A DNA stretch of 64,000 bases, taken from contig JAFRXI010000008.1 in assembly GCA_017437755.1 (NCBI GenBank), positions 99,913-163,912 on the forward strand, written 5' to 3'. Shown here in pieces: positions 1 to 64,000 of the stretch. Below the pieces are notes generated by a model. It saw nothing but the letters and a program-made list of their open reading frames with translations, had not been told where the DNA came from and searched no databases. Numbering within the stretch: the stretch's first letter is position 1; each line of letters starts with the position of its first letter. The translations under genes were made by a program, and so were the position numbers. This DNA is from Bacteroidales bacterium. Lineage in GTDB: Bacteria > Bacteroidota > Bacteroidia > Bacteroidales > UBA932.

Positions 1-796
1 TCTTGATGAAGTCATAATGGAATATGCCCGGGGTCTTGTGCCCGGCCATGAAAGAGTCGATCCCGGCCTTATAGTACTTCCCGCACTGCCAGATCACCTC
101 CACTCCTTCGCCTCCGGGGCAGCCGTCCTGGATCCATTTCCGCATGGCTTTGTTCAGGGTCCCGCTCCCAAGGCTCCCACCCACTATGAACAGGTGTTTC
201 CTGGCGGGATCCAGGCCGTAGAACGACATGGCCTCGCTTTTCATTTCCGGGGTGGCCGGAGCTGTGAGTTCGCTCCTTATGGGGTTTCCGCTGAGGACTA
301 TCTTTTCCTTGGGGAAGAAGCGTTCCATGCCCTCATAGGCCACGCAGATGCTTCCGACCCTCTTTCCAAGCAGCTTGTTCGTGAGCCCCGCAAAGCCGTT
401 CTGCTCCTGGATAAGGGAGGGGATTCCCATTCCGGTGGCGGCCCACAGCAGGGGAGCACTGGCGTAACCGCCCACACCTATGGCTATGTCGGGCTTGAAT
501 TCGCGGATGACTTTCCGGGCCTTCCTGACGCTGGAAATGACCTTGAAGGGGACGGCCAGGTCGCCGATGATATTCTTCAGGGTGAGCTGTCTCTGCAGGC
601 CTGTGATGGGCAGACCTATGATCTTGAAGCCTGCGGCCGGAACCTTCTCCATCTCCATCTTCCCCTCCGCTCCCACGAACAGGATTTCGTTTTCCGGATT
701 GAGCTCCATCATCTTTCCGGCGATGGAAACGGCAGGGAATATGTGCCCGCCGGTGCCTCCTCCGCTTATTATCATCCGTATTTTCCTATGCTCCAT
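1..796 (-). CDS. murG: MurG, UDP-GlcNAc transferase to lipid I (3' part missing)
   Basis: Translation gives 265 residues of a protein that is usually about 360 long; the C-terminal third lies beyond the left edge. MurG adds GlcNAc from UDP-GlcNAc to lipid I at the inner face of the cytoplasmic membrane, making lipid II. The N-terminal glycine-rich loop GGGTGGH (residues 12-18), the second loop GVGGYAS, the QEQN motif and a GGSLG turn leading into the nucleotide-sugar domain are all visible and are standard for the family. The start ATG lies two bases after the ftsW stop, so translation is probably coupled. Position after ftsW is the usual order in Bacteroidota. Nothing odd is seen in the part present. 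Confidence 0.95.
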   Translation of the reverse strand, partial: MEHRKIRMIISGGGTGGHIFPAVSIAGKMMELNPENEILFVGAEGKMEMEKVPAAGFKIIGLPITGLQRQLTLKNIIGDLAVPFKVISSVRKARKVIREFKPDIAIGVGGYASAPLLWAATGMGIPSLIQEQNGFAGLTNKLLGKRVGSICVAYEGMERFFPKEKIVLSGNPIRSELTAPATPEMKSEAMSFYGLDPARKHLFIVGGSLGSGTLNKAMRKWIQDGCPGGEGVEVIWQCGKYYKAGIDSFMAGHKTPGIFHYDFIK

Positions 797-798
797 GA

Positions 799-2187
799 CT
801 ATATGGTATCTTGAAAATCATTCAGGTCGCTGATGGTGTCGTGAACCTCGTCGCGCGGCCGCTCCTCCTCCCGGACCAGGATCGGCTGGGCATCCCTCTC
901 CTTCCGTTTCATCTTGACCCTGACCATCCGGCTGATGGACAGGATAATTCCGAAGGCGATGCTGAAAACCAGGAACGACGACGCCCCATGGCTTATCATC
1001 GGAAGGGTCTGTCCGGTCTGCGGCACCAGGTGGACGTTTATGGCAATGTGCATTATGGCCTGGGATGAGATAAGGAGTATCAGCCCGGCCACCGCCACCT
1101 TTGCAAAGTAATTGTCGCAGTCCTTGGCTATCATGGCGCCCCTCGCCAGGAGGCTCACGTAAAGAATTATGACGAATATCCCTCCCAGTATACCGTATTC
1201 CTCAACTATGAAGCTGTACATGTAGTCCCCGAATATGACAGGGACCACGTAACGCTGGGTGCTCCTGCCGGGCCCCTTGCCCAGGAGCCCGCCCTCCTTG
1301 ATGGCTATCATGGCGCTCACGGGCTGCTTTTCCTTGTCCAGGGCATCCTGGAAGGCCTTTGAATTCCGGGGGGACGACGTGATTATGGTCATGTTGTCTT
1401 CGCTGCGGTCGTCCACGCGGCCTATTGCGGTCACTATCCTGTCCGAGAGCTTGATCCGGCCTGCGCTGGCCTTGTAAAGTCCCACCACCAGTGCCACGTA
1501 GCCCGCCACCACCAGTGCCAGCAGCGCCACCTCGTTGAGCCTGACTCCTCCCACGTAGATCACCAGGAACATTATCATGGCGAAGAACAGGGTGGAGGAG
1601 GTGCCTCCGTGGAGCATCAGCACACAGATGGATACGATGGGGAAGTATATGTATATGAGCTTCTTCCAGAATGTCCTGGACAGGAACGAGAGCCTCTTGA
1701 ACTTGGTGCTCAGATAGTTCGCCGCGGTGAAGGAATCCTCCCTCAGTGCGTTTACGGCCCAGGCCAGGTACATCACCATGGCCACCTTCACAACCTCGTA
1801 CACATGTATCTGGAGGCCGAACACCTTCAGTATCCTCCAGGCTCCGTTTATCTCTGCGGCGCGGATGACGGGGGTACGGACCTTGGCCACGAGGCACACC
1901 AGCAGCAGCAGCGACACGGCGTACCCCAGCTGTGCAAACAGCCTGAAGAAGCCGATGCTCCTGATGTTATAGCAAGCCGTTATGACCAGCAGTCCCACCA
2001 CCGCTATTATCAGCTGTTCCCTTACTATGGCTATCCTGTCCCCGCCCTGCTCCAGGGCCAGGAGGGGTGTGGATGAAAATACCGACACTATGGACATGAG
2101 TATCAGCAGGATGACGATCATCCAGATGACCTTGTCACCCTCGAACTTGTCCAGGAGTCCCCATATTCCCTTTTCCTTGGCGGCCAT
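799..2187 (-). CDS. ftsW: FtsW, lipid II glycan polymerase of the divisome (SEDS family)
   Basis: A 462-residue polytopic membrane protein of the SEDS family, which polymerises septal peptidoglycan together with the class B penicillin-binding protein encoded upstream (ftsI). About ten hydrophobic segments are visible between residues 20 and 425, followed by a charged cytoplasmic tail rich in Arg, Glu and Asp. The stretch PVIFGDYMYSFIVEEYG near residues 315-332 and the later LPMISHGASSF are typical of the FtsW/RodA C-terminal half. A cluster context with murD and murG favours FtsW over RodA. The gene ends with TAG, which shows that TAG is an ordinary stop in this genome. Confidence 0.93.
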   Translation of the reverse strand: MAAKEKGIWGLLDKFEGDKVIWMIVILLILMSIVSVFSSTPLLALEQGGDRIAIVREQLIIAVVGLLVITACYNIRSIGFFRLFAQLGYAVSLLLLVCLVAKVRTPVIRAAEINGAWRILKVFGLQIHVYEVVKVAMVMYLAWAVNALREDSFTAANYLSTKFKRLSFLSRTFWKKLIYIYFPIVSICVLMLHGGTSSTLFFAMIMFLVIYVGGVRLNEVALLALVVAGYVALVVGLYKASAGRIKLSDRIVTAIGRVDDRSEDNMTIITSSPRNSKAFQDALDKEKQPVSAMIAIKEGGLLGKGPGRSTQRYVVPVIFGDYMYSFIVEEYGILGGIFVIILYVSLLARGAMIAKDCDNYFAKVAVAGLILLISSQAIMHIAINVHLVPQTGQTLPMISHGASSFLVFSIAFGIILSISRMVRVKMKRKERDAQPILVREEERPRDEVHDTISDLNDFQDTI

Positions 2188-2199
2188 AGTGCTTTGATG

Positions 2200-3540
2200 T
2201 TAAAGGTTCCGGACGGCCTCCTTGAACTTGCGTCCCCTGTCCTCGTAGTTCTTGAACAGGTCAAAGCTGGCGCAGCATGGGCTCAGGAGCACCACGTCGC
2301 CTTCCGATGCAAAGCCACTCGCGGCCCTGACCGCTTCCTCGGCACTCCTGGTGTCGGTGATCCTGTCGCTGCCCACTATTCCCTCGAAGGCGGCATGTAT
2401 CTTGGCGTTGTCAACTCCGAGGCAGACGATGGCCTTAACCTTTTCGCGGACCAGGTCGTTGAGGATGCTGTAGTCGTTCCCCTTGTCGGTGCCGCCCACT
2501 ATCCATACCACCGGCCTTTTCTGGCACTCCAGGGCATACCATGCCGAGTCGATGTTGGTGGCCTTGGAATCGTTGATGTAGAGCACGTCCTTTATGCTCA
2601 GGACAGGTTCCAGGCGGTGCTCGATGGGCTCGAATGTGGAGAGGGATTCCCTTATCACCTTGTTGTCGATGCCGGTGGCCTTTGCCGCAAGGGCGGCTGC
2701 CATGGAATTGTAGATGTTGTGCTTTCCGCCCAGGGCCAGTTCCTGGAGGTAGATGTCGGTCTCTTCCTTCTCGTAGCGGAGGACGATCTTGTCCTCCTTG
2801 AGGAAGGCGCCCTGGGATACTTCCTTCTGCTGAGAGAACGGCAGCATCTTGCAGCGGAGGATGATGTTGTCCAGGTGGCGGATGGTTATCTCGTCGTCAC
2901 TGTCAAAGATGAAGCAGTCGTCGGGCGAGAGGTTCTTGGTAATCTTGAACTTTGCCTCCACGTAGTTCTCGAGCTTGTGGTCGTAGCGGTCAAGATGGTC
3001 GGGGGTGATGTTGGTGATGATGGCGATGTCGGGCTTGAAGTCGTACACGTCATCGAGCTGGAAACTGCTGATTTCCAGGACATAATAGTCAAAATGCTCG
3101 GTTGCTACCTGGTATGCGTAGGATTTGCCGATATTGCCTCCGAGGCCCACGTTCAGGCCGGCGTTGCGGAGGAGGTAGTAAATCAGCGACGTGGTTGTGG
3201 TCTTGCCGTTGGAACCGGTGATGCATATCTTCCGGGCCGGGTCGAAGCGGCTCGCGAACTCTATTTCGGAGACGATGTGGGTTCCCTGCGCGCGGAGTTT
3301 CTCCACCATGGGGACGGTGCCGGGAACGCCAGGACTCTTTACCACCTCGTCGGCGTTGAGGATCAGTTCCTCGGTATGGTGGCCCTGTTCAAAGGGGATG
3401 TCCCACTTCCGGAGGGTCTCCGCATAGTCTTCCCTGATCTGTCCGCAGTCGGACAGGAACACGTCAAATCCCTTGACTTTTGCGAGCACCGCGGCCCCGA
3501 CGCCGCTTTCGGCTCCACCCAATACTACTACTCTTGACAT
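2200..3540 (-). CDS. murD: MurD, UDP-MurNAc-L-Ala:D-glutamate ligase
   Basis: A 446-residue cytoplasmic ATP-dependent ligase that adds D-glutamate to UDP-MurNAc-L-alanine. The N-terminal Rossmann-like part begins VVVLGGAESGVGAA. The ATP-binding loop GSNGKTTT is at about residue 109. The central domain has NITPDHLDRY, and the C-terminal domain has the NDSKATN motif found in MurD proteins (around residue 318), which together separate it from MurC, MurE and MurF. Length is normal. It sits 13 bases downstream of mraY and 12 upstream of ftsW in the same transcription unit. Confidence 0.95.
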   Translation of the reverse strand: MSRVVVLGGAESGVGAAVLAKVKGFDVFLSDCGQIREDYAETLRKWDIPFEQGHHTEELILNADEVVKSPGVPGTVPMVEKLRAQGTHIVSEIEFASRFDPARKICITGSNGKTTTTSLIYYLLRNAGLNVGLGGNIGKSYAYQVATEHFDYYVLEISSFQLDDVYDFKPDIAIITNITPDHLDRYDHKLENYVEAKFKITKNLSPDDCFIFDSDDEITIRHLDNIILRCKMLPFSQQKEVSQGAFLKEDKIVLRYEKEETDIYLQELALGGKHNIYNSMAAALAAKATGIDNKVIRESLSTFEPIEHRLEPVLSIKDVLYINDSKATNIDSAWYALECQKRPVVWIVGGTDKGNDYSILNDLVREKVKAIVCLGVDNAKIHAAFEGIVGSDRITDTRSAEEAVRAASGFASEGDVVLLSPCCASFDLFKNYEDRGRKFKEAVRNL

Positions 3541-3553
3541 ATATCTTTCCGTT

Positions 3554-4855
3554 TTATCTTATCTTCAACAATGCGAGCGTGGCCACTGCAAGCAGGATCT
3601 CCACGATCCAGAACCTTGCGGTGATCTTGGCTTCATGATGAGCCCTTACGGGGTTCTGTATAAGGGCTGGTATGCCCTCTTTCTGGAAATGGTGGTGGAG
3701 GGGACTCATCTTGAAGATGCGCCTGCCCTCGCCGTATTTCTTCCGGGTGTATTTGAAATAGCTCCTCTGCATGAGGACCGACAGGCTCTCCACGAAGAAG
3801 ATCCCGCACAGAAGGGGAAGGAGGAGTTCCTTCCGGATCAGCACCGCGCTCACCCCGATGATGCCTCCTATCGCAAGGCTGCCGGTGTCGCCCATGAAGA
3901 CCTGGGCGGGATAGGCGTTGTACCACAGGAAGCCGATCAGGGCCCCCGTGAACGCAGCCATGAAGATGGCGATCTCTCCCGTTCCGGGTATATACATTAT
4001 ATTCAAATAATTGGAATCCAGGATATTGCCGCTGAGCCAGGCCAGCACGCCTATGACCACCCCAACTATGGCCGAAGTCCCTGCGGAGAGGCCGTCAAGG
4101 CCGTCGGTCAGGTTGGTGCCGTTGGAACAGGCGGTTATGACGATCACTATCATGAGCACGTAGATGGCCCATTTTGCATACCAGCCCCAGGTTCCTTTGA
4201 ACGGAGACAGCCACTTGTAGTCGAATTCGTGGTTCTTTACGAACGGGATGGTGGTCTTGGTGCTCTTCACCACGTTCTCCTCCTTGTAGGAGCTGTTGGT
4301 TACGATGGTCTCGGAGTTGACTGTCAGGCCTTCGCCCTGGGCGTTTATCTCCACGGCTGGACTCTGGACCTTTTCGCGGACCACTATGTCCTTGCTCATC
4401 CATACGGCCAGGCCGATTACGAGTCCCAGCAGGAGCTGCGATACCAGTTTTCCCTTCTCGCTCATGCCCTCCTTGTTGTGCTTGAACACCTTGATGTAGT
4501 CGTCGGCGAAGCCCAGCCCACCGCACCACAGGGTGCTCAGGAGGAGTAGCTGCACGTAGATGTTGGTGAGGTCGCAGAACAGCAGGGCCCCGGTCAGGAT
4601 GGAAAGGAGGATGATGATTCCGCCCATGGTGGGGGTACCCTTCTTCTCTACCTGTCCCTGGAGTCCGAGGTCGCGGATCGTTTCCCCGATCTGCTTGAAC
4701 TGCAGCCAGGAAATAATCTTCTTGCCCGCGAAGAGGGCTACGAGGATGGCGGTCACGCTTGCGAGTACAGCCCTGAACGACAGGTAGTGCATCAGGCGCT
4801 GGCCCGGGAGGTCCCATCCGAGGGAATCGAAATACTGGAACAGGTGATAGAACAT
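3554..4855 (-). CDS. mraY: MraY, phospho-MurNAc-pentapeptide transferase
   Basis: A 433-residue integral membrane enzyme that moves phospho-MurNAc-pentapeptide from UDP to undecaprenyl phosphate, forming lipid I. About ten membrane segments are visible. Family signatures include GTPTMGG near residue 75, the loop NLTDGLDGL at about 246, the NAYPAQVFMGDTGSL stretch near 315 and the histidine motif PLHHHF near 393. It is longer than the E. coli protein (360) because of a polar insert of about 60 residues at roughly 165-235 between membrane segments. From general knowledge such an insert is common in Bacteroidota MraY. Confidence 0.95.
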   Translation of the reverse strand: MFYHLFQYFDSLGWDLPGQRLMHYLSFRAVLASVTAILVALFAGKKIISWLQFKQIGETIRDLGLQGQVEKKGTPTMGGIIILLSILTGALLFCDLTNIYVQLLLLSTLWCGGLGFADDYIKVFKHNKEGMSEKGKLVSQLLLGLVIGLAVWMSKDIVVREKVQSPAVEINAQGEGLTVNSETIVTNSSYKEENVVKSTKTTIPFVKNHEFDYKWLSPFKGTWGWYAKWAIYVLMIVIVITACSNGTNLTDGLDGLSAGTSAIVGVVIGVLAWLSGNILDSNYLNIMYIPGTGEIAIFMAAFTGALIGFLWYNAYPAQVFMGDTGSLAIGGIIGVSAVLIRKELLLPLLCGIFFVESLSVLMQRSYFKYTRKKYGEGRRIFKMSPLHHHFQKEGIPALIQNPVRAHHEAKITARFWIVEILLAVATLALLKIR

Positions 4856-4858
4856 CGG

Positions 4859-6322
4859 TTAAAGGTTTTGTATCTGGTTGAACACGTCTTTTACTATCTC
4901 TTTTTCGTCAAAATGGCGCTTTTCGGTACCGATTATCTGGTAGTCTTCATGGCCCTTCCCCGCCAGGAGCACGGTGCCGCCGGGAGCCGCTGTCATGATG
5001 GCGGTCCGGATGGCCTCCTTGCGGTCGGCGATGAACAGGGCCCTGGCAAGACCCCTGGGCGAGAATCCCTTGCGGATGTCGTCCATTATGTCTTCGGTAC
5101 GTTCGGTGCGGCTGTTGTCGGAGGTTACAATGATCCGGTCGGCGCCCTTTTCGGCTATGGCGGCCATTTCCGGACGTTTTGTGGCGTCGCGGTCGCCCCC
5201 GCACCCGAACAGGCAGGTGAGCTGCTTGCCGGGAGATATTGCCCTGAGGGTGCCGAGGACGTTCTCCAGGGCGTCGGGGGTATGGGCGTAGTCGATTATC
5301 ACGGAAATTCCGCCCGGGCCGGAGAGGTTCTCGAGCCTCCCCGGGGCCGAAGCCAGGGTGGAGATGCCTATAAGGGTTTCGGTGGGATCAGCCCCGAGGC
5401 AGACAGCGGTGGTGTATATCGCAAGTATGTTGTATGCGTTGTGCGCTCCGATCAGCCTTGTCCAGGCCTCCCTGCCGTCGATGTTGAGGAGCATCCCGTC
5501 AAAGCTCTGCTCCAATATCCTGCAGGTATGGTCGGCCATGGCACGGCATGAGTAGGTGACCACCTGTGCTGCAGTGTTCTGGACCATGACCAGGCCGTTC
5601 CTGTCGTCGGTGTTGACAATAGCAAATGCGTCCTTGCCCAGCGAGTCGAAGAAGAGTTTCTTGCAGCGCAGGTACTCGGCGAAGGTCTTGTGGTAGTCCA
5701 GGTGGTCGTGGGTGAGATTGGAGAAGATGCCCGCCTTGAAGCGGAGTCCCGCCACCCTTTCCTGCTCCATGCCTATGGAGCTGACCTCCATGAAGCAGTA
5801 TTGGCAGCCGGCCTCCACCATCCTGGCCAGGAGCGAGTTTATGGTTACGGGGTCGGAGGTGGTGTTGGTGGTCTCGGTCCTTTTTCCGCCCACGTAGTTG
5901 GCGATGGTGGAAAGGAGGCCGCATTCGTATCCCAGGCCCTTGAAAAGGTTGTAGAGCAGGGTGACGGTGGTGGTCTTTCCGTTGGTTCCGGTTATGCCCA
6001 CCAGTACCAGCTTCTCCGACGGATTTCCGTAGAAGTTGGATGCCATGATGGCCAGGGCGTGACGCGAACGTTCCACCTTGACGAAGGTGACTCCCTGGAC
6101 GGGAACCACTTCGTCGCTTTCGTACACAACTGCCGACGCTCCGGCTTCCACCGCCTTGCCTATGAACAGGTGCCCGTCGGAAGAGAATCCCTTCACTGCC
6201 ACGAAGAGGCTTCCCGGAACTACTTTCCTGGAATCTCCGGTAATGGAACTTACCGGAATCCCCAGTGGACCGCTCACCTTTACGACACCGCTGTCTTGAA
6301 TTATATCTTTAAGTGTAATCAT
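4859..6322 (-). CDS. murE: MurE, UDP-MurNAc-tripeptide synthetase
   Basis: A 487-residue Mur ligase that adds the third amino acid of the stem peptide, most likely meso-diaminopimelate as in other Bacteroidota. The ATP loop GTNGKTT is at about residue 111. The middle domain carries NLTHDHLDYH and the C-terminal domain has the GCGGDRD turn. The substrate-selecting motif, normally D-N-P-R in meso-DAP enzymes, reads DNSR here (bases 5108-5119). The Arg that contacts the DAP carboxylate is kept and only the Pro is changed. Its start overlaps the end of ftsI by four bases. Confidence 0.94.
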   Translation of the reverse strand: MITLKDIIQDSGVVKVSGPLGIPVSSITGDSRKVVPGSLFVAVKGFSSDGHLFIGKAVEAGASAVVYESDEVVPVQGVTFVKVERSRHALAIMASNFYGNPSEKLVLVGITGTNGKTTTVTLLYNLFKGLGYECGLLSTIANYVGGKRTETTNTTSDPVTINSLLARMVEAGCQYCFMEVSSIGMEQERVAGLRFKAGIFSNLTHDHLDYHKTFAEYLRCKKLFFDSLGKDAFAIVNTDDRNGLVMVQNTAAQVVTYSCRAMADHTCRILEQSFDGMLLNIDGREAWTRLIGAHNAYNILAIYTTAVCLGADPTETLIGISTLASAPGRLENLSGPGGISVIIDYAHTPDALENVLGTLRAISPGKQLTCLFGCGGDRDATKRPEMAAIAEKGADRIIVTSDNSRTERTEDIMDDIRKGFSPRGLARALFIADRKEAIRTAIMTAAPGGTVLLAGKGHEDYQIIGTEKRHFDEKEIVKDVFNQIQNL

Positions 6323-8430
6323 TTCAAAATCAGTTTTATTGGCTCTTTGCCCGAAGGCTTGGCTCCAGGAGCGGGGCTTTGCGATACAACGTGGCCGCTG
6401 CCCTCGTAAGTGCAGGCGAATCCGCTGTTCTCAATTGTATACATGGCGTCCTTCAGTCCCATTCCCTTCACGTCGGGAACCGTCCCGTTGGTGGTTACGG
6501 CGTCCCTCCGCGTCATTTTGGGCATGGGCTTGGTCCTGGTTATGGACTCGCTCCAGTCCTCTTCCAGGGCGTATATGCTGTCCACGATGTCCCTTACTAC
6601 CAGCGCGGGAGTGGTCCCCCCGTAGAAACTGGTATGGGACAGGGTGGAATATACAGTCACGAGTATGGTGTACTTGGGATTGTCCGCCGGGAAGAATCCC
6701 ACGAAGGTTCCCTGGTTCTTTTTCCTGCCGGACTCGTCGTGGTAGGCGTCGCCCTTGCGTGGTTTTTCCGACGGCGAGAGTACCACCTGTGCGGTTCCGG
6801 TCTTTCCGGCCACCGGGAGCCTGGCGCTTTTGAGCCTTGTGGCGGTGCCTTCCTCGGTGACGGCACGCAGGGCCCTCGTAAGGGTGTCTGCGGTGGCCCT
6901 TGAACATACCAGGGCAAGCACCGTGGGACCGTATTTCTTCTTTACCACTCCGTTTTTCTCTATGTCCTCCACCAGGTACGGTTTCATCATCCTGCCCTTG
7001 TTGGCGATGGAATTGTAGAAAGTCAGGACGTGGAGTGGCGTTACGGCGATGGAGTATCCGTATGCGGCGGTGCCCAGGGTGGTGCGGCTCCAGCCCGGTG
7101 ACGACGGGGTGGTGACCTGCGGCCTGCCAAGTCCCTGGAGGTCGAAGTCGAAGGTGTCGCCCAGGCGGTAGTTGTAGATCTTGTTGAAGAATTCCTGGGG
7201 GTGGGGGCCGTAGTACTTGGTGGCCAGGTAGGTGAACACGTAGTTCGAGGATATCTCAAAGCCGTGCCTGACGGTTATCTCGTTCTTTCCGGTGGCCCTT
7301 TCATAATCGCCGATATGGAGGTCGGTGTTGTAGTAGGGGATTACGCCGTGGTTGGTGGGGATGGTTTCCTCCAGGCTCTTTACGTATCCGTCTTCCACCA
7401 GCGACATCAGCGTGACGGTCTTGAATACGGAGCCCTGCTCTCCCACCTGTCCGATGGCGAGGTTGAGCCGTTCCTGGAGGGGACTGCCCTCGGTGGTGTC
7501 CCTCTGGAGGTTGACCATCGCCCTTATGGCACCTGTGGAAACGTCCATCACCATTGCGCAGGCGCCCTGGATACGGGGCTCTTCGCCCACCCTGTCGCGG
7601 AGGGCCTTGTCGGCGATGTCCTGTATGTCTATGTCAAGAGTGGTCCTCACGTCCATTCCGTCGACAGCCTTCACCGAGGTGCTGTCGTAGTTGTGGATCA
7701 TCTTCCGGTCATCGGTGACCTTGAGCCATTCGTACCCTTCCTTTCCGTGAAGTTCGTAGTCGAATTTCCCCTCGATGCCTATCCTGTTGTTCCCGTTGGA
7801 GCGGGAGTTGTCCTTAACGTAGCCTATCACCCTTCTGGCAAGCTGGCCGTAAGGATACTGCCGGCTGTCCCGTGTCTCCACTATTATCCCGCCCTTGTTC
7901 GGACCCTCTGAGAACAGGGGTAAAGCCTTGACTTTCTGTAGTTTGCTATGTCCGATGGGATAGCCTATCCTTACATATCGGCTGCCTTTGTCGCGCCCCT
8001 GGATGATAAGGTCGTAGTACTGCCTGGCGGTTTTGTCGCCGTAAACGGAGGCGAGCCCTTCGGCGAGCGGCAGGGCCTTTTCCCTCCACTGGGCCTCCAG
8101 GGCGGTTCCGTTCTTCTTGTCGTCGGCGTAGACCCCTTTCCTGACGGTGCAGTCCATGTAGACCTGGTAGAGGGGGGTGGAGATGGCCAGCAGCCTTCCG
8201 TCGCGCGCGAGGATCGAACCCCTGACGGGGATGTCGATCCGCTTCTCGTTCTTTGGCTTGAACAGCCAGGCTACCTTGGGGTCCACGTCCCAGACCAGCT
8301 GTATCCATACCATCTTGGCCACGATTACTACCGAAATGACCAGGAAGGCGGCATAGAAGAGGGTCAGGATCACGCTGACCCTGTCCCTGTCCTTGAGGAT
8401 GGTTTCCTTTATTTCCTTCTTCCTTGCCAT
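6319..8430 (-). CDS. ftsI: FtsI-type class B penicillin-binding protein with PASTA tail
   Basis: A 703-residue septal transpeptidase. A short cytoplasmic N-terminus is followed by one membrane anchor (about residues 20-45), a PBP dimerisation domain (about 65-240) and a transpeptidase domain. Catalytic motifs are S334-V-F-K337, S394-S-N396 and K543-T-G-T546. A single PASTA domain occupies about residues 650-703 (begins VPDVKGM). It crosslinks septal peptidoglycan as partner of FtsW. The gene directly follows the ftsL-like stop with no spacer and overlaps murE by four bases. PASTA-bearing FtsI proteins are usual in this phylum. Confidence 0.93.
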   Translation of the reverse strand: MARKKEIKETILKDRDRVSVILTLFYAAFLVISVVIVAKMVWIQLVWDVDPKVAWLFKPKNEKRIDIPVRGSILARDGRLLAISTPLYQVYMDCTVRKGVYADDKKNGTALEAQWREKALPLAEGLASVYGDKTARQYYDLIIQGRDKGSRYVRIGYPIGHSKLQKVKALPLFSEGPNKGGIIVETRDSRQYPYGQLARRVIGYVKDNSRSNGNNRIGIEGKFDYELHGKEGYEWLKVTDDRKMIHNYDSTSVKAVDGMDVRTTLDIDIQDIADKALRDRVGEEPRIQGACAMVMDVSTGAIRAMVNLQRDTTEGSPLQERLNLAIGQVGEQGSVFKTVTLMSLVEDGYVKSLEETIPTNHGVIPYYNTDLHIGDYERATGKNEITVRHGFEISSNYVFTYLATKYYGPHPQEFFNKIYNYRLGDTFDFDLQGLGRPQVTTPSSPGWSRTTLGTAAYGYSIAVTPLHVLTFYNSIANKGRMMKPYLVEDIEKNGVVKKKYGPTVLALVCSRATADTLTRALRAVTEEGTATRLKSARLPVAGKTGTAQVVLSPSEKPRKGDAYHDESGRKKNQGTFVGFFPADNPKYTILVTVYSTLSHTSFYGGTTPALVVRDIVDSIYALEEDWSESITRTKPMPKMTRRDAVTTNGTVPDVKGMGLKDAMYTIENSGFACTYEGSGHVVSQSPAPGAKPSGKEPIKLILK

Positions 8431-8769
8431 TTACTGCTTCTTCCTTATGACGGTAGCCGGTTTTTCGGGTACTCCCACTTCCGAGCCCAGCTTCTCAAGC
8501 GTTCCGCTGACCGTGGACACGCGGTTCAGCTTGACCAGTTCGGAGGTCTTTTCCGCATGGTATATTTCAAGGCTGCGGAGTTCCGCCTTGCCTTTTTCAA
8601 GCCTGGTGAGGGTGGTGTCGATCTTCATGCTCAGCCATATGCTCAGCCATACCAGGAGGAATGTGTAAAGTATGTGCATGAAATACTTGTCCACCCTCAT
8701 CCTGAGGAGGAATTCCCCCTTGAAGATGGCCTTGAGGCTGTTTTTCAGGAAAGTCATAAACCGCTTCAT
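8431..8769 (-). CDS. FtsL-like small divisome membrane protein
   Basis: A 112-residue protein with a basic N-terminus, one membrane segment (about residues 31-48) and a following heptad-like region (about 50-90, rich in Leu, Glu and Lys) that looks like a periplasmic coiled coil. Size, topology and location between rsmH and ftsI match FtsL, the bitopic partner of FtsQ and FtsB in the divisome. Sequence similarity within this family is weak, so the call rests on topology and gene order. The start ATG overlaps the rsmH stop (ATGA). The tail is basic (RKKQ). Confidence 0.8.
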   Translation of the reverse strand: MKRFMTFLKNSLKAIFKGEFLLRMRVDKYFMHILYTFLLVWLSIWLSMKIDTTLTRLEKGKAELRSLEIYHAEKTSELVKLNRVSTVSGTLEKLGSEVGVPEKPATVIRKKQ

Positions 8770-9635
8770 TCCGCTTCCCCCTCCTTCAGGGCGATCCTGA
8801 GTTTTGCACTGCGGGCGCGGGTATTCTCTGAAATCTCCTCTTCCGACGGCAGCATGGGCTTCTTGACCAGCGGTTTGAGCGGTGCTGTCCGCATGAAATT
8901 CTTCACCATCCTGTCCTCGAGGCTGTGGTAGGTTATCACCACAAGGCGTCCGCCCTCCTTCAGGGCCTCTGCGGCCCCTTCCAGGAATTTTTCCAGGGAG
9001 CGCATCTCGGCGTTGACCTCTATGCGGAGGGCCTGGTAAATCTTGGGAAGGATCTTGTGCGAGATGTTTTCCGGAATGGCTTCGCCGATGGCGCGGCCCA
9101 GGTCTCCGGTGGTGAGGATGGGGGAGGCGAGCCTTGCCTTTACTATGAGGCGGGCTATCCTTGAAGCGCCGTCGACCTCGCCCCACATCCTGAGGATCCT
9201 TTCCAGCGACTTCTCGTCGTAGGAGTTCACGATGTCGGCGGCAGTGCGGCCGGAGGTGTTGTCCATCCTCATGTCCAGGGGAGCGTCAAAGCGGAAGGAA
9301 AATCCCCTTCCGGCAGTGTCGAACTGGTGCGAGGATACTCCGAGGTCGGCCAGGATGCCGTCGAATCCGTCCTTGATTCCAAGATAAAGGCGATAGTTCT
9401 GGATGTACCGGAAGTTGTTGTGTATGAGGGTGAGCCTCTGGTCCGGTATCCTGTTTGACAGTGCTTCGCCGTCACGATCGAAGGCGATGACGCGTCCGCC
9501 ATCGTTTAAGCGTGAAAGTATATGTGCGGTGTGCCCACCGCCTCCGAAAGTGGCGTCGGCATATATTCCTGAAGGGTTTCCTACGAGGGCTGAAACGCTC
9601 TCATGGAGCATTACGGGAGTATGGTACTGAGACAT
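8766..9635 (-). CDS. rsmH: RsmH (MraW), 16S rRNA C1402 N4-methyltransferase
   Basis: A 289-residue SAM-dependent methyltransferase acting on 16S rRNA position C1402. It begins HTPVMLHESV, as in the family. The SAM-binding loop TFGGGGHT is at about residues 29-36, the motif ILADLGVSSHQ at about 94-104, and the C-terminal part carries VVITYHSLEDR and the final NTRARSAKLR stretch. Length is slightly below the usual 300-310. It lies 13 bases after mraZ and overlaps the ftsL-like gene by four bases. Confidence 0.96.
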   Translation of the reverse strand: MSQYHTPVMLHESVSALVGNPSGIYADATFGGGGHTAHILSRLNDGGRVIAFDRDGEALSNRIPDQRLTLIHNNFRYIQNYRLYLGIKDGFDGILADLGVSSHQFDTAGRGFSFRFDAPLDMRMDNTSGRTAADIVNSYDEKSLERILRMWGEVDGASRIARLIVKARLASPILTTGDLGRAIGEAIPENISHKILPKIYQALRIEVNAEMRSLEKFLEGAAEALKEGGRLVVITYHSLEDRMVKNFMRTAPLKPLVKKPMLPSEEEISENTRARSAKLRIALKEGEAE

Positions 9636-9648
9636 TGCGGCCCTCCCG

Positions 9649-10101
9649 TTACTGAGAGAGGCTGTCCGCTATGGATTCGAATTCATCGTTTGAGATAAGG
9701 GCGGCTTTCCTTTGATCTTCAGCCCAGATCTCTATCTTGAACCCCATGCCGGCGAACACGACCTCCTTGGTTACACCTATTTCCTCAAGGAGTTTCTTCG
9801 GGATCGACAGCCTTCCCAGCCTTTCGTCTGGTACTACTTCTACGCAGCCGTCCGTGTACTTTCTCCAGAGGGCAGCGTGAGATTTGTTCAATGGGTTCAA
9901 CTTGCTCCTGATCTCCTCGCTCTGACGCTCCCATTCGGCATAGGTGTATACCTCCAGGCAGTTGGTGTAGATGTCTTTCTTGACGAGGAGCCTCATGTCG
10001 GTCACCCCGGCAGCATACATGGCATTCTTGAAGACGGCAGGGAACACTATCCGTCCCTTGTCGTCCACCTTGCTGTATGCCTTTCCGAGGAAGTTGACCA
10101 T
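9649..10101 (-). CDS. mraZ: MraZ, AbrB-like regulator of the division cluster
   Basis: A 150-residue protein with two AbrB/SpoVT-like DNA-binding halves. It begins with the typical pattern LGKAYSKVDDKGRIVFPAVF, and the second half has DERLGRLSIPKKL. MraZ forms rings that bind tandem TGG-containing repeats in front of its own operon, usually repressing it. Exactly such repeats lie upstream at 10151-10184, so autoregulation is likely here. It is the first gene of the cluster. Confidence 0.95.
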   Translation of the reverse strand: MVNFLGKAYSKVDDKGRIVFPAVFKNAMYAAGVTDMRLLVKKDIYTNCLEVYTYAEWERQSEEIRSKLNPLNKSHAALWRKYTDGCVEVVPDERLGRLSIPKKLLEEIGVTKEVVFAGMGFKIEIWAEDQRKAALISNDEFESIADSLSQ

Positions 10102-10131
10102 CTTCTGTTATTTTTCTTTCACGCTTGGGTA

Positions 10132-10139
10132 CAAAGGTA
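10132..10139 (-). promoter_or_regulatory. -7 box of the mraZ promoter
   Basis: Read on the minus strand the sequence is TACCTTTG, matching the Bacteroidota consensus TAnnTTTG. It lies 31 bases upstream of the mraZ ATG. No clear TTTG -33 element is seen at the expected distance; that zone is filled by the TGG repeats. Confidence 0.7.
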
Positions 10140-10150
10140 AGAATAATTTT

Positions 10151-10184
10151 CCACTTTCACCCACAATTTACCAAAATTTTCCAC
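10151..10184 (-). promoter_or_regulatory. Probable MraZ operator: four TGG repeats with 10-base period
   Basis: On the plus strand CCAC, CCAC, CCAA and CCAC start at 10151, 10161, 10171 and 10181, so the minus strand shows GTGG, TTGG, GTGG and GTGG at an exact 10-base period. Known MraZ sites are tandem TGG-containing pentamers with 5-base spacers. The array starts 12 bases upstream of the -7 box and covers the -33 zone, which suits repression. Assignment to MraZ is inference from spacing and position. Confidence 0.72.
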
Positions 10185-10383
10185 AATTTTTTCAACAGGG
10201 CCCAAAGTGCCCCTCCTCAATCCCGGGCCAAGCACGGTCGGCCTCGATTTCGGGGCAAAGCGGGCCCGTTCGTGCACAACCCCCAGGGGGCTAAGAGATG
10301 TGCTCTCCGATTTGGATGTAGGGATGGATAATCAAAACCTCACCGCACCGTGGCAGCCAATCGTCTGATTTAGAGGTACTTCG

Positions 10384-10422
10384 CATAAATCGGGGTAGTG
10401 TGTGAGCCTACCCCGATTTATG
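10384..10422. repeat. Perfect 15-bp inverted repeat flanked by 9-base direct repeats
   Basis: The arms 10384-10398 and 10408-10422 are exact reverse complements of each other with a 9-base loop. No T-run follows on either strand, so it is a poor classical terminator. The nonamer TCTGATTTA stands on both sides (10364-10372 and 10430-10438). It may terminate the DUF1460 transcript, or it may be the relic of a tiny insertion with target duplication. Confidence 0.6.
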
Positions 10423-10459
10423 TGATTTCTCTGATTTACAAGCACTTACGTGCCACCGG

Positions 10460-11338
10460 TCAGTTGGGGCGGATTACCTTGATGCCGGTGCAGGATTTAC
10501 GGGAGGCGGCGTAGGCGGCGATGGAAAGGGGGTCGATGACGACCTGACGGGCCTTGGAGGATGCATGTATGAAGCCCGCCACCCGCTCGTGGGAAGACAG
10601 GTTGCCGCCCTGGAAAGAGTCGTAGATGAAGGCTATCGCGATATGGGATATGTCCAGCCCGTCTGTTGAGGTGACAAAACAGATGATGTCGCCGGGAAGG
10701 ATTTTCTCGGAAATCTCCTGGATCCTGTCTTTGGGAATGTATGTAAACGGCTCTTTTTCAATCGTTTCCTCAATAGCTCTCATATGGACGGCCTGCTCTG
10801 GTGACATGCCGTAGAGGTCGGGATGGGAACTCATGAAAGTGAACGGCCGGCTGCAGGACACGCCGCCAAGTTCAAGGGAGAGGTCCCTTCCCAGGCCAAG
10901 CGCTTCCAGGTTGCGGACCCACTCGGTTGCATAATGCAGCCTTCCCATGAATGAAACCGGATATCCGGCGCGGTATCTTGTCTTACCGAGGTTCTCCATG
11001 AAGGCCGGCCAGGCAGGACTTCCCATAGGTGTGGCCTTTACGCTGACAGCCAGGTCCAGGCAGGTCTCGGCGAACAGCATGCAGTCGGTGGAAGACACGG
11101 TGGCCATGAGGCTTTCCTCGCCGTCGGCCTTTGGAAGGAGCCCGGCCACATAGGGCGTCCCCAACTGGATCCTGGCAGCGATTGCAACCAGTTCCGAGGC
11201 AGGACGGTAAGATGCGCGGGAGAGCCTCTTCGCGAGCCTTTCGACGACCAGTGAATCGGGATTGGCGCCTTTCAGCGGCGTGTAAAACATGGATACGGCC
11301 GCTGCGGCAAGAATTATTCCCCTTGAGAAGTGCTTCAT
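10460..11338 (-). CDS. DUF1460 family exported amidase-like protein (NlpC/P60 fold)
   Basis: With the start at 11338 the protein has 292 residues and a clear signal peptide (MKHFSRG, then a hydrophobic Ala-rich run ending near residue 24). Upstream in-frame ATGs at 11353 and 11374 exist but would bury the signal peptide. The motif TDCMLFAET, with the presumed catalytic Cys at residue 86, and a later DISHIAIAF His motif match DUF1460. Known structures of that family are NlpC/P60-like, and N-acetylmuramoyl-L-alanine amidase activity has been proposed. It probably trims cell wall peptides in the periplasm. It is transcribed alone, divergent from the Fur-like gene. Confidence 0.8.
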   Translation of the reverse strand: MKHFSRGIILAAAAVSMFYTPLKGANPDSLVVERLAKRLSRASYRPASELVAIAARIQLGTPYVAGLLPKADGEESLMATVSSTDCMLFAETCLDLAVSVKATPMGSPAWPAFMENLGKTRYRAGYPVSFMGRLHYATEWVRNLEALGLGRDLSLELGGVSCSRPFTFMSSHPDLYGMSPEQAVHMRAIEETIEKEPFTYIPKDRIQEISEKILPGDIICFVTSTDGLDISHIAIAFIYDSFQGGNLSSHERVAGFIHASSKARQVVIDPLSIAAYAASRKSCTGIKVIRPN

Positions 11339-11401
11339 GGCAAGCTTGTCCATCAAAAACCGCGCCTGCGGCAAGACGGCCTTGGAACATTGAAGGTTAT
11401 T

Positions 11402-11432
11402 TTGAAAGATTATAGAATAGTGTTATTTTTGC
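11402..11432 (+). promoter_or_regulatory. Bacteroidota promoter for the fur-like operon
   Basis: TTTG (11402-11405), a 19-base spacer and TATTTTTG (11425-11432) match the TTTG-N19-21-TAnnTTTG consensus of the primary sigma factor in this phylum exactly. The -7 box ends 28 bases before the ATG of the Fur-family gene. Confidence 0.8.
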
Positions 11433-11460
11433 AGAGTTAATCCCGCAGCAGGACCGACCG

Positions 11461-11913
11461 ATGATAAACCAGACCATAAAGGCTCCTTCCATAGAGGATT
11501 TCAAGGCCCTCCTCAAGCGCCACGAACTTAAGGCAACCCGCCAGAGGCTCGCGGTTCATGAGGCCATGATGGCCCTGGGGCACGCTTCGGCCGACATGGT
11601 CGGAGACCATATCGGCTCCGCCTCGCACGTGAGGATAACAACGGCGTCGGTATACAACATACTTTCGCAGCTGGCCGACCTGAAGGTATATTCAAGGCGC
11701 ATGAGCTCCAACAACAAGATGTACTTCGACGTTGTTGCGGAAAGGCACATCCACCTGTACGACCGGGACAACAACAGTTTCCGGGATGTGCAGGACGAGG
11801 AGTTGATGGACCTTGTGAGGAGCCACCTGAAAAAGCGCCGCTTCAAGGGGTTCACCGTGGAGGACATCGACATCCAGCTGGTGGCGCGTCCAACCAAGAA
11901 AACCAGATCATGA
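11461..11913 (+). CDS. Fur-superfamily regulator, Irr-like
   Basis: A 150-residue protein with the winged helix of Fur proteins (about residues 12-85): LKATRQRLAVHEAM and then TTASVYNILSQL, which contains the recognition helix. The dimerisation half begins ERHIHLYDRDNNSFRDV. Normally this reads HHHxxCxxCG; here the CxxC zinc-site cysteines are absent and there is no second CxxC near the C-terminus. That pattern resembles Irr or other Fur relatives lacking structural zinc rather than classical Fur, PerR or Zur. The sensed signal is unknown. It overlaps the next gene by four bases (ATGA). Confidence 0.85.
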   Translation: MINQTIKAPSIEDFKALLKRHELKATRQRLAVHEAMMALGHASADMVGDHIGSASHVRITTASVYNILSQLADLKVYSRRMSSNNKMYFDVVAERHIHLYDRDNNSFRDVQDEELMDLVRSHLKKRRFKGFTVEDIDIQLVARPTKKTRS

Positions 11914-12602
11914 GAATTCGCAGAACCATAATCGCGGCGCTGGCCCTTTTGGCCGCAGCCGCCTGCTCCAAAGACAACGTCATCCTTTACGGTGACACGG
12001 AGATCGGCAATGTCGTCGACGGCCGCTTCCACAGCGATGCCGGGTTGGTATATACGGTTACCGAGCAGACATGTGACGGTAAACTGGAGGACGATACCCG
12101 GGTGTTGATAATTTGCGACGTCCTGAAGCGTACGGGCGACAAGTCCTACGACATCCGTCTCCGCAGCTTTATACTGCCCCTGTGCAAGCAGCCCGTGGCC
12201 GAAGGAGTATTGTCGGAAGAGGATTCCAGGGAGGATCCCGTGTCCGTTGCAAGTGCTTGGTTCGGAGGAGGTTATCTCAATATCAACATGGGTGTGTACG
12301 TCCTTCCCGAGTCTGAGACCAAGCATGTGTTCAACCTCGTCCACTATACGAAGGCGGGTTCGGATACCTTGTATCTGGACCTGAAGCACAACGCCAACGG
12401 GGAGTATTTTGGCGCCCCCGACATCAAGGATTCCGACCTTCAGTCAGGAGGTCTATGGGCATGTTTCCCCATGGAGGGAGTGGTCCCTGACGGCGTCAAG
12501 TCGGTCCCCGTGAAGTTGTCATGGATGTGGCACAGGCTGGAGGACGGCAATATGGTTGAAGATACGGAACGTCATTCCCTGAAGGGAGTTTTTGAACGAT
12601 AA
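11910..12602 (+). CDS. NigD-like lipoprotein
   Basis: A 230-residue protein with a lipoprotein signal peptide (lipobox AAAC, Cys 19). The middle part reads DDTRVLIICDVLKRTGDKSYDIRL (about residues 60-83), which fits the OB-like first domain of NigD-like proteins. A beta-rich second domain with FNLVHYTKAGSDTLYLDL (about 140-157) follows. NigD-like proteins are common in Bacteroidota and their role is unclear. The start overlaps the stop of the Fur-like gene, so the two are translationally coupled. An alternative reading is a lineage-specific lipoprotein of unknown fold. Confidence 0.6.
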   Translation: MRIRRTIIAALALLAAAACSKDNVILYGDTEIGNVVDGRFHSDAGLVYTVTEQTCDGKLEDDTRVLIICDVLKRTGDKSYDIRLRSFILPLCKQPVAEGVLSEEDSREDPVSVASAWFGGGYLNINMGVYVLPESETKHVFNLVHYTKAGSDTLYLDLKHNANGEYFGAPDIKDSDLQSGGLWACFPMEGVVPDGVKSVPVKLSWMWHRLEDGNMVEDTERHSLKGVFER

Positions 12603-12608
12603 TTGAAG

Positions 12609-13535
12609 ATGGAAAAGACAAGATGCCTTATCCTGGGTGGCGGCCCTGCAGGTTACACGGCTGCGATATATGCTTCCAGAGCCGGACTTTCACCGGTTCT
12701 TTATGAGGGAATGGAGCCCGGAGGCCAGCTCACCACCACAACCGTAGTGGAAAACTTCCCCGGATTTCCGGAAGGAGTTGATGCAGTGATACTTATGGAT
12801 TCCATGAGGAAGCAGGCAGCAGCATTCGGGGCCGACATACGCAGGGGAACCGCCATATCGGCCGACCTGGGAAGCCGTCCGTTCAGGATAGGCTTCGACA
12901 CCGGAGATGAAATCCTCGCCTCGGCGCTGATAATCGCCACCGGCGCCACTGCACGCTACCTGGGCATCCCTTCGGAAACCCGGTTCCGGGGGATGGGGGT
13001 TTCGGCATGCGCCACCTGTGACGGATTCTTCTACCGCCGCAAGGATGTGGCAGTGGTTGGCGGCGGAGATACCGCCTGCGCCGAAGCACTTTATCTTTCC
13101 GGGCTCTGCAGGAAGGTCTACATGGTGGTCCGCCGCGATGTTTTCAGGGCTTCCAAGGCCATGCAGGAGAAGGTCCTGGCTGCGCCGAACATCGAGATCC
13201 TGTGGAACTGTAACACGCGGGAGGTCCTTGGCGACGATTCCGGAGTCACGGGAGTCAGGCTTGAAAGAAAGGATGGCGAGGTTTTTGATATACCCATACA
13301 CGGCTTTTTCCTGGCCATCGGCCACCATCCCAATTCGGAACTTTTCTCCAAGTGGGTGGAAACCGACGGAAACGGCTACATAGTCACAGCAGACAAGACC
13401 TCGGCCACTTCGGTGGAAGGTGTCTTTGCCGCCGGTGACGTTCAGGACCCGCTTTACAGGCAGGCGGTGACTGCCGCTGCCTCGGGTTGCCGGGCCGCAA
13501 TCGATGCAGAGAGATATCTGCTCGACAATGAATGA
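12609..13535 (+). CDS. trxB: Thioredoxin reductase TrxB
   Basis: A 308-residue flavoprotein that reduces thioredoxin with NADPH in the cytoplasm. The FAD-binding GGGPAGYTAA is near the N-terminus, and GGQLTTTT and ENFPGFPEGV follow as in TrxB. The redox motif is C134-A-T-C137-DG, and the NADPH loop is VVGGGDTACAEAL. The C-terminal FAD motif reads GVFAAGDVQDPLYRQ. The ATG at 12609 is preferred over an in-frame TTG six bases upstream. It begins six bases after the NigD-like stop. Confidence 0.95.
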   Translation: MEKTRCLILGGGPAGYTAAIYASRAGLSPVLYEGMEPGGQLTTTTVVENFPGFPEGVDAVILMDSMRKQAAAFGADIRRGTAISADLGSRPFRIGFDTGDEILASALIIATGATARYLGIPSETRFRGMGVSACATCDGFFYRRKDVAVVGGGDTACAEALYLSGLCRKVYMVVRRDVFRASKAMQEKVLAAPNIEILWNCNTREVLGDDSGVTGVRLERKDGEVFDIPIHGFFLAIGHHPNSELFSKWVETDGNGYIVTADKTSATSVEGVFAAGDVQDPLYRQAVTAAASGCRAAIDAERYLLDNE

Positions 13536-13542
13536 TTTGTAT

Positions 13543-14478
13543 ATGAAGAGAATTGAGTTAACGATTGTCCTGCTGGCCGCCGCCGTGGTGGCGTTTTCGT
13601 GCAAGTCCCAGTACGAGGCTCTTCTGAACAGCAACGATGTGGATGCCAAGTACGATGCCGCGATGGACTATTTCAACCAGGGCAAGTTCAACAAGGCGGC
13701 CCAGTTGTTCGAGTCCCTTTCCGTACTTACAAACGGAACGGAGCGGGATGACACGGTCCAGTATTACTGGGGGCTGAGCAATTACAGGTACAAGGATTAT
13801 TATACCGCGGAAACCAATTTCACGAAATTCCTGGAGAACTTCCCCAGGAGTCCGTTCTCCGAGGAGGCCAGGTTCCTTCGCATAGACTGCCTCTACAGGG
13901 CCACCCTCCGATGGGAACTGGACCAGGCTCCCACCAGGGCCGCAATGGCTTCCATACAGCAATACATGACGGAGTATCCCGCCAACAATCCCCGCATGGA
14001 GGCCTGCCTTAAGATGATGGCCGACCTGGACGAAAGGCTGGACCGCAAGGCATTTGAAAACGCCAAGCTGTATTACAGGATGGAGGATTACAAGGCCTCC
14101 CGCGTGGCCTTCCGCAATGTGCTCAAGGATGATTCCGACAACATTTACCGGGAGGACATCCTCTATTATACCGCAATGTCTTCATACCGTTTCGCCCACA
14201 TGAGCGTTGCCGCCAAGCAGAAGGAGCGCTATCTCACATTCGTGGACGACTATTTCAACTTTGTGGGAGAGTACCCCGAGTCGGCGTACAAGAGGGAACT
14301 GGACGTGATGTACAAGAGGTCGCAGAAGGCCCTGGGGCGCTGGTCCGGTTCCGACGACGACCTTGACATCAAGGACAAGGAATTCGAGAAGGAGCGCAAG
14401 CAGCTGGACAAGGCCGCAAAGAAGATGAAGAAGGCCGAATCGAAAAAAAATGAAACAGCTGCCGGAAAAGGGAAGTAA
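13543..14478 (+). CDS. bamD: BamD, outer membrane protein assembly lipoprotein
   Basis: A 311-residue lipoprotein (lipobox VAFSC, Cys 18) with tetratricopeptide-like repeats from about residue 35 to 260: YDAAMDYFNQGKFNKAAQLF, then YYTAETNFTKFLENFP, later FENAKLYYRMEDYKASRVAF. BamD is part of the outer membrane barrel assembly complex. The C-terminus is a Lys/Glu-rich tail (about 275-311), longer than in Proteobacteria. Upstream ATGs at 13504 and 13528 would place extra residues before the signal peptide, so 13543 is chosen. It follows trxB by seven bases. Confidence 0.88.
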   Translation: MKRIELTIVLLAAAVVAFSCKSQYEALLNSNDVDAKYDAAMDYFNQGKFNKAAQLFESLSVLTNGTERDDTVQYYWGLSNYRYKDYYTAETNFTKFLENFPRSPFSEEARFLRIDCLYRATLRWELDQAPTRAAMASIQQYMTEYPANNPRMEACLKMMADLDERLDRKAFENAKLYYRMEDYKASRVAFRNVLKDDSDNIYREDILYYTAMSSYRFAHMSVAAKQKERYLTFVDDYFNFVGEYPESAYKRELDVMYKRSQKALGRWSGSDDDLDIKDKEFEKERKQLDKAAKKMKKAESKKNETAAGKGK

Positions 14479-14506
14479 TTATAAAGGAACAAATTTAATC
14501 TAGATA

Positions 14507-14755
14507 ATGGAAACAAAGAAGAAAGTCCCTACAAACACAATTACGAGGGACGTGAAGTATCTTGCCGAGCCCACTGGAAATATCTATGAATCAGTGGTTG
14601 TGCTCTACAAGAGGGCAAACCAGATCGCCCTGGCGGAGAAGAAGGAACTCATGCGCAAGCTCGAGGATTTCCGCAACGACCGTGACACCATGGAGGAAGT
14701 TTTCGAGAACAAGGAACAGATAGAGATATCCAAGTACTACGAGAGGCAGCCCTAG
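14507..14755 (+). CDS. rpoZ: RNA polymerase omega/Rpb6-like subunit, cut by an in-frame TAG
   Basis: The open frame gives 82 residues that match the omega subunit of Bacteroidota: N-terminal NTITRDVKYLAEPTGNIYES, YKRANQI, and KEQIEISKYYERQP at the end. Related proteins are about 105-110 residues long and continue after the YYE-P motif. Here codon 83 is TAG (14753-14755), and the same frame goes on for 24 sense codons (PDLVAISEFENGELYFRMAK and a short tail) to a TAG at 14828-14830. The last part of the family sequence is thus present but separated by a stop; AAG to TAG is a one-base change. The core that contacts RNA polymerase is intact. The gene lies between bamD and recN. Confidence 0.85.
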   Translation: METKKKVPTNTITRDVKYLAEPTGNIYESVVVLYKRANQIALAEKKELMRKLEDFRNDRDTMEEVFENKEQIEISKYYERQP

Positions 14756-14835
14756 CCGGACCTCGTGGCAATCTCCGAGTTTGAGAACGGAGAACTCTAT
14801 TTCAGGATGGCAAAGGGCGGCGAGGAATAGAGCCC

Positions 14836-16503
14836 ATGCTCTCGTCCCTTCATGTCAGGAACTACGTGCTGATCGACTCCCTGGACATCTCTTTTCCAGG
14901 GGGTCTGATTATTATTACGGGGCAGACAGGAGCCGGAAAGTCTATCCTGTTGGGGGCTCTGTCGCTCGTACTTGGGTCAAAGACAGATGCTTCCGTCATC
15001 GGTCCAAAGGGCGATTCCTGCGTGGTGGAGGCGGAATTCAAGGTGGATGGGGACAATTCCCTGCGAGCCCTTGTAGAAGGCGGGGAACTTGACTGGGACG
15101 GCGGGAACCTGGTGATAAGGCGTACCTTGTCCCGTACCGGAAGGTCGCGCTGTTTTGTGAACGACGAACCGGTTACCGTGGGCTTCCTGGGGGAATTGTC
15201 GGCCCGCCTGCTGGACATACATTCACAGCACCAGACCCTTCTGCTTTCAAGGAGTTCCTTCCAGATGGAGGCGTTGGACCGTCGTGCGGGAAACGGGGAA
15301 CTGCTTGAGCGTTGTTCTTCATTATGGAATACCCTGTCGGACGACCGCAAGCGTCTGGAGGAAGTTTCCTCCACCCTTGCCGCAATGCAGGCCCAGCGGG
15401 ACTACGACGAGGCGGTTTTCCGCCAGCTCTCCGACGCCAAACTGGAGGAAGGGGAGTTGGAAACGCTTGAAAATGAGCAGAAAGTACTCTCAAATGCGGA
15501 GGATATCAAGGAAACTCTCTGGGCTGCCCAGGAGTTGCTATCGCCATCGGGCGAGGGCCGTTCAGTGGTTTCTTCGCTGAAAGAGGCAGGCCGGCTTCTG
15601 GAAAAGGTTTCGTCATGGGTCGGTGCCGCCGGAGAACTTTCGGAGCGGATTTCTTCATCGAGGATAGAGATTGACGACATAGTTTCATCGCTCGAGGAAG
15701 CAAACGCAGCGGTGGAGGTGTCCCCGCAGAGGCTCGCGGAGGTTGAGGAGAGGATTTCCATGCTGTATTCCCTCATGAAACGGCATGGCTGTTCCGGCAT
15801 CGGGGAACTCATTGCAGTGAGGGACGCCCTCGACGGAAAACTGCACGACTCTTCCAGGGTGGAGGAGGAGAGGGATGCCCTCGTGAATGAAATATCGCGC
15901 CTGGAAAAAGAGCATTCCGCCATTTGTGACAGGCTTCATGAAAAGAGGATATCGTTTGCCGGTATCCTGGCTTCCGAGACAGGGGAGTCGCTGAAGTTCC
16001 TGGAACTTGAAAAATCGGTTTTCAGGGTTGATGTCACGCCCGCACCGGCCGGTCCGTCGGGTGCGGACCAGGTTACCTTCTTCTTCTCTGCGTCAGGAAA
16101 GGCGCCGGTTGAACTCTCAAAATGTGCCTCGGGAGGGGAACTGTCCCGCATCATGCTGAGTCTCAAGGCCATGATGGCCCGCTACAGCGCAATGCCCACC
16201 CTTTTCTTCGACGAGATCGATACCGGAGTTTCCGGCAGCGCAGCCGACAGGATGGGCTCCATGATATGCTCCATGGGGGAGACGATGCAGGTCTTTGCAA
16301 TCACCCATCTCCCGCAGGTTGCCGCAAAGGGCAGTGCCCATTATCTTGTGGAAAAGGACCTTTCCGGGGGCGATGCCGTAACTTCCATCCGCCCCGTTTC
16401 CGGCGAGGACCGCGTCATGGAAATCGCCCGCATGCTCAGCGGCGCATCCATCACTCCCGCCGCCGTGGAAAATGCCCGTTCGCTGATGGCGGTCAGGCCT
16501 TAG
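14836..16503 (+). CDS. recN: RecN, SMC-like DNA double-strand break repair ATPase
   Basis: A 555-residue SMC-like protein. The N-terminal part has HVRNYVLIDSLDISF and the Walker A motif GQTGAGKS (residues 29-36). Long coiled-coil arms rich in Glu, Leu and Arg span about 160-380. The C-terminal head has the ABC signature SGGELSR and Walker B LFFDEIDTGVSG, then a switch His in ITHLPQVAA. RecN holds broken DNA ends during recombination repair. It starts five bases after the end of the extended rpoZ frame. Its 3' end overlaps the converging GH3 gene by 11 bases. Confidence 0.95.
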   Translation: MLSSLHVRNYVLIDSLDISFPGGLIIITGQTGAGKSILLGALSLVLGSKTDASVIGPKGDSCVVEAEFKVDGDNSLRALVEGGELDWDGGNLVIRRTLSRTGRSRCFVNDEPVTVGFLGELSARLLDIHSQHQTLLLSRSSFQMEALDRRAGNGELLERCSSLWNTLSDDRKRLEEVSSTLAAMQAQRDYDEAVFRQLSDAKLEEGELETLENEQKVLSNAEDIKETLWAAQELLSPSGEGRSVVSSLKEAGRLLEKVSSWVGAAGELSERISSSRIEIDDIVSSLEEANAAVEVSPQRLAEVEERISMLYSLMKRHGCSGIGELIAVRDALDGKLHDSSRVEEERDALVNEISRLEKEHSAICDRLHEKRISFAGILASETGESLKFLELEKSVFRVDVTPAPAGPSGADQVTFFFSASGKAPVELSKCASGGELSRIMLSLKAMMARYSAMPTLFFDEIDTGVSGSAADRMGSMICSMGETMQVFAITHLPQVAAKGSAHYLVEKDLSGGDAVTSIRPVSGEDRVMEIARMLSGASITPAAVENARSLMAVRP

Positions 16504-18757
16504 GTTTGTAGCGTTTTGTACGCTCGTCCGAGATAACGCCCTTCCAGTTCAGACCAAATGCAAAGTCGTACGTGTTGCCGTCTGCGTCCTTGTAGCAGCG
16601 CATGTCGTGCGGGGTGTCCTCGAACTGCTCTTCAACGGTGCGCATGTCGGCGGGGAGCTGGCACGGAAGGAGGCCACATGGCTGGAATTTGCCGCTGATT
16701 ACATCCAGAATGGCATTGTTGCAAACGCCGAATCCCAGTATTATGGCGTCTGCATAAGGTTCTATCTCTGCCGGGACAAAGGGACGGTCCACGTGGACTA
16801 CCAGGATGACCGGCTTGGCTCCCATTGCCCGGCGGGTCTCCTGTACCATATACATATCCGGCTCATTGGACGAAGTCTCGGTGCGGCCCTTGTAGCTTCT
16901 GTTGGCCGATGCCTCCGTGGGGTCCCCGCCGGCCAGGCTCACTTCCCTGGCATATTCTGCGGTGTACGGCCCCCATTGCAGGCTTATGGGGTTGTAGTGG
17001 CCTTCAACCTCGCCTACCCCGGGCATGCTGTATCCCCAGTGCCCGTATGGCGTTTTCACGGAAACCAGGGCAAAATCCGCATCGCCGGGATTGTCCACCA
17101 CGTCGAAGTACTGGGAGAGGAGTTCGTGTGAGAAAGGATACTCGTCATAGGCCTGGGTGGGTTTCATCCAGTGCGTGAGTCCGGCCGGAACATGCCGGAG
17201 AGGCTCGTAAACCTTCAGGCGGCCGGTGACTGGAAGGACTGCGCCGTGGTTCTTTATCATGGTGACTGATTTGAGCTGGGCACGGTAGCCGGCGGCCACA
17301 AACTCCCTGCAGCCAACAATGCGGTCAGCTTCTGAAGGGCTCACGTAGGGATTCTCGAACAGGCCCACGCGGAACATGTTGAGAAGCAGACGCCTGGCGC
17401 TGGCCTCAAACCGTTCGCGTGCGCTTTCCTTCCCATATTTCTCCTCCCACAGCCGGTATGCCTCCAGGCTGGGGCCGTTGTCGTAAACTCCGCCAAGCTG
17501 GTCTACCCCGGCTTCGAATACTTTCAGCCGTTTCTGGGCGGCAGACGCGGTTTCCATTCCCCATGGGGTACCCGAGTGCTGCCATGCAACATCATAGTCT
17601 TTTACGATTCCCCAGTCGGTACAGACCACGCCGTCATATCCGTTGTTGTCCCGGAGAAGTTCCTGGATTATGTAATGGCTGAAACCGTTGCCGACGTTCT
17701 CTCCCGACGGGTCCTGCCCGAAGGGAATCGTATAATAAGGCATGACCGCCGATGCCATCCCGGTCTTCCCGCGAAGTTTGAAGGCCCCGTCCTGGAAAGG
17801 GATAAGGCCAAGTTTGAAATTGCCTCCTGGATAAACTGCATATTTCCCCATGCCGAAGTGGGCGTCCCTGCCGCCCTCTCCCGCGCCTCCGCCAGGCCAG
17901 TGCTTGACCATGCAGTTGACGGAATTGGTTCCCCAGCCGGTCTTGCTTCCCTCCGTGGTCTGGAAAGCGTCGCAATACTCCCTGGCGATGTCCCTGTTCA
18001 GATATGGATCCTCACTGAAAGTGCCGTAGAAGCGCCTCCAGCGCGGGTCTGAGGCTATGTCTATCTGAGGGGAAAGGGCAGTCGTGATTCCAAGGGCGCG
18101 GTACTCTGTGGACACCACTTTCCCATGTTCGCGGATTACGTCCATGTCGAAGGTGGCGGCGAGGCCGATTTCCCTGGGCCATCTGGAAATACTGCTTGTG
18201 CCGTCGGGGTCGAATTCCCCGTCTGGCTCATGGTTATAGGTGCTTGTGTTGGCTTTCCCGTTGGTATAGTTGCGGGGGTCAGTGGAGTTGTTGGCCGGGA
18301 TGCCAAGGGGCTCCGACTCACAGAAAGCCTGTACTGCGTTGGCCCAGTGTGCACCGGTCCCGGGGGTGGCTATCCCAGCCACCAGGATATGCCGTACATG
18401 GTCGTCACGAAGGAACTGCATTTGCTTCCCGGTAAGTACCGGGGTGTCCACGGTCTGCGCGGAAGAATAAATCATCAGGCCGCAGATCTGCTCCACGTCC
18501 ATGCGGGAGGCAAGGTCTTTTGCCCTGTCTTCCGGGGCGAGGCGCCAGTCCTCATAGGGCGTGATCTGCCCGTCCCTGTCCAGGTCCTTGAAAAGGAACC
18601 CGCCCACTGTGATTGTGGGCGCTGAAGCATATCCGATTGCCGGTCCCCTGCTCTGCAGAGCCAGTGTATAGCCTTCATGGTTTTCGATTGTGATCCGGTT
18701 CTTCCCGCAGGCAGCGGCCAGCAGCACGATGGCTGCAAACAGTATTATCCTTTTCAT
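16493..18757 (-). CDS. GH3 beta-glucosidase-type lipoprotein
   Basis: With the start at 18757 the protein has 754 residues and a lipoprotein signal (lipobox AAAC, Cys 17), so it should sit on a membrane facing the periplasm or the cell surface. Visible family 3 features are the LSPQIDIASDPRWRRFYGTF stretch, the KHWPGGG motif near residue 285, and the nucleophile region VVCTDWG with Asp 381. The C-terminal half is the alpha/beta sandwich domain. An upstream in-frame ATG (18865) would put 36 residues before the signal peptide and is rejected. It is divergent from the acetylesterase gene. The likely role is release of glucose or xylose from oligosaccharides of the adjacent locus. Confidence 0.88.
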   Translation of the reverse strand: MKRIILFAAIVLLAAACGKNRITIENHEGYTLALQSRGPAIGYASAPTITVGGFLFKDLDRDGQITPYEDWRLAPEDRAKDLASRMDVEQICGLMIYSSAQTVDTPVLTGKQMQFLRDDHVRHILVAGIATPGTGAHWANAVQAFCESEPLGIPANNSTDPRNYTNGKANTSTYNHEPDGEFDPDGTSSISRWPREIGLAATFDMDVIREHGKVVSTEYRALGITTALSPQIDIASDPRWRRFYGTFSEDPYLNRDIAREYCDAFQTTEGSKTGWGTNSVNCMVKHWPGGGAGEGGRDAHFGMGKYAVYPGGNFKLGLIPFQDGAFKLRGKTGMASAVMPYYTIPFGQDPSGENVGNGFSHYIIQELLRDNNGYDGVVCTDWGIVKDYDVAWQHSGTPWGMETASAAQKRLKVFEAGVDQLGGVYDNGPSLEAYRLWEEKYGKESARERFEASARRLLLNMFRVGLFENPYVSPSEADRIVGCREFVAAGYRAQLKSVTMIKNHGAVLPVTGRLKVYEPLRHVPAGLTHWMKPTQAYDEYPFSHELLSQYFDVVDNPGDADFALVSVKTPYGHWGYSMPGVGEVEGHYNPISLQWGPYTAEYAREVSLAGGDPTEASANRSYKGRTETSSNEPDMYMVQETRRAMGAKPVILVVHVDRPFVPAEIEPYADAIILGFGVCNNAILDVISGKFQPCGLLPCQLPADMRTVEEQFEDTPHDMRCYKDADGNTYDFAFGLNWKGVISDERTKRYKPKA

Positions 18758-18762
18758 GGAAG

Positions 18763-18770
18763 CAAAGGTA
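18763..18770 (-). promoter_or_regulatory. -7 box for the GH3 gene
   Basis: The minus strand reads TACCTTTG, matching TAnnTTTG, ending six bases upstream of the ATG. This would give a very short leader. No convincing -33 element was found. Confidence 0.5.
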
Positions 18771-18803
18771 CATAAATAATGGAATAAAGGATTTGTTCGT
18801 TTC

Positions 18804-18873
18804 AGAAACCGGTACAATAGTTGACCGTATGAAAACAGACCAGTTCTTTCCGCCTCAAAAAACACTATCTTTG
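18804..18873 (+). promoter_or_regulatory. Promoter of the acetylesterase gene with GntR-type half-sites
   Basis: TATCTTTG (18866-18873) is a TAnnTTTG -7 box. The octamer CAGACCAG (18836-18843) lies 30 bases upstream of it, as in the two other local promoters. An additional ACCGGT (18809-18814) lies further up. These match the ACC(A/G)GT motif seen next to the GntR gene, so the same regulator may act here. The binding is inference. Confidence 0.55.
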
Positions 18874-18895
18874 TAAGGATAACCCGGTTAGTGAC

Positions 18896-20332
18896 ATGAA
18901 AAGAATCATTTTAATAGCTGCTGTGCTGACCATGTCGGCCACCCTCCAGGCTAAGGTGGAACTCCCTTCCATTATCAGCGACAACATGGTGCTCCAGCAG
19001 AAAGGGAATGTTGCCCTGTGGGGAAAGGGCGATGGGAAAAAGCTTACGATCACCACATCATGGTCTAGGAAAAAGACGGTTGTAACACCTGATTCTGACG
19101 GAAAATGGTTTGTCCGGATTGCAACTCCTGAAGCCGGTGGCCCCTATGAGATAACGTTCAACGACGGGGAGAAACTCACCTTGAAGAACGTTCTCATCGG
19201 CGAGGTATGGTATTGCGGCGGCCAGTCCAATATGGATATGCCCGTAAAAGGGTTCGAAGCCCAGCCGGTGGAGCACAGCATGGATTATATCCTGGGTGCA
19301 AAGCCTTCAGTCCCCATCCGCATCTGCAAGGTGCCCAACGTGAAGGCAAAGGCACCGCTTCCGGAGGTGAAGGCTTATTGGGTGGAGAACCGGCCCGAAG
19401 AAGTGATGAACGCCAGTGCCACGGGGTATTTTTTCGCCCAAAAGCTGTATGAGATGCTGGAGGTGCCCATCGGCATCATTACCGTGGATTGGGGCGGGTC
19501 GTCGATTGAGTCCTGGATCAGCCGGGAAGTGATTGAGCGCGATTTTGCAGGGGAATTGGATACCGGCGTGCTGGATACCGTCCCGCTGGAGGACCTGAAG
19601 GGCTCGCTCCACCCATGCATACTTTATAATGGTATGGTGCAGGGGCTGGCTCCTTACACCTTCAAAGGAATGATTTGGTATCAGGGGGAGACCAACCGCG
19701 GCCGTCCGGAGCAGTATTCGCGCCTGCAGCCTGCGTATGTGAAAATGATGCGGGAACTGTTCCAGAACCCGGATGCTCCGTTCTACTTCGTCCAGATTGC
19801 CCCGTACCCTTATCAGCCTCAATATAAAGACCTTTTCACTTCAGGATATTTCTGTGAGGCGCAGCAGAAGACGCTCGCCCGGATTCCGCACAGCGGGATG
19901 GTGACCACGGGCGATATAGGCTCATACTCTACCATCCATCCACCCAAGAAGATGGAAGTGGGCAACCGCCTTGCGTACCTGGCCCTGGTGAACGACTATG
20001 GCTTCAAGGGTATCAATCCGGTGGCTCCCACCTGCAAGGAAGTGGAGTTCGACGGTCAGGAGGCAATCGTTGCGTTCGAGGCGGACAGACTGGGTGTTGG
20101 GCCGATGAATACGGACCTTGGCGGTTTTGAACTGGCCGGGGAGGACCGCGTTTTCCATGCAGCCACGGGTCGTTTGAAGGACAGGAAGGTCGTTGTGACC
20201 TCGCCCGAAGTACCGGTTCCGGTGGCGCTGCGCTATTGCTTCCGCAACTGGTGCGAGGCATCAGTTTTCAGCGCCTGGGGAATACCGGCTGCACCTTTCC
20301 GTACCGATAACTGGGACGATCTGAGGCAGTAG
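18896..20332 (+). CDS. SGNH carbohydrate acetylesterase (sialate O-acetylesterase family)
   Basis: A 478-residue secreted protein with a signal peptide ending near residue 19. An N-terminal beta domain (about 20-98) precedes the SGNH hydrolase domain, which has the nucleophile motif GGQSNMD (Ser 111), the block IWYQGETN around residue 260, and an Asp/His part near TTGDIGSYSTIHPPKK. Proteins of this architecture remove O-acetyl groups from sialic acids or from plant polysaccharides; CE20 xyloglucan acetylesterases share it. With GH5, GH31, GH3 and GH2 nearby, a plant glycan role is more likely than sialic acid. It converges with the GntR gene, three bases apart. Confidence 0.85.
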   Translation: MKRIILIAAVLTMSATLQAKVELPSIISDNMVLQQKGNVALWGKGDGKKLTITTSWSRKKTVVTPDSDGKWFVRIATPEAGGPYEITFNDGEKLTLKNVLIGEVWYCGGQSNMDMPVKGFEAQPVEHSMDYILGAKPSVPIRICKVPNVKAKAPLPEVKAYWVENRPEEVMNASATGYFFAQKLYEMLEVPIGIITVDWGGSSIESWISREVIERDFAGELDTGVLDTVPLEDLKGSLHPCILYNGMVQGLAPYTFKGMIWYQGETNRGRPEQYSRLQPAYVKMMRELFQNPDAPFYFVQIAPYPYQPQYKDLFTSGYFCEAQQKTLARIPHSGMVTTGDIGSYSTIHPPKKMEVGNRLAYLALVNDYGFKGINPVAPTCKEVEFDGQEAIVAFEADRLGVGPMNTDLGGFELAGEDRVFHAATGRLKDRKVVVTSPEVPVPVALRYCFRNWCEASVFSAWGIPAAPFRTDNWDDLRQ

Positions 20333-20335
20333 TTT

Positions 20336-21322
20336 TTATATAGACTGCCGGGGGAGGAACACCCATGGGTTGCGGAGCGTGGGAACGTTGACGGGCTTGT
20401 TGGTATCCAGAAGCAGGGAGGCCATTGTACGGCCCATCTGGTGGAAGTCGGTGGACAGGGCCGCAATACCGCCGCAGAGTACTTCCTTCAGGGGCATGTC
20501 GTTAAATGAGAGCAAACCGATGTCCGAGCCTATGGACAGTTTCTGCGCGGAGGCCTTTTTGATAATGGTCACCAATTCACGGTCGCTGGGGGTGAGGTAG
20601 AGAGTGCCTTTGTGCAGGGTATCATCGGCGATGGTGGGAAGCAGGAGGCAGCCGAATCCGAATTCTTCGCTGAAGCGTTTGATGCCTGAGTAGCGTTCTT
20701 CCGGCTCCTTGTCATCGTGCTGTACCAACACTAAGGTATTGTATTTCCGAATGGCGTTCAGGCCCTGGATAAGAGCGTCATATGTGTCCTGTTCAAAGTC
20801 CTGCCCTACACCCGGGAAATGCCCCCGTATGTCATCCTGGAAGTGGTCCAGCAGGAATACCCGGCCGGGGAGACGGTCCAGCAGGGGAGAGAGCCCGCGG
20901 AACTTGCCTGGCATGAGGACGTAAGAGGTGAAGCGGCCCTCGGCATCCTTGAGCAGGGTTTCAAAGACGCGGCGGTCATAGTGATGGAACATGATTTCCA
21001 CCGAAGCTTTGTCGCCAATTCCCTCCAGGATGGAACGGTAGAGTTCCTCCTTGAAGGCGGTAAGCTCATTGAACAGCAGCAGGATCTTCTCCTTGACGGC
21101 CACGTTGGTGCTCTGGACGTAATAGCCTACCGCGGGCTCGGCCTCAATGATGCCGCGTGACTTGAGATCCTGCATGGCAAGGAAAATTGAACTGCGTGAA
21201 AGCGAAAAACGGATACGGAAAGCGTTGACGGAGGGAATGCGGTCTCCCACCTTGAGCTCTCCGCTGCGGATCCGGTCCTCTACGAACCGGACAACCACTT
21301 TATATTTGGGATCTCTTTGCAT
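20336..21322 (-). CDS. GntR-type regulator with LacI-like sugar-binding domain
   Basis: A 328-residue regulator. An N-terminal GntR winged helix (about residues 1-75) reads KVVVRFVEDRIRSGELKVGDRIPS followed by the helix-turn-helix FSLSRSSIFLAMQDL. The C-terminal part (about 85-320) is a periplasmic-binding-protein-like effector domain of LacI type (LGLLSFNDMPLKEVL, then TDFHQMGRTMASLLLD). Such hybrids sense a sugar in Bacteroidota. The start at 21322 is chosen because it begins exactly at the winged helix; the frame is open further upstream but without recognisable domain. The gene is divergent from the GH5 unit and probably controls the locus and itself. Confidence 0.85.
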   Translation of the reverse strand: MQRDPKYKVVVRFVEDRIRSGELKVGDRIPSVNAFRIRFSLSRSSIFLAMQDLKSRGIIEAEPAVGYYVQSTNVAVKEKILLLFNELTAFKEELYRSILEGIGDKASVEIMFHHYDRRVFETLLKDAEGRFTSYVLMPGKFRGLSPLLDRLPGRVFLLDHFQDDIRGHFPGVGQDFEQDTYDALIQGLNAIRKYNTLVLVQHDDKEPEERYSGIKRFSEEFGFGCLLLPTIADDTLHKGTLYLTPSDRELVTIIKKASAQKLSIGSDIGLLSFNDMPLKEVLCGGIAALSTDFHQMGRTMASLLLDTNKPVNVPTLRNPWVFLPRQSI

Positions 21323-21341
21323 AAACCGGTTTGCAAATATA
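21323..21341 (-). promoter_or_regulatory. Promoter and overlapping palindrome of the GntR gene
   Basis: The perfect palindrome AAACCGGTTT (21323-21332) touches the start codon. The minus-strand -7 box TATATTTG (21341-21334) lies directly upstream of it. Transcription would start inside the palindrome and leave a leader of only a few bases. This arrangement fits tight autoregulation. Confidence 0.6.
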
Positions 21342-21352
21342 AGTAAAAAAAT

Positions 21353-21393
21353 CAGACCAGGGCAAACCGGTTTTGAATTATAATATATATTTG
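21353..21393 (+). promoter_or_regulatory. Promoter of the GH5 unit with GntR-type operator
   Basis: CAGACCAG (21353-21360) and the palindrome AAACCGGTTT (21364-21373) are followed after 12 bases by TATATTTG (21386-21393), a TAnnTTTG -7 box. The operator fills the -33 zone. The same arrangement recurs at 24782-24823. Confidence 0.65.
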
Positions 21394-21419
21394 TCCGGAA
21401 AACACATGGCCACATAGTT

Positions 21420-23471
21420 ATGATCCGGTCCAGCCGCCATATACTCTTGTTGATGGTTCTTCTGCTTTCCTTCTCCTGTAAGAAGGAAGGTGGGGATGAG
21501 GACGAACGTGGCCTTTCGGTCAGTTTTGAAGCAATCAATTCCGGGAATCAGTGGAAGGCCGGGGATAAGTTGTCTTTCATTGCCTTCAGGGAACCCGCGT
21601 CGGCAGGAAGCATGTCCTCCCGGAATGTGGTCAATTTCAGTTCCAACCGTTTTACCGCCCAATCGGACGGGCCTAAAGTCAAGTTTTCCGGCCATGTGCC
21701 CGCTCTCGACGGAACGCTTCCGGGAGGCGAAGCCACGCTCTATGGCGTTTTCCCCGCTTCGAATCTCACCGTCTCGTCCGTTTCTCAGTCCGCCAACTAT
21801 GAGGGCAGGAACTATATCTATTATACGATTTCCGGCCCCAACATCTCTTCACGGCAGGATGGTACGGGCTGGCGCTATTGCTATTTTGCTTCCATGGACG
21901 GGCGTGTCTCGGTGCCGGGGAGAAGTATCACGTCCCCATCCTTTTCGCTGGCCAACGCCCTGGTTAAATTCCGCTTTTTCTCCGGAAAGCCCATCGCGCA
22001 GATTGATATCCAGCAAGAGAACAAATCCGTACCCGGCATGGCGGGGCCCTTTACCTTGTATACTTGCGCAACGGTCCTTACCGGGGGCTGCGAAGGACAG
22101 TCCATCACCATCAGCAAGGGAGGAGAGGCACTTCCCGAGGAAATCTATTTTGCCTGCGGCACGCTCAACACTGACGCGTTGCTCACCTTCAAATTCACCA
22201 CCCAGGATGGCAGCCACGTTTCCCGCGCCGTGAAAATCACGGAGGCCTGCAATCCCGGAAAGGTGAGCGGGCTTCCTGACTTTGACCTGAGCGAGTGGAC
22301 ATCGGCTGAACTGGCTGCCCAGGCGGCCAAGAACATGGGGATGGGTATCAACGTGGGCGGCATGGAGTCGGTTACTCCCACTACGGAGGCACTGGCCGAC
22401 CGGGCAGATGCAAACGGGATGCACATCATGGACCGCACACGTCCGGTTACCTATGAGACCAACAGTGCGCATGACCCGATAACGCAAACCACGATGAACG
22501 CGCTTAAGGCGGCGGGTTTCAGCAGCATCCGCCTTCCCATTACATGGTTCAACCACATGGGGCCGCCGGTCAGCCCTGAGGGCGTGATCGACCAGGTGTG
22601 GCTGGAGCATGTCAAGGAAGTTATTGACATGGCCCGGAACGCGGACTTGTATGTAGTGATCAACATTCACCATGACGCCGGCACCTATGACTACTGCTGG
22701 CTCAAGGCGGACTGGGGCAATTACGCATCCATCAGCGTGCAATTGAAGAACATCTGGACGCAGATCGCAAACTTCTTCAAGGATTACGACTACCATCTGC
22801 TGTTCGAAGGTTTCAACGAGATTTGCGACGAGAACAAGAGTTGGTGGGCGCCCAGCGGTCCCGATGGTTTCAAGGCAGCCAATGCCCTGAACCAGGATTT
22901 TGTAAACGCCGTGCGCGCTACTGGAGGCAACAATGCTGTGCGCAACCTCGTCGTCTCAACCTATACGTCCAGCGAGTGGGAAAACGGTCTGGTTGGCTTT
23001 GTCCTTCCGGAGGATGTGAAGGATGGTCATCTGATTGTACAGGTCCACTCTTACCGGCCAAACGAATTCATCACCGCCCGCACTGTGGGCGACCGCAGCC
23101 GACTGGAGTTCTATGAGAGCGAGAAGCCGGAGATTGACGAGATGTTCGAGCGCGTGCAGCGTCATATCCTGGATAAAGGCTGGCCTTGTATTTTGGGAGA
23201 ATACGGAGCTTTCGCCAAGAAGGACGCAAACGGCAACCGCAATGAGCTGGGCCGTGCGGAACATGCCTATTATTATACCACGCGTGCCCTGCAGCGGGGA
23301 ATCATCCCCATGTACTGGTACAACCCAAGCAGCTACCGGGACCGTGATGAAGGCCGGTGGACCTATCCCGTCACGGCCCAGGGCCTTATGGATGCCTGGA
23401 AAGACTTCAAGGCCGGTACCGTGGTTTACAAGAAATATGACCACGATGCTGCGTATCCTATAGGACAATGA
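21420..23471 (+). CDS. GH5 endoglucanase-type lipoprotein with N-terminal fimbrillin-like domain
   Basis: A 683-residue lipoprotein (lipobox SFSC, Cys 20). Residues about 30-290 form a beta-rich region with QWKAGDKLSF, LYGVFPASNLTV, RQDGTGWRYCYFA and GGEALPEEIYFA; these resemble the fimbrillin-like lipoprotein encoded downstream (23664-24704). Residues about 305-660 form a glycoside hydrolase family 5 domain: RLPITWFNHM, NIHHDAG, acid/base Glu 467 in FEGFNE, VQVHSYRP, nucleophile Glu 594 in ILGEYGA. It probably cuts a beta-1,4-glucan backbone at the cell surface. The GH5 subfamily cannot be fixed by eye. Two paralogues with the same layout lie at 47401 and 49236. Confidence 0.85.
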   Translation: MIRSSRHILLLMVLLLSFSCKKEGGDEDERGLSVSFEAINSGNQWKAGDKLSFIAFREPASAGSMSSRNVVNFSSNRFTAQSDGPKVKFSGHVPALDGTLPGGEATLYGVFPASNLTVSSVSQSANYEGRNYIYYTISGPNISSRQDGTGWRYCYFASMDGRVSVPGRSITSPSFSLANALVKFRFFSGKPIAQIDIQQENKSVPGMAGPFTLYTCATVLTGGCEGQSITISKGGEALPEEIYFACGTLNTDALLTFKFTTQDGSHVSRAVKITEACNPGKVSGLPDFDLSEWTSAELAAQAAKNMGMGINVGGMESVTPTTEALADRADANGMHIMDRTRPVTYETNSAHDPITQTTMNALKAAGFSSIRLPITWFNHMGPPVSPEGVIDQVWLEHVKEVIDMARNADLYVVINIHHDAGTYDYCWLKADWGNYASISVQLKNIWTQIANFFKDYDYHLLFEGFNEICDENKSWWAPSGPDGFKAANALNQDFVNAVRATGGNNAVRNLVVSTYTSSEWENGLVGFVLPEDVKDGHLIVQVHSYRPNEFITARTVGDRSRLEFYESEKPEIDEMFERVQRHILDKGWPCILGEYGAFAKKDANGNRNELGRAEHAYYYTTRALQRGIIPMYWYNPSSYRDRDEGRWTYPVTAQGLMDAWKDFKAGTVVYKKYDHDAAYPIGQ

Positions 23472-23494
23472 TTTTATAACTAAAATATCATATT

Positions 23495-23647
23495 ATGAAA
23501 AAAAGAGTTTTTTATGTATCTCCCAAGAGCCAGTCGATATGGCTCAGGGTAGAGAGCGTGGTTTGTGCCAGTACAATCACGGCGCCTTATGAGGTTAATG
23601 ATTTCTCAACCATAACTGAGGAAGATGTCAGTAGTCTTTGGAATTAG
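23495..23647 (+). CDS. Small 50-residue protein of unknown function
   Basis: The frame ATGAAAAAAAGAGTT... encodes 50 residues beginning MKKRVFYVSPKSQSIWLRVE and ending in an acidic tail. The start is preceded by an A/T-rich leader. The layout (MKK, then YVSP, a strand of alternating hydrophobic residues, one Cys at residue 24, acidic end) is like short proteins often found beside fimbrillin or SusCD genes in Bacteroidales; no function is known to me. It sits between the GH5 gene (24 bases away) and the fimbrillin-like gene (16 bases away), whose good ribosome site begins right after its stop. Confidence 0.5.
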   Translation: MKKRVFYVSPKSQSIWLRVESVVCASTITAPYEVNDFSTITEEDVSSLWN

Positions 23648-23663
23648 AACCAGGAGGATAATC

Positions 23664-24704
23664 ATGAAAACAGTTAATAGAATCCTTGTGGCTGCCATAG
23701 TATTGGGTTTTGTATCCTGCAGCAAGGAGAATGTGAAAGAAAACGGAATCAAGGTGATTACGGATTTCCCTCTGATGGAGGTGGAGTGTGAGGTGGATGC
23801 GCCCGTGGTGGAAAGTGGTGCAGCCCTTTCTTCCTCTCCCTCGCTTACCAAGGTTTATGGATACGAGGCTGATCCTGATAATGCTCCGGGCGTACATACT
23901 GTAAAGTGGAAAGCCGGGGATCAGATTTCCCAGTTCAGCATTGTCTACTCAAACACTTCAGCCGCTGCATTTGGAACGCTCCTGAACTTCTCCCACCTTC
24001 GCTCAACACTGCAAAATGGAGATGGGACCAAGCAGTTTATGATGACCGTTCCTAACCTGCAGGAACTGTATGGGAAAGATAGTGGAGTGTCGACCTATCT
24101 CTGTGCAATTTATCCGGCAACCACATTCAGCGATATTTCCGTAACGCTAGACGGCAGCAAGATCCATGCGGTTGCGACTCCCGAGAAACTGACCATTCCG
24201 GCTGAGCAGGATGGTACTGGCTGGAAATACAGCGTATTCATTGCCAGGAGTGCAACTTTCTCGGCGCAATATAACAATCCCGCCGGTGGGGGTAAAAGTA
24301 CTTTTCACCTTATGAATGTTCTCCTCAGATTGAAACTCAATTCGAGCAAGGACATCACAAAAGTGGTTCTGACCAACACTACAGGTTTCATGACAGGAGA
24401 TGTCGGCACCATCAATATGGGATATTACCATTATCCGGCAGACGTGGCCAAGAACTTTACACTGGCTACGGGTTGCCCCGGCAAGACTTTGACAGTGGAA
24501 AATGGTGGTGAAGTCCTTCCCAATGACCTGTACTTTGCCATAAGGGAAATGCGCGAAGGGACCACCTTCACCTTCACCTTCACTGCGGAGGACGGAACTA
24601 CGGCCACGCGTTCGCTGGAGAATCCGGCGGGCTATGCGAACCGTAAGATGAAGAAGGTCCTGTCACTGGGTACGGTTACCCTTGCCGACAGTGATTTCAA
24701 TTAG
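23664..24704 (+). CDS. Fimbrillin-like surface lipoprotein
   Basis: A 346-residue lipoprotein (lipobox FVSC, Cys 19). The body is beta-rich with VKWKAGDQISQF, ipaEQDGTGWKYSVFIA and GGEVLPNDLYFAIRE, and these segments line up with the N-terminal halves of the GH5 lipoproteins in this locus. Fimbrillin-like (Mfa-type) proteins form pili or serve as surface adhesins. Here a role as a stand-alone glycan-binding or scaffold protein is possible but unproven. The start at 23664 is favoured by AGGAGG (23653-23658) upstream, which is rare in this window. A strong hairpin follows the stop. Confidence 0.68.
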   Translation: MKTVNRILVAAIVLGFVSCSKENVKENGIKVITDFPLMEVECEVDAPVVESGAALSSSPSLTKVYGYEADPDNAPGVHTVKWKAGDQISQFSIVYSNTSAAAFGTLLNFSHLRSTLQNGDGTKQFMMTVPNLQELYGKDSGVSTYLCAIYPATTFSDISVTLDGSKIHAVATPEKLTIPAEQDGTGWKYSVFIARSATFSAQYNNPAGGGKSTFHLMNVLLRLKLNSSKDITKVVLTNTTGFMTGDVGTINMGYYHYPADVAKNFTLATGCPGKTLTVENGGEVLPNDLYFAIREMREGTTFTFTFTAEDGTTATRSLENPAGYANRKMKKVLSLGTVTLADSDFN

Positions 24705-24705
24705 G

Positions 24706-24733
24706 ATTATCCCCGGCTCAGGTCGGGGATAAT
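24706..24733 (+). terminator. Hairpin terminator after the GH5/fimbrillin unit
   Basis: A perfect 10-bp stem (24706-24715 with 24724-24733, arms ATTATCCCCG and CGGGGATAAT) with an 8-base loop directly follows the stop of the fimbrillin-like gene. The downstream tract is T-rich only in part (tcgtaattgttt). It separates two transcription units that each have their own operator. Confidence 0.75.
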
Positions 24734-24752
24734 TCGTAATTGTTTCTCCGAC

Positions 24753-24823
24753 AAACTGGTTTGTTGCAGTCGGTAAAAAAACAGACCAGTGCAAACCAGT
24801 TTGGCGCTTCTTTATTACATTTG
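24753..24823 (+). promoter_or_regulatory. Promoter and operators of the SusC/D operon
   Basis: AAACTGGTTT (24753-24762), CAGACCAG (24782-24789) and AAACCAGTTT (24793-24802) precede TACATTTG (24816-24823), a TAnnTTTG -7 box. The last two elements and their spacing to the -7 box match the promoter at 21353-21393. The sequence therefore points to shared control by the GntR-type protein. Confidence 0.65.
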
Positions 24824-24845
24824 CGGAAGAATAACATTAAAAATA

Positions 24846-26411
24846 ATGGCCCTTCGTATGAAAAAGGAATTCTTTTATTCTCTTTGCATGCTGTTGGCTG
24901 CAGGCTCGTTGTCTGCCTGTCATACAGAAGATGTAACGTCCGGCCCCGCCCAATTAACCGTTCCCGCTTCCAGCGTTTCTGTGCCCGCAGACAATTCGCT
25001 CATCAGCGATCCCTTCGCAGAGGCTCTGCTTCCTGTGACCGATACGGTATGGGTGAGCGCCAACCGTTCGTGGACGGCCGCACTTGAGACCGCTGATGGC
25101 GGGGACTGGGTACACGCCAATGTCGCTGAACGCATAAACGTTACGGGTCAGGGGGAAAAATACCCGCTGATCATCAGCTTTGACCGTTACCGCGGTGCGC
25201 AACCCCGTACGGCTAAACTTTCACTCTATGGCGTGGACATTGAGGATCCAGTGGTGGTCAATTACACCCAGGAAGCATTCGTCCCCAGCCTTACCCTGTC
25301 CACCCCGGACGGCGAAAATGTGGTCACTGCCTCTAACGGAGAGTGCTACGCTCTGGTAAAAAGCAACACCACCTGGACGGTGCGGGTAGATGTGGGCGCT
25401 TCCACCGTGATTCCCGGCTTGTCGGTTACCGCCGGCCAGGACAGCGGCGCCATCCTGGTAACCTTCCCGGAGAATGCCGATGATGAACGTGCACGCATCG
25501 CCCGGCTGGTAGTTACGGCCCAAGGCTGCACGCCTCAGACCCTGGACCTGATACAGTCCCAGAGCGAGCGCTATTTCATGCTGGCCTCCGAGATCCCGGA
25601 GGTGATTCCTCCCTATGAGCCTGAGATTGAGATTCCTCTCCGCTCCAATGGGCCCTGGACTGCAGAGTTGACTGATTGCACATTTGAGGACGCAAAGATT
25701 GTTCCTTCAAGCGGGCAGACTGCCTTGAACGGTATAGTCCTGACTGCCAAACACGGCGACGACCCCGCAGTTATGGACAAACATGCGACCGTTACCATCC
25801 GCAGGGACGGTTTTGATCCCATTGAGGTCACCCTTCACCAGAGAGGATCCATTCACCTGAAGGTCTTGGCCTACAATCCTGAATACGAATGGACGGGAAC
25901 CGACCCTTACGGTTACGATAATCCTTACCGTCCGTACACTTTTCTTGGCGTTCCTTTTTCATATCCCACATCCTTCCCCAATTCCTTCAGTTCCGGGTCC
26001 AACAAAGGCGTGGAACTTGAATGCGAGACTCCCGGAGGTTCTGTGTTCACCCTTTATGGCCGTGATTGCGGCGCCTGGATCAGCACTACCGAATTCGGTC
26101 TTTGCGTGGGCAAGATGAAAGGGGATTACGTAAAGTTCCCTGGAATTGATGGCTTCCGCCTGGCCGCCATGTATTATGAGGCTTCCTGTAAGGGAGGCAA
26201 TCCTTATACCGTACGTGACGAAGAAGGCGCAATTATCAAAGGCGGCGAATACACCGTTACCCGTCAGGTGGTTCCCCTCACAGAAGAACACCACGACGTA
26301 CACGTGCATCTGTTCCCTGACACTCTGCCGGGAGAGCGTTACAGCCTCACCCTGGAGGAGGACTACCATTTCATCAGTATAAAAGATTTGTGTCTTGTCT
26401 ATGAAAACTAA
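24846..26411 (+). CDS. BACON-domain surface lipoprotein
   Basis: A 521-residue lipoprotein (lipobox LSAC, Cys 25). Three or so immunoglobulin-like BACON repeats follow, recognisable by the pattern of a WTA or WTV strand, a middle loop and a closing TLxQ strand: SWTAALETADGGDWV, TTWTVRVDVGAST and PWTAELTDCTFED, each with a following Gln-ending strand. The C-terminal 170 residues (from about 350) form a separate domain rich in Tyr, Phe and Pro. It is the first gene of the large operon. Likely a surface glycan-binding protein. The ATG at 24858 is an alternative start; the A-rich leader favours 24846. Confidence 0.68.
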   Translation: MALRMKKEFFYSLCMLLAAGSLSACHTEDVTSGPAQLTVPASSVSVPADNSLISDPFAEALLPVTDTVWVSANRSWTAALETADGGDWVHANVAERINVTGQGEKYPLIISFDRYRGAQPRTAKLSLYGVDIEDPVVVNYTQEAFVPSLTLSTPDGENVVTASNGECYALVKSNTTWTVRVDVGASTVIPGLSVTAGQDSGAILVTFPENADDERARIARLVVTAQGCTPQTLDLIQSQSERYFMLASEIPEVIPPYEPEIEIPLRSNGPWTAELTDCTFEDAKIVPSSGQTALNGIVLTAKHGDDPAVMDKHATVTIRRDGFDPIEVTLHQRGSIHLKVLAYNPEYEWTGTDPYGYDNPYRPYTFLGVPFSYPTSFPNSFSSGSNKGVELECETPGGSVFTLYGRDCGAWISTTEFGLCVGKMKGDYVKFPGIDGFRLAAMYYEASCKGGNPYTVRDEEGAIIKGGEYTVTRQVVPLTEEHHDVHVHLFPDTLPGERYSLTLEEDYHFISIKDLCLVYEN

Positions 26412-28866
26412 CGTATTCATCACGGGCCTGGCGGCCCTGTTGTTCGGCGTCGCTGCCAGCGCGCAGAATATTGTCCAGGATACGCTGGAAGTAAGCAAGG
26501 CTATGGCGCAGACGCCCGCTGCCCTGGTGGCCGGGCAGGTGTCAGGCGTCCGGGTCTCGGCCCAGGACGGCGGCCCCAACGGAGCCATCAATACCAATAT
26601 CCGAGGCATCAACACCCTTCGCGGTCATTCCGAGCCGCTTTGGATCGTGAACGGAGTCATGCTCTCCAATGCCCTTTCCCAGAACCTTAACGCTTTCTGG
26701 CAGAAGGGTGGTTACACTACCAAGGGAGATGCCATTCCAGATTACTCTGAATTGAGCTACAGCGCCGTCCTCAATGGTACTGCCTTCCTGAATCCCTATG
26801 ATGTGGAGAAGATCGAGGTGCTCAAGGACATGGCTGCAACCGCCATCTACGGAGCCCAGGGTGCAAACGGAGTCATAATCGTGGAAACCCGCCTGCCCAA
26901 GGTGGAGAGCGAACTCAACTGGCATTCCAATGTATCCCTGGATATGTCCAACCGCACCGGCGAGGCTTTCCGTACCGGGTTCACTCACAACCACACGCTC
27001 TCTTACAGCGGTAATGCCAACAATACATATTATCACTTGTCGGGTTACATGCGTCATAATAACGGTGTGGTCCGTCGCACTGGCAATCTTTTCGGTGGCA
27101 TGAATGCCAGCCTGGAGACCCGTGCCAACCCTTATCTGTGGTTCGGCCTGAACACCACCCTGTCAGCCGGAGCACAGCATAATGCTGCCGGAAGCGCATA
27201 TCTGGGCAAGCCATCCACGATGATCCTGGCCCGTTATCCGGCTCGCTTTGCAGGCAACACCATGAAAGGTTGGGAAGAGGATTACGACGACGACGTGGAA
27301 GATTACCGGGCTCTCACTTCGGTGTGGCTTCAGGTGAATCCGCTGCCCTCACTCTATTTACGTGCTGCCGTTGGCGCCGACTTCCAGAGCAATACCCGTC
27401 GCATCTGGTACGGTAACGGTACTTCTTTCGGTCTGGCCAACAAGGGTGCGGCATCGGCCCTTTCCTCCACGCTGTTCAATTACAACGGCAAGGTGGAACT
27501 GGGTTACTCCTTATATTTAAAACCTTATCATCACCTTCAGTTCAAAGTCGGCGGAGAGGCGGTTGGCAGCAACAATCGGTTCGGCGTCATGAACGGCACC
27601 ACTTTCGACCTGCCGTATCTGCGGGCCCGTGGCCTGGCTTCCATCGGCAGCCGCCCTGTTCCCTACAGATTCACCCGCGACTACATCATCTGGGGTGCCT
27701 TTGGACAGATTTCGTACGACTATAACCAGTACGCCGGCTTCCAGGCTACCTGGCGTTCGGATTTCTCTACCAAATATACTCCCAAGAAGCCCATCAATTC
27801 ACCGGGGGCAGAGGCGTGGGTTGACCTGCACCGCATCTTCCTGAAGGATTCCGGCGTCATCACCGCCCTACGGCTGGAAGGCGGCTATGGCATGGCGGCC
27901 AGGGAGGAATACATACCTTACGAACTGCTGGGGAACTACCTCAGGACCTATCCGGAAGTGGAAGTGGGATCCGAGGTTTACTATGACGGCTTGAACCGCC
28001 TTATGAGCAGGGAGTGGAACGTAGGCATTATCCTGGGTATCGCAGACAGGGCCAGCCTGTCTGTCAAGTACTATGACAAGAATACCACGGACAACATGGA
28101 TATCTGGCACTTCGGCAAGATGAACGGCGTCTATTTCGACTGGGCACGTTCCGGCAGGAAGGTCTTCTCCACTGAAGGAATGCTTCGCAACAACGGTATA
28201 GAGGTGGACCTGGAGGCAACCCTTCTGAAGAAGTCCGACTGGAAATGGACGGCCTATGTCAACGGAGCCTGGAATGCAGGCCGCGTCACCAAGGTGGGCT
28301 ATGAGGATATGGCCGGCCGGAACATCGGCAAGAACATCTGGGTGAACGTAATGGCCGAGAATCAGCCCATGGGCGCCCTCTTTGGTTACCTGGATAATCC
28401 TGAAGGCGGTTTCATGGACCTGAATAATGACGGTGAGATTAGCGATGCAGACAAGAAGATTCTGGGCTACACCGTTCCCGTCTTCAACGGTGCGCTTGGT
28501 ACAGCCCTTAGTTTCAAGGGATTCACCCTGGATGTGCAGCTGACCGGAGCCGCCGGTCATCAGGTTGCCAATCTGAATAAGGTGATAGCTGAAGGCCGTA
28601 CCAAACTTTCTTCCCGTTACGTGGAAAAGGCTGATTACCTTCGTCTTTCCCGCGTGTCATTTGTGTATGACATCCCTGTCCGTTGGAGGAGGCTGCACGA
28701 TGTCAAAGTTTTTGTCAGCGGGCTCAACCTTCTCACCTTTACAGGCTACAGCGGGTGGAATCCGGACGTGAATTGCTTTGGCGGTTCCATCATGTCCTAC
28801 GGCGTAGACTATGGTTCCTATCCCACAGTCCGGAGCTTGATATTGGGAGTGAGTGCCAAATTTTAA
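26401..28866 (+). CDS. Short SusC-like outer membrane protein without the N-terminal domain
   Basis: An 821-residue outer membrane beta-barrel protein of the SusC family with a signal peptide ending in ASAQ. The plug begins right after it (LVAGQVSGVRVSAQDGG, then IRGINTLRGHSEPLWIVNGV, later VEKIEVLKDMAATAIYGAQGANGVI). The usual carboxypeptidase-regulatory-like domain and a clear TonB box are absent, so it is about 200 residues shorter than normal. The barrel runs to a C-terminal Phe. It overlaps the BACON gene by 11 bases and is followed by a full SusC. How it would be energised, if at all, is unclear. Confidence 0.8.
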   Translation: MKTNVFITGLAALLFGVAASAQNIVQDTLEVSKAMAQTPAALVAGQVSGVRVSAQDGGPNGAINTNIRGINTLRGHSEPLWIVNGVMLSNALSQNLNAFWQKGGYTTKGDAIPDYSELSYSAVLNGTAFLNPYDVEKIEVLKDMAATAIYGAQGANGVIIVETRLPKVESELNWHSNVSLDMSNRTGEAFRTGFTHNHTLSYSGNANNTYYHLSGYMRHNNGVVRRTGNLFGGMNASLETRANPYLWFGLNTTLSAGAQHNAAGSAYLGKPSTMILARYPARFAGNTMKGWEEDYDDDVEDYRALTSVWLQVNPLPSLYLRAAVGADFQSNTRRIWYGNGTSFGLANKGAASALSSTLFNYNGKVELGYSLYLKPYHHLQFKVGGEAVGSNNRFGVMNGTTFDLPYLRARGLASIGSRPVPYRFTRDYIIWGAFGQISYDYNQYAGFQATWRSDFSTKYTPKKPINSPGAEAWVDLHRIFLKDSGVITALRLEGGYGMAAREEYIPYELLGNYLRTYPEVEVGSEVYYDGLNRLMSREWNVGIILGIADRASLSVKYYDKNTTDNMDIWHFGKMNGVYFDWARSGRKVFSTEGMLRNNGIEVDLEATLLKKSDWKWTAYVNGAWNAGRVTKVGYEDMAGRNIGKNIWVNVMAENQPMGALFGYLDNPEGGFMDLNNDGEISDADKKILGYTVPVFNGALGTALSFKGFTLDVQLTGAAGHQVANLNKVIAEGRTKLSSRYVEKADYLRLSRVSFVYDIPVRWRRLHDVKVFVSGLNLLTFTGYSGWNPDVNCFGGSIMSYGVDYGSYPTVRSLILGVSAKF

Positions 28867-28878
28867 GAGAAGAAGACT

Positions 28879-31800
28879 ATGAAGAGATTTATATTCATTG
28901 CCCTTTTGTTCGCCCAGGTGCTCGCATTCGCCCAGGGTACACGCAGTGTGAAAGGCACTGTAAAGGACTCCAACGGTGACCCTGTCATAGGGGCCGCCGT
29001 AATCCTGGAAGGCAGTCCTTCCACGGGAGCCGTCACGGACATGAACGGCAACTGGTCATTGAACTTTACCCCTGCCGGGAGCAGGCGGGCCCGCCTGATG
29101 GTAACCTGTCTGGGATATGCGGACCAAACCGTCGAAATCGGCAATCAGGCGGTTATCAGCATTGTTTTGGAAGAGGATTCTGAAGTCCTGGGAGACGCCG
29201 TGGTCGTGGGTTACGGCTCCATGCGTCGCTCGGACCTTACAGGTTCGGTGACGTCTGTGCGTATCGATGAGACGGAAGCAGGCCACAGTGCCAGCCTGAG
29301 TTCCCTGCTTCAGGGCAGGGCCGCCGGCGTACAGGTAACCAACAACAGCGCATCCCCTGATGCCGGCGTAACCATCCAGATCCGTGGTGCCAGTTCCTTC
29401 AACAGCGGCTCCGAGCCGTTGTATGTGGTGGACGGTATCATCATCAATGCCAACGGCGATTCCAACCTTGGAACCAAACTGGGCGACACCGACGGCGGTA
29501 CCAATGAAGCCACCAACGGCCTCATGGGTATCAACCCGATGGATATCGCATCGGTGGAAATCCTCAAGGATGCATCGGCTACTGCCATCTACGGCAGCCA
29601 GGGCGCCAACGGCGTCATTCTCATTACCACCAAGACGGCAAGCCGTGAAAAACCCACCGTTACCGCATCTTTCGGCCTGGATATCAATACGCCCTACAAG
29701 AAGCAGCCCATGCTGGACTTCTACGAATACGGCGAGTATTTGCGCGCCATAGTGGACAGCCCGCTGGTGGCACAGTACAACTCCGGCATGGTAAACACGG
29801 CCAAGAGCCGCCTGAACGCCATGCGCGGAGACTATTTCTGGAACCGTTACCAGCCCATCGACTGGCAGGACTACCTGATGCGTACTGCATGGAACCGTCG
29901 CTACTATGTTTCGGTGGCCGGTAAGCCAAAGAACAGCAACTACCTGTTCTCCGTGGGTTACAACAATACGCAGGGTATTATCAAGACCACCGGGTTCAAG
30001 AATCTCACGGTGCGTCTGAACATGGAACACAACCTGAACAAAAAGCTCCTCATAGGCATGCGCTCAGGTGTTTCCTACCTGTCCTCCCACCTCACGCAGG
30101 GTGCATCCATCGGTACGCTTACCGCCGCCACGTCACTCATGCGCAGTATGATTACCACGGCTCCGTTTGCCAAGATTCTGGAATATGACGATGAAGGAGA
30201 CGTGATTGATTGGGGCGACGATGAGAATCAGCAGTACGGCCCGAACCGCTGGATGGACGGATTCGTGAACAACAGGGTTGAATACCGTATCAATCCCAGC
30301 ATCTATGCCCAGTACAGGATTCTGCCCTGGCTCTCCTTCAGGACTACGCTGGGTGGTGACTACCGCGTAACGGAGCAGAGCCGTTTCAAGAGCCGCCTTC
30401 TGACGTCGGCCTCCACGGGCTCCACTGCTGCCGTGGGCCATACTGACCGTCTGGCATGGAACTGGGATAATATGCTGAACGTCTACAAACGTCTGAACAA
30501 GAAGCACTTGATTCAGGGAACCCTGGGTATGTCCATGTCCCGGAACCAGACCATTGTCCAGACCACGGAAGGCAAGAACATAGACCAGTGGAAAGCCAAG
30601 GAACTCTCGCTCAACTCTGCGGCCTATGCCTATTATACCTATACCGAGGCATCCTCATCGCTGATGTCCTTCTTCGCCCGTGCCATCTACAGCTACGCGG
30701 ACCGTTATGTGCTTACCACGACAATCCGCGCCGACGGTTCCAGCCGGTTCGCCGGAAAGAACAAGTGGGGATACTTCCCGTCTGCTGCCTTTGCCTGGCG
30801 TATCAACCAGGAACCGTGGTTCCGCGTTCCGGCCGTATCCATGGCAAAGCTCCGTCTGGGCTGGGGCCAGGTAGGTAATCAGAATATAGCGTCGTACGCT
30901 ACAATATATAATTACGGCACGAGTTACTATTCGGACCATGGCAACGACTCCCAGACCGTCCTTATCACCACAACAAGCAATCTGCCCAACCGTGACCTCA
31001 AGTGGGAAACGACTGAACAGACCAACGTGGGCTTGGATCTGGGACTGTTCCAGGGTCGCTTCACCCTAAGTGCCGATGCCTATTACAAGTTGACCAAGGA
31101 TCTGCTGCAAACCAAGAGACTGGCTCCTTCGGCCGGAATGGATAACCCTTGGGTGAATATGGGCTCCATTGAGAACAAGGGTCTGGAATTCACGCTGGAC
31201 GCCGTTCCCGTAAAGGTTGGCGACTTCGAGTGGAGTTTGGGAGGCAACATCTCCTTTAACCGCAACAAGATATTGTCCATCAACCCCGACGGCCTGGAGA
31301 ATGATTACATCTACCTGACCGCTGATCCGGCCAGCCAGCAGTACGTATCCCGCTTCCCTGGCGACCAGATAGGCTGGGGTAATGTCATGCGCACCTACCT
31401 GAACATCTTTGTGGAAGGTCAGCCAATGTCGCTGTTCTACGGTCTTCCGACCAACGGACTGGTTCAGGAAGGGGAGCAGGGATGTCCTTATTCCGCATCT
31501 GATTCCGGCTATCACGGCCCAGGCTCCATCAACTACATTGACGTTGACGGCGACGGCTACATAACTGACATGGACCGCACTGTCATCGGCGACCCGAATC
31601 CCAAATTTACCTATGGCTTCAATACCAGCCTGCGTTGGAAGAGCCTCACCCTTACTGCCAACTTCGTGGGCTGTTACGGCAACGACCTGTACAACGTGAA
31701 CAAGATGATGGACAGCAACACCTCATACGTGATGACCAACGTCACCAAGGATACGTTCTATAAGCAATGGACACCCGAAACGCCGGATAACTGGTATCCT

Positions 31801-32100
31801 ACCATCGGCGCCCTAAATGCTGACGACGTAAAGTGGGCAGTGGACCGCTATGTGGAAGACGGCTCCTACCTGCGCCTGTCCAACCTGTCCCTGTCCTGGG
31901 ATTTGCCCATCAAGAAGAAGGACTTCTTCATCAGGGGTGTAAACCTCACCGCCACCGGCGGCAATCTCTGGGTATGGACCAAGTATTCCAGCTGGGATCC
32001 CGACGTGAACAGCTATGGCGGTATCAAGCGTAAAGGAGCCGATATGGGTTCATACCCCGGTGCCCGCAGTTTCATGCTGGATGTTAAATTCACATTCTAA
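28879..32100 (+). CDS. SusC-type TonB-dependent glycan importer
   Basis: A 1073-residue outer membrane transporter. A signal peptide (about 1-20) precedes a carboxypeptidase-regulatory-like domain (about 22-100, VKGTVKDSNGDPVIGAAVIL), a TonB box (DAVVVGYG), a plug with IRGASSFNSGSEPLYVVDGI and VEILKDASATAIYGSQGANGVILI, and a large beta-barrel ending in Phe (LDVKFTF). Such proteins import oligosaccharides with energy from TonB and pair with a SusD lid. The SusD gene follows after 15 bases, so this copy is the functional pair partner. Confidence 0.95.
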   Translation: MKRFIFIALLFAQVLAFAQGTRSVKGTVKDSNGDPVIGAAVILEGSPSTGAVTDMNGNWSLNFTPAGSRRARLMVTCLGYADQTVEIGNQAVISIVLEEDSEVLGDAVVVGYGSMRRSDLTGSVTSVRIDETEAGHSASLSSLLQGRAAGVQVTNNSASPDAGVTIQIRGASSFNSGSEPLYVVDGIIINANGDSNLGTKLGDTDGGTNEATNGLMGINPMDIASVEILKDASATAIYGSQGANGVILITTKTASREKPTVTASFGLDINTPYKKQPMLDFYEYGEYLRAIVDSPLVAQYNSGMVNTAKSRLNAMRGDYFWNRYQPIDWQDYLMRTAWNRRYYVSVAGKPKNSNYLFSVGYNNTQGIIKTTGFKNLTVRLNMEHNLNKKLLIGMRSGVSYLSSHLTQGASIGTLTAATSLMRSMITTAPFAKILEYDDEGDVIDWGDDENQQYGPNRWMDGFVNNRVEYRINPSIYAQYRILPWLSFRTTLGGDYRVTEQSRFKSRLLTSASTGSTAAVGHTDRLAWNWDNMLNVYKRLNKKHLIQGTLGMSMSRNQTIVQTTEGKNIDQWKAKELSLNSAAYAYYTYTEASSSLMSFFARAIYSYADRYVLTTTIRADGSSRFAGKNKWGYFPSAAFAWRINQEPWFRVPAVSMAKLRLGWGQVGNQNIASYATIYNYGTSYYSDHGNDSQTVLITTTSNLPNRDLKWETTEQTNVGLDLGLFQGRFTLSADAYYKLTKDLLQTKRLAPSAGMDNPWVNMGSIENKGLEFTLDAVPVKVGDFEWSLGGNISFNRNKILSINPDGLENDYIYLTADPASQQYVSRFPGDQIGWGNVMRTYLNIFVEGQPMSLFYGLPTNGLVQEGEQGCPYSASDSGYHGPGSINYIDVDGDGYITDMDRTVIGDPNPKFTYGFNTSLRWKSLTLTANFVGCYGNDLYNVNKMMDSNTSYVMTNVTKDTFYKQWTPETPDNWYPTIGALNADDVKWAVDRYVEDGSYLRLSNLSLSWDLPIKKKDFFIRGVNLTATGGNLWVWTKYSSWDPDVNSYGGIKRKGADMGSYPGARSFMLDVKFTF

Positions 32101-32115
32101 GAGGAGGAGCGCATC

Positions 32116-33972
32116 ATGAAAAAGATATTTGCTATTATTTCAGTTTCCGTCCTGGCCTGTGGGTGTCACTTCCTGGACGAGAATATGAATACCCACTACT
32201 CCGGCGAAGATATCTTTGGTTCGGAGGCGGCGCTTGAGGCCTATGTGACCGGTTGTTACCAGGCCTATGCCACCAGCGGCTTCTACGGCGGCAATAACAA
32301 CGAATGGTTTTCTCCAGGAAGTACACTTACTCACTGGGGCCTTACGGGGAGCCAGCTCTCCGACGGACAGAAACGTTATATCAGCAGCCTGAATCTTACC
32401 CAATACAGCCGTCATCCCAACAACATCGACGTATTCAAGTTTAAGTATGCTGCCATCTACAAGTGCAACAAACTGATCGCCGAACTGCCGGCCAGCCCGG
32501 TGGACCAGAAGTACAAGAACGAGATCGAGGCCGAAGGCCGTTTCATCCGGGCGATGAACTATTTCGACATCGTCCGGCGATGGGGTAACGCGCCGCTGCA
32601 CCTGGATCCTCCCACCACCATCGGCGGTACCAGCCTGCCCCGGGAGAACTTCTGGGTCATCTACAAACAGATTCTGGAGGACCTTACCTATGCCGAAAAC
32701 AACGGCCGTGACTATGACAGGCAGCGTGGTATCGCCGGCCTGGGAAGCGGTCGAGTCTGCAAGAATGCCGCCACGGCGCAGAAAGCCCTGGTTTACCTGA
32801 CCATCGGCACGCTGCTGGCCCACGACGGTCCGAACGACAACTTCTGGGTTTGCTCCAACGATGAAGTCTACGCAGGTTTTGCTGAGGCCGGAATCACATC
32901 GGCCAAGGACGCCTTTGAGAAAGCACTCTCCTGCGCCAAGCAGGTGATGCCGGAAACCGCTCCTGATTCACCCTACAGGCTGGCTTCTACGTATGCCCAG
33001 CTCTTCCGGTGGACAGATCCCGAGGACTGGCAGTTGCGCGAACGAATCTTCGTAATCACTTCCACCAATGAAAACGGTTATTCCCAGCTTGCAACCTGGA
33101 GCCTTCCGAGCGCTTACAACAATACTACCTCCAATGTGAACAACAGTCGCATCCGTCCTTCCCGCTGGCTTTTCCAGAAATGGTGCGATGCGTACGGCGG
33201 TGAACGTGGATCCGGTACTACGGCCAACATCTACATCAAGTGTGGCGACCCGCGTATGGATGCTGCGCTCATCTATAACAACTTCATCGGTGCCAACGGG
33301 GCCACCAGGACCTGTTATCCCGCTTCAGACTGCATTACAGTTTACGACCGCACCAAGTCCATGCCGTACTTCAAGAAGTACTACGATCCTGCCTTTGACG
33401 GTTCGGTGGCAGGTTATGCAGACTTCTACGAGATGCGTCTGGGAGAAGTCTACCTCATCGCCGCAGAGGCGGCTGCCAACCTGTGCTCAACGCCAGGCGA
33501 CTCCTACGGGCAGGAAGCCATCGGTTATGTGAACATCCTTTTGGCACGCGCCCGTCACGCGGCCGACGGCACTCCCACGGTGGAACCCCAGGACTGGGAA
33601 GTAGCAGCTATTCCGGACAAGGATGCCCTCATCGAGAAAATATTCTGGGAGCGTGCCTTTGAAATGGTAGGCGAGCAGCACGACTGGTTCGACACCCACC
33701 GCATGGGAGCCACCTGGCTGGCCCGGTATGTGACCATCCCGGCAAACGCCTTCCTCGCCCTTCCGGAGCAGATTACCAAAAGTTCCAACGGAAACAACAG
33801 TTTCCGCAGCGGATATTATGGGGAACCCACTCACGGGGATGACAATATCTACCCGGTAGATCCCGCCGAGGTCCGCAAGGGCCTTATCTGCGCTTTCCCC
33901 AACGATGAGCTGGTTTACAATCCATCCCTCACGCTGGCCGACCAGAATCCTTCGGAAATTTTCTGGGAATAA
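32116..33972 (+). CDS. SusD/RagB-type glycan-binding lipoprotein
   Basis: A 618-residue lipoprotein (lipobox around LACGC, Cys 15 or 17). The N-terminal part reads SGEDIFGSEAALEAYVTGCYQAY, the usual start of mature SusD proteins. TPR-like helices follow with FIRAMNYFDIVRRWGNAPL, and near the C-terminus EKIFWERAFEMVGEQHDWFDTHR, both typical for RagB/SusD. It caps the SusC barrel and binds the incoming oligosaccharide at the cell surface. Length is somewhat above the usual 520-580. Confidence 0.94.
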   Translation: MKKIFAIISVSVLACGCHFLDENMNTHYSGEDIFGSEAALEAYVTGCYQAYATSGFYGGNNNEWFSPGSTLTHWGLTGSQLSDGQKRYISSLNLTQYSRHPNNIDVFKFKYAAIYKCNKLIAELPASPVDQKYKNEIEAEGRFIRAMNYFDIVRRWGNAPLHLDPPTTIGGTSLPRENFWVIYKQILEDLTYAENNGRDYDRQRGIAGLGSGRVCKNAATAQKALVYLTIGTLLAHDGPNDNFWVCSNDEVYAGFAEAGITSAKDAFEKALSCAKQVMPETAPDSPYRLASTYAQLFRWTDPEDWQLRERIFVITSTNENGYSQLATWSLPSAYNNTTSNVNNSRIRPSRWLFQKWCDAYGGERGSGTTANIYIKCGDPRMDAALIYNNFIGANGATRTCYPASDCITVYDRTKSMPYFKKYYDPAFDGSVAGYADFYEMRLGEVYLIAAEAAANLCSTPGDSYGQEAIGYVNILLARARHAADGTPTVEPQDWEVAAIPDKDALIEKIFWERAFEMVGEQHDWFDTHRMGATWLARYVTIPANAFLALPEQITKSSNGNNSFRSGYYGEPTHGDDNIYPVDPAEVRKGLICAFPNDELVYNPSLTLADQNPSEIFWE

Positions 33973-33990
33973 TTTGAAAACGAAAAGGAT

Positions 33991-35523
33991 ATGAAATACA
34001 GATACTTTTTTCTGATACTTGCCGCCGCGGCCATGGGTGCCTGCGGCACTCCAGAAGAACCTGCTGAGCCAGTGACCCCGCCGGTACAGATAACCGTGTC
34101 GGAAAAGACGCTCTCAATCCTTCCCGAAGAAGGCAGTACCGTAAGCGTGGACGTGACCACGGAAGGGGACTGGGTCCTCTCAGGCATGACCGACGGAGTG
34201 AAGGAGTGGCTCCGGGCCAGTACCACGGAGGGCCACGGTAACGCTACCGTCACCTTCACCTGCCTTGAGACCAATCCTTATGATGATTCCCGTATGGCAG
34301 TCCTCATCTTCAAGAACGACGAGATAGAAGTCCCTGTGGTAATCCATCAGGATGGTGATCCCACACGCACTGTGTCGCTTTCTGCCGATGCCCTGTCTTT
34401 CTCCGGGCCGGAGAACGAGGAAATCACCCTGGACGTGATTACCTCCAAGCCTTGGACGCTGGAAGGGTATACGGATGAGGTAAAGACTTGGATGACGGCC
34501 AGTCCACTGTCCGGTGAGGGGAACGCTACCGTTACCCTCAAGTCCCTGTCCCGCAACATGTCACTGAACGACCGCCTGGCCACCCTGGGCTTCCGCATCG
34601 ACCGCGTACACTGCGCGCAGTTGGCTGTTTCACAGAAAACCGGGGTTACACTTACGCCTAGCGTAAATGAGTTGGAGTTTGTATGGGATAAGGCGGAGAG
34701 CAAGACTGTGACCATCACCGCCAATTCGTCCCAGTATCCTTGGCATTTGGAAAGCGCACCCAGTTGGATTTCCGTTGACACGGAATCCTACACCGGACTG
34801 GAAAAGGAGGTCATTATCAGCACCAAGGGTGAGAACGAGACGGCGAGTGCCCGTTCGGGCGAGGTCGTTTTCGCCATCTCCGAGGATGTGAAGTGCATTA
34901 TTACCGTAACGCAGCAGTCCCCGGTCCTGAAGACCATCGTCCTCAGCTGGAAGGGCTCCGGCAGCTACAACAAGCTCATCAAGGGCGGCCCCGACTCGCC
35001 GCACGCAAATTTCCCTTGGCTGGAGAGTTCCACAACATTGAGCTCCTTCCCTCCTTTCCTGGACGGAAAGGGTGGTTCGGTTGTGGAAGACAACCTGGGT
35101 AACTATACCAAGACGGGCACCTGGCTGTTCAAAGATAAGAATACCGCCGAATTCTTCCCGCTGGAAATGGGCCCTGCAACCACAAAGACTGCCAGCAAGA
35201 CGGTTCGCATCTATTACCACAACCACGGCAACGACAACCTTCGCTGGAACAATACCTACATCAGGATTCCCGCCAAGGCCGGTTACAAGCTAACCCACGT
35301 CTATATCAACTCCTTCAACGGAGCTTCATCCAAGTGCCTCTCGCTATCCTCGGACAAGTATGCCCAGCAAATCGTCGAGGGCTATAGCAAGGTGAATTTC
35401 GGTAAGAACGACGTATTTGACGTGGAACTCACCACAACCGAGCCCAACACGGACTACTATCTTAGCTCCATTGCCGACCGTTGGATGGACAGCTTTGAAT
35501 TCACTTACACAGAGGTCCGATAA
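33991..35523 (+). CDS. Surface glycan-binding lipoprotein with BACON repeats
   Basis: A 510-residue lipoprotein (Cys 18 in MGAC). Three BACON-like repeats occupy about residues 30-310 (DWVLSGMTDGVKEWLRASTT, then KPWTLEGYTDEVKTWM, then PWHLESAPSWISV), each closed by a strand ending in Gln. The remaining 200 residues (SWKGSGSYNKLIKGG onward) form a different beta-rich domain that may be the carbohydrate-binding part. Position just after SusD is where SusE/F or SGBP proteins are encoded, so it probably holds polysaccharide at the surface. Confidence 0.72.
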   Translation: MKYRYFFLILAAAAMGACGTPEEPAEPVTPPVQITVSEKTLSILPEEGSTVSVDVTTEGDWVLSGMTDGVKEWLRASTTEGHGNATVTFTCLETNPYDDSRMAVLIFKNDEIEVPVVIHQDGDPTRTVSLSADALSFSGPENEEITLDVITSKPWTLEGYTDEVKTWMTASPLSGEGNATVTLKSLSRNMSLNDRLATLGFRIDRVHCAQLAVSQKTGVTLTPSVNELEFVWDKAESKTVTITANSSQYPWHLESAPSWISVDTESYTGLEKEVIISTKGENETASARSGEVVFAISEDVKCIITVTQQSPVLKTIVLSWKGSGSYNKLIKGGPDSPHANFPWLESSTTLSSFPPFLDGKGGSVVEDNLGNYTKTGTWLFKDKNTAEFFPLEMGPATTKTASKTVRIYYHNHGNDNLRWNNTYIRIPAKAGYKLTHVYINSFNGASSKCLSLSSDKYAQQIVEGYSKVNFGKNDVFDVELTTTEPNTDYYLSSIADRWMDSFEFTYTEVR

Positions 35524-35536
35524 AACGAAAAGAGTT

Positions 35537-37018
35537 ATGAAACGAATCTCCATTATATTATTTGCCTCATTTGCTTCCCTGTGGGCTTGCGACGTCAAGC
35601 CCGCAGAGGAGGAAATCGCCAACACCGGTGCCGCAGGCTTTTCGGCTTCCTTCCAGATGCCCTCCGGCAGCGGCGTCGCCCTTTGGGAAAGCGGTGACAA
35701 ACTGGTTGTGGTGGATACCAGGAACGGTCTGCATCGCTTTGATATGGACGCAGGCATATCCAAGCCGGAGGGAGAATTCTCCGGCACTCTCTCGGAAAAC
35801 AGCCAGGTAAAGTACGTGATCTATTCCCATGATCCTGGCGCAGTGACCTACGATCCCGCAACGGAGACTTTCACCCTCAACGTTCCTGAAACATATAACG
35901 CCAAGGAAGCAGGGACACTTGTCAAGGCCAACGCCGCCGCAATCGGAATTCCGCAGGGCGGTGATATTGCCTTGCAGTCGGTGTGCGGCTTCATCAAGTT
36001 CACGCTGCCTTCTAACGGGAAAACCCTGGAACAGGGAGGCAAGACCTTCAGTCTGACGGACATCAAGAAGGTGACGATTATGGATAACGACGGTAAGTCA
36101 TTTGCCGGTACGGTTCATGCTTCCTGGCCGGAAGGTACTCCTTCGCCCGCTTTCGTATCCGTGGAGGAAGGATCTGCCACCATTACGTTCCGCACACATG
36201 CCCTCTCAACCGCCAATGGTGATACCTTCTATGAGGCTGGGGATTACTATCTCCCCGTGGTCCCTCAGAACTACGAGCATGTGCGCATAGACGTGGAGGA
36301 TACGGATGGCAATGAGGCGGTAGCAGTGGCCGAGCGTGCAATTGACGTGCAGGCGGCAGCCCTGTCCAACCTGCATGAGGTGTCCTGGCCGACCGTGGTT
36401 ATCGAGGCGAATTTCGAATCCAACACCAAAGCTGAATCCGACTCGCATACGGGCATTAACAGTAATTTTGTGTCGGCCAACCTTTCCTGCGACCGGGCGG
36501 AAATAGGTAATCCTACCAATATCGTGGAAGGTGGCACCAAGAAGAAGTACGAATACACCGTTCCCGAGAATGGCTATGATTACATCTTCTGGACCACTAA
36601 CGGCATCGGCCGAAACACCAAGAGCCTTGGCAACAATACTTATGGGCTCATCGACGTGGTTTTCAACGCTTACGTGGCCAGTTGGGCCAGGGATGGGAAA
36701 AACTGGATAGTTGGTTCGCAGCAGGAGGTTGCATGGATCAAATTCCCGTCCTACGACGGCGTTCTCACCCGCGTGGAAATGTATTACTACGACAACGCCT
36801 GCGGCCCCTGGAGCGTTTCCTCTGAAGTGGATCCGGATACGGGGCTTGGCACGGTGAACATGGCCTCGGGACAGATTTCCACCAAGTCCGGAACATTCAA
36901 ATGGCTGGATATCCTGGTTCCGGATGCCGAGCGCGGAAAGCCTTATTATTTTGTGATGGGACCGGGCGGCCAGTATCGTATCCGCGGCTGGAAACTCACA
37001 TACAAAGTCTTTAACTAG
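35537..37018 (+). CDS. Surface lipoprotein: fimbrillin-like N-terminus and lectin-like C-terminus
   Basis: A 493-residue lipoprotein (lipobox LWAC, Cys 18). Residues about 25-285 resemble the fimbrillin-like domain (ALWESGDKLVVV, GDIALQSVCGFIKFTL, GDTFYEAGDYYLPVVP). Residues about 300-493 are a distinct beta-rich domain with many aromatic residues (YIFWTTNGIGRN, VEMYYYDNACGPWS, YYFVMGPGGQYRIRGWKL), suggestive of a carbohydrate-binding module. No catalytic motif is seen. Together with its neighbours it probably belongs to the surface binding apparatus. The start at 35537 is set by the signal peptide. Confidence 0.62.
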   Translation: MKRISIILFASFASLWACDVKPAEEEIANTGAAGFSASFQMPSGSGVALWESGDKLVVVDTRNGLHRFDMDAGISKPEGEFSGTLSENSQVKYVIYSHDPGAVTYDPATETFTLNVPETYNAKEAGTLVKANAAAIGIPQGGDIALQSVCGFIKFTLPSNGKTLEQGGKTFSLTDIKKVTIMDNDGKSFAGTVHASWPEGTPSPAFVSVEEGSATITFRTHALSTANGDTFYEAGDYYLPVVPQNYEHVRIDVEDTDGNEAVAVAERAIDVQAAALSNLHEVSWPTVVIEANFESNTKAESDSHTGINSNFVSANLSCDRAEIGNPTNIVEGGTKKKYEYTVPENGYDYIFWTTNGIGRNTKSLGNNTYGLIDVVFNAYVASWARDGKNWIVGSQQEVAWIKFPSYDGVLTRVEMYYYDNACGPWSVSSEVDPDTGLGTVNMASGQISTKSGTFKWLDILVPDAERGKPYYFVMGPGGQYRIRGWKLTYKVFN

Positions 37019-37020
37019 TC

Positions 37021-39087
37021 ATGCGAAGGACATGTTGCATGCTGGCTGTCTGCGCCCTGCTCCTTGCAGGGTGCAGGGAGGCTGGTTTCCAGGTGTCCGA
37101 TACGCCGGATCTGGAGGTGAAAGCGTTCAATTCAGCCAGCATTACACTCGACGACAAGGGCGGCGTGGAGGTGATGGGTACCTATGAATACGGCACCGGC
37201 GGTGTCAGCTTCAAGGGTCACTGGGATCTCACCGGCTACAACCGCCTGCGTTTCACTGTGGCTAATCTGGATTCGCTGGAGCATCTGATACTGGTGGTTT
37301 CTGTCTGCAATGCGGAGCAGGAGAAGATTCCCTGGAGGGGAACGCCTTATGCAGGCGAAGCCAACCGCCGCTTCCACGTGAAGCCGCTTGAGAAGGTTAC
37401 GCTTACCTGGTGGTTCCCCGGGCCCGTTGCCCATCCGGAGATTGACCGGCAGTTCACCACTATGCAGAGCACCCCCTATTCAGCCGGTGACTTTACTTAC
37501 AACGTAGACTGGTCCGACGTATCCGAAATCCGTTTTAACCAGCGCTGGAACAAGCTGGGCATGCGGTATTGCATCTCGGACGTGGAACTGTTGGAGGGGC
37601 CCCGCAGGAAGGGCCCCGATTATCTGGCTTACGGCGAGGATGAGTTCTTCCCCTTCATCGACAGATACGGGCAGTTCAAGCACAAGGACTGGCCCGGGAA
37701 GATTCATTCTGATAAGGAACTCGCCGCCGCCCGTGAGGCGGAGGAAGCTGACATTGCAGCACATCCCGCTCCGGCGGACTGGGACGAGTACGGCGGCTGG
37801 GCCGCCGGCCCCCAACTCGAGGCCACCGGCCGTTTCCGTACGGAGAAGATTGATGGAAAATGGTGGCTGGTGGATCCGAAAGGGCACCTGTTCTGGAGCC
37901 ACGGCGTGCTGCGCATCTCGCCCGGCAATGCCGTGACGCCGCTCAGCGCTCCAGGTCTGGCGGACCGCCGCAAGTGGTTTGAAGAACTTCCGGAAAAGGA
38001 CGACCCGGAGTACGGGAAGTTCTACACCACCTTCGACCCGCTCCTTGGTAGCTACTATGCTGCCCGAGGCATCGACGACCACTATGACTTCAGTTCAGCC
38101 AACTGCTATCGCAAATACGGTCCTGACTATATGGCCGTTTACAACGACCTGTGCCACCGCCGGCTGCGCAGCTGGTGCATGAACACCATGGCCAACGCCA
38201 CGGAACCGTCCATGACCGCCCTTCACCGCACACCCTGGTGCGACCGCATCGAGATTGTCTCCACGCCGATGTCTGAGAACGCAAAAATCCTCTGGTGGAA
38301 ACTGCCGGACCCGTTTGACCCCTCCTTCAAAGAGGAGATAGACCGTCAGCTGACCGCCCGGGCGGAGGAACTCTCCGACCCCTGGTGCATCGGCCTGTTC
38401 GTGGATAACGAGCATGCCTGGGGTGATGCCACGCACGTGACGGAGTGTGCGCTTGACGCACCGGACGGTGCTGCCGTGAAAAAGGCTCTCCGTGTATGGC
38501 TGAGAGCACGTTACGGAAAGGATGTGCCGTTCGCGGCGATGACCATTGAGGACAAGGAAGCTTTCAACGACGTGGTGATTGATAAGTACTACAGCACGAT
38601 ACGTGAGGAATTCAACCGGCTTGCTCCGGGCTTGCTGTATCTGGGCTGCCGCTTCGGGGGGCATCCGGGCAATCCCCGCGTGATTGAGATCGGAGCACGG
38701 TACTGCGACCTTCTCAGCTACAACATCTACAAGTACAACCTGGATTGCTTCAAACTTCCGGAAGGGATAGACAAGCCAGTGCTGATCGGCGAGTTCCATT
38801 TTGGGTCTACCGACCGCGGCCCGTTCCATCCCAGCCAGGTCTGGACGGAGAACCAGGAAGACAGGGGAGTCTGCTACAAGGACTACGTCCGTTCGGCCCT
38901 GGAGCATCCCAACTTCGTGGGGACGCACTGGCACCAGTTCGGCGACCAGGCAACCACCGGACGTTTCGACGGCGAAGATTTCCAGGTGGGCTTCACCGAT
39001 GTCTGCGATACGCCTTACAAGGAGACAGTGGAGGCAGCCCGCGAGATAGGAAGCCGGATGTATCAGCTTCGATGGGATGCAAGATGA
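37021..39087 (+). CDS. GH50/agarase-like clan GH-A hydrolase, lipoprotein
   Basis: A 688-residue lipoprotein (LAGC, Cys 18). Residues about 25-195 form a beta-sandwich like a carbohydrate-binding module. The (beta/alpha)8 part starts with GKWWLVDPKGHLFWSHGV (about 279-296). Probable acid/base is Glu 464 in LFVDNEHAW and nucleophile Glu 591 in LIGEFHFGSTDRG. This last motif is like that of GH50 beta-agarases, so a GH50 or related agarase-like family is the best guess; the substrate need not be agarose. Its stop overlaps the start of the radical activase (ATGA), linking it to the glycyl radical module. Confidence 0.7.
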   Translation: MRRTCCMLAVCALLLAGCREAGFQVSDTPDLEVKAFNSASITLDDKGGVEVMGTYEYGTGGVSFKGHWDLTGYNRLRFTVANLDSLEHLILVVSVCNAEQEKIPWRGTPYAGEANRRFHVKPLEKVTLTWWFPGPVAHPEIDRQFTTMQSTPYSAGDFTYNVDWSDVSEIRFNQRWNKLGMRYCISDVELLEGPRRKGPDYLAYGEDEFFPFIDRYGQFKHKDWPGKIHSDKELAAAREAEEADIAAHPAPADWDEYGGWAAGPQLEATGRFRTEKIDGKWWLVDPKGHLFWSHGVLRISPGNAVTPLSAPGLADRRKWFEELPEKDDPEYGKFYTTFDPLLGSYYAARGIDDHYDFSSANCYRKYGPDYMAVYNDLCHRRLRSWCMNTMANATEPSMTALHRTPWCDRIEIVSTPMSENAKILWWKLPDPFDPSFKEEIDRQLTARAEELSDPWCIGLFVDNEHAWGDATHVTECALDAPDGAAVKKALRVWLRARYGKDVPFAAMTIEDKEAFNDVVIDKYYSTIREEFNRLAPGLLYLGCRFGGHPGNPRVIEIGARYCDLLSYNIYKYNLDCFKLPEGIDKPVLIGEFHFGSTDRGPFHPSQVWTENQEDRGVCYKDYVRSALEHPNFVGTHWHQFGDQATTGRFDGEDFQVGFTDVCDTPYKETVEAAREIGSRMYQLRWDAR

Positions 39088-39836
39088 CGGACGGGATTGT
39101 ATTCAGTATCGAGGAGTTCGCCATCAATGACGGCCCTGGCATCCGCACAACGGTTTTCCTGAAGGGATGTCCGCTGCGCTGCGCCTGGTGTCACAATCCG
39201 GAAGGGTGGAGCCCTCTGCCGGAGAAGATGGTGAAAAGGGGCAGGGAAGAAACCTGCGGCTATCGGATCTCTTCAGGGGAACTGGCGGAGAGGCTGGGCC
39301 GGGACAGGGACCTGTTCCGTGACAGCGGGGGAGGCGTCACTTTCACTGGCGGGGAACCGCTGATGCAGAGCCCTTTCCTTTGCGAAGTGATGGATGGCCT
39401 GAAGGATATGCACAAGGCTGTGGAAACCAGTGGATATGCTCGGGAAGATGCCTTCCGCAGCGTTATGGAGAGGGCCGACAGCCTGCTCTTTGATATCAAA
39501 CTGGTGGATTCCGCGCTGCACAGGAAGTATACTGGTGCTGGTAATGAGCTCATCCTCAGAAACCTGAAGACGCTCATCGCTTCCGGAAAACCCTTTGTGG
39601 CAAGGATTCCCCTGATTCCCGGCGTGAATGACACGCGGGAGAATATGGAAGCCACGGCATCCCTCCTCCAGGGCGCCGTCGGTCTACAAAGGGTGGAACT
39701 GCTACGTTACAACCGGGTAGCGGGTGCCAAATACCCGATGGTGGGCCTTTCCTACCGGCCACCTTTCGACGAAGAAAAAGAACCGGCCGTTTACGATGCT
39801 TTCACCGGCCTGGGTATGAAATTATTGGTTTTGTAA
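39084..39836 (+). CDS. Glycyl radical enzyme activase (PflA-like radical SAM protein)
   Basis: A 250-residue radical SAM protein that installs the glycyl radical on its partner using S-adenosylmethionine. The cluster motif is C29-X3-C33-X2-C36 (GCPLRCAWCHNPEG), followed by the family blocks GGGVTFTGGEPLMQ and LLFDIKLVD and the HRKYTG stretch. The ferredoxin-like insert with extra four-cysteine clusters common in activases of dehydratase-type enzymes is missing, so it has the minimal PflA layout. The start at 39084 overlaps the stop of the GH50-like gene; the partner enzyme starts one base after its own stop. Confidence 0.92.
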   Translation: MTDGIVFSIEEFAINDGPGIRTTVFLKGCPLRCAWCHNPEGWSPLPEKMVKRGREETCGYRISSGELAERLGRDRDLFRDSGGGVTFTGGEPLMQSPFLCEVMDGLKDMHKAVETSGYAREDAFRSVMERADSLLFDIKLVDSALHRKYTGAGNELILRNLKTLIASGKPFVARIPLIPGVNDTRENMEATASLLQGAVGLQRVELLRYNRVAGAKYPMVGLSYRPPFDEEKEPAVYDAFTGLGMKLLVL

Positions 39837-39837
39837 A

Positions 39838-41907
39838 ATGAACAAGAGAATAGAGACTTTACGGGCATTCATCCGAAGCGGTAAGCACTTCGCTTTCCGG
39901 CATGCTCCCGAAGATTATGGTCTGGACCGTTTGGCCCATCGTTTTGCCGATATCGCCTTGCCTCCAGTGCAGCGCAGTTCACGTATGCTGCGTGCCCTTC
40001 TGAATGCGGAAAAGCCCGTTATCCTGGAAGGGGAGAAGATAGTTGGTACCCGCACTATCAGCCGCATCCCCTCCATTTTTACGGAAGCGGAGTGGGCGGA
40101 GATCCGGAAAACACATACCCTGCACGAGCGTGGTACCGTTTCAAATATATCCCCAGATTATGAAGGTATCCTTCGAGACGGTTTGGGAGGACGGAAATCG
40201 CAGGTCCTTGAAAGGGCCAAGGATCCTACCCTGACTGAGGAACAGCGACTGTTCCTCTCTGCTGCTGTCGAGAGCATAGAGGCTGTACAGGATTTTATCC
40301 AAAAGTACCGCGTTTGTGCACGCAGCGCCGGTTTGGAGGACATAGCCAGCATACTCGACAACATTCATTCTGTGGGGGCGACTACCCTCCGGGAGGCTCT
40401 CCAGCTGCTTAGAATGGTTCATTTCGCCCTTTGGGAGAGCGACTGTTACCACAACACCCTGGGTCGGTTCGACCAATATATCTATCCTTATTATCGTGCC
40501 GACAAAGCCGCCGGACGCATTACCGACCAGGAAGCCTTCGACCTCATCGAGGAGTTCTTCCTGACTTGTAACAAGGACAGTGACCTTTACGTGGGGATGC
40601 AGCAGGGAGACAATGGCCAGAGCATCGTTCTGGGAGGCCGCAACCAAAAGGGCGAGTACCTTTTCAACGAGGTGTCCAGGATGTGCCTCAAGGCCAGCTA
40701 CGAACTCAATCTGATCGATCCCAAAATCAATCTTCGCTGCGATGCCGATACGCCCCTGGATGTGTTTATCCAGGGTGCCCATCTCACCAAACGTGGCTTG
40801 GGCTTTCCGCAGTACGACAACGACGACGTGGTAATTCCCGGCCTGGAAAAACTGGGGTACAGCCCCGAAGACGCCCGGAATTATGTGGTGGCGGCCTGCT
40901 GGGAGTTCATCATCCCCAAGAACGGGATGGAGATTGTTAACATCGACGCCCTGTCCTTTGCGGGGGTGGTGAGTGACGCACTGGAACACTTGGAAGAATA
41001 CGCCAGTTATGAGGCTTTCTACGCCTATGTGGACAACTGCATCAAGGCCGAGTGCGAGCGCATAACACAGGCGCACAATAACCTTTATATCGTTCCGGCT
41101 CCCTTCATGTCCATGTTGATGGGCGGCACCATAGAAAAGGCCCGGGATATTTCACTGGGCGGCAATTCCAACAATTACGGCGTTCACGGCACGGGCCTTT
41201 CCACGGCTGCCGATTCCCTGGCGGTGATCAAGAAGTACTACTTTGAGGAAAAAACCCTATCTTTGGAAGAACTGATGGATGCTCTCCACCATAACTTCAA
41301 AGGCCATGAGGCCCTTCAGGAGCACCTGCGGAACGACGCTCCCAAGATGGGCCTGGACCTGGAAGAACCGGATTCCATCGGCTCAGCGCTCCTCAAATCC
41401 TTCGCCGAAGGGCTAAGGGGGAAACGGAATGAACGTGGCGGCATATGGCGCGCCGGTACGGGCACGGCCATGTACTATATTTTCCATGCCAAGGACCTTC
41501 CGGCAACACCGGACGGCCGATATGCCGGCGAGGTGATACCAGCCAACTTCACGCCCAGCATGTTCTTGAGACAGAAGGGCCCCGTGTCGGTGATGCGCTC
41601 TTTCTCCAAACAGAAACTGGAAGATGCAATCAACGGCGGTCCTCTCACCATAGAACTGGACGAGAGTATCTTCCGCAACGATGAAAGCGTGGAGAAACTG
41701 GCCATGCTCATCCGTTCCTACATCCGTATGGGCGGGCACCAGTTGCAGTTGAACACACTGAACCGTGAGACCCTCCTGGATGCCAAGAAACATCCTGAAC
41801 AGCATCGCGACCTGATTGTGCGCGTATGGGGCTGGAGCGGATATTTCGTGGAACTTGACGAGTGCTATCAGGATCATATTATCGAACGGATCAAATACAA
41901 GATATGA
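39838..41907 (+). CDS. Glycyl radical enzyme, eliminase-like, unknown substrate
   Basis: A 689-residue member of the pyruvate formate-lyase-like family. The active site loop reads VAACWEFIIP with the thiyl Cys 354 and Glu 356. This C-x-E pattern is found in eliminases (glycerol dehydratase, choline lyase, the anhydrohexitol-phosphate enzymes), whereas pyruvate formate-lyase has two adjacent cysteines. The glycyl loop near the C-terminus is VRVWGWSGYFVEL with the radical Gly 665. It is about 100 residues shorter than most family members. It is coupled to its activase (1 base) and to a sugar porter (ATGA overlap), inside a glycan locus. A role on a sugar or anhydrosugar derived from the glycan is inference. 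Confidence 0.9.
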   Translation: MNKRIETLRAFIRSGKHFAFRHAPEDYGLDRLAHRFADIALPPVQRSSRMLRALLNAEKPVILEGEKIVGTRTISRIPSIFTEAEWAEIRKTHTLHERGTVSNISPDYEGILRDGLGGRKSQVLERAKDPTLTEEQRLFLSAAVESIEAVQDFIQKYRVCARSAGLEDIASILDNIHSVGATTLREALQLLRMVHFALWESDCYHNTLGRFDQYIYPYYRADKAAGRITDQEAFDLIEEFFLTCNKDSDLYVGMQQGDNGQSIVLGGRNQKGEYLFNEVSRMCLKASYELNLIDPKINLRCDADTPLDVFIQGAHLTKRGLGFPQYDNDDVVIPGLEKLGYSPEDARNYVVAACWEFIIPKNGMEIVNIDALSFAGVVSDALEHLEEYASYEAFYAYVDNCIKAECERITQAHNNLYIVPAPFMSMLMGGTIEKARDISLGGNSNNYGVHGTGLSTAADSLAVIKKYYFEEKTLSLEELMDALHHNFKGHEALQEHLRNDAPKMGLDLEEPDSIGSALLKSFAEGLRGKRNERGGIWRAGTGTAMYYIFHAKDLPATPDGRYAGEVIPANFTPSMFLRQKGPVSVMRSFSKQKLEDAINGGPLTIELDESIFRNDESVEKLAMLIRSYIRMGGHQLQLNTLNRETLLDAKKHPEQHRDLIVRVWGWSGYFVELDECYQDHIIERIKYKI

Positions 41908-43226
41908 AAAACGGATTGAAGGCTTTTATGTTCTGGGTGGCCTTTGTGGCTTCCCTGGGCGGACTGCTTTTCGGCTTTGACACTGCGGTCATTTCCGGTG
42001 CTGAGAAGCAGATTCAGGCAGTTTACGGCCTGTCGGACTTTTCCCATGGCTTCACCATGGCCACGGCCCTGATAGGCACCATCATCGGCGCCCTGTTCTG
42101 TGGCAAGCCCGCGGAACGGTACGGACGCAAGAAGTCCCTGATAGTGATAGGCATCCTGTACCTGGTTTCCGCAGTGTTCAGCGGAGCGATCGTGAACTGG
42201 TACAGTTTCATGTTCTTCCGCTTCCTGGGTGGCCTTGCCGTGGGAGCGTCTTCCGTGGTGGGACCGATGTTCATCGCGGAGATTTCCCCGGCGGCATGGA
42301 GGGGCCGTTTCGTTTGCTTCTTCCAGTTCAACATTGTACTGGGTATTGTCCTGGCCTATTTTTCAAATTACTGGATTGCCGGCGTGCCCAACGACTGGCA
42401 GTGGATGATCATGGCTGAGTCCATCCCGGCATTGCTTTTCAGCGTGCTGATGTTCACCATGCCGGAGAGTCCCCGCTGGCTGGTAAAGCAGGGGAGGGAG
42501 GCCGATGCCGTGGCAGTCTTCGAGAAGACCGGTGAAAAGGATGTTCCCGCCGAACTCGAGGCCATCCGCCAGTCCCTGGCCGATGCTTCCCGCAAGGGCG
42601 GAAAACTCTTCCAGAAGAAGTACTGGAAGCCCATCCTCATCGCATTCCTCATTGCCACCATCAATCAGCTCAGCGGCATAAACGCCATCCTGTACTACGC
42701 CCCCCGTCTTCTGGAGATGTCCGGCGTATTCCGCGAGGGAGCCATGCTGCAGAGCATAATAATCGGCCTGACAAACCTCACTTTCTCCATGCTGGGCATG
42801 ATCCTCATCGACAAGGTCGGGCGAAAGACGCTGATAGGCATAGGTGCCATAGGCATGGTGATATGCCAGGCGATGGTGGCCCGCGGCTTTGCCCTGGAGG
42901 CCTTCCACGGCTACTACATGCTCATCTTCCTGGTGGGCTACGTAGCTTTCTTCGCCCTTTCGCTGGGAGCCACCATCTGGGTGGTCATCGCTGAGGTCTT
43001 CCCGAACGATGTCCGCGCCGGCGGGCAGGTGTTCGGCAGCATGACGCACTGGGTGTGGAGCGCCCTCCTCACCTGGTTCTTCCCGCTGTTCCTCTCAATT
43101 GGCGGGCAGTACATCTTTACCTTCTTCTCCGTCATCGCCGCCCTTGCGCTGCTCTTTGCATGGTGGATGCCGGAGACAAAGGGAAAATCTTTGGAACAAA
43201 TTCAGAAAGAACTAGTTAAAGAATAA
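41904..43226 (+). CDS. MFS sugar porter (XylE/GalP type)
   Basis: A 440-residue inner membrane transporter with 12 predicted membrane segments. Sugar porter signatures are present: GFDTAVISGAE near the start, the loop ERYGRKKSL, RFLGGLAVGASS, PESPRWLVKQGR, INQLSGINAILYYAP and the final PETKGKSLEQIQ. It should import a monosaccharide or small sugar with protons. Its ATG overlaps the stop of the glycyl radical enzyme, so the transported sugar may feed that enzyme. The start at 41904 is fixed by the first membrane segment. Confidence 0.92.
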   Translation: MKNGLKAFMFWVAFVASLGGLLFGFDTAVISGAEKQIQAVYGLSDFSHGFTMATALIGTIIGALFCGKPAERYGRKKSLIVIGILYLVSAVFSGAIVNWYSFMFFRFLGGLAVGASSVVGPMFIAEISPAAWRGRFVCFFQFNIVLGIVLAYFSNYWIAGVPNDWQWMIMAESIPALLFSVLMFTMPESPRWLVKQGREADAVAVFEKTGEKDVPAELEAIRQSLADASRKGGKLFQKKYWKPILIAFLIATINQLSGINAILYYAPRLLEMSGVFREGAMLQSIIIGLTNLTFSMLGMILIDKVGRKTLIGIGAIGMVICQAMVARGFALEAFHGYYMLIFLVGYVAFFALSLGATIWVVIAEVFPNDVRAGGQVFGSMTHWVWSALLTWFFPLFLSIGGQYIFTFFSVIAALALLFAWWMPETKGKSLEQIQKELVKE

Positions 43227-43230
43227 AGCC

Positions 43231-44685
43231 ATGAAGAGAATCCTTCTGGCCGCCATGGCCGCCCTTTTAGTAGTCTCCGCTGCGGGACAGGAACTGAAGA
43301 AATCCGTCACCTGGGATAAGATCCGCCATCATCCGGCGCCGCTCAAGGTAATCGGCGAACTGGAGACCGTTCCGTCCAGCCTGGACCGTCCGTCCCTCTG
43401 GAGCGTGGGCTGTGAAACAATGGACCGCGACTATGCCTACTTCGACAAATTCTCCAAGTATATGCCCGAAACGGGCGTGGGTTATGCCCGCCTGCAGAGC
43501 GGTTGGGCCAAGTGCGAGCCCAAGAAGAAGGGGAAGTACGACTTTGCCTGGCTGGACGCCCATGTGGACGGCCTCATTGGATTGGGAATTCACCCCTGGC
43601 TTTGCCTGTGCTATGGCAACCCTCTTTACACCGATGGCGGCAAGGACCTGAACGCCCGTCTGTTCGGCGACGGTCCCGTGATGGATGGCTGGCTTAAGTA
43701 TGTCAAACAGGTTGTCAAACGCTACAAGGGCAAAGTGACGATGTACGAGGTGTGGAACGAGCCGGACGGTGCCCGTGATGCCAACGGCAAGTGGGCTCCC
43801 GCTGCCAACTGGGCCGAGTATGCCCTCCTGTTCGCCCGTACGGCCAAGGCAATCAGGGAAGAGGATCCGGAGGCCAAGATTGCGGCTTTCGGCGCCTTCT
43901 CCATCCGCACCGATTATTTCAAAAGCGGGATGCAGCGCATCGCCGAACTGGGCGCCGCAGAGGATGTGGACTATGTGACCTACCACGCCTACTGGCCTCA
44001 GCCCGAGCGGATTATCCCGCTCATCAAGCAGCTGAAAGAGGATATCCGGGCCGTGAATCCCAAGACCATCCTGCTGCAAGGCGAAAGCGGCTGCCCGTCC
44101 CGCTTGGACTACGGCCACGCCATGTGCTTCCGTGAGTGGACTGAGTACAGCCAGGTCAAATGGGACCTGCGCCACTGCCTGGTCAATTTCTCGATGGGGA
44201 TTCCTTCTTCCATCTTCACCTTTGCAGACCTGCACTACAAGGATTACATGATCCAGTCCTTTGGCCTTATGTGCACCAACCTCGTGAGCGTGCCGCAGTA
44301 TAAGCGTCCGAAATTCTATGGCGTCCAGCACCTGACCAGCGTCATTACTGCCGACTGCAAGGCCTCCGACGATTACCGGATTACCGGTGCCAGCGTCACC
44401 GACGACATCATGCTGCTTGGCGTGCGGAAAGAGGGGAAGCCGGTGGGATTCCTCCTGTGGCTCTCCGGTGAGGAACCCACCAGCAGCCTGGACCGCAAAC
44501 TGGTTGATTTCACCGTGAGCGGACCGCTCCTCAGCGACCCCGTGTATGTGGATATGGTAACGGGTTATGTGCACGAGATGAAGGATCTGGAGAAACGCTT
44601 TGACAACACCACGCGTTTTACCGCCTTCCCCATCTGGGATGCTCCGATTTTCGTTTGTGAAAGAAGCACAGTGAGTTTAAAATAG
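43231..44685 (+). CDS. GH39-like clan GH-A glycosidase, secreted
   Basis: A 484-residue protein with a signal peptide (cleavage near residue 19). The (beta/alpha)8 barrel has an acid/base motif YEVWNEPDGA (Glu 177) and a likely nucleophile Glu 285 in LLQGESGCPS. A short beta domain follows from about residue 385. The W-N-E-P pattern and size fit families such as GH39 (beta-xylosidase and relatives), but clan GH-A families look alike by eye. It follows the sugar porter by four bases. The substrate is not known. Confidence 0.7.
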   Translation: MKRILLAAMAALLVVSAAGQELKKSVTWDKIRHHPAPLKVIGELETVPSSLDRPSLWSVGCETMDRDYAYFDKFSKYMPETGVGYARLQSGWAKCEPKKKGKYDFAWLDAHVDGLIGLGIHPWLCLCYGNPLYTDGGKDLNARLFGDGPVMDGWLKYVKQVVKRYKGKVTMYEVWNEPDGARDANGKWAPAANWAEYALLFARTAKAIREEDPEAKIAAFGAFSIRTDYFKSGMQRIAELGAAEDVDYVTYHAYWPQPERIIPLIKQLKEDIRAVNPKTILLQGESGCPSRLDYGHAMCFREWTEYSQVKWDLRHCLVNFSMGIPSSIFTFADLHYKDYMIQSFGLMCTNLVSVPQYKRPKFYGVQHLTSVITADCKASDDYRITGASVTDDIMLLGVRKEGKPVGFLLWLSGEEPTSSLDRKLVDFTVSGPLLSDPVYVDMVTGYVHEMKDLEKRFDNTTRFTAFPIWDAPIFVCERSTVSLK

Positions 44686-44695
44686 CGTTCAAGAT

Positions 44696-47404
44696 ATGCT
44701 TACAGCCATCCTTGTCGCCGGCCTCCTGCAGGCACTGCCCGGAATGTTCCCGTATGTCCCCACGCACAATGCGCCGGAGAATATCACCAACGTATCTACC
44801 TGGCCTTCATGGGAGAAAGATATGGCTGGAGATGAGGGCTTCATCCAGTCCTCTGGTGACCATTTTGTGGACGGGACCGGTTCACAGCGCCGTTTTCTTG
44901 GAACCAACATCTGTTTTACGGGATGTTTCCCTTCGCATGAGGACGCCGACAAGGTGGCGGCTGAACTCTCGCGCTACGGCATCAATCTGGTGCGGCTCCA
45001 CTATGTCCATCACAGGCCTCCCCAGGGAAAAGCCTACCCCAAACCGAACTCTGTATTGGAACCGGTGCAGTTGGAACGCTTCGATTATCTTTTCGCCAAA
45101 CTCAAGGAGCGGGGCATCTACATTTATTTCCAGTTGAACATTTCCCGAAAGTTCGGGGAGGAGAACGGCATTGTCAATGCCAAGCAACTGCCATATTTCT
45201 ATCATGGCATCGATAATATCGACGAGCGGTTCATCTACCTCCAGAAGAATTACATCAGTGAGATTCTTTCCCATGTGAACCCGTATACCGGCCTTGCATA
45301 TAAAGATGAACCGGCAATCGGGATGCTGGAGCCCGCCAACGAGAACACCATAACTTATGCGTGGTTTACGCCCCGTTACAGGTTCCCGAATCTGATCGAG
45401 CCCTATATGTCTGAGTTTAAGGCCACATGGAATGCCTGGCTGAAGTACATGTACGACAGTACCGAGGATCTCAAGGAATCCTGGATGTCGGGATTCGAAG
45501 GGGATGGTAGCGAATTCTTCCAGGACGGAGTTCTCACGGAAAACTACGATAAAACCAATTGGGTGCTGCAGCTGGACGGAAAGGCCGAGGGAACCATGAC
45601 CCTGGAGCCGGCTGCGGCGAAGGATAAACTTAAGGGAACGCACTTCATGCGTGTCAAGGTGGACAAGCGCGGCGCTACGCCCAATATGCCCCAATTCTGC
45701 AAAGGGCCGATAGCCGTAAAGAGCATGGCTCCCTACACATTGAAGATAAAGATGCGCTCCGACAGAAACATCCAGGTGGATATGCGCCTGAGCCAGGCGC
45801 ATGCTCCCTGGAGGGTGGCCGGCCTTACTGTTACGGGTATTCAGCTCACAAGGAAATGGCAGGAATTCACCTTCCCGTTTGTGGCGAACATGGACGATGA
45901 CGGCGTCCGTCTGGTTGTCTGCGGTTTTGAACCCGGCACTTATGAATTCGCCGACCTGTCCCTCACCTCGGGGGCTTCGGTGGACTGGCCCAAAGACTGG
46001 AATCTGGATGAGGGGAACATCCCCATACCAACCCGGGAGGAATGGTCCATGCCGCCGCAACGGGCCGTGGATTTTACGGCTTTCCTCAGTCACTTGGAGG
46101 ATGTATACTTTGGCCAGATGTATGCCCACGTCAAGGTGCATGCGAAAGCCAGGCAGCCCGTGACGGGCACCCAGATTCTCTGGGGCTTCTCCCAGCCGCA
46201 TTCCCGCACCGACTACGTGGACATTCACAGCTATTATAACCATCCAATTTTCCCCAACACATTGAAGGACTACAACAACTGGAGCATGGGCTCCGGTTCG
46301 CTGGTAAATGAAATGGGGAAGAACAATGATAACAAACTCTCTGCCGTGGCGCGTGCACGCATCCTGGGACGCCCGCTTACCATAAGTGAATACGATCATC
46401 CAAACCTGAGCTATTGGGCCGCTGAAGGCAATGTGATGGGGGCGGCAGTGGGAGCCTTCCAGAACTGGTCTGGCATCATTCAGTTCGCCTGGAGCCATTC
46501 CGACAATTTCTTCCGTGATGTGATGGATATACGTTTCGACATGTGCAGTGCGCCTCAGAAACTGGCGCACCTGCCTGCATGTTACGCGATGTTCGTGCGC
46601 GGAGATGTCCGGACAGGTCCGGCCGATACCGTGGTGGCCCGCCTTGCCCGCATCGAGGACGATATCAAGACGGTGGCTATCACCCAGGGCCCTTCCGCCC
46701 ATAACCGCGCCGCGTCGCCCGGCCTGATGGAGACGCTTCCGGTGATGCTCCGGTCCGGTACCGTGATAACGGAGAATACGGGGCAGTTCCCGCTGGAAGG
46801 CCGCACCGTCATCACCAGCGAAGAAGAGGTCCCGCAGTACCTTAAAGATGCCTACGAAGCCAGGGAAATGACAACATCCACCGGTGAAATCACCTGGAAC
46901 TGGAAGGAAAAGGGCGCCGGGTTCTTTAAAGTGGACACAGACTATACCAAGGCCTTTACCGGTTTTGTCCGCGGCCGCAGTTTTGACTTTAAGGGGATCA
47001 GGCTTACTCCCGGCGAAACTGAGAAGGACTGGCTTACTCTCACCCTTACCTGCAAGGTGCCCGGCAAGGCGCAGCCGGACGGAAGACTGTCCAAGGGCAG
47101 CTGGCTGCTGGCAGTAACCGGCCAGTGCCGCAACACCGATGAAGTGATTGTGACGCTGGCGCAGGGAAAACGCATCTCCGCCTGCGAGGCCGACGGCGGC
47201 AAGGTGGGTGTTGCACCCATCCTGTGCGAGGGCGTTCCTGCTCAGTTGCGCCTCAAAGGCCTTGCCGGCCACGTGCAGTTCTTCGCCCTGGATGTGGACG
47301 GATTCCGCAAAGCCATGATTCCCGTCACGGCCGACGGCGGAGACGCCCTGCTCCAGACGGGACCGGATTATCAGACTTTCTGGTATGAAATCGTAGTAAA
47401 ATGA
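44696..47404 (+). CDS. Large GH5-like hydrolase with carbohydrate-binding insert
   Basis: A 902-residue protein with a short signal peptide. The first half of a clan GH-A barrel (about 60-265) carries RRFLGTNICFTG, the NLVRLHYVHH strand and the acid/base motif LEPANEN (Glu 216). Residues about 270-430 look like a CBM4/9-type beta-sandwich (WVLQLDGKAEGTM to YEFADLSLTSG) inserted into the barrel. The barrel then resumes (IHSYYNHP) with nucleophile Glu 565 in LTISEYDHPN. The C-terminal 250 residues are beta-rich. The specificity is unknown. An insert at this place is unusual and worth modelling. Confidence 0.68.
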   Translation: MLTAILVAGLLQALPGMFPYVPTHNAPENITNVSTWPSWEKDMAGDEGFIQSSGDHFVDGTGSQRRFLGTNICFTGCFPSHEDADKVAAELSRYGINLVRLHYVHHRPPQGKAYPKPNSVLEPVQLERFDYLFAKLKERGIYIYFQLNISRKFGEENGIVNAKQLPYFYHGIDNIDERFIYLQKNYISEILSHVNPYTGLAYKDEPAIGMLEPANENTITYAWFTPRYRFPNLIEPYMSEFKATWNAWLKYMYDSTEDLKESWMSGFEGDGSEFFQDGVLTENYDKTNWVLQLDGKAEGTMTLEPAAAKDKLKGTHFMRVKVDKRGATPNMPQFCKGPIAVKSMAPYTLKIKMRSDRNIQVDMRLSQAHAPWRVAGLTVTGIQLTRKWQEFTFPFVANMDDDGVRLVVCGFEPGTYEFADLSLTSGASVDWPKDWNLDEGNIPIPTREEWSMPPQRAVDFTAFLSHLEDVYFGQMYAHVKVHAKARQPVTGTQILWGFSQPHSRTDYVDIHSYYNHPIFPNTLKDYNNWSMGSGSLVNEMGKNNDNKLSAVARARILGRPLTISEYDHPNLSYWAAEGNVMGAAVGAFQNWSGIIQFAWSHSDNFFRDVMDIRFDMCSAPQKLAHLPACYAMFVRGDVRTGPADTVVARLARIEDDIKTVAITQGPSAHNRAASPGLMETLPVMLRSGTVITENTGQFPLEGRTVITSEEEVPQYLKDAYEAREMTTSTGEITWNWKEKGAGFFKVDTDYTKAFTGFVRGRSFDFKGIRLTPGETEKDWLTLTLTCKVPGKAQPDGRLSKGSWLLAVTGQCRNTDEVIVTLAQGKRISACEADGGKVGVAPILCEGVPAQLRLKGLAGHVQFFALDVDGFRKAMIPVTADGGDALLQTGPDYQTFWYEIVVK

Positions 47405-49239
47405 GAAAAATCGTCGTACTGTGCACTTTTGTCGTGCTGCTTGCCTCCTGCGGGAACGGCAAGGAGGACGCCGGGAGTCTGGTTCAGCGGAACTTCATGT
47501 TATCCCAGGATCCGTACAGCATGACGTACCTTGGGATGGGATCGGCTATTCCCATGGATATTCCTTGGAAGGCTGGAGATAAGTTGCTTGCTGTTTCCGG
47601 CATCAAAAGTGCCACGGAGGTCACAGTTTCCGGAGGCCATGCGGCGGCCCGGGTGGACGTATCGGCCAACAGTATTTCTTTCGTTCGCGGAAAAGCATCC
47701 TTCTCGGGCGGTGTCGTCGTTGTTAATCCGGCCTACGACGGATCGGCGTCCGATGCCGCCCTTGCCGTAGGTCGGGGGAAGCCGGATGGCGGTTCAGTCC
47801 TGCTGAACCCCATAGGAGCCGTGCTCCGCTTCTCGGTGGGCAATCAGTCCATCAGCAAAGTCTCCTTCTTCATCGGTGACGCGGTATTCCCCGGTAAAAT
47901 CACCCTGGACCCGGCCCGCCAGAACATTGATATTACGTCCCGGAAACAGTCGGCAACGGTCCCGATTAGCCGGACAGGGGAATTCTTTATTCCAGTGATT
48001 CCGGGCTTTACGGCCGTGAATCTTACATTGGAATTGAGGGACGCCTCCGGTACCGTACTGGGCACAAAAAGCGGCATCGTAGAATGGGAATGCAATGTGG
48101 GCTCCATGCTCAACCTTGGGGACGTGGAAACCTGTGAGCTGGGAACGTCGGACATTCCGCTCCCGGAACCGGGTGTTCCACAGGCCGAGGGGGCTCTCCT
48201 GGCCGTGGAAGGAATGGGCGTGGGTATGAACCTGACCGGTCTGGAACATTGCTGGGAAAGCCTCATGAACAAACCCCAACGGGACAATCCCGCCTATTAT
48301 GAGCAGGCTGGCGGTTATGGCCTTATCACGGCAAAGACCATGCAGACCATTGCCGATGCCGGCTACAAATGTGTCCGCGTCCCCGTCACCTGGCATCTGC
48401 ATATGGACAGCATCACCGGAACAATCGATAAAGTGTGGCTGGACAGGGTAGAGGAAGTGGTGGACCTGGCCATCGACGCAGGTCTCTACGTCATTATCAA
48501 CGTGCACCACGATGCCGGCACCATCCTTGGGGTCTGGTGCATCTCCGATATGGAACATTACGAGACCACAAGCGCCGGATTGGTGAATATCTGGACGCAG
48601 ATTGCCAATCGTTTCAAGAATCACGATTACAAGCTCCTGTTTGAAGGATATAACGAGATGCTGGACGGGGACAATACCTGGACTTATCCTAAAAAGCAGT
48701 CCTCAATGGATGTCTGTAATCAGCTCGGCCAGGACTTTGTGAATGCGGTGCGCCGAACAGGCGGGAAAAACTCTACCCGCAACCTCATCGTAAGTACCTA
48801 TGCCACTACGGCCACCACGCGTGCGGTTGAGGCATTCCGTATGCCCAAGGATGTTGTGGCGGGCCATATTTTCGTACAGGTCCATTCATATGTCCCCAGT
48901 GAGTTCACCTCGCAGGTGGCTACTGGCCGCAATAATCTTGTGGAGGGCGACTTGGCTGCAATGGAAGGGGTATTCGAGCCCCTGGACCGGGTGCTCCTGT
49001 CCAAAGGTTATCCCGTGGTCCTGGGTGAATTCGGCGCCTATCCCCGTGAAGGCCGCAGTGAAGACGACCGTGCCACCCACGCCGGCTACATGACCAAACT
49101 GTGCCTTCAGCACAAAGTGGTCCCCATCATCTGGTACAACCCCCTGAACAACGCCCAGCGTTCGGAGGGCGTCTGGAAATACCCGAACATCAGGGATGCC
49201 ATGATTGACGCGTATAACGATTATCTCTCCGGAAAATGA
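47401..49239 (+). CDS. GH5 endoglucanase-type lipoprotein with fimbrillin-like N-terminus (copy 2)
   Basis: A 612-residue lipoprotein (LASC, Cys 17). The N-terminal beta-rich part (about 30-250) has PWKAGDKLLAV and FFIPVIPGFTAVNLTLEL, like the other fimbrillin-GH5 proteins but shorter. The GH5 domain (about 268-610) shows RVPVTWHLHMD, NVHHDAG, acid/base Glu 419 in FEGYNEM, VQVHSYVP and nucleophile Glu 543 in VLGEFGA. It probably cuts the same type of backbone as its neighbours with different preference. It overlaps both flanking genes by four bases. Confidence 0.85.
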   Translation: MRKIVVLCTFVVLLASCGNGKEDAGSLVQRNFMLSQDPYSMTYLGMGSAIPMDIPWKAGDKLLAVSGIKSATEVTVSGGHAAARVDVSANSISFVRGKASFSGGVVVVNPAYDGSASDAALAVGRGKPDGGSVLLNPIGAVLRFSVGNQSISKVSFFIGDAVFPGKITLDPARQNIDITSRKQSATVPISRTGEFFIPVIPGFTAVNLTLELRDASGTVLGTKSGIVEWECNVGSMLNLGDVETCELGTSDIPLPEPGVPQAEGALLAVEGMGVGMNLTGLEHCWESLMNKPQRDNPAYYEQAGGYGLITAKTMQTIADAGYKCVRVPVTWHLHMDSITGTIDKVWLDRVEEVVDLAIDAGLYVIINVHHDAGTILGVWCISDMEHYETTSAGLVNIWTQIANRFKNHDYKLLFEGYNEMLDGDNTWTYPKKQSSMDVCNQLGQDFVNAVRRTGGKNSTRNLIVSTYATTATTRAVEAFRMPKDVVAGHIFVQVHSYVPSEFTSQVATGRNNLVEGDLAAMEGVFEPLDRVLLSKGYPVVLGEFGAYPREGRSEDDRATHAGYMTKLCLQHKVVPIIWYNPLNNAQRSEGVWKYPNIRDAMIDAYNDYLSGK

Positions 49240-51128
49240 AAAAGTTATTGGTTATTCCGGCACTCGCCTCGCTGTTTGTCGCCTGTCAGGGCGAGAAAGG
49301 CCCCGCCGCAACTTTTGACGACCTCAAGGTCCAGGTCAAGATGGCCGCCATTGGCGGTCGCAACATTACCTGGGCGGCAGACGACATGGTCTATTTCAGC
49401 GACGACGCCTCCACCAAGCCCGGCTTCCAGTTCAAGGCCTCGGCTGGAGATATTTCTGCCGACGGGAAAACGCTCAGCGCCACGTATAAATCAGCCTCTC
49501 CTTCTACCAAGGTCATTTATGCGTTCCACGCACCTATGGGCCGCATCCGCATGAAAAAGACGGAAACGATTACCGTGGACTATGACGGCACGCTGGGCGG
49601 GGCGGCCATGCCCGCCGGTTCGGCTGCCAAAGGAGCCGTGCTGACGCTGTCTCCAACCGTGGGCGTGGGGGAATTCTCCCTTGGCCGCGGATATGTGGAG
49701 AAAGTGCGTATCTCTTCCAGCAAGGCCGTCTTTCCGAAGACTCTCACCTATGATTTCGGCGGGGCCGGGCTGAACATTACCAAGACAACTGACCTGATCG
49801 AGGTGACTACCTCCGGTAACGGACCTTTCTATATTCCGCTTGTGCCTGGCAGCGAGACCGTAACTTTCGACGTGGACTTTATGAACGAGGACGGGCAGAC
49901 GGTCGCCGCAGGGAACTTCTCCGGAACGATTGCTGCGGCAGCCGGGACCCTGACTTCCCTTGGTAAACTGGATACGGATGCCATTGATATCCTGGATCCT
50001 TCCGTCGAGGAATTCGAACCGGCTACCCAGGCCATTAAAAATATGGGCGTGGGAGTAAACCTCTCAGGCAGTTTCGAGGTCCTTTGGAAGGAATACGCGG
50101 CCCAGGCCGACCGCAGCAATCCCACCTTCTATGAGCGGCAGAACGGTTGCGGTCCCACCGCGCAGGCGACTATGGACTCCTTCGCTACAGCCGGTTTCAA
50201 GAGCGTGCGCATCCCCATCACCTGGTGGATGCATATGGATGACGTCTATACGGCCAACACCATCGACAAGGTGTGGCTGGACCGCATTGAGGAGGTCGTG
50301 AATTACTGCCAGAAGGCCAACCTGTACTGCATCATCAATATGCATCACGACGCCCATGCCCACGAGGCTCAGGGAGGGCAATGGATCTTTGCCGATATCA
50401 AGAATTACGACAAGATCTCCAAGGCTTACAAGGAAATCTGGCAGCAGATTGCCGCCCGTTTCAAGGATTATGACCAGCGGCTGCTCTTCGAGGGGTATAA
50501 TGAAATAACGGACGCTGCAGGCACCTGGACTTTCCCGCGGGACGCCAATGACATCAACGCGGCCAACAAACTGAACCAGGACTTCGTGAACACCGTGCGC
50601 AAGACCGGCGGGAAGAACAGCACCCGCAATCTGGTGGTGAGTTCGTATTCCTGCTCAGTCTCGGACAAGCCGCTCAATGCGTTTGAGATGCCATCGGACC
50701 TGCGGCCGGGCCACCTCATTTTGCAGGTGCATAACTATGCGCCCACCTCTTTCTGTGGGTTCTCCTCCGCAGACCACGAGACCTTTGGCACGGAACAGGA
50801 TTATACCGATATCCAGAATGCCATGTCCACGATGAAACGTTTGATCGTGAATAAGGGCTACCCTTGTGTTCTTGGAGAATACGGCGCACCGAGTGAGCAT
50901 ATGGCCAAGGTCCAGCAGCCGAACGGAACCTGGCGCATCAAGATCCCGGCAGAGGAACGGGCGAAACACGCCTACTATTATACGCTGGAAGTGCTCAAGC
51001 TGGGCATCTGCCCGATCTTCTGGTACACGCCCCAGGAGGGGAACCACCGGACGAAGGGCACCTGGACTTATCCGGAGATAAAAGATGCCCTCATCAAAGC
51101 CTGGAACGATTATCAAGCTCTGCAATGA
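49236..51128 (+). CDS. GH5 endoglucanase-type lipoprotein with fimbrillin-like N-terminus (copy 3)
   Basis: A 630-residue lipoprotein (FVAC, Cys 17). The N-terminal region (about 25-245) is beta-rich with WAADDMVYFSDD and GPFYIPLVPGSETVTFDV. The GH5 domain (about 268-628) has RIPITWWMHMD, NMHHDAH, acid/base Glu 423 in FEGYNEI, VHNYAP and nucleophile Glu 548 in VLGEYGA. Similarity to the preceding gene is clear in the catalytic half and weaker in the N-terminal half. Tandem position suggests an old duplication. It overlaps its neighbours by four bases on each side. Confidence 0.85.
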   Translation: MKKLLVIPALASLFVACQGEKGPAATFDDLKVQVKMAAIGGRNITWAADDMVYFSDDASTKPGFQFKASAGDISADGKTLSATYKSASPSTKVIYAFHAPMGRIRMKKTETITVDYDGTLGGAAMPAGSAAKGAVLTLSPTVGVGEFSLGRGYVEKVRISSSKAVFPKTLTYDFGGAGLNITKTTDLIEVTTSGNGPFYIPLVPGSETVTFDVDFMNEDGQTVAAGNFSGTIAAAAGTLTSLGKLDTDAIDILDPSVEEFEPATQAIKNMGVGVNLSGSFEVLWKEYAAQADRSNPTFYERQNGCGPTAQATMDSFATAGFKSVRIPITWWMHMDDVYTANTIDKVWLDRIEEVVNYCQKANLYCIINMHHDAHAHEAQGGQWIFADIKNYDKISKAYKEIWQQIAARFKDYDQRLLFEGYNEITDAAGTWTFPRDANDINAANKLNQDFVNTVRKTGGKNSTRNLVVSSYSCSVSDKPLNAFEMPSDLRPGHLILQVHNYAPTSFCGFSSADHETFGTEQDYTDIQNAMSTMKRLIVNKGYPCVLGEYGAPSEHMAKVQQPNGTWRIKIPAEERAKHAYYYTLEVLKLGICPIFWYTPQEGNHRTKGTWTYPEIKDALIKAWNDYQALQ

Positions 51129-53191
51129 AAAAGATCCTATTAACAATGGCAGCCTGCGCTGCAGCCGTTCTGGCTGCGGCGCAGCCCGTGCTCCGGACGG
51201 ACAATATTGACGAAGTGCTCGCCGCTATGACTCTGGAAGAGAAGGCGGCCCTCTTGGTGGGCGGTGGAAAGGAATTCCCCGGAAGGGCCAAAGGCCTCCC
51301 TGCCGGCAGTACCCGGGCTTTCGAACGCTACGGCATTCCGCTGACCAATCTGGCCGACGGCCCCGCCGGCGTCCGCGTGAACCATCCCTGCACCGGTTTC
51401 CCGATCGGCACGCTGCTGGCCTCGTCCTGGGATACATCCCTGGTGGAGGAGGTGGCATCGGCCATGGGAGAAGAGGCGCGTGCCTACGACGTAGGGCTGC
51501 TGCTGGCGCCCGGCCTGAATATCCACCGGAACCCGCTTTGCGGTCGGAATTTCGAGTATTTTTCGGAGGATCCGCTGCTCAGTGGCAAGATGGCATCGGC
51601 CTATGTGAAAGGCGTGCAGTCCCATGGTGTTGGCGCCACCGTCAAGCATTTCGCCGTCAATAATCAGGAGTCGCTCCGCACCACCCTGGACGTCCGGATA
51701 GGGGAGCGCGCTCTCCGGGAAATCTATCTCAAAGGCTTTGAAATTGCCGTCAGGGAGGCTTCTCCCTGGGCGGTGATGGCCTCATACAACCAGCTCAACG
51801 GGGACTATACCCAGCAGAAAAAGGAGTTGCTCACCGGCATCCTTCGGGATGAATGGGGCTTTGACGGCCTGGTGATGACCGACTGGGGCTTCAAGGCCGG
51901 CACCGTGAAGGCGGTCCAGGCCGGGAATGACCTGATGGAGCCGGGCTACGACGGAGAAATCCGGAACATCCTGACGGCCGTGAAGTACGGGAAACTGGAT
52001 GTGGCCGATATAGACCGCAACGCCCGCCGTGTTCTGGAATACATCGTGAAGACGCCCGCATTTCTTGGGCAGCCCGGATCCGGTGCTCCGGATCTGGAGG
52101 GCCATGCAAAACTCTCCATCCGTGCCGCCGCGGATGGAATAATCCTGCTGAAAAACGATGGAATCCTTCCCCTTAGGGCTGGCGCTAAAATCGCCGTCCT
52201 GGACCTTTCTGAGAAGGGTTTTGTGGCAGGAGGCACTGGCTCCGGAAGCATCGGGAAGGGTGGGGTAACAAGCCTCGAAACGGCCCTGAAAAAGGCCGGT
52301 CTCGAAATTGCGGAGCAGGCCGATGTGGCCGTTGTAAGCATAGGCCGTCAGGCCGGGGAAGCGAAAGACCGCGTGATTCCGGACGATTTTTGCCTCACGG
52401 AAAAGGAACGCTCTCTGCTGGAGCAGGCCTGTGCCACTTACCGGAAAGTAGTTGTTGTTCTCAATATCTGTGGCGTGGTAGAGACCGCCTCCTGGAAGGA
52501 TCTTCCCGCCGCCATCCTCCTTCCGTGGGCCCCTGGCCGCGACGGCGCCTTCGCCGTGGCCGATGTCCTCTCCGGCAAGGTGAATCCTTCCGGTAAACTG
52601 CCCATGACTTTCCCGGTGGATTATTGGGACGATCCTTCATCGGCCAATTTCCCATCCGACAGTGCATCTGTCAAGCCCTTTGTCGACTATGAGGAAGGGA
52701 TTTACGTGGGCTACCGTTATTACTCCACGGTTGGGAAAGCCGTTTCCTATCCCTTCGGCTATGGGCTCAGCTATACCTCGTTTGACTATTCCAAACCCAA
52801 GGTAAAGCTCCGCTCCGGGGTCATCGAGGCGCGGATTACTGTGAAGAATACTGGATCCGTGGCAGGCCGCGAGGTGGTACAGATCTACGTGAGCGCACCT
52901 TCCGGAGGTCTGGAAAAACCCGCCCGGGAGCTCAAGGCCTTTGCAAAGACGCGTCTGCTCGCACCGGGGGAGAAAGAGACCCTGGTCATGCGTTTGACCC
53001 CGTATGACCTGGCTTCCTATAACGAGGCAACATCGGCCTGGGAAAGCCCGGCGGGCGATTATCAGTGCCTTTTCGGTGCCAGTTCGGAGGACATCCGCGC
53101 AAGCGCTGTGGCCCGTCTGAAGAAGCCGCAGTCCTGGCCGGTGAAGCGCCGCTGCGCCCCGGTCATTGATCTGAAGGAAATCCGATTATGA
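51125..53191 (+). CDS. GH3 beta-glycosidase, periplasmic
   Basis: A 688-residue protein with a signal peptide (about 1-19, no lipobox). Family 3 features are LADGPAGVRV, KHFAVNNQE at about 174-182, the nucleophile region VMTDWGF with Asp 253, a second alpha/beta domain with GSGSIGKGG, and a C-terminal fibronectin type III-like domain from about 560 (VKNTGSVAGREVVQIYVSAP). It likely removes terminal glucose or xylose from imported oligosaccharides. It differs from the GH3 at 16493-18757, which is a lipoprotein with another layout. Confidence 0.92.
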   Translation: MKKILLTMAACAAAVLAAAQPVLRTDNIDEVLAAMTLEEKAALLVGGGKEFPGRAKGLPAGSTRAFERYGIPLTNLADGPAGVRVNHPCTGFPIGTLLASSWDTSLVEEVASAMGEEARAYDVGLLLAPGLNIHRNPLCGRNFEYFSEDPLLSGKMASAYVKGVQSHGVGATVKHFAVNNQESLRTTLDVRIGERALREIYLKGFEIAVREASPWAVMASYNQLNGDYTQQKKELLTGILRDEWGFDGLVMTDWGFKAGTVKAVQAGNDLMEPGYDGEIRNILTAVKYGKLDVADIDRNARRVLEYIVKTPAFLGQPGSGAPDLEGHAKLSIRAAADGIILLKNDGILPLRAGAKIAVLDLSEKGFVAGGTGSGSIGKGGVTSLETALKKAGLEIAEQADVAVVSIGRQAGEAKDRVIPDDFCLTEKERSLLEQACATYRKVVVVLNICGVVETASWKDLPAAILLPWAPGRDGAFAVADVLSGKVNPSGKLPMTFPVDYWDDPSSANFPSDSASVKPFVDYEEGIYVGYRYYSTVGKAVSYPFGYGLSYTSFDYSKPKVKLRSGVIEARITVKNTGSVAGREVVQIYVSAPSGGLEKPARELKAFAKTRLLAPGEKETLVMRLTPYDLASYNEATSAWESPAGDYQCLFGASSEDIRASAVARLKKPQSWPVKRRCAPVIDLKEIRL

Positions 53192-55644
53192 GGCGTTTTT
53201 TTCTGCTTTTAACCTTGACGCTTTGCTTCCTGCCGGCGAATGCCCAGTATGGCCGGAGGCAAGGGCCCGAGCCCGCGCAGAACAGTGATTTTGCGGCCTT
53301 CGAGGGGCAAAGCAGGATGCTTTTCAACTTCGACTGGAAGTTCCGCCTTGGAGCCTGTGAAGGGGCTCAGGACCCCGCTTTGGACGACAGCTCCTGGAGG
53401 CAGCTGGACCTCCCGCACGACTTCCGCTTTGAACTGCCCTGGGACGGCACGCTGCGTTCATCGGCCAACGACTTCAAACCCTCCTGCGAAGGCTGGTACC
53501 GGAAGGAATTCAGGGCCGATCCCTGCTGGTATGGGAAGAGGGTGTACCTGGACTTCGACGGCATTATGTACGTGAGCGATGTCTATGTGAACGGGCATAA
53601 GGTAGGCTCCGGCGAGTATGGTTACATCGGCTATGCTCCGGAAATCAGCCGCTATCTGGACTACGACAAGCCCAATGTGGTGGCCGTTTACGCTTCCACG
53701 GGTGCAGCCGTGAAGTCTTCCCGCTGGTACACCGGCGCAGGCATCTTCCGGGACGTATACCTTGTGGTTAAAAACCCCACCCATGTCGTCCGTGACGGCG
53801 TTTTCATAACTACCCCACAGGTGAGCCCTTCCCGTGCGACAATTGCCGTTCAGGTGGAACTGGAGGGCCATTTCGGCCACGACATCGACCTCAAGGCTCG
53901 CTTTATATCCCCCGAAGGGCTGGTGGTAGGAGAATCCCGCACCCACAGTGACAAGATATCCAAAGCCGTCGCCATCGAGGTTCCGCTGCCGGAGGTCGCC
54001 CTTGCGAATCCGGCCCTCTGGTCGCTGGAGAACCCGTTCCTCTATGAGGCGGAAGTAGAAGTCTGGGCCGACGGCCTCCTGGTGGACCGCGTTCGCGAAA
54101 ACTTCGGCATTCGCAAAATCGAGTTCACGAAGGAGCAGGGCTTCCTGCTCAACGGGGAGAAGATTTTCCTCAAGGGAGTGGCCAACCATCATGATATGGG
54201 CGCTCTGGGAGCCGCCGCCTTCGACACGGGCATAGAGCGGCTGTTCCGTACGCTCAAGGAATTCGGCTACAATTCGGTGCGCTGTTCGCACAACCCTTAC
54301 AGCCGGAGTTTTACCCGCATCGCCGACAGGATGGGCATCCTGATCGTGGATGAACTGATAGACAAATGGGCCGACGACATCTTCTGGGGCGGACGCGTTC
54401 CCTTCTCCGATTACTGGCCCAAGATGATTCCCGCCTGGGTCAAGCGCGACCGCAACTGCCCCTCCGTGATTCTTTGGAGCCTGGGCAATGAACTGCAAGT
54501 GCGCGAGAATATGTGCGGTTATCCCACCGGGGACTGGGGCGTGACCACATATCGTATCTTCGACGTGATGGTCAAGCGCTACGACCCTACGCGTGTGACT
54601 ACGGTGGCCCTTTCTCCCGGCAAGGCCGGCGGCCTGGTGTTCTGGGACAAGGAAGCCGATCTGGTCAAGGAGCCCCCGGAGCTTTCCGCCGCAACAGGAA
54701 TCGCTTCCTTCAACTATTACTGGCGTTACTACAAGGAGTTTCTGGAGTGCAATCCGGATCTGATTATCTACCAGAGCGAGGCCACCGTCCGCGAGTTCCT
54801 CTCGCCATATTTCGGGATGGACCGGGACAAGATGGTGGGTATCGCCTATTGGGGCGCCGTGGAATACTGGGGCGAGTCCAACGGCTGGCCCAAGAAAGGT
54901 TGGGACTACAGTTACTTCAGTCATACCTTGGAGCCCTACCCCCAGGCCTGGCTCATCAAGAGCGGATTCTGCCCGGAGGAACCCATCGTGCGTATCGGCG
55001 TGGTAGACGGCGCTCCCGAGGCTGAGGAATGGAACGACATCATCGTGGGAAACCAGCGCTACAGTGCCAGCTGGAACCATCCCAAAGGCTCCAAACAGGC
55101 AGTGGCGGTCTTCTCCAACGCCGACGAAGTGGAACTGCTCGTCAACGGCAGGAGTCTGGGTCGCAAGCCCAATAATGAGTTAGCCCTTGGCCGTCCGAAC
55201 GTGGTCCTGTGGGCTGATGTGCCCTACATCCCCGGGAAAGTGGAGGCCGTGGGCTACAAGAACGGAAAGGAATGGGCCCGGCACAACATCGAGACGGCCG
55301 GCAAGGCCGTGAAACTGCAGGTGGTTCCTGAAACGCCGGATTCCTGGCGGGCCGACGGAATGGACCTGCAATACCTGAAAGTGTACGCGGTGGACTGCAA
55401 AGGACGTGTTGTTCCCGCTTTCGACGAAACCCTGAGCCTGTTCATGGAAGGTCCCGCGACGTTCGTGGCGCTGGATAACGGCGACCACTATACCGACGAA
55501 CTGTTCTACAACGTGACCGCCAAGAAAATGAAGGGCGGATTCATGCAGGTGATCCTGCGCAGCCAGCGCGGCGTGGCCGGAGCGGTGCGCGTGAAACTGA
55601 CCACCCCTTCCCTGAAAACGACTGTAAATCTTGTAACCAAATGA
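53188..55644 (+). CDS. GH2 beta-galactosidase-like enzyme
   Basis: An 818-residue secreted enzyme (signal peptide ending PANAQ). The order is sugar-binding domain (about 40-195), immunoglobulin-like domain (about 200-310), TIM barrel (about 312-600) and C-terminal beta domains with a DUF4982-like part. Catalytic motifs are acid/base Glu 435 in WSLGNEL and probable nucleophile Glu 531 in IIYQSEAT. Other GH2 markers are GVANHHDMGALG and RCSHNPYS. Typical substrates are beta-galactosides or related side chains. It overlaps its neighbours by four bases. Confidence 0.88.
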   Translation: MRRFFLLLTLTLCFLPANAQYGRRQGPEPAQNSDFAAFEGQSRMLFNFDWKFRLGACEGAQDPALDDSSWRQLDLPHDFRFELPWDGTLRSSANDFKPSCEGWYRKEFRADPCWYGKRVYLDFDGIMYVSDVYVNGHKVGSGEYGYIGYAPEISRYLDYDKPNVVAVYASTGAAVKSSRWYTGAGIFRDVYLVVKNPTHVVRDGVFITTPQVSPSRATIAVQVELEGHFGHDIDLKARFISPEGLVVGESRTHSDKISKAVAIEVPLPEVALANPALWSLENPFLYEAEVEVWADGLLVDRVRENFGIRKIEFTKEQGFLLNGEKIFLKGVANHHDMGALGAAAFDTGIERLFRTLKEFGYNSVRCSHNPYSRSFTRIADRMGILIVDELIDKWADDIFWGGRVPFSDYWPKMIPAWVKRDRNCPSVILWSLGNELQVRENMCGYPTGDWGVTTYRIFDVMVKRYDPTRVTTVALSPGKAGGLVFWDKEADLVKEPPELSAATGIASFNYYWRYYKEFLECNPDLIIYQSEATVREFLSPYFGMDRDKMVGIAYWGAVEYWGESNGWPKKGWDYSYFSHTLEPYPQAWLIKSGFCPEEPIVRIGVVDGAPEAEEWNDIIVGNQRYSASWNHPKGSKQAVAVFSNADEVELLVNGRSLGRKPNNELALGRPNVVLWADVPYIPGKVEAVGYKNGKEWARHNIETAGKAVKLQVVPETPDSWRADGMDLQYLKVYAVDCKGRVVPAFDETLSLFMEGPATFVALDNGDHYTDELFYNVTAKKMKGGFMQVILRSQRGVAGAVRVKLTTPSLKTTVNLVTK

Positions 55645-57305
55645 AGCATCTTTGGATCATAGCCGCCATCCTGCTGCCGATTTCCCTGATGGCGCAGCCG
55701 TATTCCTCTACAGTGGAACCTCTTCCCGGGGAATACTGGTGGGGCGCCGTCATCGAGAAGGGCTACGTGCAGCCGTACTTCAACTTTGACAGCAACCAGC
55801 AGCGGCTGCCTTGGCAGGAGATCGAAACAGGCGTTCGTAACGCCACGCTCGGGAAAGGGGAGCCCTATGACCTGGGCCTTCATGGCTCCAAGGGATTCAC
55901 GGCTCCGCTGCTGCTTTCCAACAAGGGCCGCTATGTCTGGAGCGACCGTCCTTTTGCCTTCGAATTCCAGGAAGGCGTGCTGCATCTGGTATCCAAATAT
56001 GAGCAGCTCGCTCCAGTGTCTGCTGGAAAGACGCTGAAGGAGGCATATCTGGTGGCCTGCCGGAAGCATTTCCCCTTTGATGGTAGGGAGCCGGCTGAAC
56101 TGATGTTCACCAAACCCCAGTTCAACAACTGGATCGAGACGGTGGTGCTGGGTATCAATCAGGAGAATGCGGAAAAATTCGTAGATGCCCTGCACGAGAG
56201 CGGCTTCCCTTGCGGTGTGGTGATGATAGACGGCGGCTGGCAGCGCTATCACGGCTGCCGGGACTTCAATCCGGATACCTTCCCGGATGCCGTGAGGCTC
56301 TTCGACAAGATTCACGACTATGGCTATAAGGGTATCCTCTGGTGCTCCTATTTCCTTACGCCCGACAGCCGTCCCGAATATGTGAACTACCGCCCCGGCG
56401 GCCAGAACATCCTGGTGCGCCGCAAGGACAAGCCCAACGAGGCGGCCTTGGTATGGTGGTGGAGCGGAATCAGCGTCACCATGGACCTCACAGCTCCCGC
56501 CGTACGCAAAAAGTTCACGGATGAACTGAAAGTTATGGCCGAGCGCTTCCACTTCGACGGCTTCAAGTTCGATGGCGGCGACCCGGAGTATTTCCGGGAG
56601 AATGCCCTTTTCAGCGAGCCGTGGATGGAACCGGCCGATTTCGGCCACGCCTTCAACCTGGTGGGTCTGGAGTTTCCATACAATGAGTACCGGGCGGGGT
56701 TCAAGGCTGGTGGCCTGCCGCTGGTGCTGCGGCTGCACGACGTGGGACACAGTTGGGAGGAGCTCGGGACCATCGTTCCTGACATGCTGGTTGCGGGCCT
56801 CTGCGGCCAGCCCTATGTGTTCGCCGATATGATTGGCGGCGGACTCTCCTCCTGCTTCTATCCGGGGAAGAGCTTTTCACACAAGCTGTTCATCCGTTCG
56901 TGCCAGATCCAGGCGCTTACGCCCATGATGCAGTTCAGCGCAGCCCCCTGGCGGGTCCTTACGCCCGAGGAATGCGAGATATGCCGGAAGTTTGCCAATC
57001 TGCATGTGGACTTCGGCCCGTACATTATGGAGCAGGTGCACCATGCATCGGCAACGGGCGAACCCATCATGCGCAGCATGGAATACGAGTTTCCGGGGTG
57101 TGGTTACGAAAAAGTGGATACCCAGTTCATGCTGGGCACGGAATACCTGGTGGCGCCGGTGGTCCGGGAGGATGATTCCGTGACCGTGTACCTTCCTGCG
57201 GGCCAATGGAAGGATGACCAGGGTAAAAAGTGGCGCGGCCCTAAAGTGTTGAACCTGACCGACGTTCCTCTGGAACGCTTACCTTATTTTGAGAGAGTGA
57301 AATGA
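55641..57305 (+). CDS. Short GH31 alpha-glycosidase
   Basis: A 554-residue secreted protein (signal peptide ending MAQP). The barrel has VVMIDGGWQ at about 194-200 and the nucleophile block FDGFKFDGGDPEY with Asp 311. The C-terminal part has TEYLVAPVVREDDSVTVYLPAGQW, typical for family 31. It lacks the large N-terminal beta-sandwich of most GH31 enzymes and is about 200 residues shorter than the second GH31 at 58315. Possible activities are alpha-xylosidase, alpha-galactosidase or alpha-glucosidase. It overlaps its neighbours by four bases. Confidence 0.83.
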   Translation: MKHLWIIAAILLPISLMAQPYSSTVEPLPGEYWWGAVIEKGYVQPYFNFDSNQQRLPWQEIETGVRNATLGKGEPYDLGLHGSKGFTAPLLLSNKGRYVWSDRPFAFEFQEGVLHLVSKYEQLAPVSAGKTLKEAYLVACRKHFPFDGREPAELMFTKPQFNNWIETVVLGINQENAEKFVDALHESGFPCGVVMIDGGWQRYHGCRDFNPDTFPDAVRLFDKIHDYGYKGILWCSYFLTPDSRPEYVNYRPGGQNILVRRKDKPNEAALVWWWSGISVTMDLTAPAVRKKFTDELKVMAERFHFDGFKFDGGDPEYFRENALFSEPWMEPADFGHAFNLVGLEFPYNEYRAGFKAGGLPLVLRLHDVGHSWEELGTIVPDMLVAGLCGQPYVFADMIGGGLSSCFYPGKSFSHKLFIRSCQIQALTPMMQFSAAPWRVLTPEECEICRKFANLHVDFGPYIMEQVHHASATGEPIMRSMEYEFPGCGYEKVDTQFMLGTEYLVAPVVREDDSVTVYLPAGQWKDDQGKKWRGPKVLNLTDVPLERLPYFERVK

Positions 57306-58288
57306 AAGCTTCTGTCTATGCTTTGAAAGGCGGCCGCCTGGAGATGACGGTGACCGATTATGGCGCCCGTGTGTTGTCCCTTCGGGTGCCTGACAAAAGT
57401 GGCGAATTGGCCGATGTGGTTGTTGGATATGCCACTTTGGAAGATTATTTGAAATGCCCAGGTGAACGATTTTTCGGGGCTGCCGTAGGAAGGGTCGCAA
57501 ACCGTATTGGAGGAGCCCGCTTTACCTTGGACGGGAAGGAATATATTCTTTCCGCAAACGATAACGGCAATACTCTCCACGGCGGTTTTATAGGGATAGA
57601 CAGGGTGTTGTGGAATGTGGTTGAAGTACGGCCCTCCTCCATAAAGTTTTCACTCCTGGATCCTTCCGGAGCCGAAGGCTGGCCGGGAAACCTTGACATC
57701 GAGCTTATTTACAGCCTTACGGAAGACGACGCCTTCAAAGTTGACTACCGGGCGGTTACGGATTCGCCTACGCTGTGCAACCTTTCGCACCATACTTTTT
57801 TCAACCTGACCGGAGACGCATCCCAAAGCATCCTGGAGCATTCGTTGCAAATATCGGCCGGCAGCTATGTCCCTGTGGACGGGGAGCTGATCCCTACCGG
57901 TGAAATCCGGCCTGTGGAAGGAACAGCATTCGATTTCCGCAGCGCCAAGGCCATCGGAAGGGATATTGAGGCTGCCGGAGGTTACGACCATAACTGGTGC
58001 CTGGACGACAAGGGCCTCCGCCGCGTCGCCAGACTCAGCGAACCGGTTTCCGGCAGGGTGATGGATATCCTGACCGACCAGCCCGGCCTGCAGTTCTACA
58101 GCGGCAATTTCTTTGACGGAAGCTATTCCGGCAAGCAGGGGCGCCTGATCGGCCATCGCTGCGCCCTTGCCCTTGAAACACAGGCCTGGCCTGACGCTAT
58201 CCATCACCAGGGCTTCCCGAATACGGTTTTACGCCCCGGAGAAACCTATACCCATACCTGCATCTACAGATTCAGTACAGAAAAATAA
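57302..58288 (+). CDS. galM: Aldose 1-epimerase (galactose mutarotase)
   Basis: A 328-residue protein without a signal peptide, hence probably cytoplasmic. It interconverts alpha and beta anomers of hexoses. Family motifs include VVGYATLEDYL, FFGAAVGRVANRI, DNGNTLHGG, the catalytic His in CNLSHHTFFNL and the C-terminal block LALETQAWPDAIHHQGFPNTVLRPGETY. It helps feed released galactose or glucose into central metabolism. It starts inside the stop of the GH31 gene; a 26-base gap with a possible promoter follows. Confidence 0.92.
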   Translation: MKASVYALKGGRLEMTVTDYGARVLSLRVPDKSGELADVVVGYATLEDYLKCPGERFFGAAVGRVANRIGGARFTLDGKEYILSANDNGNTLHGGFIGIDRVLWNVVEVRPSSIKFSLLDPSGAEGWPGNLDIELIYSLTEDDAFKVDYRAVTDSPTLCNLSHHTFFNLTGDASQSILEHSLQISAGSYVPVDGELIPTGEIRPVEGTAFDFRSAKAIGRDIEAAGGYDHNWCLDDKGLRRVARLSEPVSGRVMDILTDQPGLQFYSGNFFDGSYSGKQGRLIGHRCALALETQAWPDAIHHQGFPNTVLRPGETYTHTCIYRFSTEK

Positions 58289-58289
58289 G

Positions 58290-58297
58290 TATCTTTG
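58290..58297 (+). promoter_or_regulatory. Possible internal promoter -7 box before the second GH31
   Basis: TATCTTTG matches TAnnTTTG and lies in the only sizeable gap (26 bases) of the distal operon, 17 bases before the ATG. There is no clear -33 element, so it may be chance. Confidence 0.4.
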
Positions 58298-58314
58298 GGA
58301 AAACTGACAACGAC

Positions 58315-60642
58315 ATGAGTAGAAATCGCTTTGCCATACTCGTTACCCTGCTGCTTACGTGGAGTGTTGCCGGTGCGGCACAGACTTACAGGCTTTCTTG
58401 CGGGGCTTCCCTGAAGGTGGAGGCCTGCGCACCGGAAATAATCCGGGTACGCATCAGCCCCACCGGAGAGTTCCCGCAGTCGCTCATGGAACGTTACGGC
58501 ATAATCAAGACGGACTGGCCTGAGTTTGAAGGCGGCGGTGCGCTTCTCTTCGATCCCGCCACCGAGACGCTGACGCTCAAGGGGCCGGGCGGCAAGGTGT
58601 TGGCGGAGGGAATCTCATTCCACGGGGCGGGAAGCAAGCTTTGCCTTGATTTAAGGGAGGCCGTCCAGGAGGAATTCGGCAGCATCAGGACCCAGCGCAA
58701 CAGTCCCATAATCGGGGATGATGACGGCACCCTCTCGGCCATGGACAAGACTGAAGGCGGTGACCCCGCCAAAAGTTGTGTCCTGCGCATCCCCATCCGG
58801 TCCTGTGAACGTTTCTACGGCGGCGGAAGCACCTCCCGCGAGCATATACAGCACCGGGGTGAGCGACTTCGCATGTGGGCCACTTACCAGCGTACGGAGA
58901 TTCCCATGCCCTTCATGATGAGTTCGGAAGGTTGGGGCGTCTACTCGAATTCCACCTGCAAGAGCTACTTCGACATCGGCAAATACGAGCCCGACGCCTT
59001 TGACATCTACACCACGGAGCCATCGGCCGATTTCTATTTCTTTGCGGGAGAAGGCATGCCGGACATCCTGAACTCATACACGGAACTCTCCGGCCGGAAT
59101 TACCTCCTGCCCAAATGGGCCTACGGCTTCTGCTTCGGTCCGCATATGCAGGAAGACCAGTGGCAGATCCTGAATGATGCGCGCACCTTCCGGGAGATGG
59201 GCGTGCCCTGCGACGTCTTCTGGCTGGAGCCGCAGTGGATGAAAAAGCACTACGATTTTTCCACCGCCAAGGACTGGAACTACAGCAAGTTCTCGCCGGA
59301 GTATTCCTGGCGGGAGAAGAGTCCCGTCAAGCGGTACAATCCCACGCTCTTCATCGGCCGGATGCGCGACATGGGCCTCCATCTGGGCCTCTGGGTGTGC
59401 GAGGATTACGACCTTTCCGTCACCGAGGAGGATGCCCTTCCGGGAGCCACCCCATCCGGTCAGGAACACTGGATGGATCACCTGAAGAAGTTTATCATCC
59501 AGGGGGCCGAGGGCTTCAAGATGGATCCGGCCCGCACCCTGGACGAGCAGATGTACCGCAAGTACTACAACAGCCGCTCGGACAAGGAGATGCACAACCT
59601 GAACCAGGTGCTGCTTCCCAAGCAGATGAACCTGATGTACCGGGAGCAGGCGGGCAAACGCGGCTGGTACCATTACTGCGGCGGGTGGAGCGGAACCCAG
59701 CACTGGGGCGCATCCACCAGCGGGGACAACGGCGGCGGCAAAACAGCACTCTTCGACCAGCTGAACCTGGGGAACAGCGGCTATATGAACACGTCCTGCG
59801 ATGTGATGCAGGTGGACCGGGAACTGGAGATGCAGAGCCTTCACTTCGGGACCTTCCTGCCCTGGCTGCAGGTGAACAGCTTCGCCAACATGATGCATCC
59901 GTTCTACTTCGTGGGTAAGGAAAGGGAAACCTATCTGAATTGCATCAAGCTGCGTTACGAGCTGGTTCCGTATATCTATTCAGCGGCCATCGAGGGCGTT
60001 CTCACCGGGATGCCCATGGTGCGCAGCATGCCGCTCGTGTTCCCTGATGACCGTGCCGTGGACGACCTCTGGACGGAATACATGTTCGGGGAGAACCTCC
60101 TGGTGGGCATTTTTACCGATGAAATCTATCTCCCGGCAGGGGAGTGGACTGACGCATGGACCGGGGCTAAGGTCACCAGTCGGGGCGAATGGGTGAAACG
60201 GCCGTATCCGGAAGGACGGGCGGGCTTGCTGTTCATCCGCGGCGGCGCCATCCTCCCCACGATGGAAGAGACTGACCACATCGGCACTGAGCCGCTGAAT
60301 TCACTGATTATCAAGGTCTACCCCTGCGGCGAGTCTTCCTATACCCTGTACGACTGCGACGCCGAGAGTTTCGGCTATGAGAAGGGACTCATCGCAGCCA
60401 CGCGTTTCCATTGCTCGCAGAGCGGCCGCGACGTCACCGTCATCGTCGATCCCGTGGAGGGACGCTTTGAAAATATGCCGGCCACCCGCACCATTACCTT
60501 TGAGGTATTCCTGGAGCGCAAGCCCTCAAAAGTGACCTTGAACGGAGCAAAAATCAAAGGCTGGACATGGCAGGAAGGCGTTTTGCGCATCGGGACGGGG
60601 GAGTGGGCCGTCACAGAAAAACTTGAAATCTCAATCCGATGA
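58315..60642 (+). CDS. GH31 alpha-glycosidase (alpha-xylosidase candidate)
   Basis: A 775-residue secreted enzyme with a signal peptide (about 1-22). An N-terminal beta-sandwich (about 25-240) leads into a barrel with GFCFGPHM, CDVFWLEPQWM and the nucleophile motif EGFKMDPAR (Asp 404). The proximal and distal beta domains follow (FGENLLVGIFTDEIYLPAGEW at about 590-610). Aromatic residues around the active site and the presence of endo-GH5 genes make an alpha-xylosidase acting on xyloglucan oligosaccharides a fair guess, but alpha-glucosidase cannot be excluded. Confidence 0.86.
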   Translation: MSRNRFAILVTLLLTWSVAGAAQTYRLSCGASLKVEACAPEIIRVRISPTGEFPQSLMERYGIIKTDWPEFEGGGALLFDPATETLTLKGPGGKVLAEGISFHGAGSKLCLDLREAVQEEFGSIRTQRNSPIIGDDDGTLSAMDKTEGGDPAKSCVLRIPIRSCERFYGGGSTSREHIQHRGERLRMWATYQRTEIPMPFMMSSEGWGVYSNSTCKSYFDIGKYEPDAFDIYTTEPSADFYFFAGEGMPDILNSYTELSGRNYLLPKWAYGFCFGPHMQEDQWQILNDARTFREMGVPCDVFWLEPQWMKKHYDFSTAKDWNYSKFSPEYSWREKSPVKRYNPTLFIGRMRDMGLHLGLWVCEDYDLSVTEEDALPGATPSGQEHWMDHLKKFIIQGAEGFKMDPARTLDEQMYRKYYNSRSDKEMHNLNQVLLPKQMNLMYREQAGKRGWYHYCGGWSGTQHWGASTSGDNGGGKTALFDQLNLGNSGYMNTSCDVMQVDRELEMQSLHFGTFLPWLQVNSFANMMHPFYFVGKERETYLNCIKLRYELVPYIYSAAIEGVLTGMPMVRSMPLVFPDDRAVDDLWTEYMFGENLLVGIFTDEIYLPAGEWTDAWTGAKVTSRGEWVKRPYPEGRAGLLFIRGGAILPTMEETDHIGTEPLNSLIIKVYPCGESSYTLYDCDAESFGYEKGLIAATRFHCSQSGRDVTVIVDPVEGRFENMPATRTITFEVFLERKPSKVTLNGAKIKGWTWQEGVLRIGTGEWAVTEKLEISIR

Positions 60643-62324
60643 CCATGCGTAAACTTGTCCTCGTTTTGTCGGCGCTTTTAGTGTCGCTGTCCTTATCGGC
60701 CCAGAAGCAGGTAATCATTCAGTTTGTATCCGAAGACCCGTCTGCAATCCTTGAAGCTGTGGATGCTTTTGAGGAGGCCGACCTTCTCTTCACCATGGCG
60801 CGCAGCGTAAGGAGGGACGATACACCCGAAATGAAGGGTGCCCTGTCCCGCGTGCAGTGGAAGAACAACGAACTGGTGGGCCGCGTGCCCGCATTGCCGT
60901 CGGTGGAAGTGGTGGAGGCAACCCCGGAGAACATGGCGTCCGTAATTGCCCGGGCGAAAAAAGAAGGCTGGGTGGTCAACGTTTCAGGCGATTGGATAAG
61001 GATTCTCCGCAGTGGGATACGCAGCTACGGCGGCCGTAATTTCTATGTGTCCGAGGCAGGTGACGACGAGGCCGACGGTCTCAGCCCGGAGACGGCCTGG
61101 CGTAACCTGCAGAAAGTGAACGACGTCATGCTGGGTTATGCCGATACCGTGCGTTTCCGCTGCGGTGACGTCTTCCGCGGCTGGCTCATTCCACAGTCCG
61201 GCAGGCCTGGGGAGGCAGTGGTCTATACTAACTACGGCGAGGGCGTGAAACCCGTACTGGAACCCTCGTGGGATGCATCGGCCATGGAAGACTGGGTGAA
61301 GGAGGGCTGCAGGCTCTGGAAGTGCGAAAAACCCTCGGAATACGAACTGGGGAACATCATCTTCAACCATGGCGACAAGGGCTGCGCCTGGAAGGTGGAC
61401 AACAGGGATTTGCTGAAGGGGAAGGACCTTCACTACTGCTGGGTGGAAGCGGAAAAGGCTGTTTACCTGGTTAGCCGCCGCAATCCCGCCAAGCGTTTCA
61501 AGTCCATAGAACTGGCGGAAAAGCACCACATCATCGCCGAGCATAACACCCACGATGTGGTTTACGACGGCCTGTGGCTGCGTTACGGCGCCGCCCACGG
61601 CATCGGCGGAGCCAATGTGGACAATATCGTGGTGCGGAACTGCGACATCTCCTGGATCGGCGGCAGTACCCTGTATTACGACGAAGGAGGACGCGGTGTG
61701 CGCTATGGAAACGGAATCGAATTCTGGGGGAATGCAACCAATATCCTGGTAGAGAACTGCAAGATATGGGAGTGCTGGGATGCGGCCCTTACCAACCAGT
61801 CCAATGTGGTGGGCGCCGTTCAGGAGAACATTACCTGGCGCGGTAATGAGATCTGGAACAGCGAGTATTCCTATGAGTACTGGCAGCAGGGAGACGGATG
61901 CAGCACCAGGAACGTAGTGTTTGAGAACAATGTCTGCCGAAAGGCCGGATATGGATGGGGACACGTGCAGCGCTGGAACCCTAACGCGGGCCATCTGATG
62001 TTCTACGATACCACGGCCCAGACGGAGGGCTTCGTCATCCGCGGCAACCGGTTTGAAAAGACAAAAGACTGTGGAATCCGCCTGTTCAATGCCTGGTATC
62101 ACGGCATTACGGCAGAGGATAATGTCTGGAAGATTCCCCGTCACTGGCTTATCCGCTACCACGGCAGGCCTACAAGCGACCTTATCTTCAAGTATCCGGA
62201 CCACCTGGACAAGATTCACGTTGACAGCGAGGAAGAAATACAGTCACAGACCGTCGAGCAACCTCTCAAACTCCGCGGCGGAAAGCGAGGCCTCCGCATC
62301 TTCAAGGAAAAATTCGGCTTATGA
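60639..62324 (+). CDS. Secreted right-handed beta-helix protein
   Basis: A 561-residue protein with a signal peptide ending LSAQ. Residues about 22-130 are a small alpha/beta region of unknown type. From GRNFYVSEAGDDEADGLSPETAW (about 130) onward it shows the start typical of parallel beta-helix proteins. Repeated turns such as NIVVRNCDISWIGGS, NILVENCKIWECW, NITWRGNEIW, NVVFENNVC and FVIRGNRFEKT mark the coils. This fold occurs in polysaccharide lyases, GH28-like enzymes and epimerases; no lyase active site could be assigned by eye. It is the last gene of the operon, overlapping the GH31 gene by four bases. Confidence 0.75.
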   Translation: MTMRKLVLVLSALLVSLSLSAQKQVIIQFVSEDPSAILEAVDAFEEADLLFTMARSVRRDDTPEMKGALSRVQWKNNELVGRVPALPSVEVVEATPENMASVIARAKKEGWVVNVSGDWIRILRSGIRSYGGRNFYVSEAGDDEADGLSPETAWRNLQKVNDVMLGYADTVRFRCGDVFRGWLIPQSGRPGEAVVYTNYGEGVKPVLEPSWDASAMEDWVKEGCRLWKCEKPSEYELGNIIFNHGDKGCAWKVDNRDLLKGKDLHYCWVEAEKAVYLVSRRNPAKRFKSIELAEKHHIIAEHNTHDVVYDGLWLRYGAAHGIGGANVDNIVVRNCDISWIGGSTLYYDEGGRGVRYGNGIEFWGNATNILVENCKIWECWDAALTNQSNVVGAVQENITWRGNEIWNSEYSYEYWQQGDGCSTRNVVFENNVCRKAGYGWGHVQRWNPNAGHLMFYDTTAQTEGFVIRGNRFEKTKDCGIRLFNAWYHGITAEDNVWKIPRHWLIRYHGRPTSDLIFKYPDHLDKIHVDSEEEIQSQTVEQPLKLRGGKRGLRIFKEKFGL

Positions 62325-62391
62325 ACCGGAAAAGCTGAAAAACAGTTCTCTTCTGTATCGAGGCAGTAACTCCGTTTTCGGGAATTAATGG

Positions 62392-62399
62392 TATATTTG
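62392..62399 (+). promoter_or_regulatory. -7 box before the pyrophosphatase relic
   Basis: TATATTTG matches TAnnTTTG and lies 26 bases before the ATG at 62426. A -33 element is not clear. Confidence 0.5.
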
Positions 62400-62425
62400 C
62401 CCGCATATTATTAATTCTGAATCAA

Positions 62426-62877
62426 ATGATTAAGAGTCTCCGGTTTATCCGTTCAGCAGGGATTGCCTTTCTGCTGATAGCCGTACAGGTTTCCTGCAAC
62501 AGGGAGGACCCGCATTGGACAATGCCTTCAGGGATATGCTGGCCACGTTGGACTGGGGAAATGATGTCTGCCATGTTTACGGCCACAAAACGCCCGATTC
62601 CGATGCCGTGTGCTCTTCGCTTGCGTATGCCGGACTGTTGCGGGCGCTTGGCTACAACTGCGAAGCATTCGTAAGCAGCCGGACGAATAATGAGACGAAT
62701 TACATCAGCAGCTATTTCGGATTCGACCTTTCGGAAATCAAACCGTCCGTATCGACCGGAACCAGACTGATCGTCACCGATCATGAGGAGTACTCACAAA
62801 GTGTGACCGGGGCGTGTGACGGTCTTGTCCTGCAGATTATCGACCATCATCAGGCCGGTGATATGGTTGCCCCCTAA
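62426..62877 (+). pseudogene. Broken family II (DHH) pyrophosphatase-like lipoprotein
   Basis: The first 30 codons from 62426 encode a lipoprotein signal (ending VSC, then NREDP). The frame then shifts by one base near 62508-62513. In the new frame follow ALDNAFRDMLATLDWGNDV, VYGHKTPDSDAVCSSLAYA, IVTDHEEY and LQIIDHHQAGDM, which are the metal-binding DHH motifs of manganese-dependent pyrophosphatases. The product then stops at 62875-62877, exactly where the 196-base repeat begins, so roughly the last half to two thirds of the protein is missing. A frameshift plus truncation makes this a pseudogene, unless the frameshift is a sequencing error. Confidence 0.82.
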
Positions 62878-62911
62878 AACAAAGCAACCCTCGGATTCCT
62901 CCGAGAGTTGC
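62875..62911 (-). terminator. Intrinsic terminator within repeat copy 1
   Basis: Arms 62884-62894 and 62901-62911 pair over 11 bp (one G-T pair) with a 6-base loop. On the minus strand the stem is followed by TTTGTTTTA. It would end transcripts coming from the minus-strand gene at 63083-63595. Confidence 0.8.
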
Positions 62912-63070
62912 AGCAGGGGTCCTTGGTGCAAGGAGGACTTGAACCGCCTGATGCCTTGGATAGACAAGATTTGGGCCCTGCATCCGTACTTTCCCGAACT
63001 GATGGGCAAGAAGAATACAATTCAAGATGCGGAGTTGTTGCAATGAATCTTCTTAAGAGTTTGTGTTGAA
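62875..63070. repeat. 196-base direct repeat, copy 1
   Basis: This stretch matches 63682-63878 at most positions, with one indel near 62914 and a scatter of substitutions. It begins taaaacaaagcaaccctcgg and ends around tcttaagagtttgtgttga. It contains a minus-strand terminator at its left end and lies 12 bases downstream of the stop of the minus-strand gene at 63083-63595. Its left boundary coincides with the breakpoint of the pyrophosphatase relic. Confidence 0.85.
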
Positions 63071-63082
63071 GAGCATCTTTGC

Positions 63083-63595
63083 CTATTTGAACTTCTGAAG
63101 ATACCACGAAACATTGTTCCATTTGGCATCATATTCCATCTTGTAGTCAAACTCTCTTGGGTATGTTTCACTTTCGATGATGCCCTTCAGGAACTCGTTC
63201 ACGGGCTCGGGATTATTGACCTGCCATATCACCTCGCAGGTTCCATTCCAAGTCACACGGGCCAAGTATAATGCGTTTGGGTGAGAGGGGTCACCGATAA
63301 TTTGCTTCGATAGTCCTTCGAGGTACTGATACACAAACTCTGATTCTTCGGATGTCGGCATTCCGTTTTCCGCAAGGTCCTTGTAATTCATCACAAGAGA
63401 GCAGGACCATCCGAATATATCCTTGGGCTTGAACTTTCTCAAACTTGTATTCACGACGATTACGGCAGGGGTCCCGTCGTATGTGCTATGTACCACCGCG
63501 AATTTGTCCTCGGGGATGATGACTTTCTTTGTGTTGTTCTGCCCGCAGGCAAGCAAACTTGATAATAATCCCATCAGCAATAATACTATTTTCAT
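63083..63595 (-). CDS. Small lipoprotein, DUF695-like, cassette-borne
   Basis: With the ATG at 63595 the protein has 170 residues and a lipoprotein signal (lipobox LLAC, Cys 17). The mature part has FAVVHSTYDGTPAVIVVN, FGWSCSLVMNYKD, MPTSEESEFVYQYLE, ARVTWNGTCEVIWQVNNPEP and YDAKWNNVSWYLQK. This pattern resembles DUF695-type proteins, but the match is from memory. Base composition is lower in GC than in the glycan locus. The gene lies between two copies of the 196-base repeat and is opposite in direction to the operon to its left. Such small genes in arrays are sometimes immunity proteins; function here is unknown. Confidence 0.72.
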   Translation of the reverse strand: MKIVLLLMGLLSSLLACGQNNTKKVIIPEDKFAVVHSTYDGTPAVIVVNTSLRKFKPKDIFGWSCSLVMNYKDLAENGMPTSEESEFVYQYLEGLSKQIIGDPSHPNALYLARVTWNGTCEVIWQVNNPEPVNEFLKGIIESETYPREFDYKMEYDAKWNNVSWYLQKFK

Positions 63596-63681
63596 TATCG
63601 TATCGGTTATGGCAATAAAGGTAGTAATTATTTCGGTAATACTCTGTTGGAAGTGATGATTATGCCAGTGTATGAGACCCA

Positions 63682-63718
63682 TAAAACAAAGCAACCCTCG
63701 GAATCCTCCGAGAGTTGC
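63682..63718 (-). terminator. Intrinsic terminator within repeat copy 2
   Basis: Arms 63691-63701 and 63708-63718 form the same 11-bp stem as in copy 1, followed on the minus strand by TTTGTTTTA. It would end transcripts of the partial gene at 63895-64000. Confidence 0.8.
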
Positions 63719-63878
63719 AGTGAGGGGTCCTTGGTGCAAGGAGGACTTGAACCGATTGTGGCCTTGGGTGGAGAAGATTTGGTCCCTGCATCCGTACTTC
63801 CCCGAACTGATGGGTAAGAAGAATACTATTCAAGATGCGGAGTTGTTGCAATGAATCTTCTTAAGAGTTTGTATTAAA
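63682..63878. repeat. 196-base direct repeat, copy 2 (197 bases)
   Basis: This is the second copy of the repeat at 62875-63070, in the same orientation. It carries the same terminator hairpin at its left end and the same right end (tcttaagagtttgtattaa). It lies 16 bases downstream of the stop of the partial minus-strand gene at the right edge, just as copy 1 follows the previous gene. Confidence 0.85.
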
Positions 63879-63894
63879 CGGATTCGTTGATTCG

Positions 63895-64000
63895 TTATAA
63901 GAGACTCTTCAGGAAATCAACCTTTTGTTGCTCGGTCCATTTGTCCGTTGCATTGATTGAGAAGTTGCTGACAAATCCATTCTTTTCGCAAATCAAGAAA
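63895..64000 (-). CDS. 3' end of an unknown minus-strand gene
   Basis: The last 34 codons are visible before TAA (63897-63895). They read FLICEKNGFVSNFSINATDKW and then EQQKVDFLKSLL. The segment has a protein-like composition and the gene continues past the right edge. Its place just upstream of repeat copy 2 makes it the next unit of the gene-plus-repeat array. No family is recognised. Confidence 0.55.
   Translation of the reverse strand, partial: FLICEKNGFVSNFSINATDKWTEQQKVDFLKSLL

Follow-up and report, generated by a model that had tools for sequence, protein, structure and literature searches.

What might a glycyl radical enzyme (GRE) do when its gene lies among the glycosidases of a polysaccharide utilization locus, and on which compound would it act? 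According to the available text of one paper (PMC11574389), no function is known for many of the GREs that are abundant in the gut. We analyzed such an enzyme in the window, i.e., the whole 64,000-nucleotide stretch of DNA from a Bacteroidales bacterium. Among the matches listed by a full-text literature search covering few subscription journals, none dealt with the subfamily described here, and none tied a GRE to arabinofuranosidases or to a mutarotase cassette.

Operon layout and gene products

The window contains a polysaccharide utilization locus in which a SusC/SusD pair is followed by glycosidases (Table 1). The preliminary description had proposed that a GH50-like gene, an activase gene, a GRE gene with a Cys-x-Glu motif and a sugar porter gene are coupled within a glycan operon, and this is borne out by the reading frames, domains and loops. 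ATGA overlaps join the end of the GH50-like gene to the start of the activase gene (at 39084) and the end of the GRE gene to the start of the porter gene (at 41904), and one base lies between the activase stop codon (39836) and the GRE ATG (39838).

Table 1. Features of the operon and of the GRE and its activase (window coordinates).
Feature	Position	Strand	Basis
SusC-like and SusD-like pair, operon head	28879..33972	+	PF00593, PF07715, PF07980
GH50 beta-agarase-like glycosidase	37021..39087	+	Best solved relative beta-agarase 4bq2, 277 bits
Radical SAM GRE-activating enzyme, 250 aa	39084..39836	+	PF04055, TIGR02494 above cut-off
Activase Cx3Cx2C motif	39168..39191	+	
GRE, uncharacterised subfamily, 689 aa	39838..41907	+	PF02901, PF01228, own clade
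Cysteine loop A-A-C-W-E (Cys354, Trp355, Glu356)	40891..40905	+	In 80/80 relatives kept
Glycyl radical loop R-V-W-G-W-S-G-Y-F (Gly665)	41821..41847	+	In 80/80 relatives kept
MFS sugar porter, 440 aa	41904..43226	+	PF00083, TIGR00879 above cut-off; XylE nearest solved relative
GH39/beta-xylosidase-like glycosidase	43231..44685	+	PF01229 32.9 bits, 6yyh 28.9 bits, both weak
Large protein, weak GH5 mannanase likeness	44696..47404	+	3pz9 36 bits; no Pfam match at E 0.001
Two tandem GH5 proteins	47401..51128	+	PF00150
GH3 and GH2 glycosidases	51125..55644	+	Profile matches
GH31-like glycosidase	55641..57305	+	PF01055 77.8 bits
Aldose 1-epimerase	57302..58288	+	PF01263 279 bits
GH31 glycosidase	58315..60642	+	PF01055 82 bits, PF17137

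At E 0.001, neither Pfam nor NCBIfam matches the GH50-like gene, which is placed in GH50 by homology to solved enzymes. Among NCBIfam models, the GH3 protein scores best on one for alpha-L-arabinopyranosidase (513 bits, under the cut-off of 1300), and the aldose 1-epimerase shares a cluster (C3) with epimerases adjoining the GREs of relatives. The GRE belongs to the GRE superfamily (PF02901, 305 bits; PF01228, 80 bits; both above cut-off), the activase reaches 229 bits on TIGR02494 against a cut-off of 174, and the porter is a member of the sugar porter family (TIGR00879, 330 bits against a cut-off of 238).

Motifs and phylogenetic placement of the GRE

A species-wide scan found 184 relatives, and the best 80 of these 184, which were kept for analysis, span Bacteroidota, Verrucomicrobiota, Bacillota and Spirochaetota. 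The GRE has its radical glycine in an RVxG motif (Gly665) and a catalytic cysteine (Cys354), and the residue two positions after this cysteine, Glu356, gives the Cys-x-Glu arrangement of GRE eliminases in all 80 relatives kept (the GRE of one, L061, having one stop within its match). Cys354 and Glu356 are also present in all 80 rows of a conservation table composed of the window, L004, L005 and 77 loci, a set overlapping with but not identical to the 80 relatives. Neither the AACWE loop nor RVWGW occurs in any of the 39 other rows of the tree set, of which 35 are usable GREs and four are partial or non-GRE rows. Moreover, where the GRE has N103, PflD, YbiW and glycerol dehydratase have an aligned His, and N368 aligns to an Asp of PflD; we take this His and Asp to be active-site residues in those enzymes. 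Given these differences, the chemistry may depart from that of the known dehydratases.

Phylogenetic analysis used 54 rows, made up of 35 other GREs and 19 of the 40 family rows prepared, six duplicate family rows and four partial or non-GRE rows having been dropped. The GRE fell in a separate clade with 100/100 support and a stem of 1.81 changes per column, outside PflB, HypD, PflD and YbiW, in a tree whose deeper forks are partly unresolved and which carries a long-branch warning among the other GREs. Many of these 35 lack the N-terminus because their loci are short. Subfamily members score at least 1120 bits and other GREs at most 362 bits, with at most two candidates scored per genome. The GRE is also under the cut-off of TIGR01774, the PFL2/glycerol dehydratase subfamily (314 bits against 678), and reaches at most 237 bits on the equivalog models for CutC, HPAD, IAD and HpsG/HpfG (cut-offs 1000-1150), enzymes with no named rows in the tree that are set apart by model score.

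Hence, the view that the enzyme lies outside the characterised GREs stands for every one tested by tree or model, and clustering with true pyruvate formate-lyases, which the preliminary description had named as the result that would speak against it, was not seen. On these grounds, the GRE is assigned to a new subfamily within the known GRE superfamily.

Conservation of the unit and its neighbours across phyla

The neighbouring radical SAM protein is the predicted cognate activase of the GRE, and the association of activase and porter with the GRE exceeds chance. Of the 80 related loci, 79 contain an activase homologue, at most 300 bp from the GRE in 71. A 4-base overlap is found in 21 of 32 adjacent activase-GRE pairs of Bacteroidota. 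By cysteine count, the ferredoxin-like insert that is missing from the window activase is also missing from 36 of 39 Bacteroidota and all five Verrucomicrobiota activases called, and is present in 25 of 28 activases of Bacillota and Spirochaetota. Porter homologues were detected in 47 of the 80 loci, all in Bacteroidota or Verrucomicrobiota, and lie within 1.5 kb of the GRE in 46 of them.

Neighbour counts refer to 77 loci; L075, L094 and L097, in which opposite-strand frames were called over the GRE, were left out of these counts and included in the 80-locus motif, activase and porter counts. Neighbour clusters are based on BLAST linkage, with names taken from one to three scanned representatives, and phylum groups follow record titles, with L076 (Bacterium 1XD21-13) placed with Bacillota. 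In the 28 Bacillota and Spirochaetota loci, ABC ATPases, permeases and binding proteins were observed within six genes of the GRE in 13, 11 and seven loci, respectively, and LacI regulators in 10, these identities being those of the domains of the L076 representatives. ABC sugar-importer genes stand in for the porter in many Bacillota loci.

The GH50-like cluster is no more than three genes away from the GRE in just 3 of the 77 loci, all of them closest relatives. The expectation of the same four-gene set in other loci was thus upheld in part: the GH50-like gene is a partner confined to the closest relatives, the four genes together were rejected as a conserved unit, and the conserved unit is activase-GRE(-porter). 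Absence of the gene set from related loci, the other result named beforehand as contrary, was not what we found, given the activase and porter counts above.

Besides importers, sugar-related genes recur near the GRE. An aldose epimerase gene is at most six genes away in 14 of 43 Bacteroidota, four of six Verrucomicrobiota and one of the 28 other loci, and directly 5' of the activase in L052, L056, L058, L063, L065 and L069. GH51-like and GH127 genes were found in 14 and 11 of the 43 Bacteroidota loci, respectively, and each in three of the 28 Bacillota and Spirochaetota loci; GH106 is also a recurring partner of related GREs. In B. fragilis Q1F2, P. chinchillae and Bacteroides sp. STD2_73, three loci chosen after inspection of their neighbours, GH127 lies within 10 kb of the GRE (expected 0.02-0.03). 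Since the glycosidase families vary by clade (GH50, GH51, GH127, GH106), no one sugar is common to all. A sugar kinase and a class II aldolase are near the GRE in L076, L078, L087 and L090, on the opposite strand in the last two, with the aldolases of L078, L087 and L090 assigned by clustering with that of L076; few GREs have this pair nearby, and none was seen among the window genes scanned. In the Bacillota loci L091, L098 and L100, the neighbours scanned have nothing to do with sugars, and this also holds for some neighbours in L047 of Bacteroidota (BatD) and in L099.

We also considered the GRE as a replacement for L-arabinose isomerase and rejected this idea, as genome counts gave no association. 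Of 18 genomes with the GRE, several of which are incomplete, six have PF02610 above cut-off. A sample of 101 genomes from the window's genus contains 36 with PF02610, and two of the six sampled genomes that carry the GRE (G479 and G495) are among these. Because just 36 of these 101 genomes have PF02610, its scores below cut-off in the other 12 of the 18 GRE-bearing genomes are uninformative.

Candidate reactions and known systems

We consider it probable (roughly 0.6) that an imported monosaccharide is catabolised by a movable unit made up of activase, GRE and importer. The non-sugar neighbours noted above, the small number of GREs with a kinase-aldolase pair nearby and the variety of glycosidase families speak against it. 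From the observed gene content, motifs, clade and neighbours, we infer a free-sugar substrate, eliminase chemistry and an order of steps, the GRE being most likely an eliminase acting on the imported monosaccharide. The operon glycosidases would free the sugar from the glycan, the porter (or the ABC importer in many Bacillota) would take it up unphosphorylated, and the mutarotase would provide the correct anomer. The activase would then place a radical on Gly665 that moves to Cys354, which would abstract hydrogen from a hydroxyl-bearing carbon, while Glu356 may assist proton removal as the adjacent C-O bond is cleaved. In species whose GRE gene adjoins kinase and class II aldolase genes, the deoxy-carbonyl product may be phosphorylated and then cleaved by the aldolase.

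The sugar itself is a matter of guesswork: L-arabinose is a possible candidate that may well prove wrong, and another plant-wall pentose or a deoxyhexose is an alternative guess. The fully specified reaction, in which L-arabinose or another free cyclic aldose is dehydrated to a deoxy-sugar lactone or deoxy-ulose through hydrogen abstraction by Cys354 and C-O bond breakage, is on the unlikely side in exactly this form. If true, it would constitute an oxygen-sensitive entry of sugar into metabolism that bypasses aldose isomerase and precedes any phosphorylation, in four phyla of anaerobes.

Several other explanations were weighed. The GRE might act as a diol dehydratase in the last step of a sugar route, in which isomerase, kinase and aldolase yield a small aldehyde whose reduction gives the 1,2-diol that the GRE would dehydrate. 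A FucI-like isomerase near the GRE in L076 and L078, the FGGY or PfkB kinases accompanying the class II aldolases in the four loci above, aldo-keto reductases in L074 and L090, and the top solved match, B12-independent glycerol dehydratase (257 bits), are consistent with this; however, such route enzymes were not seen near most Bacteroidota GREs, where an importer is joined to the GRE instead, and N103 occupies the position of the glycerol dehydratase His, which makes the route improbable for the subfamily. An anhydrosugar lyase, as PflD and YbiW suggest, which would form a 1-deoxyketose by opening a 1,5-anhydrohexitol or the corresponding phosphate, is quite improbable too. Both PflD (231 bits) and YbiW (202 bits) belong to the same superfamily and rank with the nearer solved relatives, and the available text of a review (PMC12441222) agrees with the preliminary description that they act on such sugar-derived polyols, giving cleavage of 1,5-anhydroglucitol-6-P and 1,5-anhydromannitol-6-P. 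Yet the surroundings of the cysteine and glycine loops differ, the clade is separate, and the importers seen are of MFS or ABC type, with no PTS gene among the neighbours scanned (no dedicated PTS search being included). In addition, it is not obvious what the recurrent aldose 1-epimerase would do with an anhydrosugar, a compound lacking a free anomeric centre. The anhydrosugar substrate suggested previously is weakened by these importers and epimerases.

A non-sugar wall compound accompanying the glycan, such as an amino acid, an aglycone or a methyl ether, is a very doubtful substrate. GH127 and GH51 enzymes could free arabinose from hydroxyproline-rich proteins, which would suit this explanation. 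GREs are diverse, and hydroxyproline is the substrate of HypD in the available text of PMC11574389; nevertheless, the adjoining sugar porter scores above its subfamily cut-off, the aldose epimerase recurs, and the GRE is not HypD by tree or model. Finally, a pyruvate or 2-ketobutyrate formate-lyase for general fermentation shares the Pfam families but is hardly credible and was rejected: the GRE has Ala-Cys-Trp-Glu, with a lone cysteine before x-Glu, where PflB has a Cys-Cys pair, lies on a different branch, and scores 74 bits on TIGR01255 against a cut-off of 994.

The sharp motifs, the adjoining activase and the monosaccharide porter of Bacteroidota and Verrucomicrobiota leave few candidate substrates, most of which can be purchased. 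Gut and rumen bacteria carry this unstudied oxygen-sensitive GRE, and its context suggests a radical step in plant-sugar breakdown. Should its substrate be a free sugar, a radical branch would be added to the polysaccharide catabolism of fibre-degrading anaerobes.

Among known systems, B12-independent glycerol dehydratase (1r8w/1r9d), which has no named row in the tree, resembles the GRE in fold family, Cys-x-Glu loop and C-terminal glycine loop, but is 98 residues longer and has GCVE where the GRE has AACWE. HypD is likewise a GRE eliminase of Bacteroidota with an adjoining activase, but forms a separate clade, and the GRE reaches 265 bits on its model NF043068 against a cut-off of 1100. PflB shares the PF02901/PF01228 superfamily and, in E. 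coli, 23% identity. The porter is nearest to the D-xylose:H+ symporter XylE among solved proteins (261 bits), but scores 342 bits on the XylE equivalog model against a cut-off of 608. E. coli PflD and YbiW are also Cys-x-Glu GREs of sugar catabolism with a neighbouring activase, although their identity to the GRE is 27-28% over aligned residues; PflD adjoins PTS genes and is near FsaB, and YbiW is near FsaA, whereas the GREs described here have an aldose epimerase and importers of MFS or ABC type as neighbours.

Delimitation of the enzyme subfamily

The preliminary description had placed a glycyl radical enzyme (GRE), its activase and a sugar porter behind a GH50-like gene in a glycan operon; its reading frames, overlaps and domains were all borne out by frame and domain re-analysis of the window (see table). 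The GRE comprises 689 aa and is 76 and 121 residues shorter than PflD (765) and YbiW (810) of Escherichia coli, respectively. Its closest PDB match is glycerol dehydratase (257 bits), and none of the matching NCBIfam GRE models reaches its cut-off (best 314 versus 678).

Relatives were searched in one genome per species using two peptide patterns. Of the 241 stretches recovered, 184 code for relatives, and the best 80 of these were retained. Both the Cys-x-Glu loop AACWE and the glycyl radical loop RVWGWSGYF occur in 80/80 of these best relatives, and AACWE or RVWGW in 0/39 other rows (35 of them usable GREs). In a 54-row tree, 19 family rows form a single clade (support 100/100, stem 1.81) separate from PflB, HypD, PflD and YbiW; the separation from CutC, glycerol dehydratase and the decarboxylases comes from model scores and not from the tree. 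A profile search with a 36-row alignment gave at least 1120 bits for family members and 362 for the next best GRE. This is a new subfamily within a known enzyme kind, real and conserved, and no description of it was found among the matches listed in the open-access literature.

Cys354 and Glu356 are invariant across the rows examined. In most of the 16 outgroup rows, Trp355 is replaced by Val or Ile, Trp664 by Ala/Ser and Trp666 by Tyr. PflD, YbiW and glycerol dehydratase have His at the position aligned with N103 of the family, and PflD has Asp at that of N368. Compared with its counterpart in relatives, the Y204-H205-N206 loop seems to be shorter by one residue, which makes the alignment of this loop unsure. 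The invariant positions, many polar or aromatic, would suit a sugar substrate without proving one.

The 80 loci belong to Bacteroidota, Verrucomicrobiota, Bacillota and Spirochaetota, as assigned from record titles. The GRE is rare, being present in 2/393 genomes sampled from the order and 6/101 from the genus. The Parabacteroides sp. BH.2_3 match contains a single stop, reflecting either decay or assembly error.

Features and their coordinates
Feature	Location	Position	Strand
GH3	window	16493-18865	opposite
SASA-type esterase	window	18896-20332
GH5	window	21420-23471
TonB-dependent receptor + SusD pair (operon start)	window	28879-33972
GH50-like	window	37021-39087	+
Activase	window	39084-39836	+
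GRE	window	39838-41907	+
MFS sugar porter	window	41904-43226	+
GH39-like, GH5-like, two GH5, GH3, GH2, GH31-like, aldose 1-epimerase, GH31, beta-helix protein (in order; operon downstream of porter)	window	to 62324
GRE match with stop	L061	3352-5292
Second GRE of the window's genome	L153 (G000:C47)	6130-9325
PFL-family gene, Hymenobacter plasmid	L139	4671-7129

Gene neighbourhoods

The GH50-like assignment rests on homology to solved beta-agarases (277 bits). The GH5, SASA-type esterase and GH3 genes upstream of the SusC/SusD pair are possibly part of the same system.

An activase homologue is found in 79/80 loci, L066 being the exception. Its distance from the GRE is no more than 300 bp in 71 loci, 1.2-1.4 kb in seven Bacteroidota loci and 4.1 kb in L079. 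According to gene calls, an opposite-strand GntR-type regulator lies between the two genes in six of those seven. By cysteine count, the ferredoxin-like insert is missing from the activase of 36/39 Bacteroidota and 5/5 Verrucomicrobiota loci but present in that of 25/28 others (Bacillota/Spirochaetota), offering a natural comparison (L023-L102) for the role of the extra clusters.

The porter is present in 47/80 loci (41/43 Bacteroidota, 6/6 Verrucomicrobiota, 0/31 Bacillota/Spirochaetota). The two Bacteroidota exceptions (L057, L059) lie on contigs stopping at the GRE or at most 40 bases from it. In the 28 Bacillota/Spirochaetota loci having a called GRE, ABC ATPase (13/28), permease (11/28) and binding protein (7/28) clusters occur within six genes; their representatives in one locus (L076) have domains as in ribose-type importers, which is how we would read them. 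Other recurrent neighbours are aldose epimerase, GH51-like, GH127, GH106, GH43, and an FGGY or PfkB kinase with a class II aldolase. Neighbours in related bacteria are partly co-inherited, and locus counts of this kind therefore exaggerate the independent evidence.

Additional glycyl radical enzymes

The second GRE of the window's genome (764 aa, GCTE, RVAGFSAVF) has an overlapping ferredoxin-type activase and a nearby NanE-like epimerase gene. It clusters with a Persicobacter plasmid GRE located beside malectin-domain and GH20 genes, and is perhaps another sugar-linked GRE. The 3.6-Mb genome of Lachnospiraceae bacterium RGIG5494 (G067, containing L102) gave 28 glycyl radical domain matches, some being fragments of one gene or short frames, versus 2-8 in seven other genomes searched. 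On a plasmid of Hymenobacter, an aerobic genus, a PFL-family gene is annotated as two adjoining CDS.

Substrate and reaction

The Cys-x-Glu motif points to an eliminase. MFS or ABC import, mutarotase and arabinofuranosidases suggest that the substrate, or a compound shortly before it, is a free aldose. Against this, the scanned neighbours of some loci are non-sugar genes, glycosidases vary from clade to clade, and a check for arabinose isomerase was negative. In the E. coli anhydrohexitol route, a GRE yields 1-deoxyfructose-6-phosphate (PMC12441222). Loci having kinase and aldolase follow a similar plan, but the importer differs and, we think, the substrate here may be a free sugar, unlike in that route.
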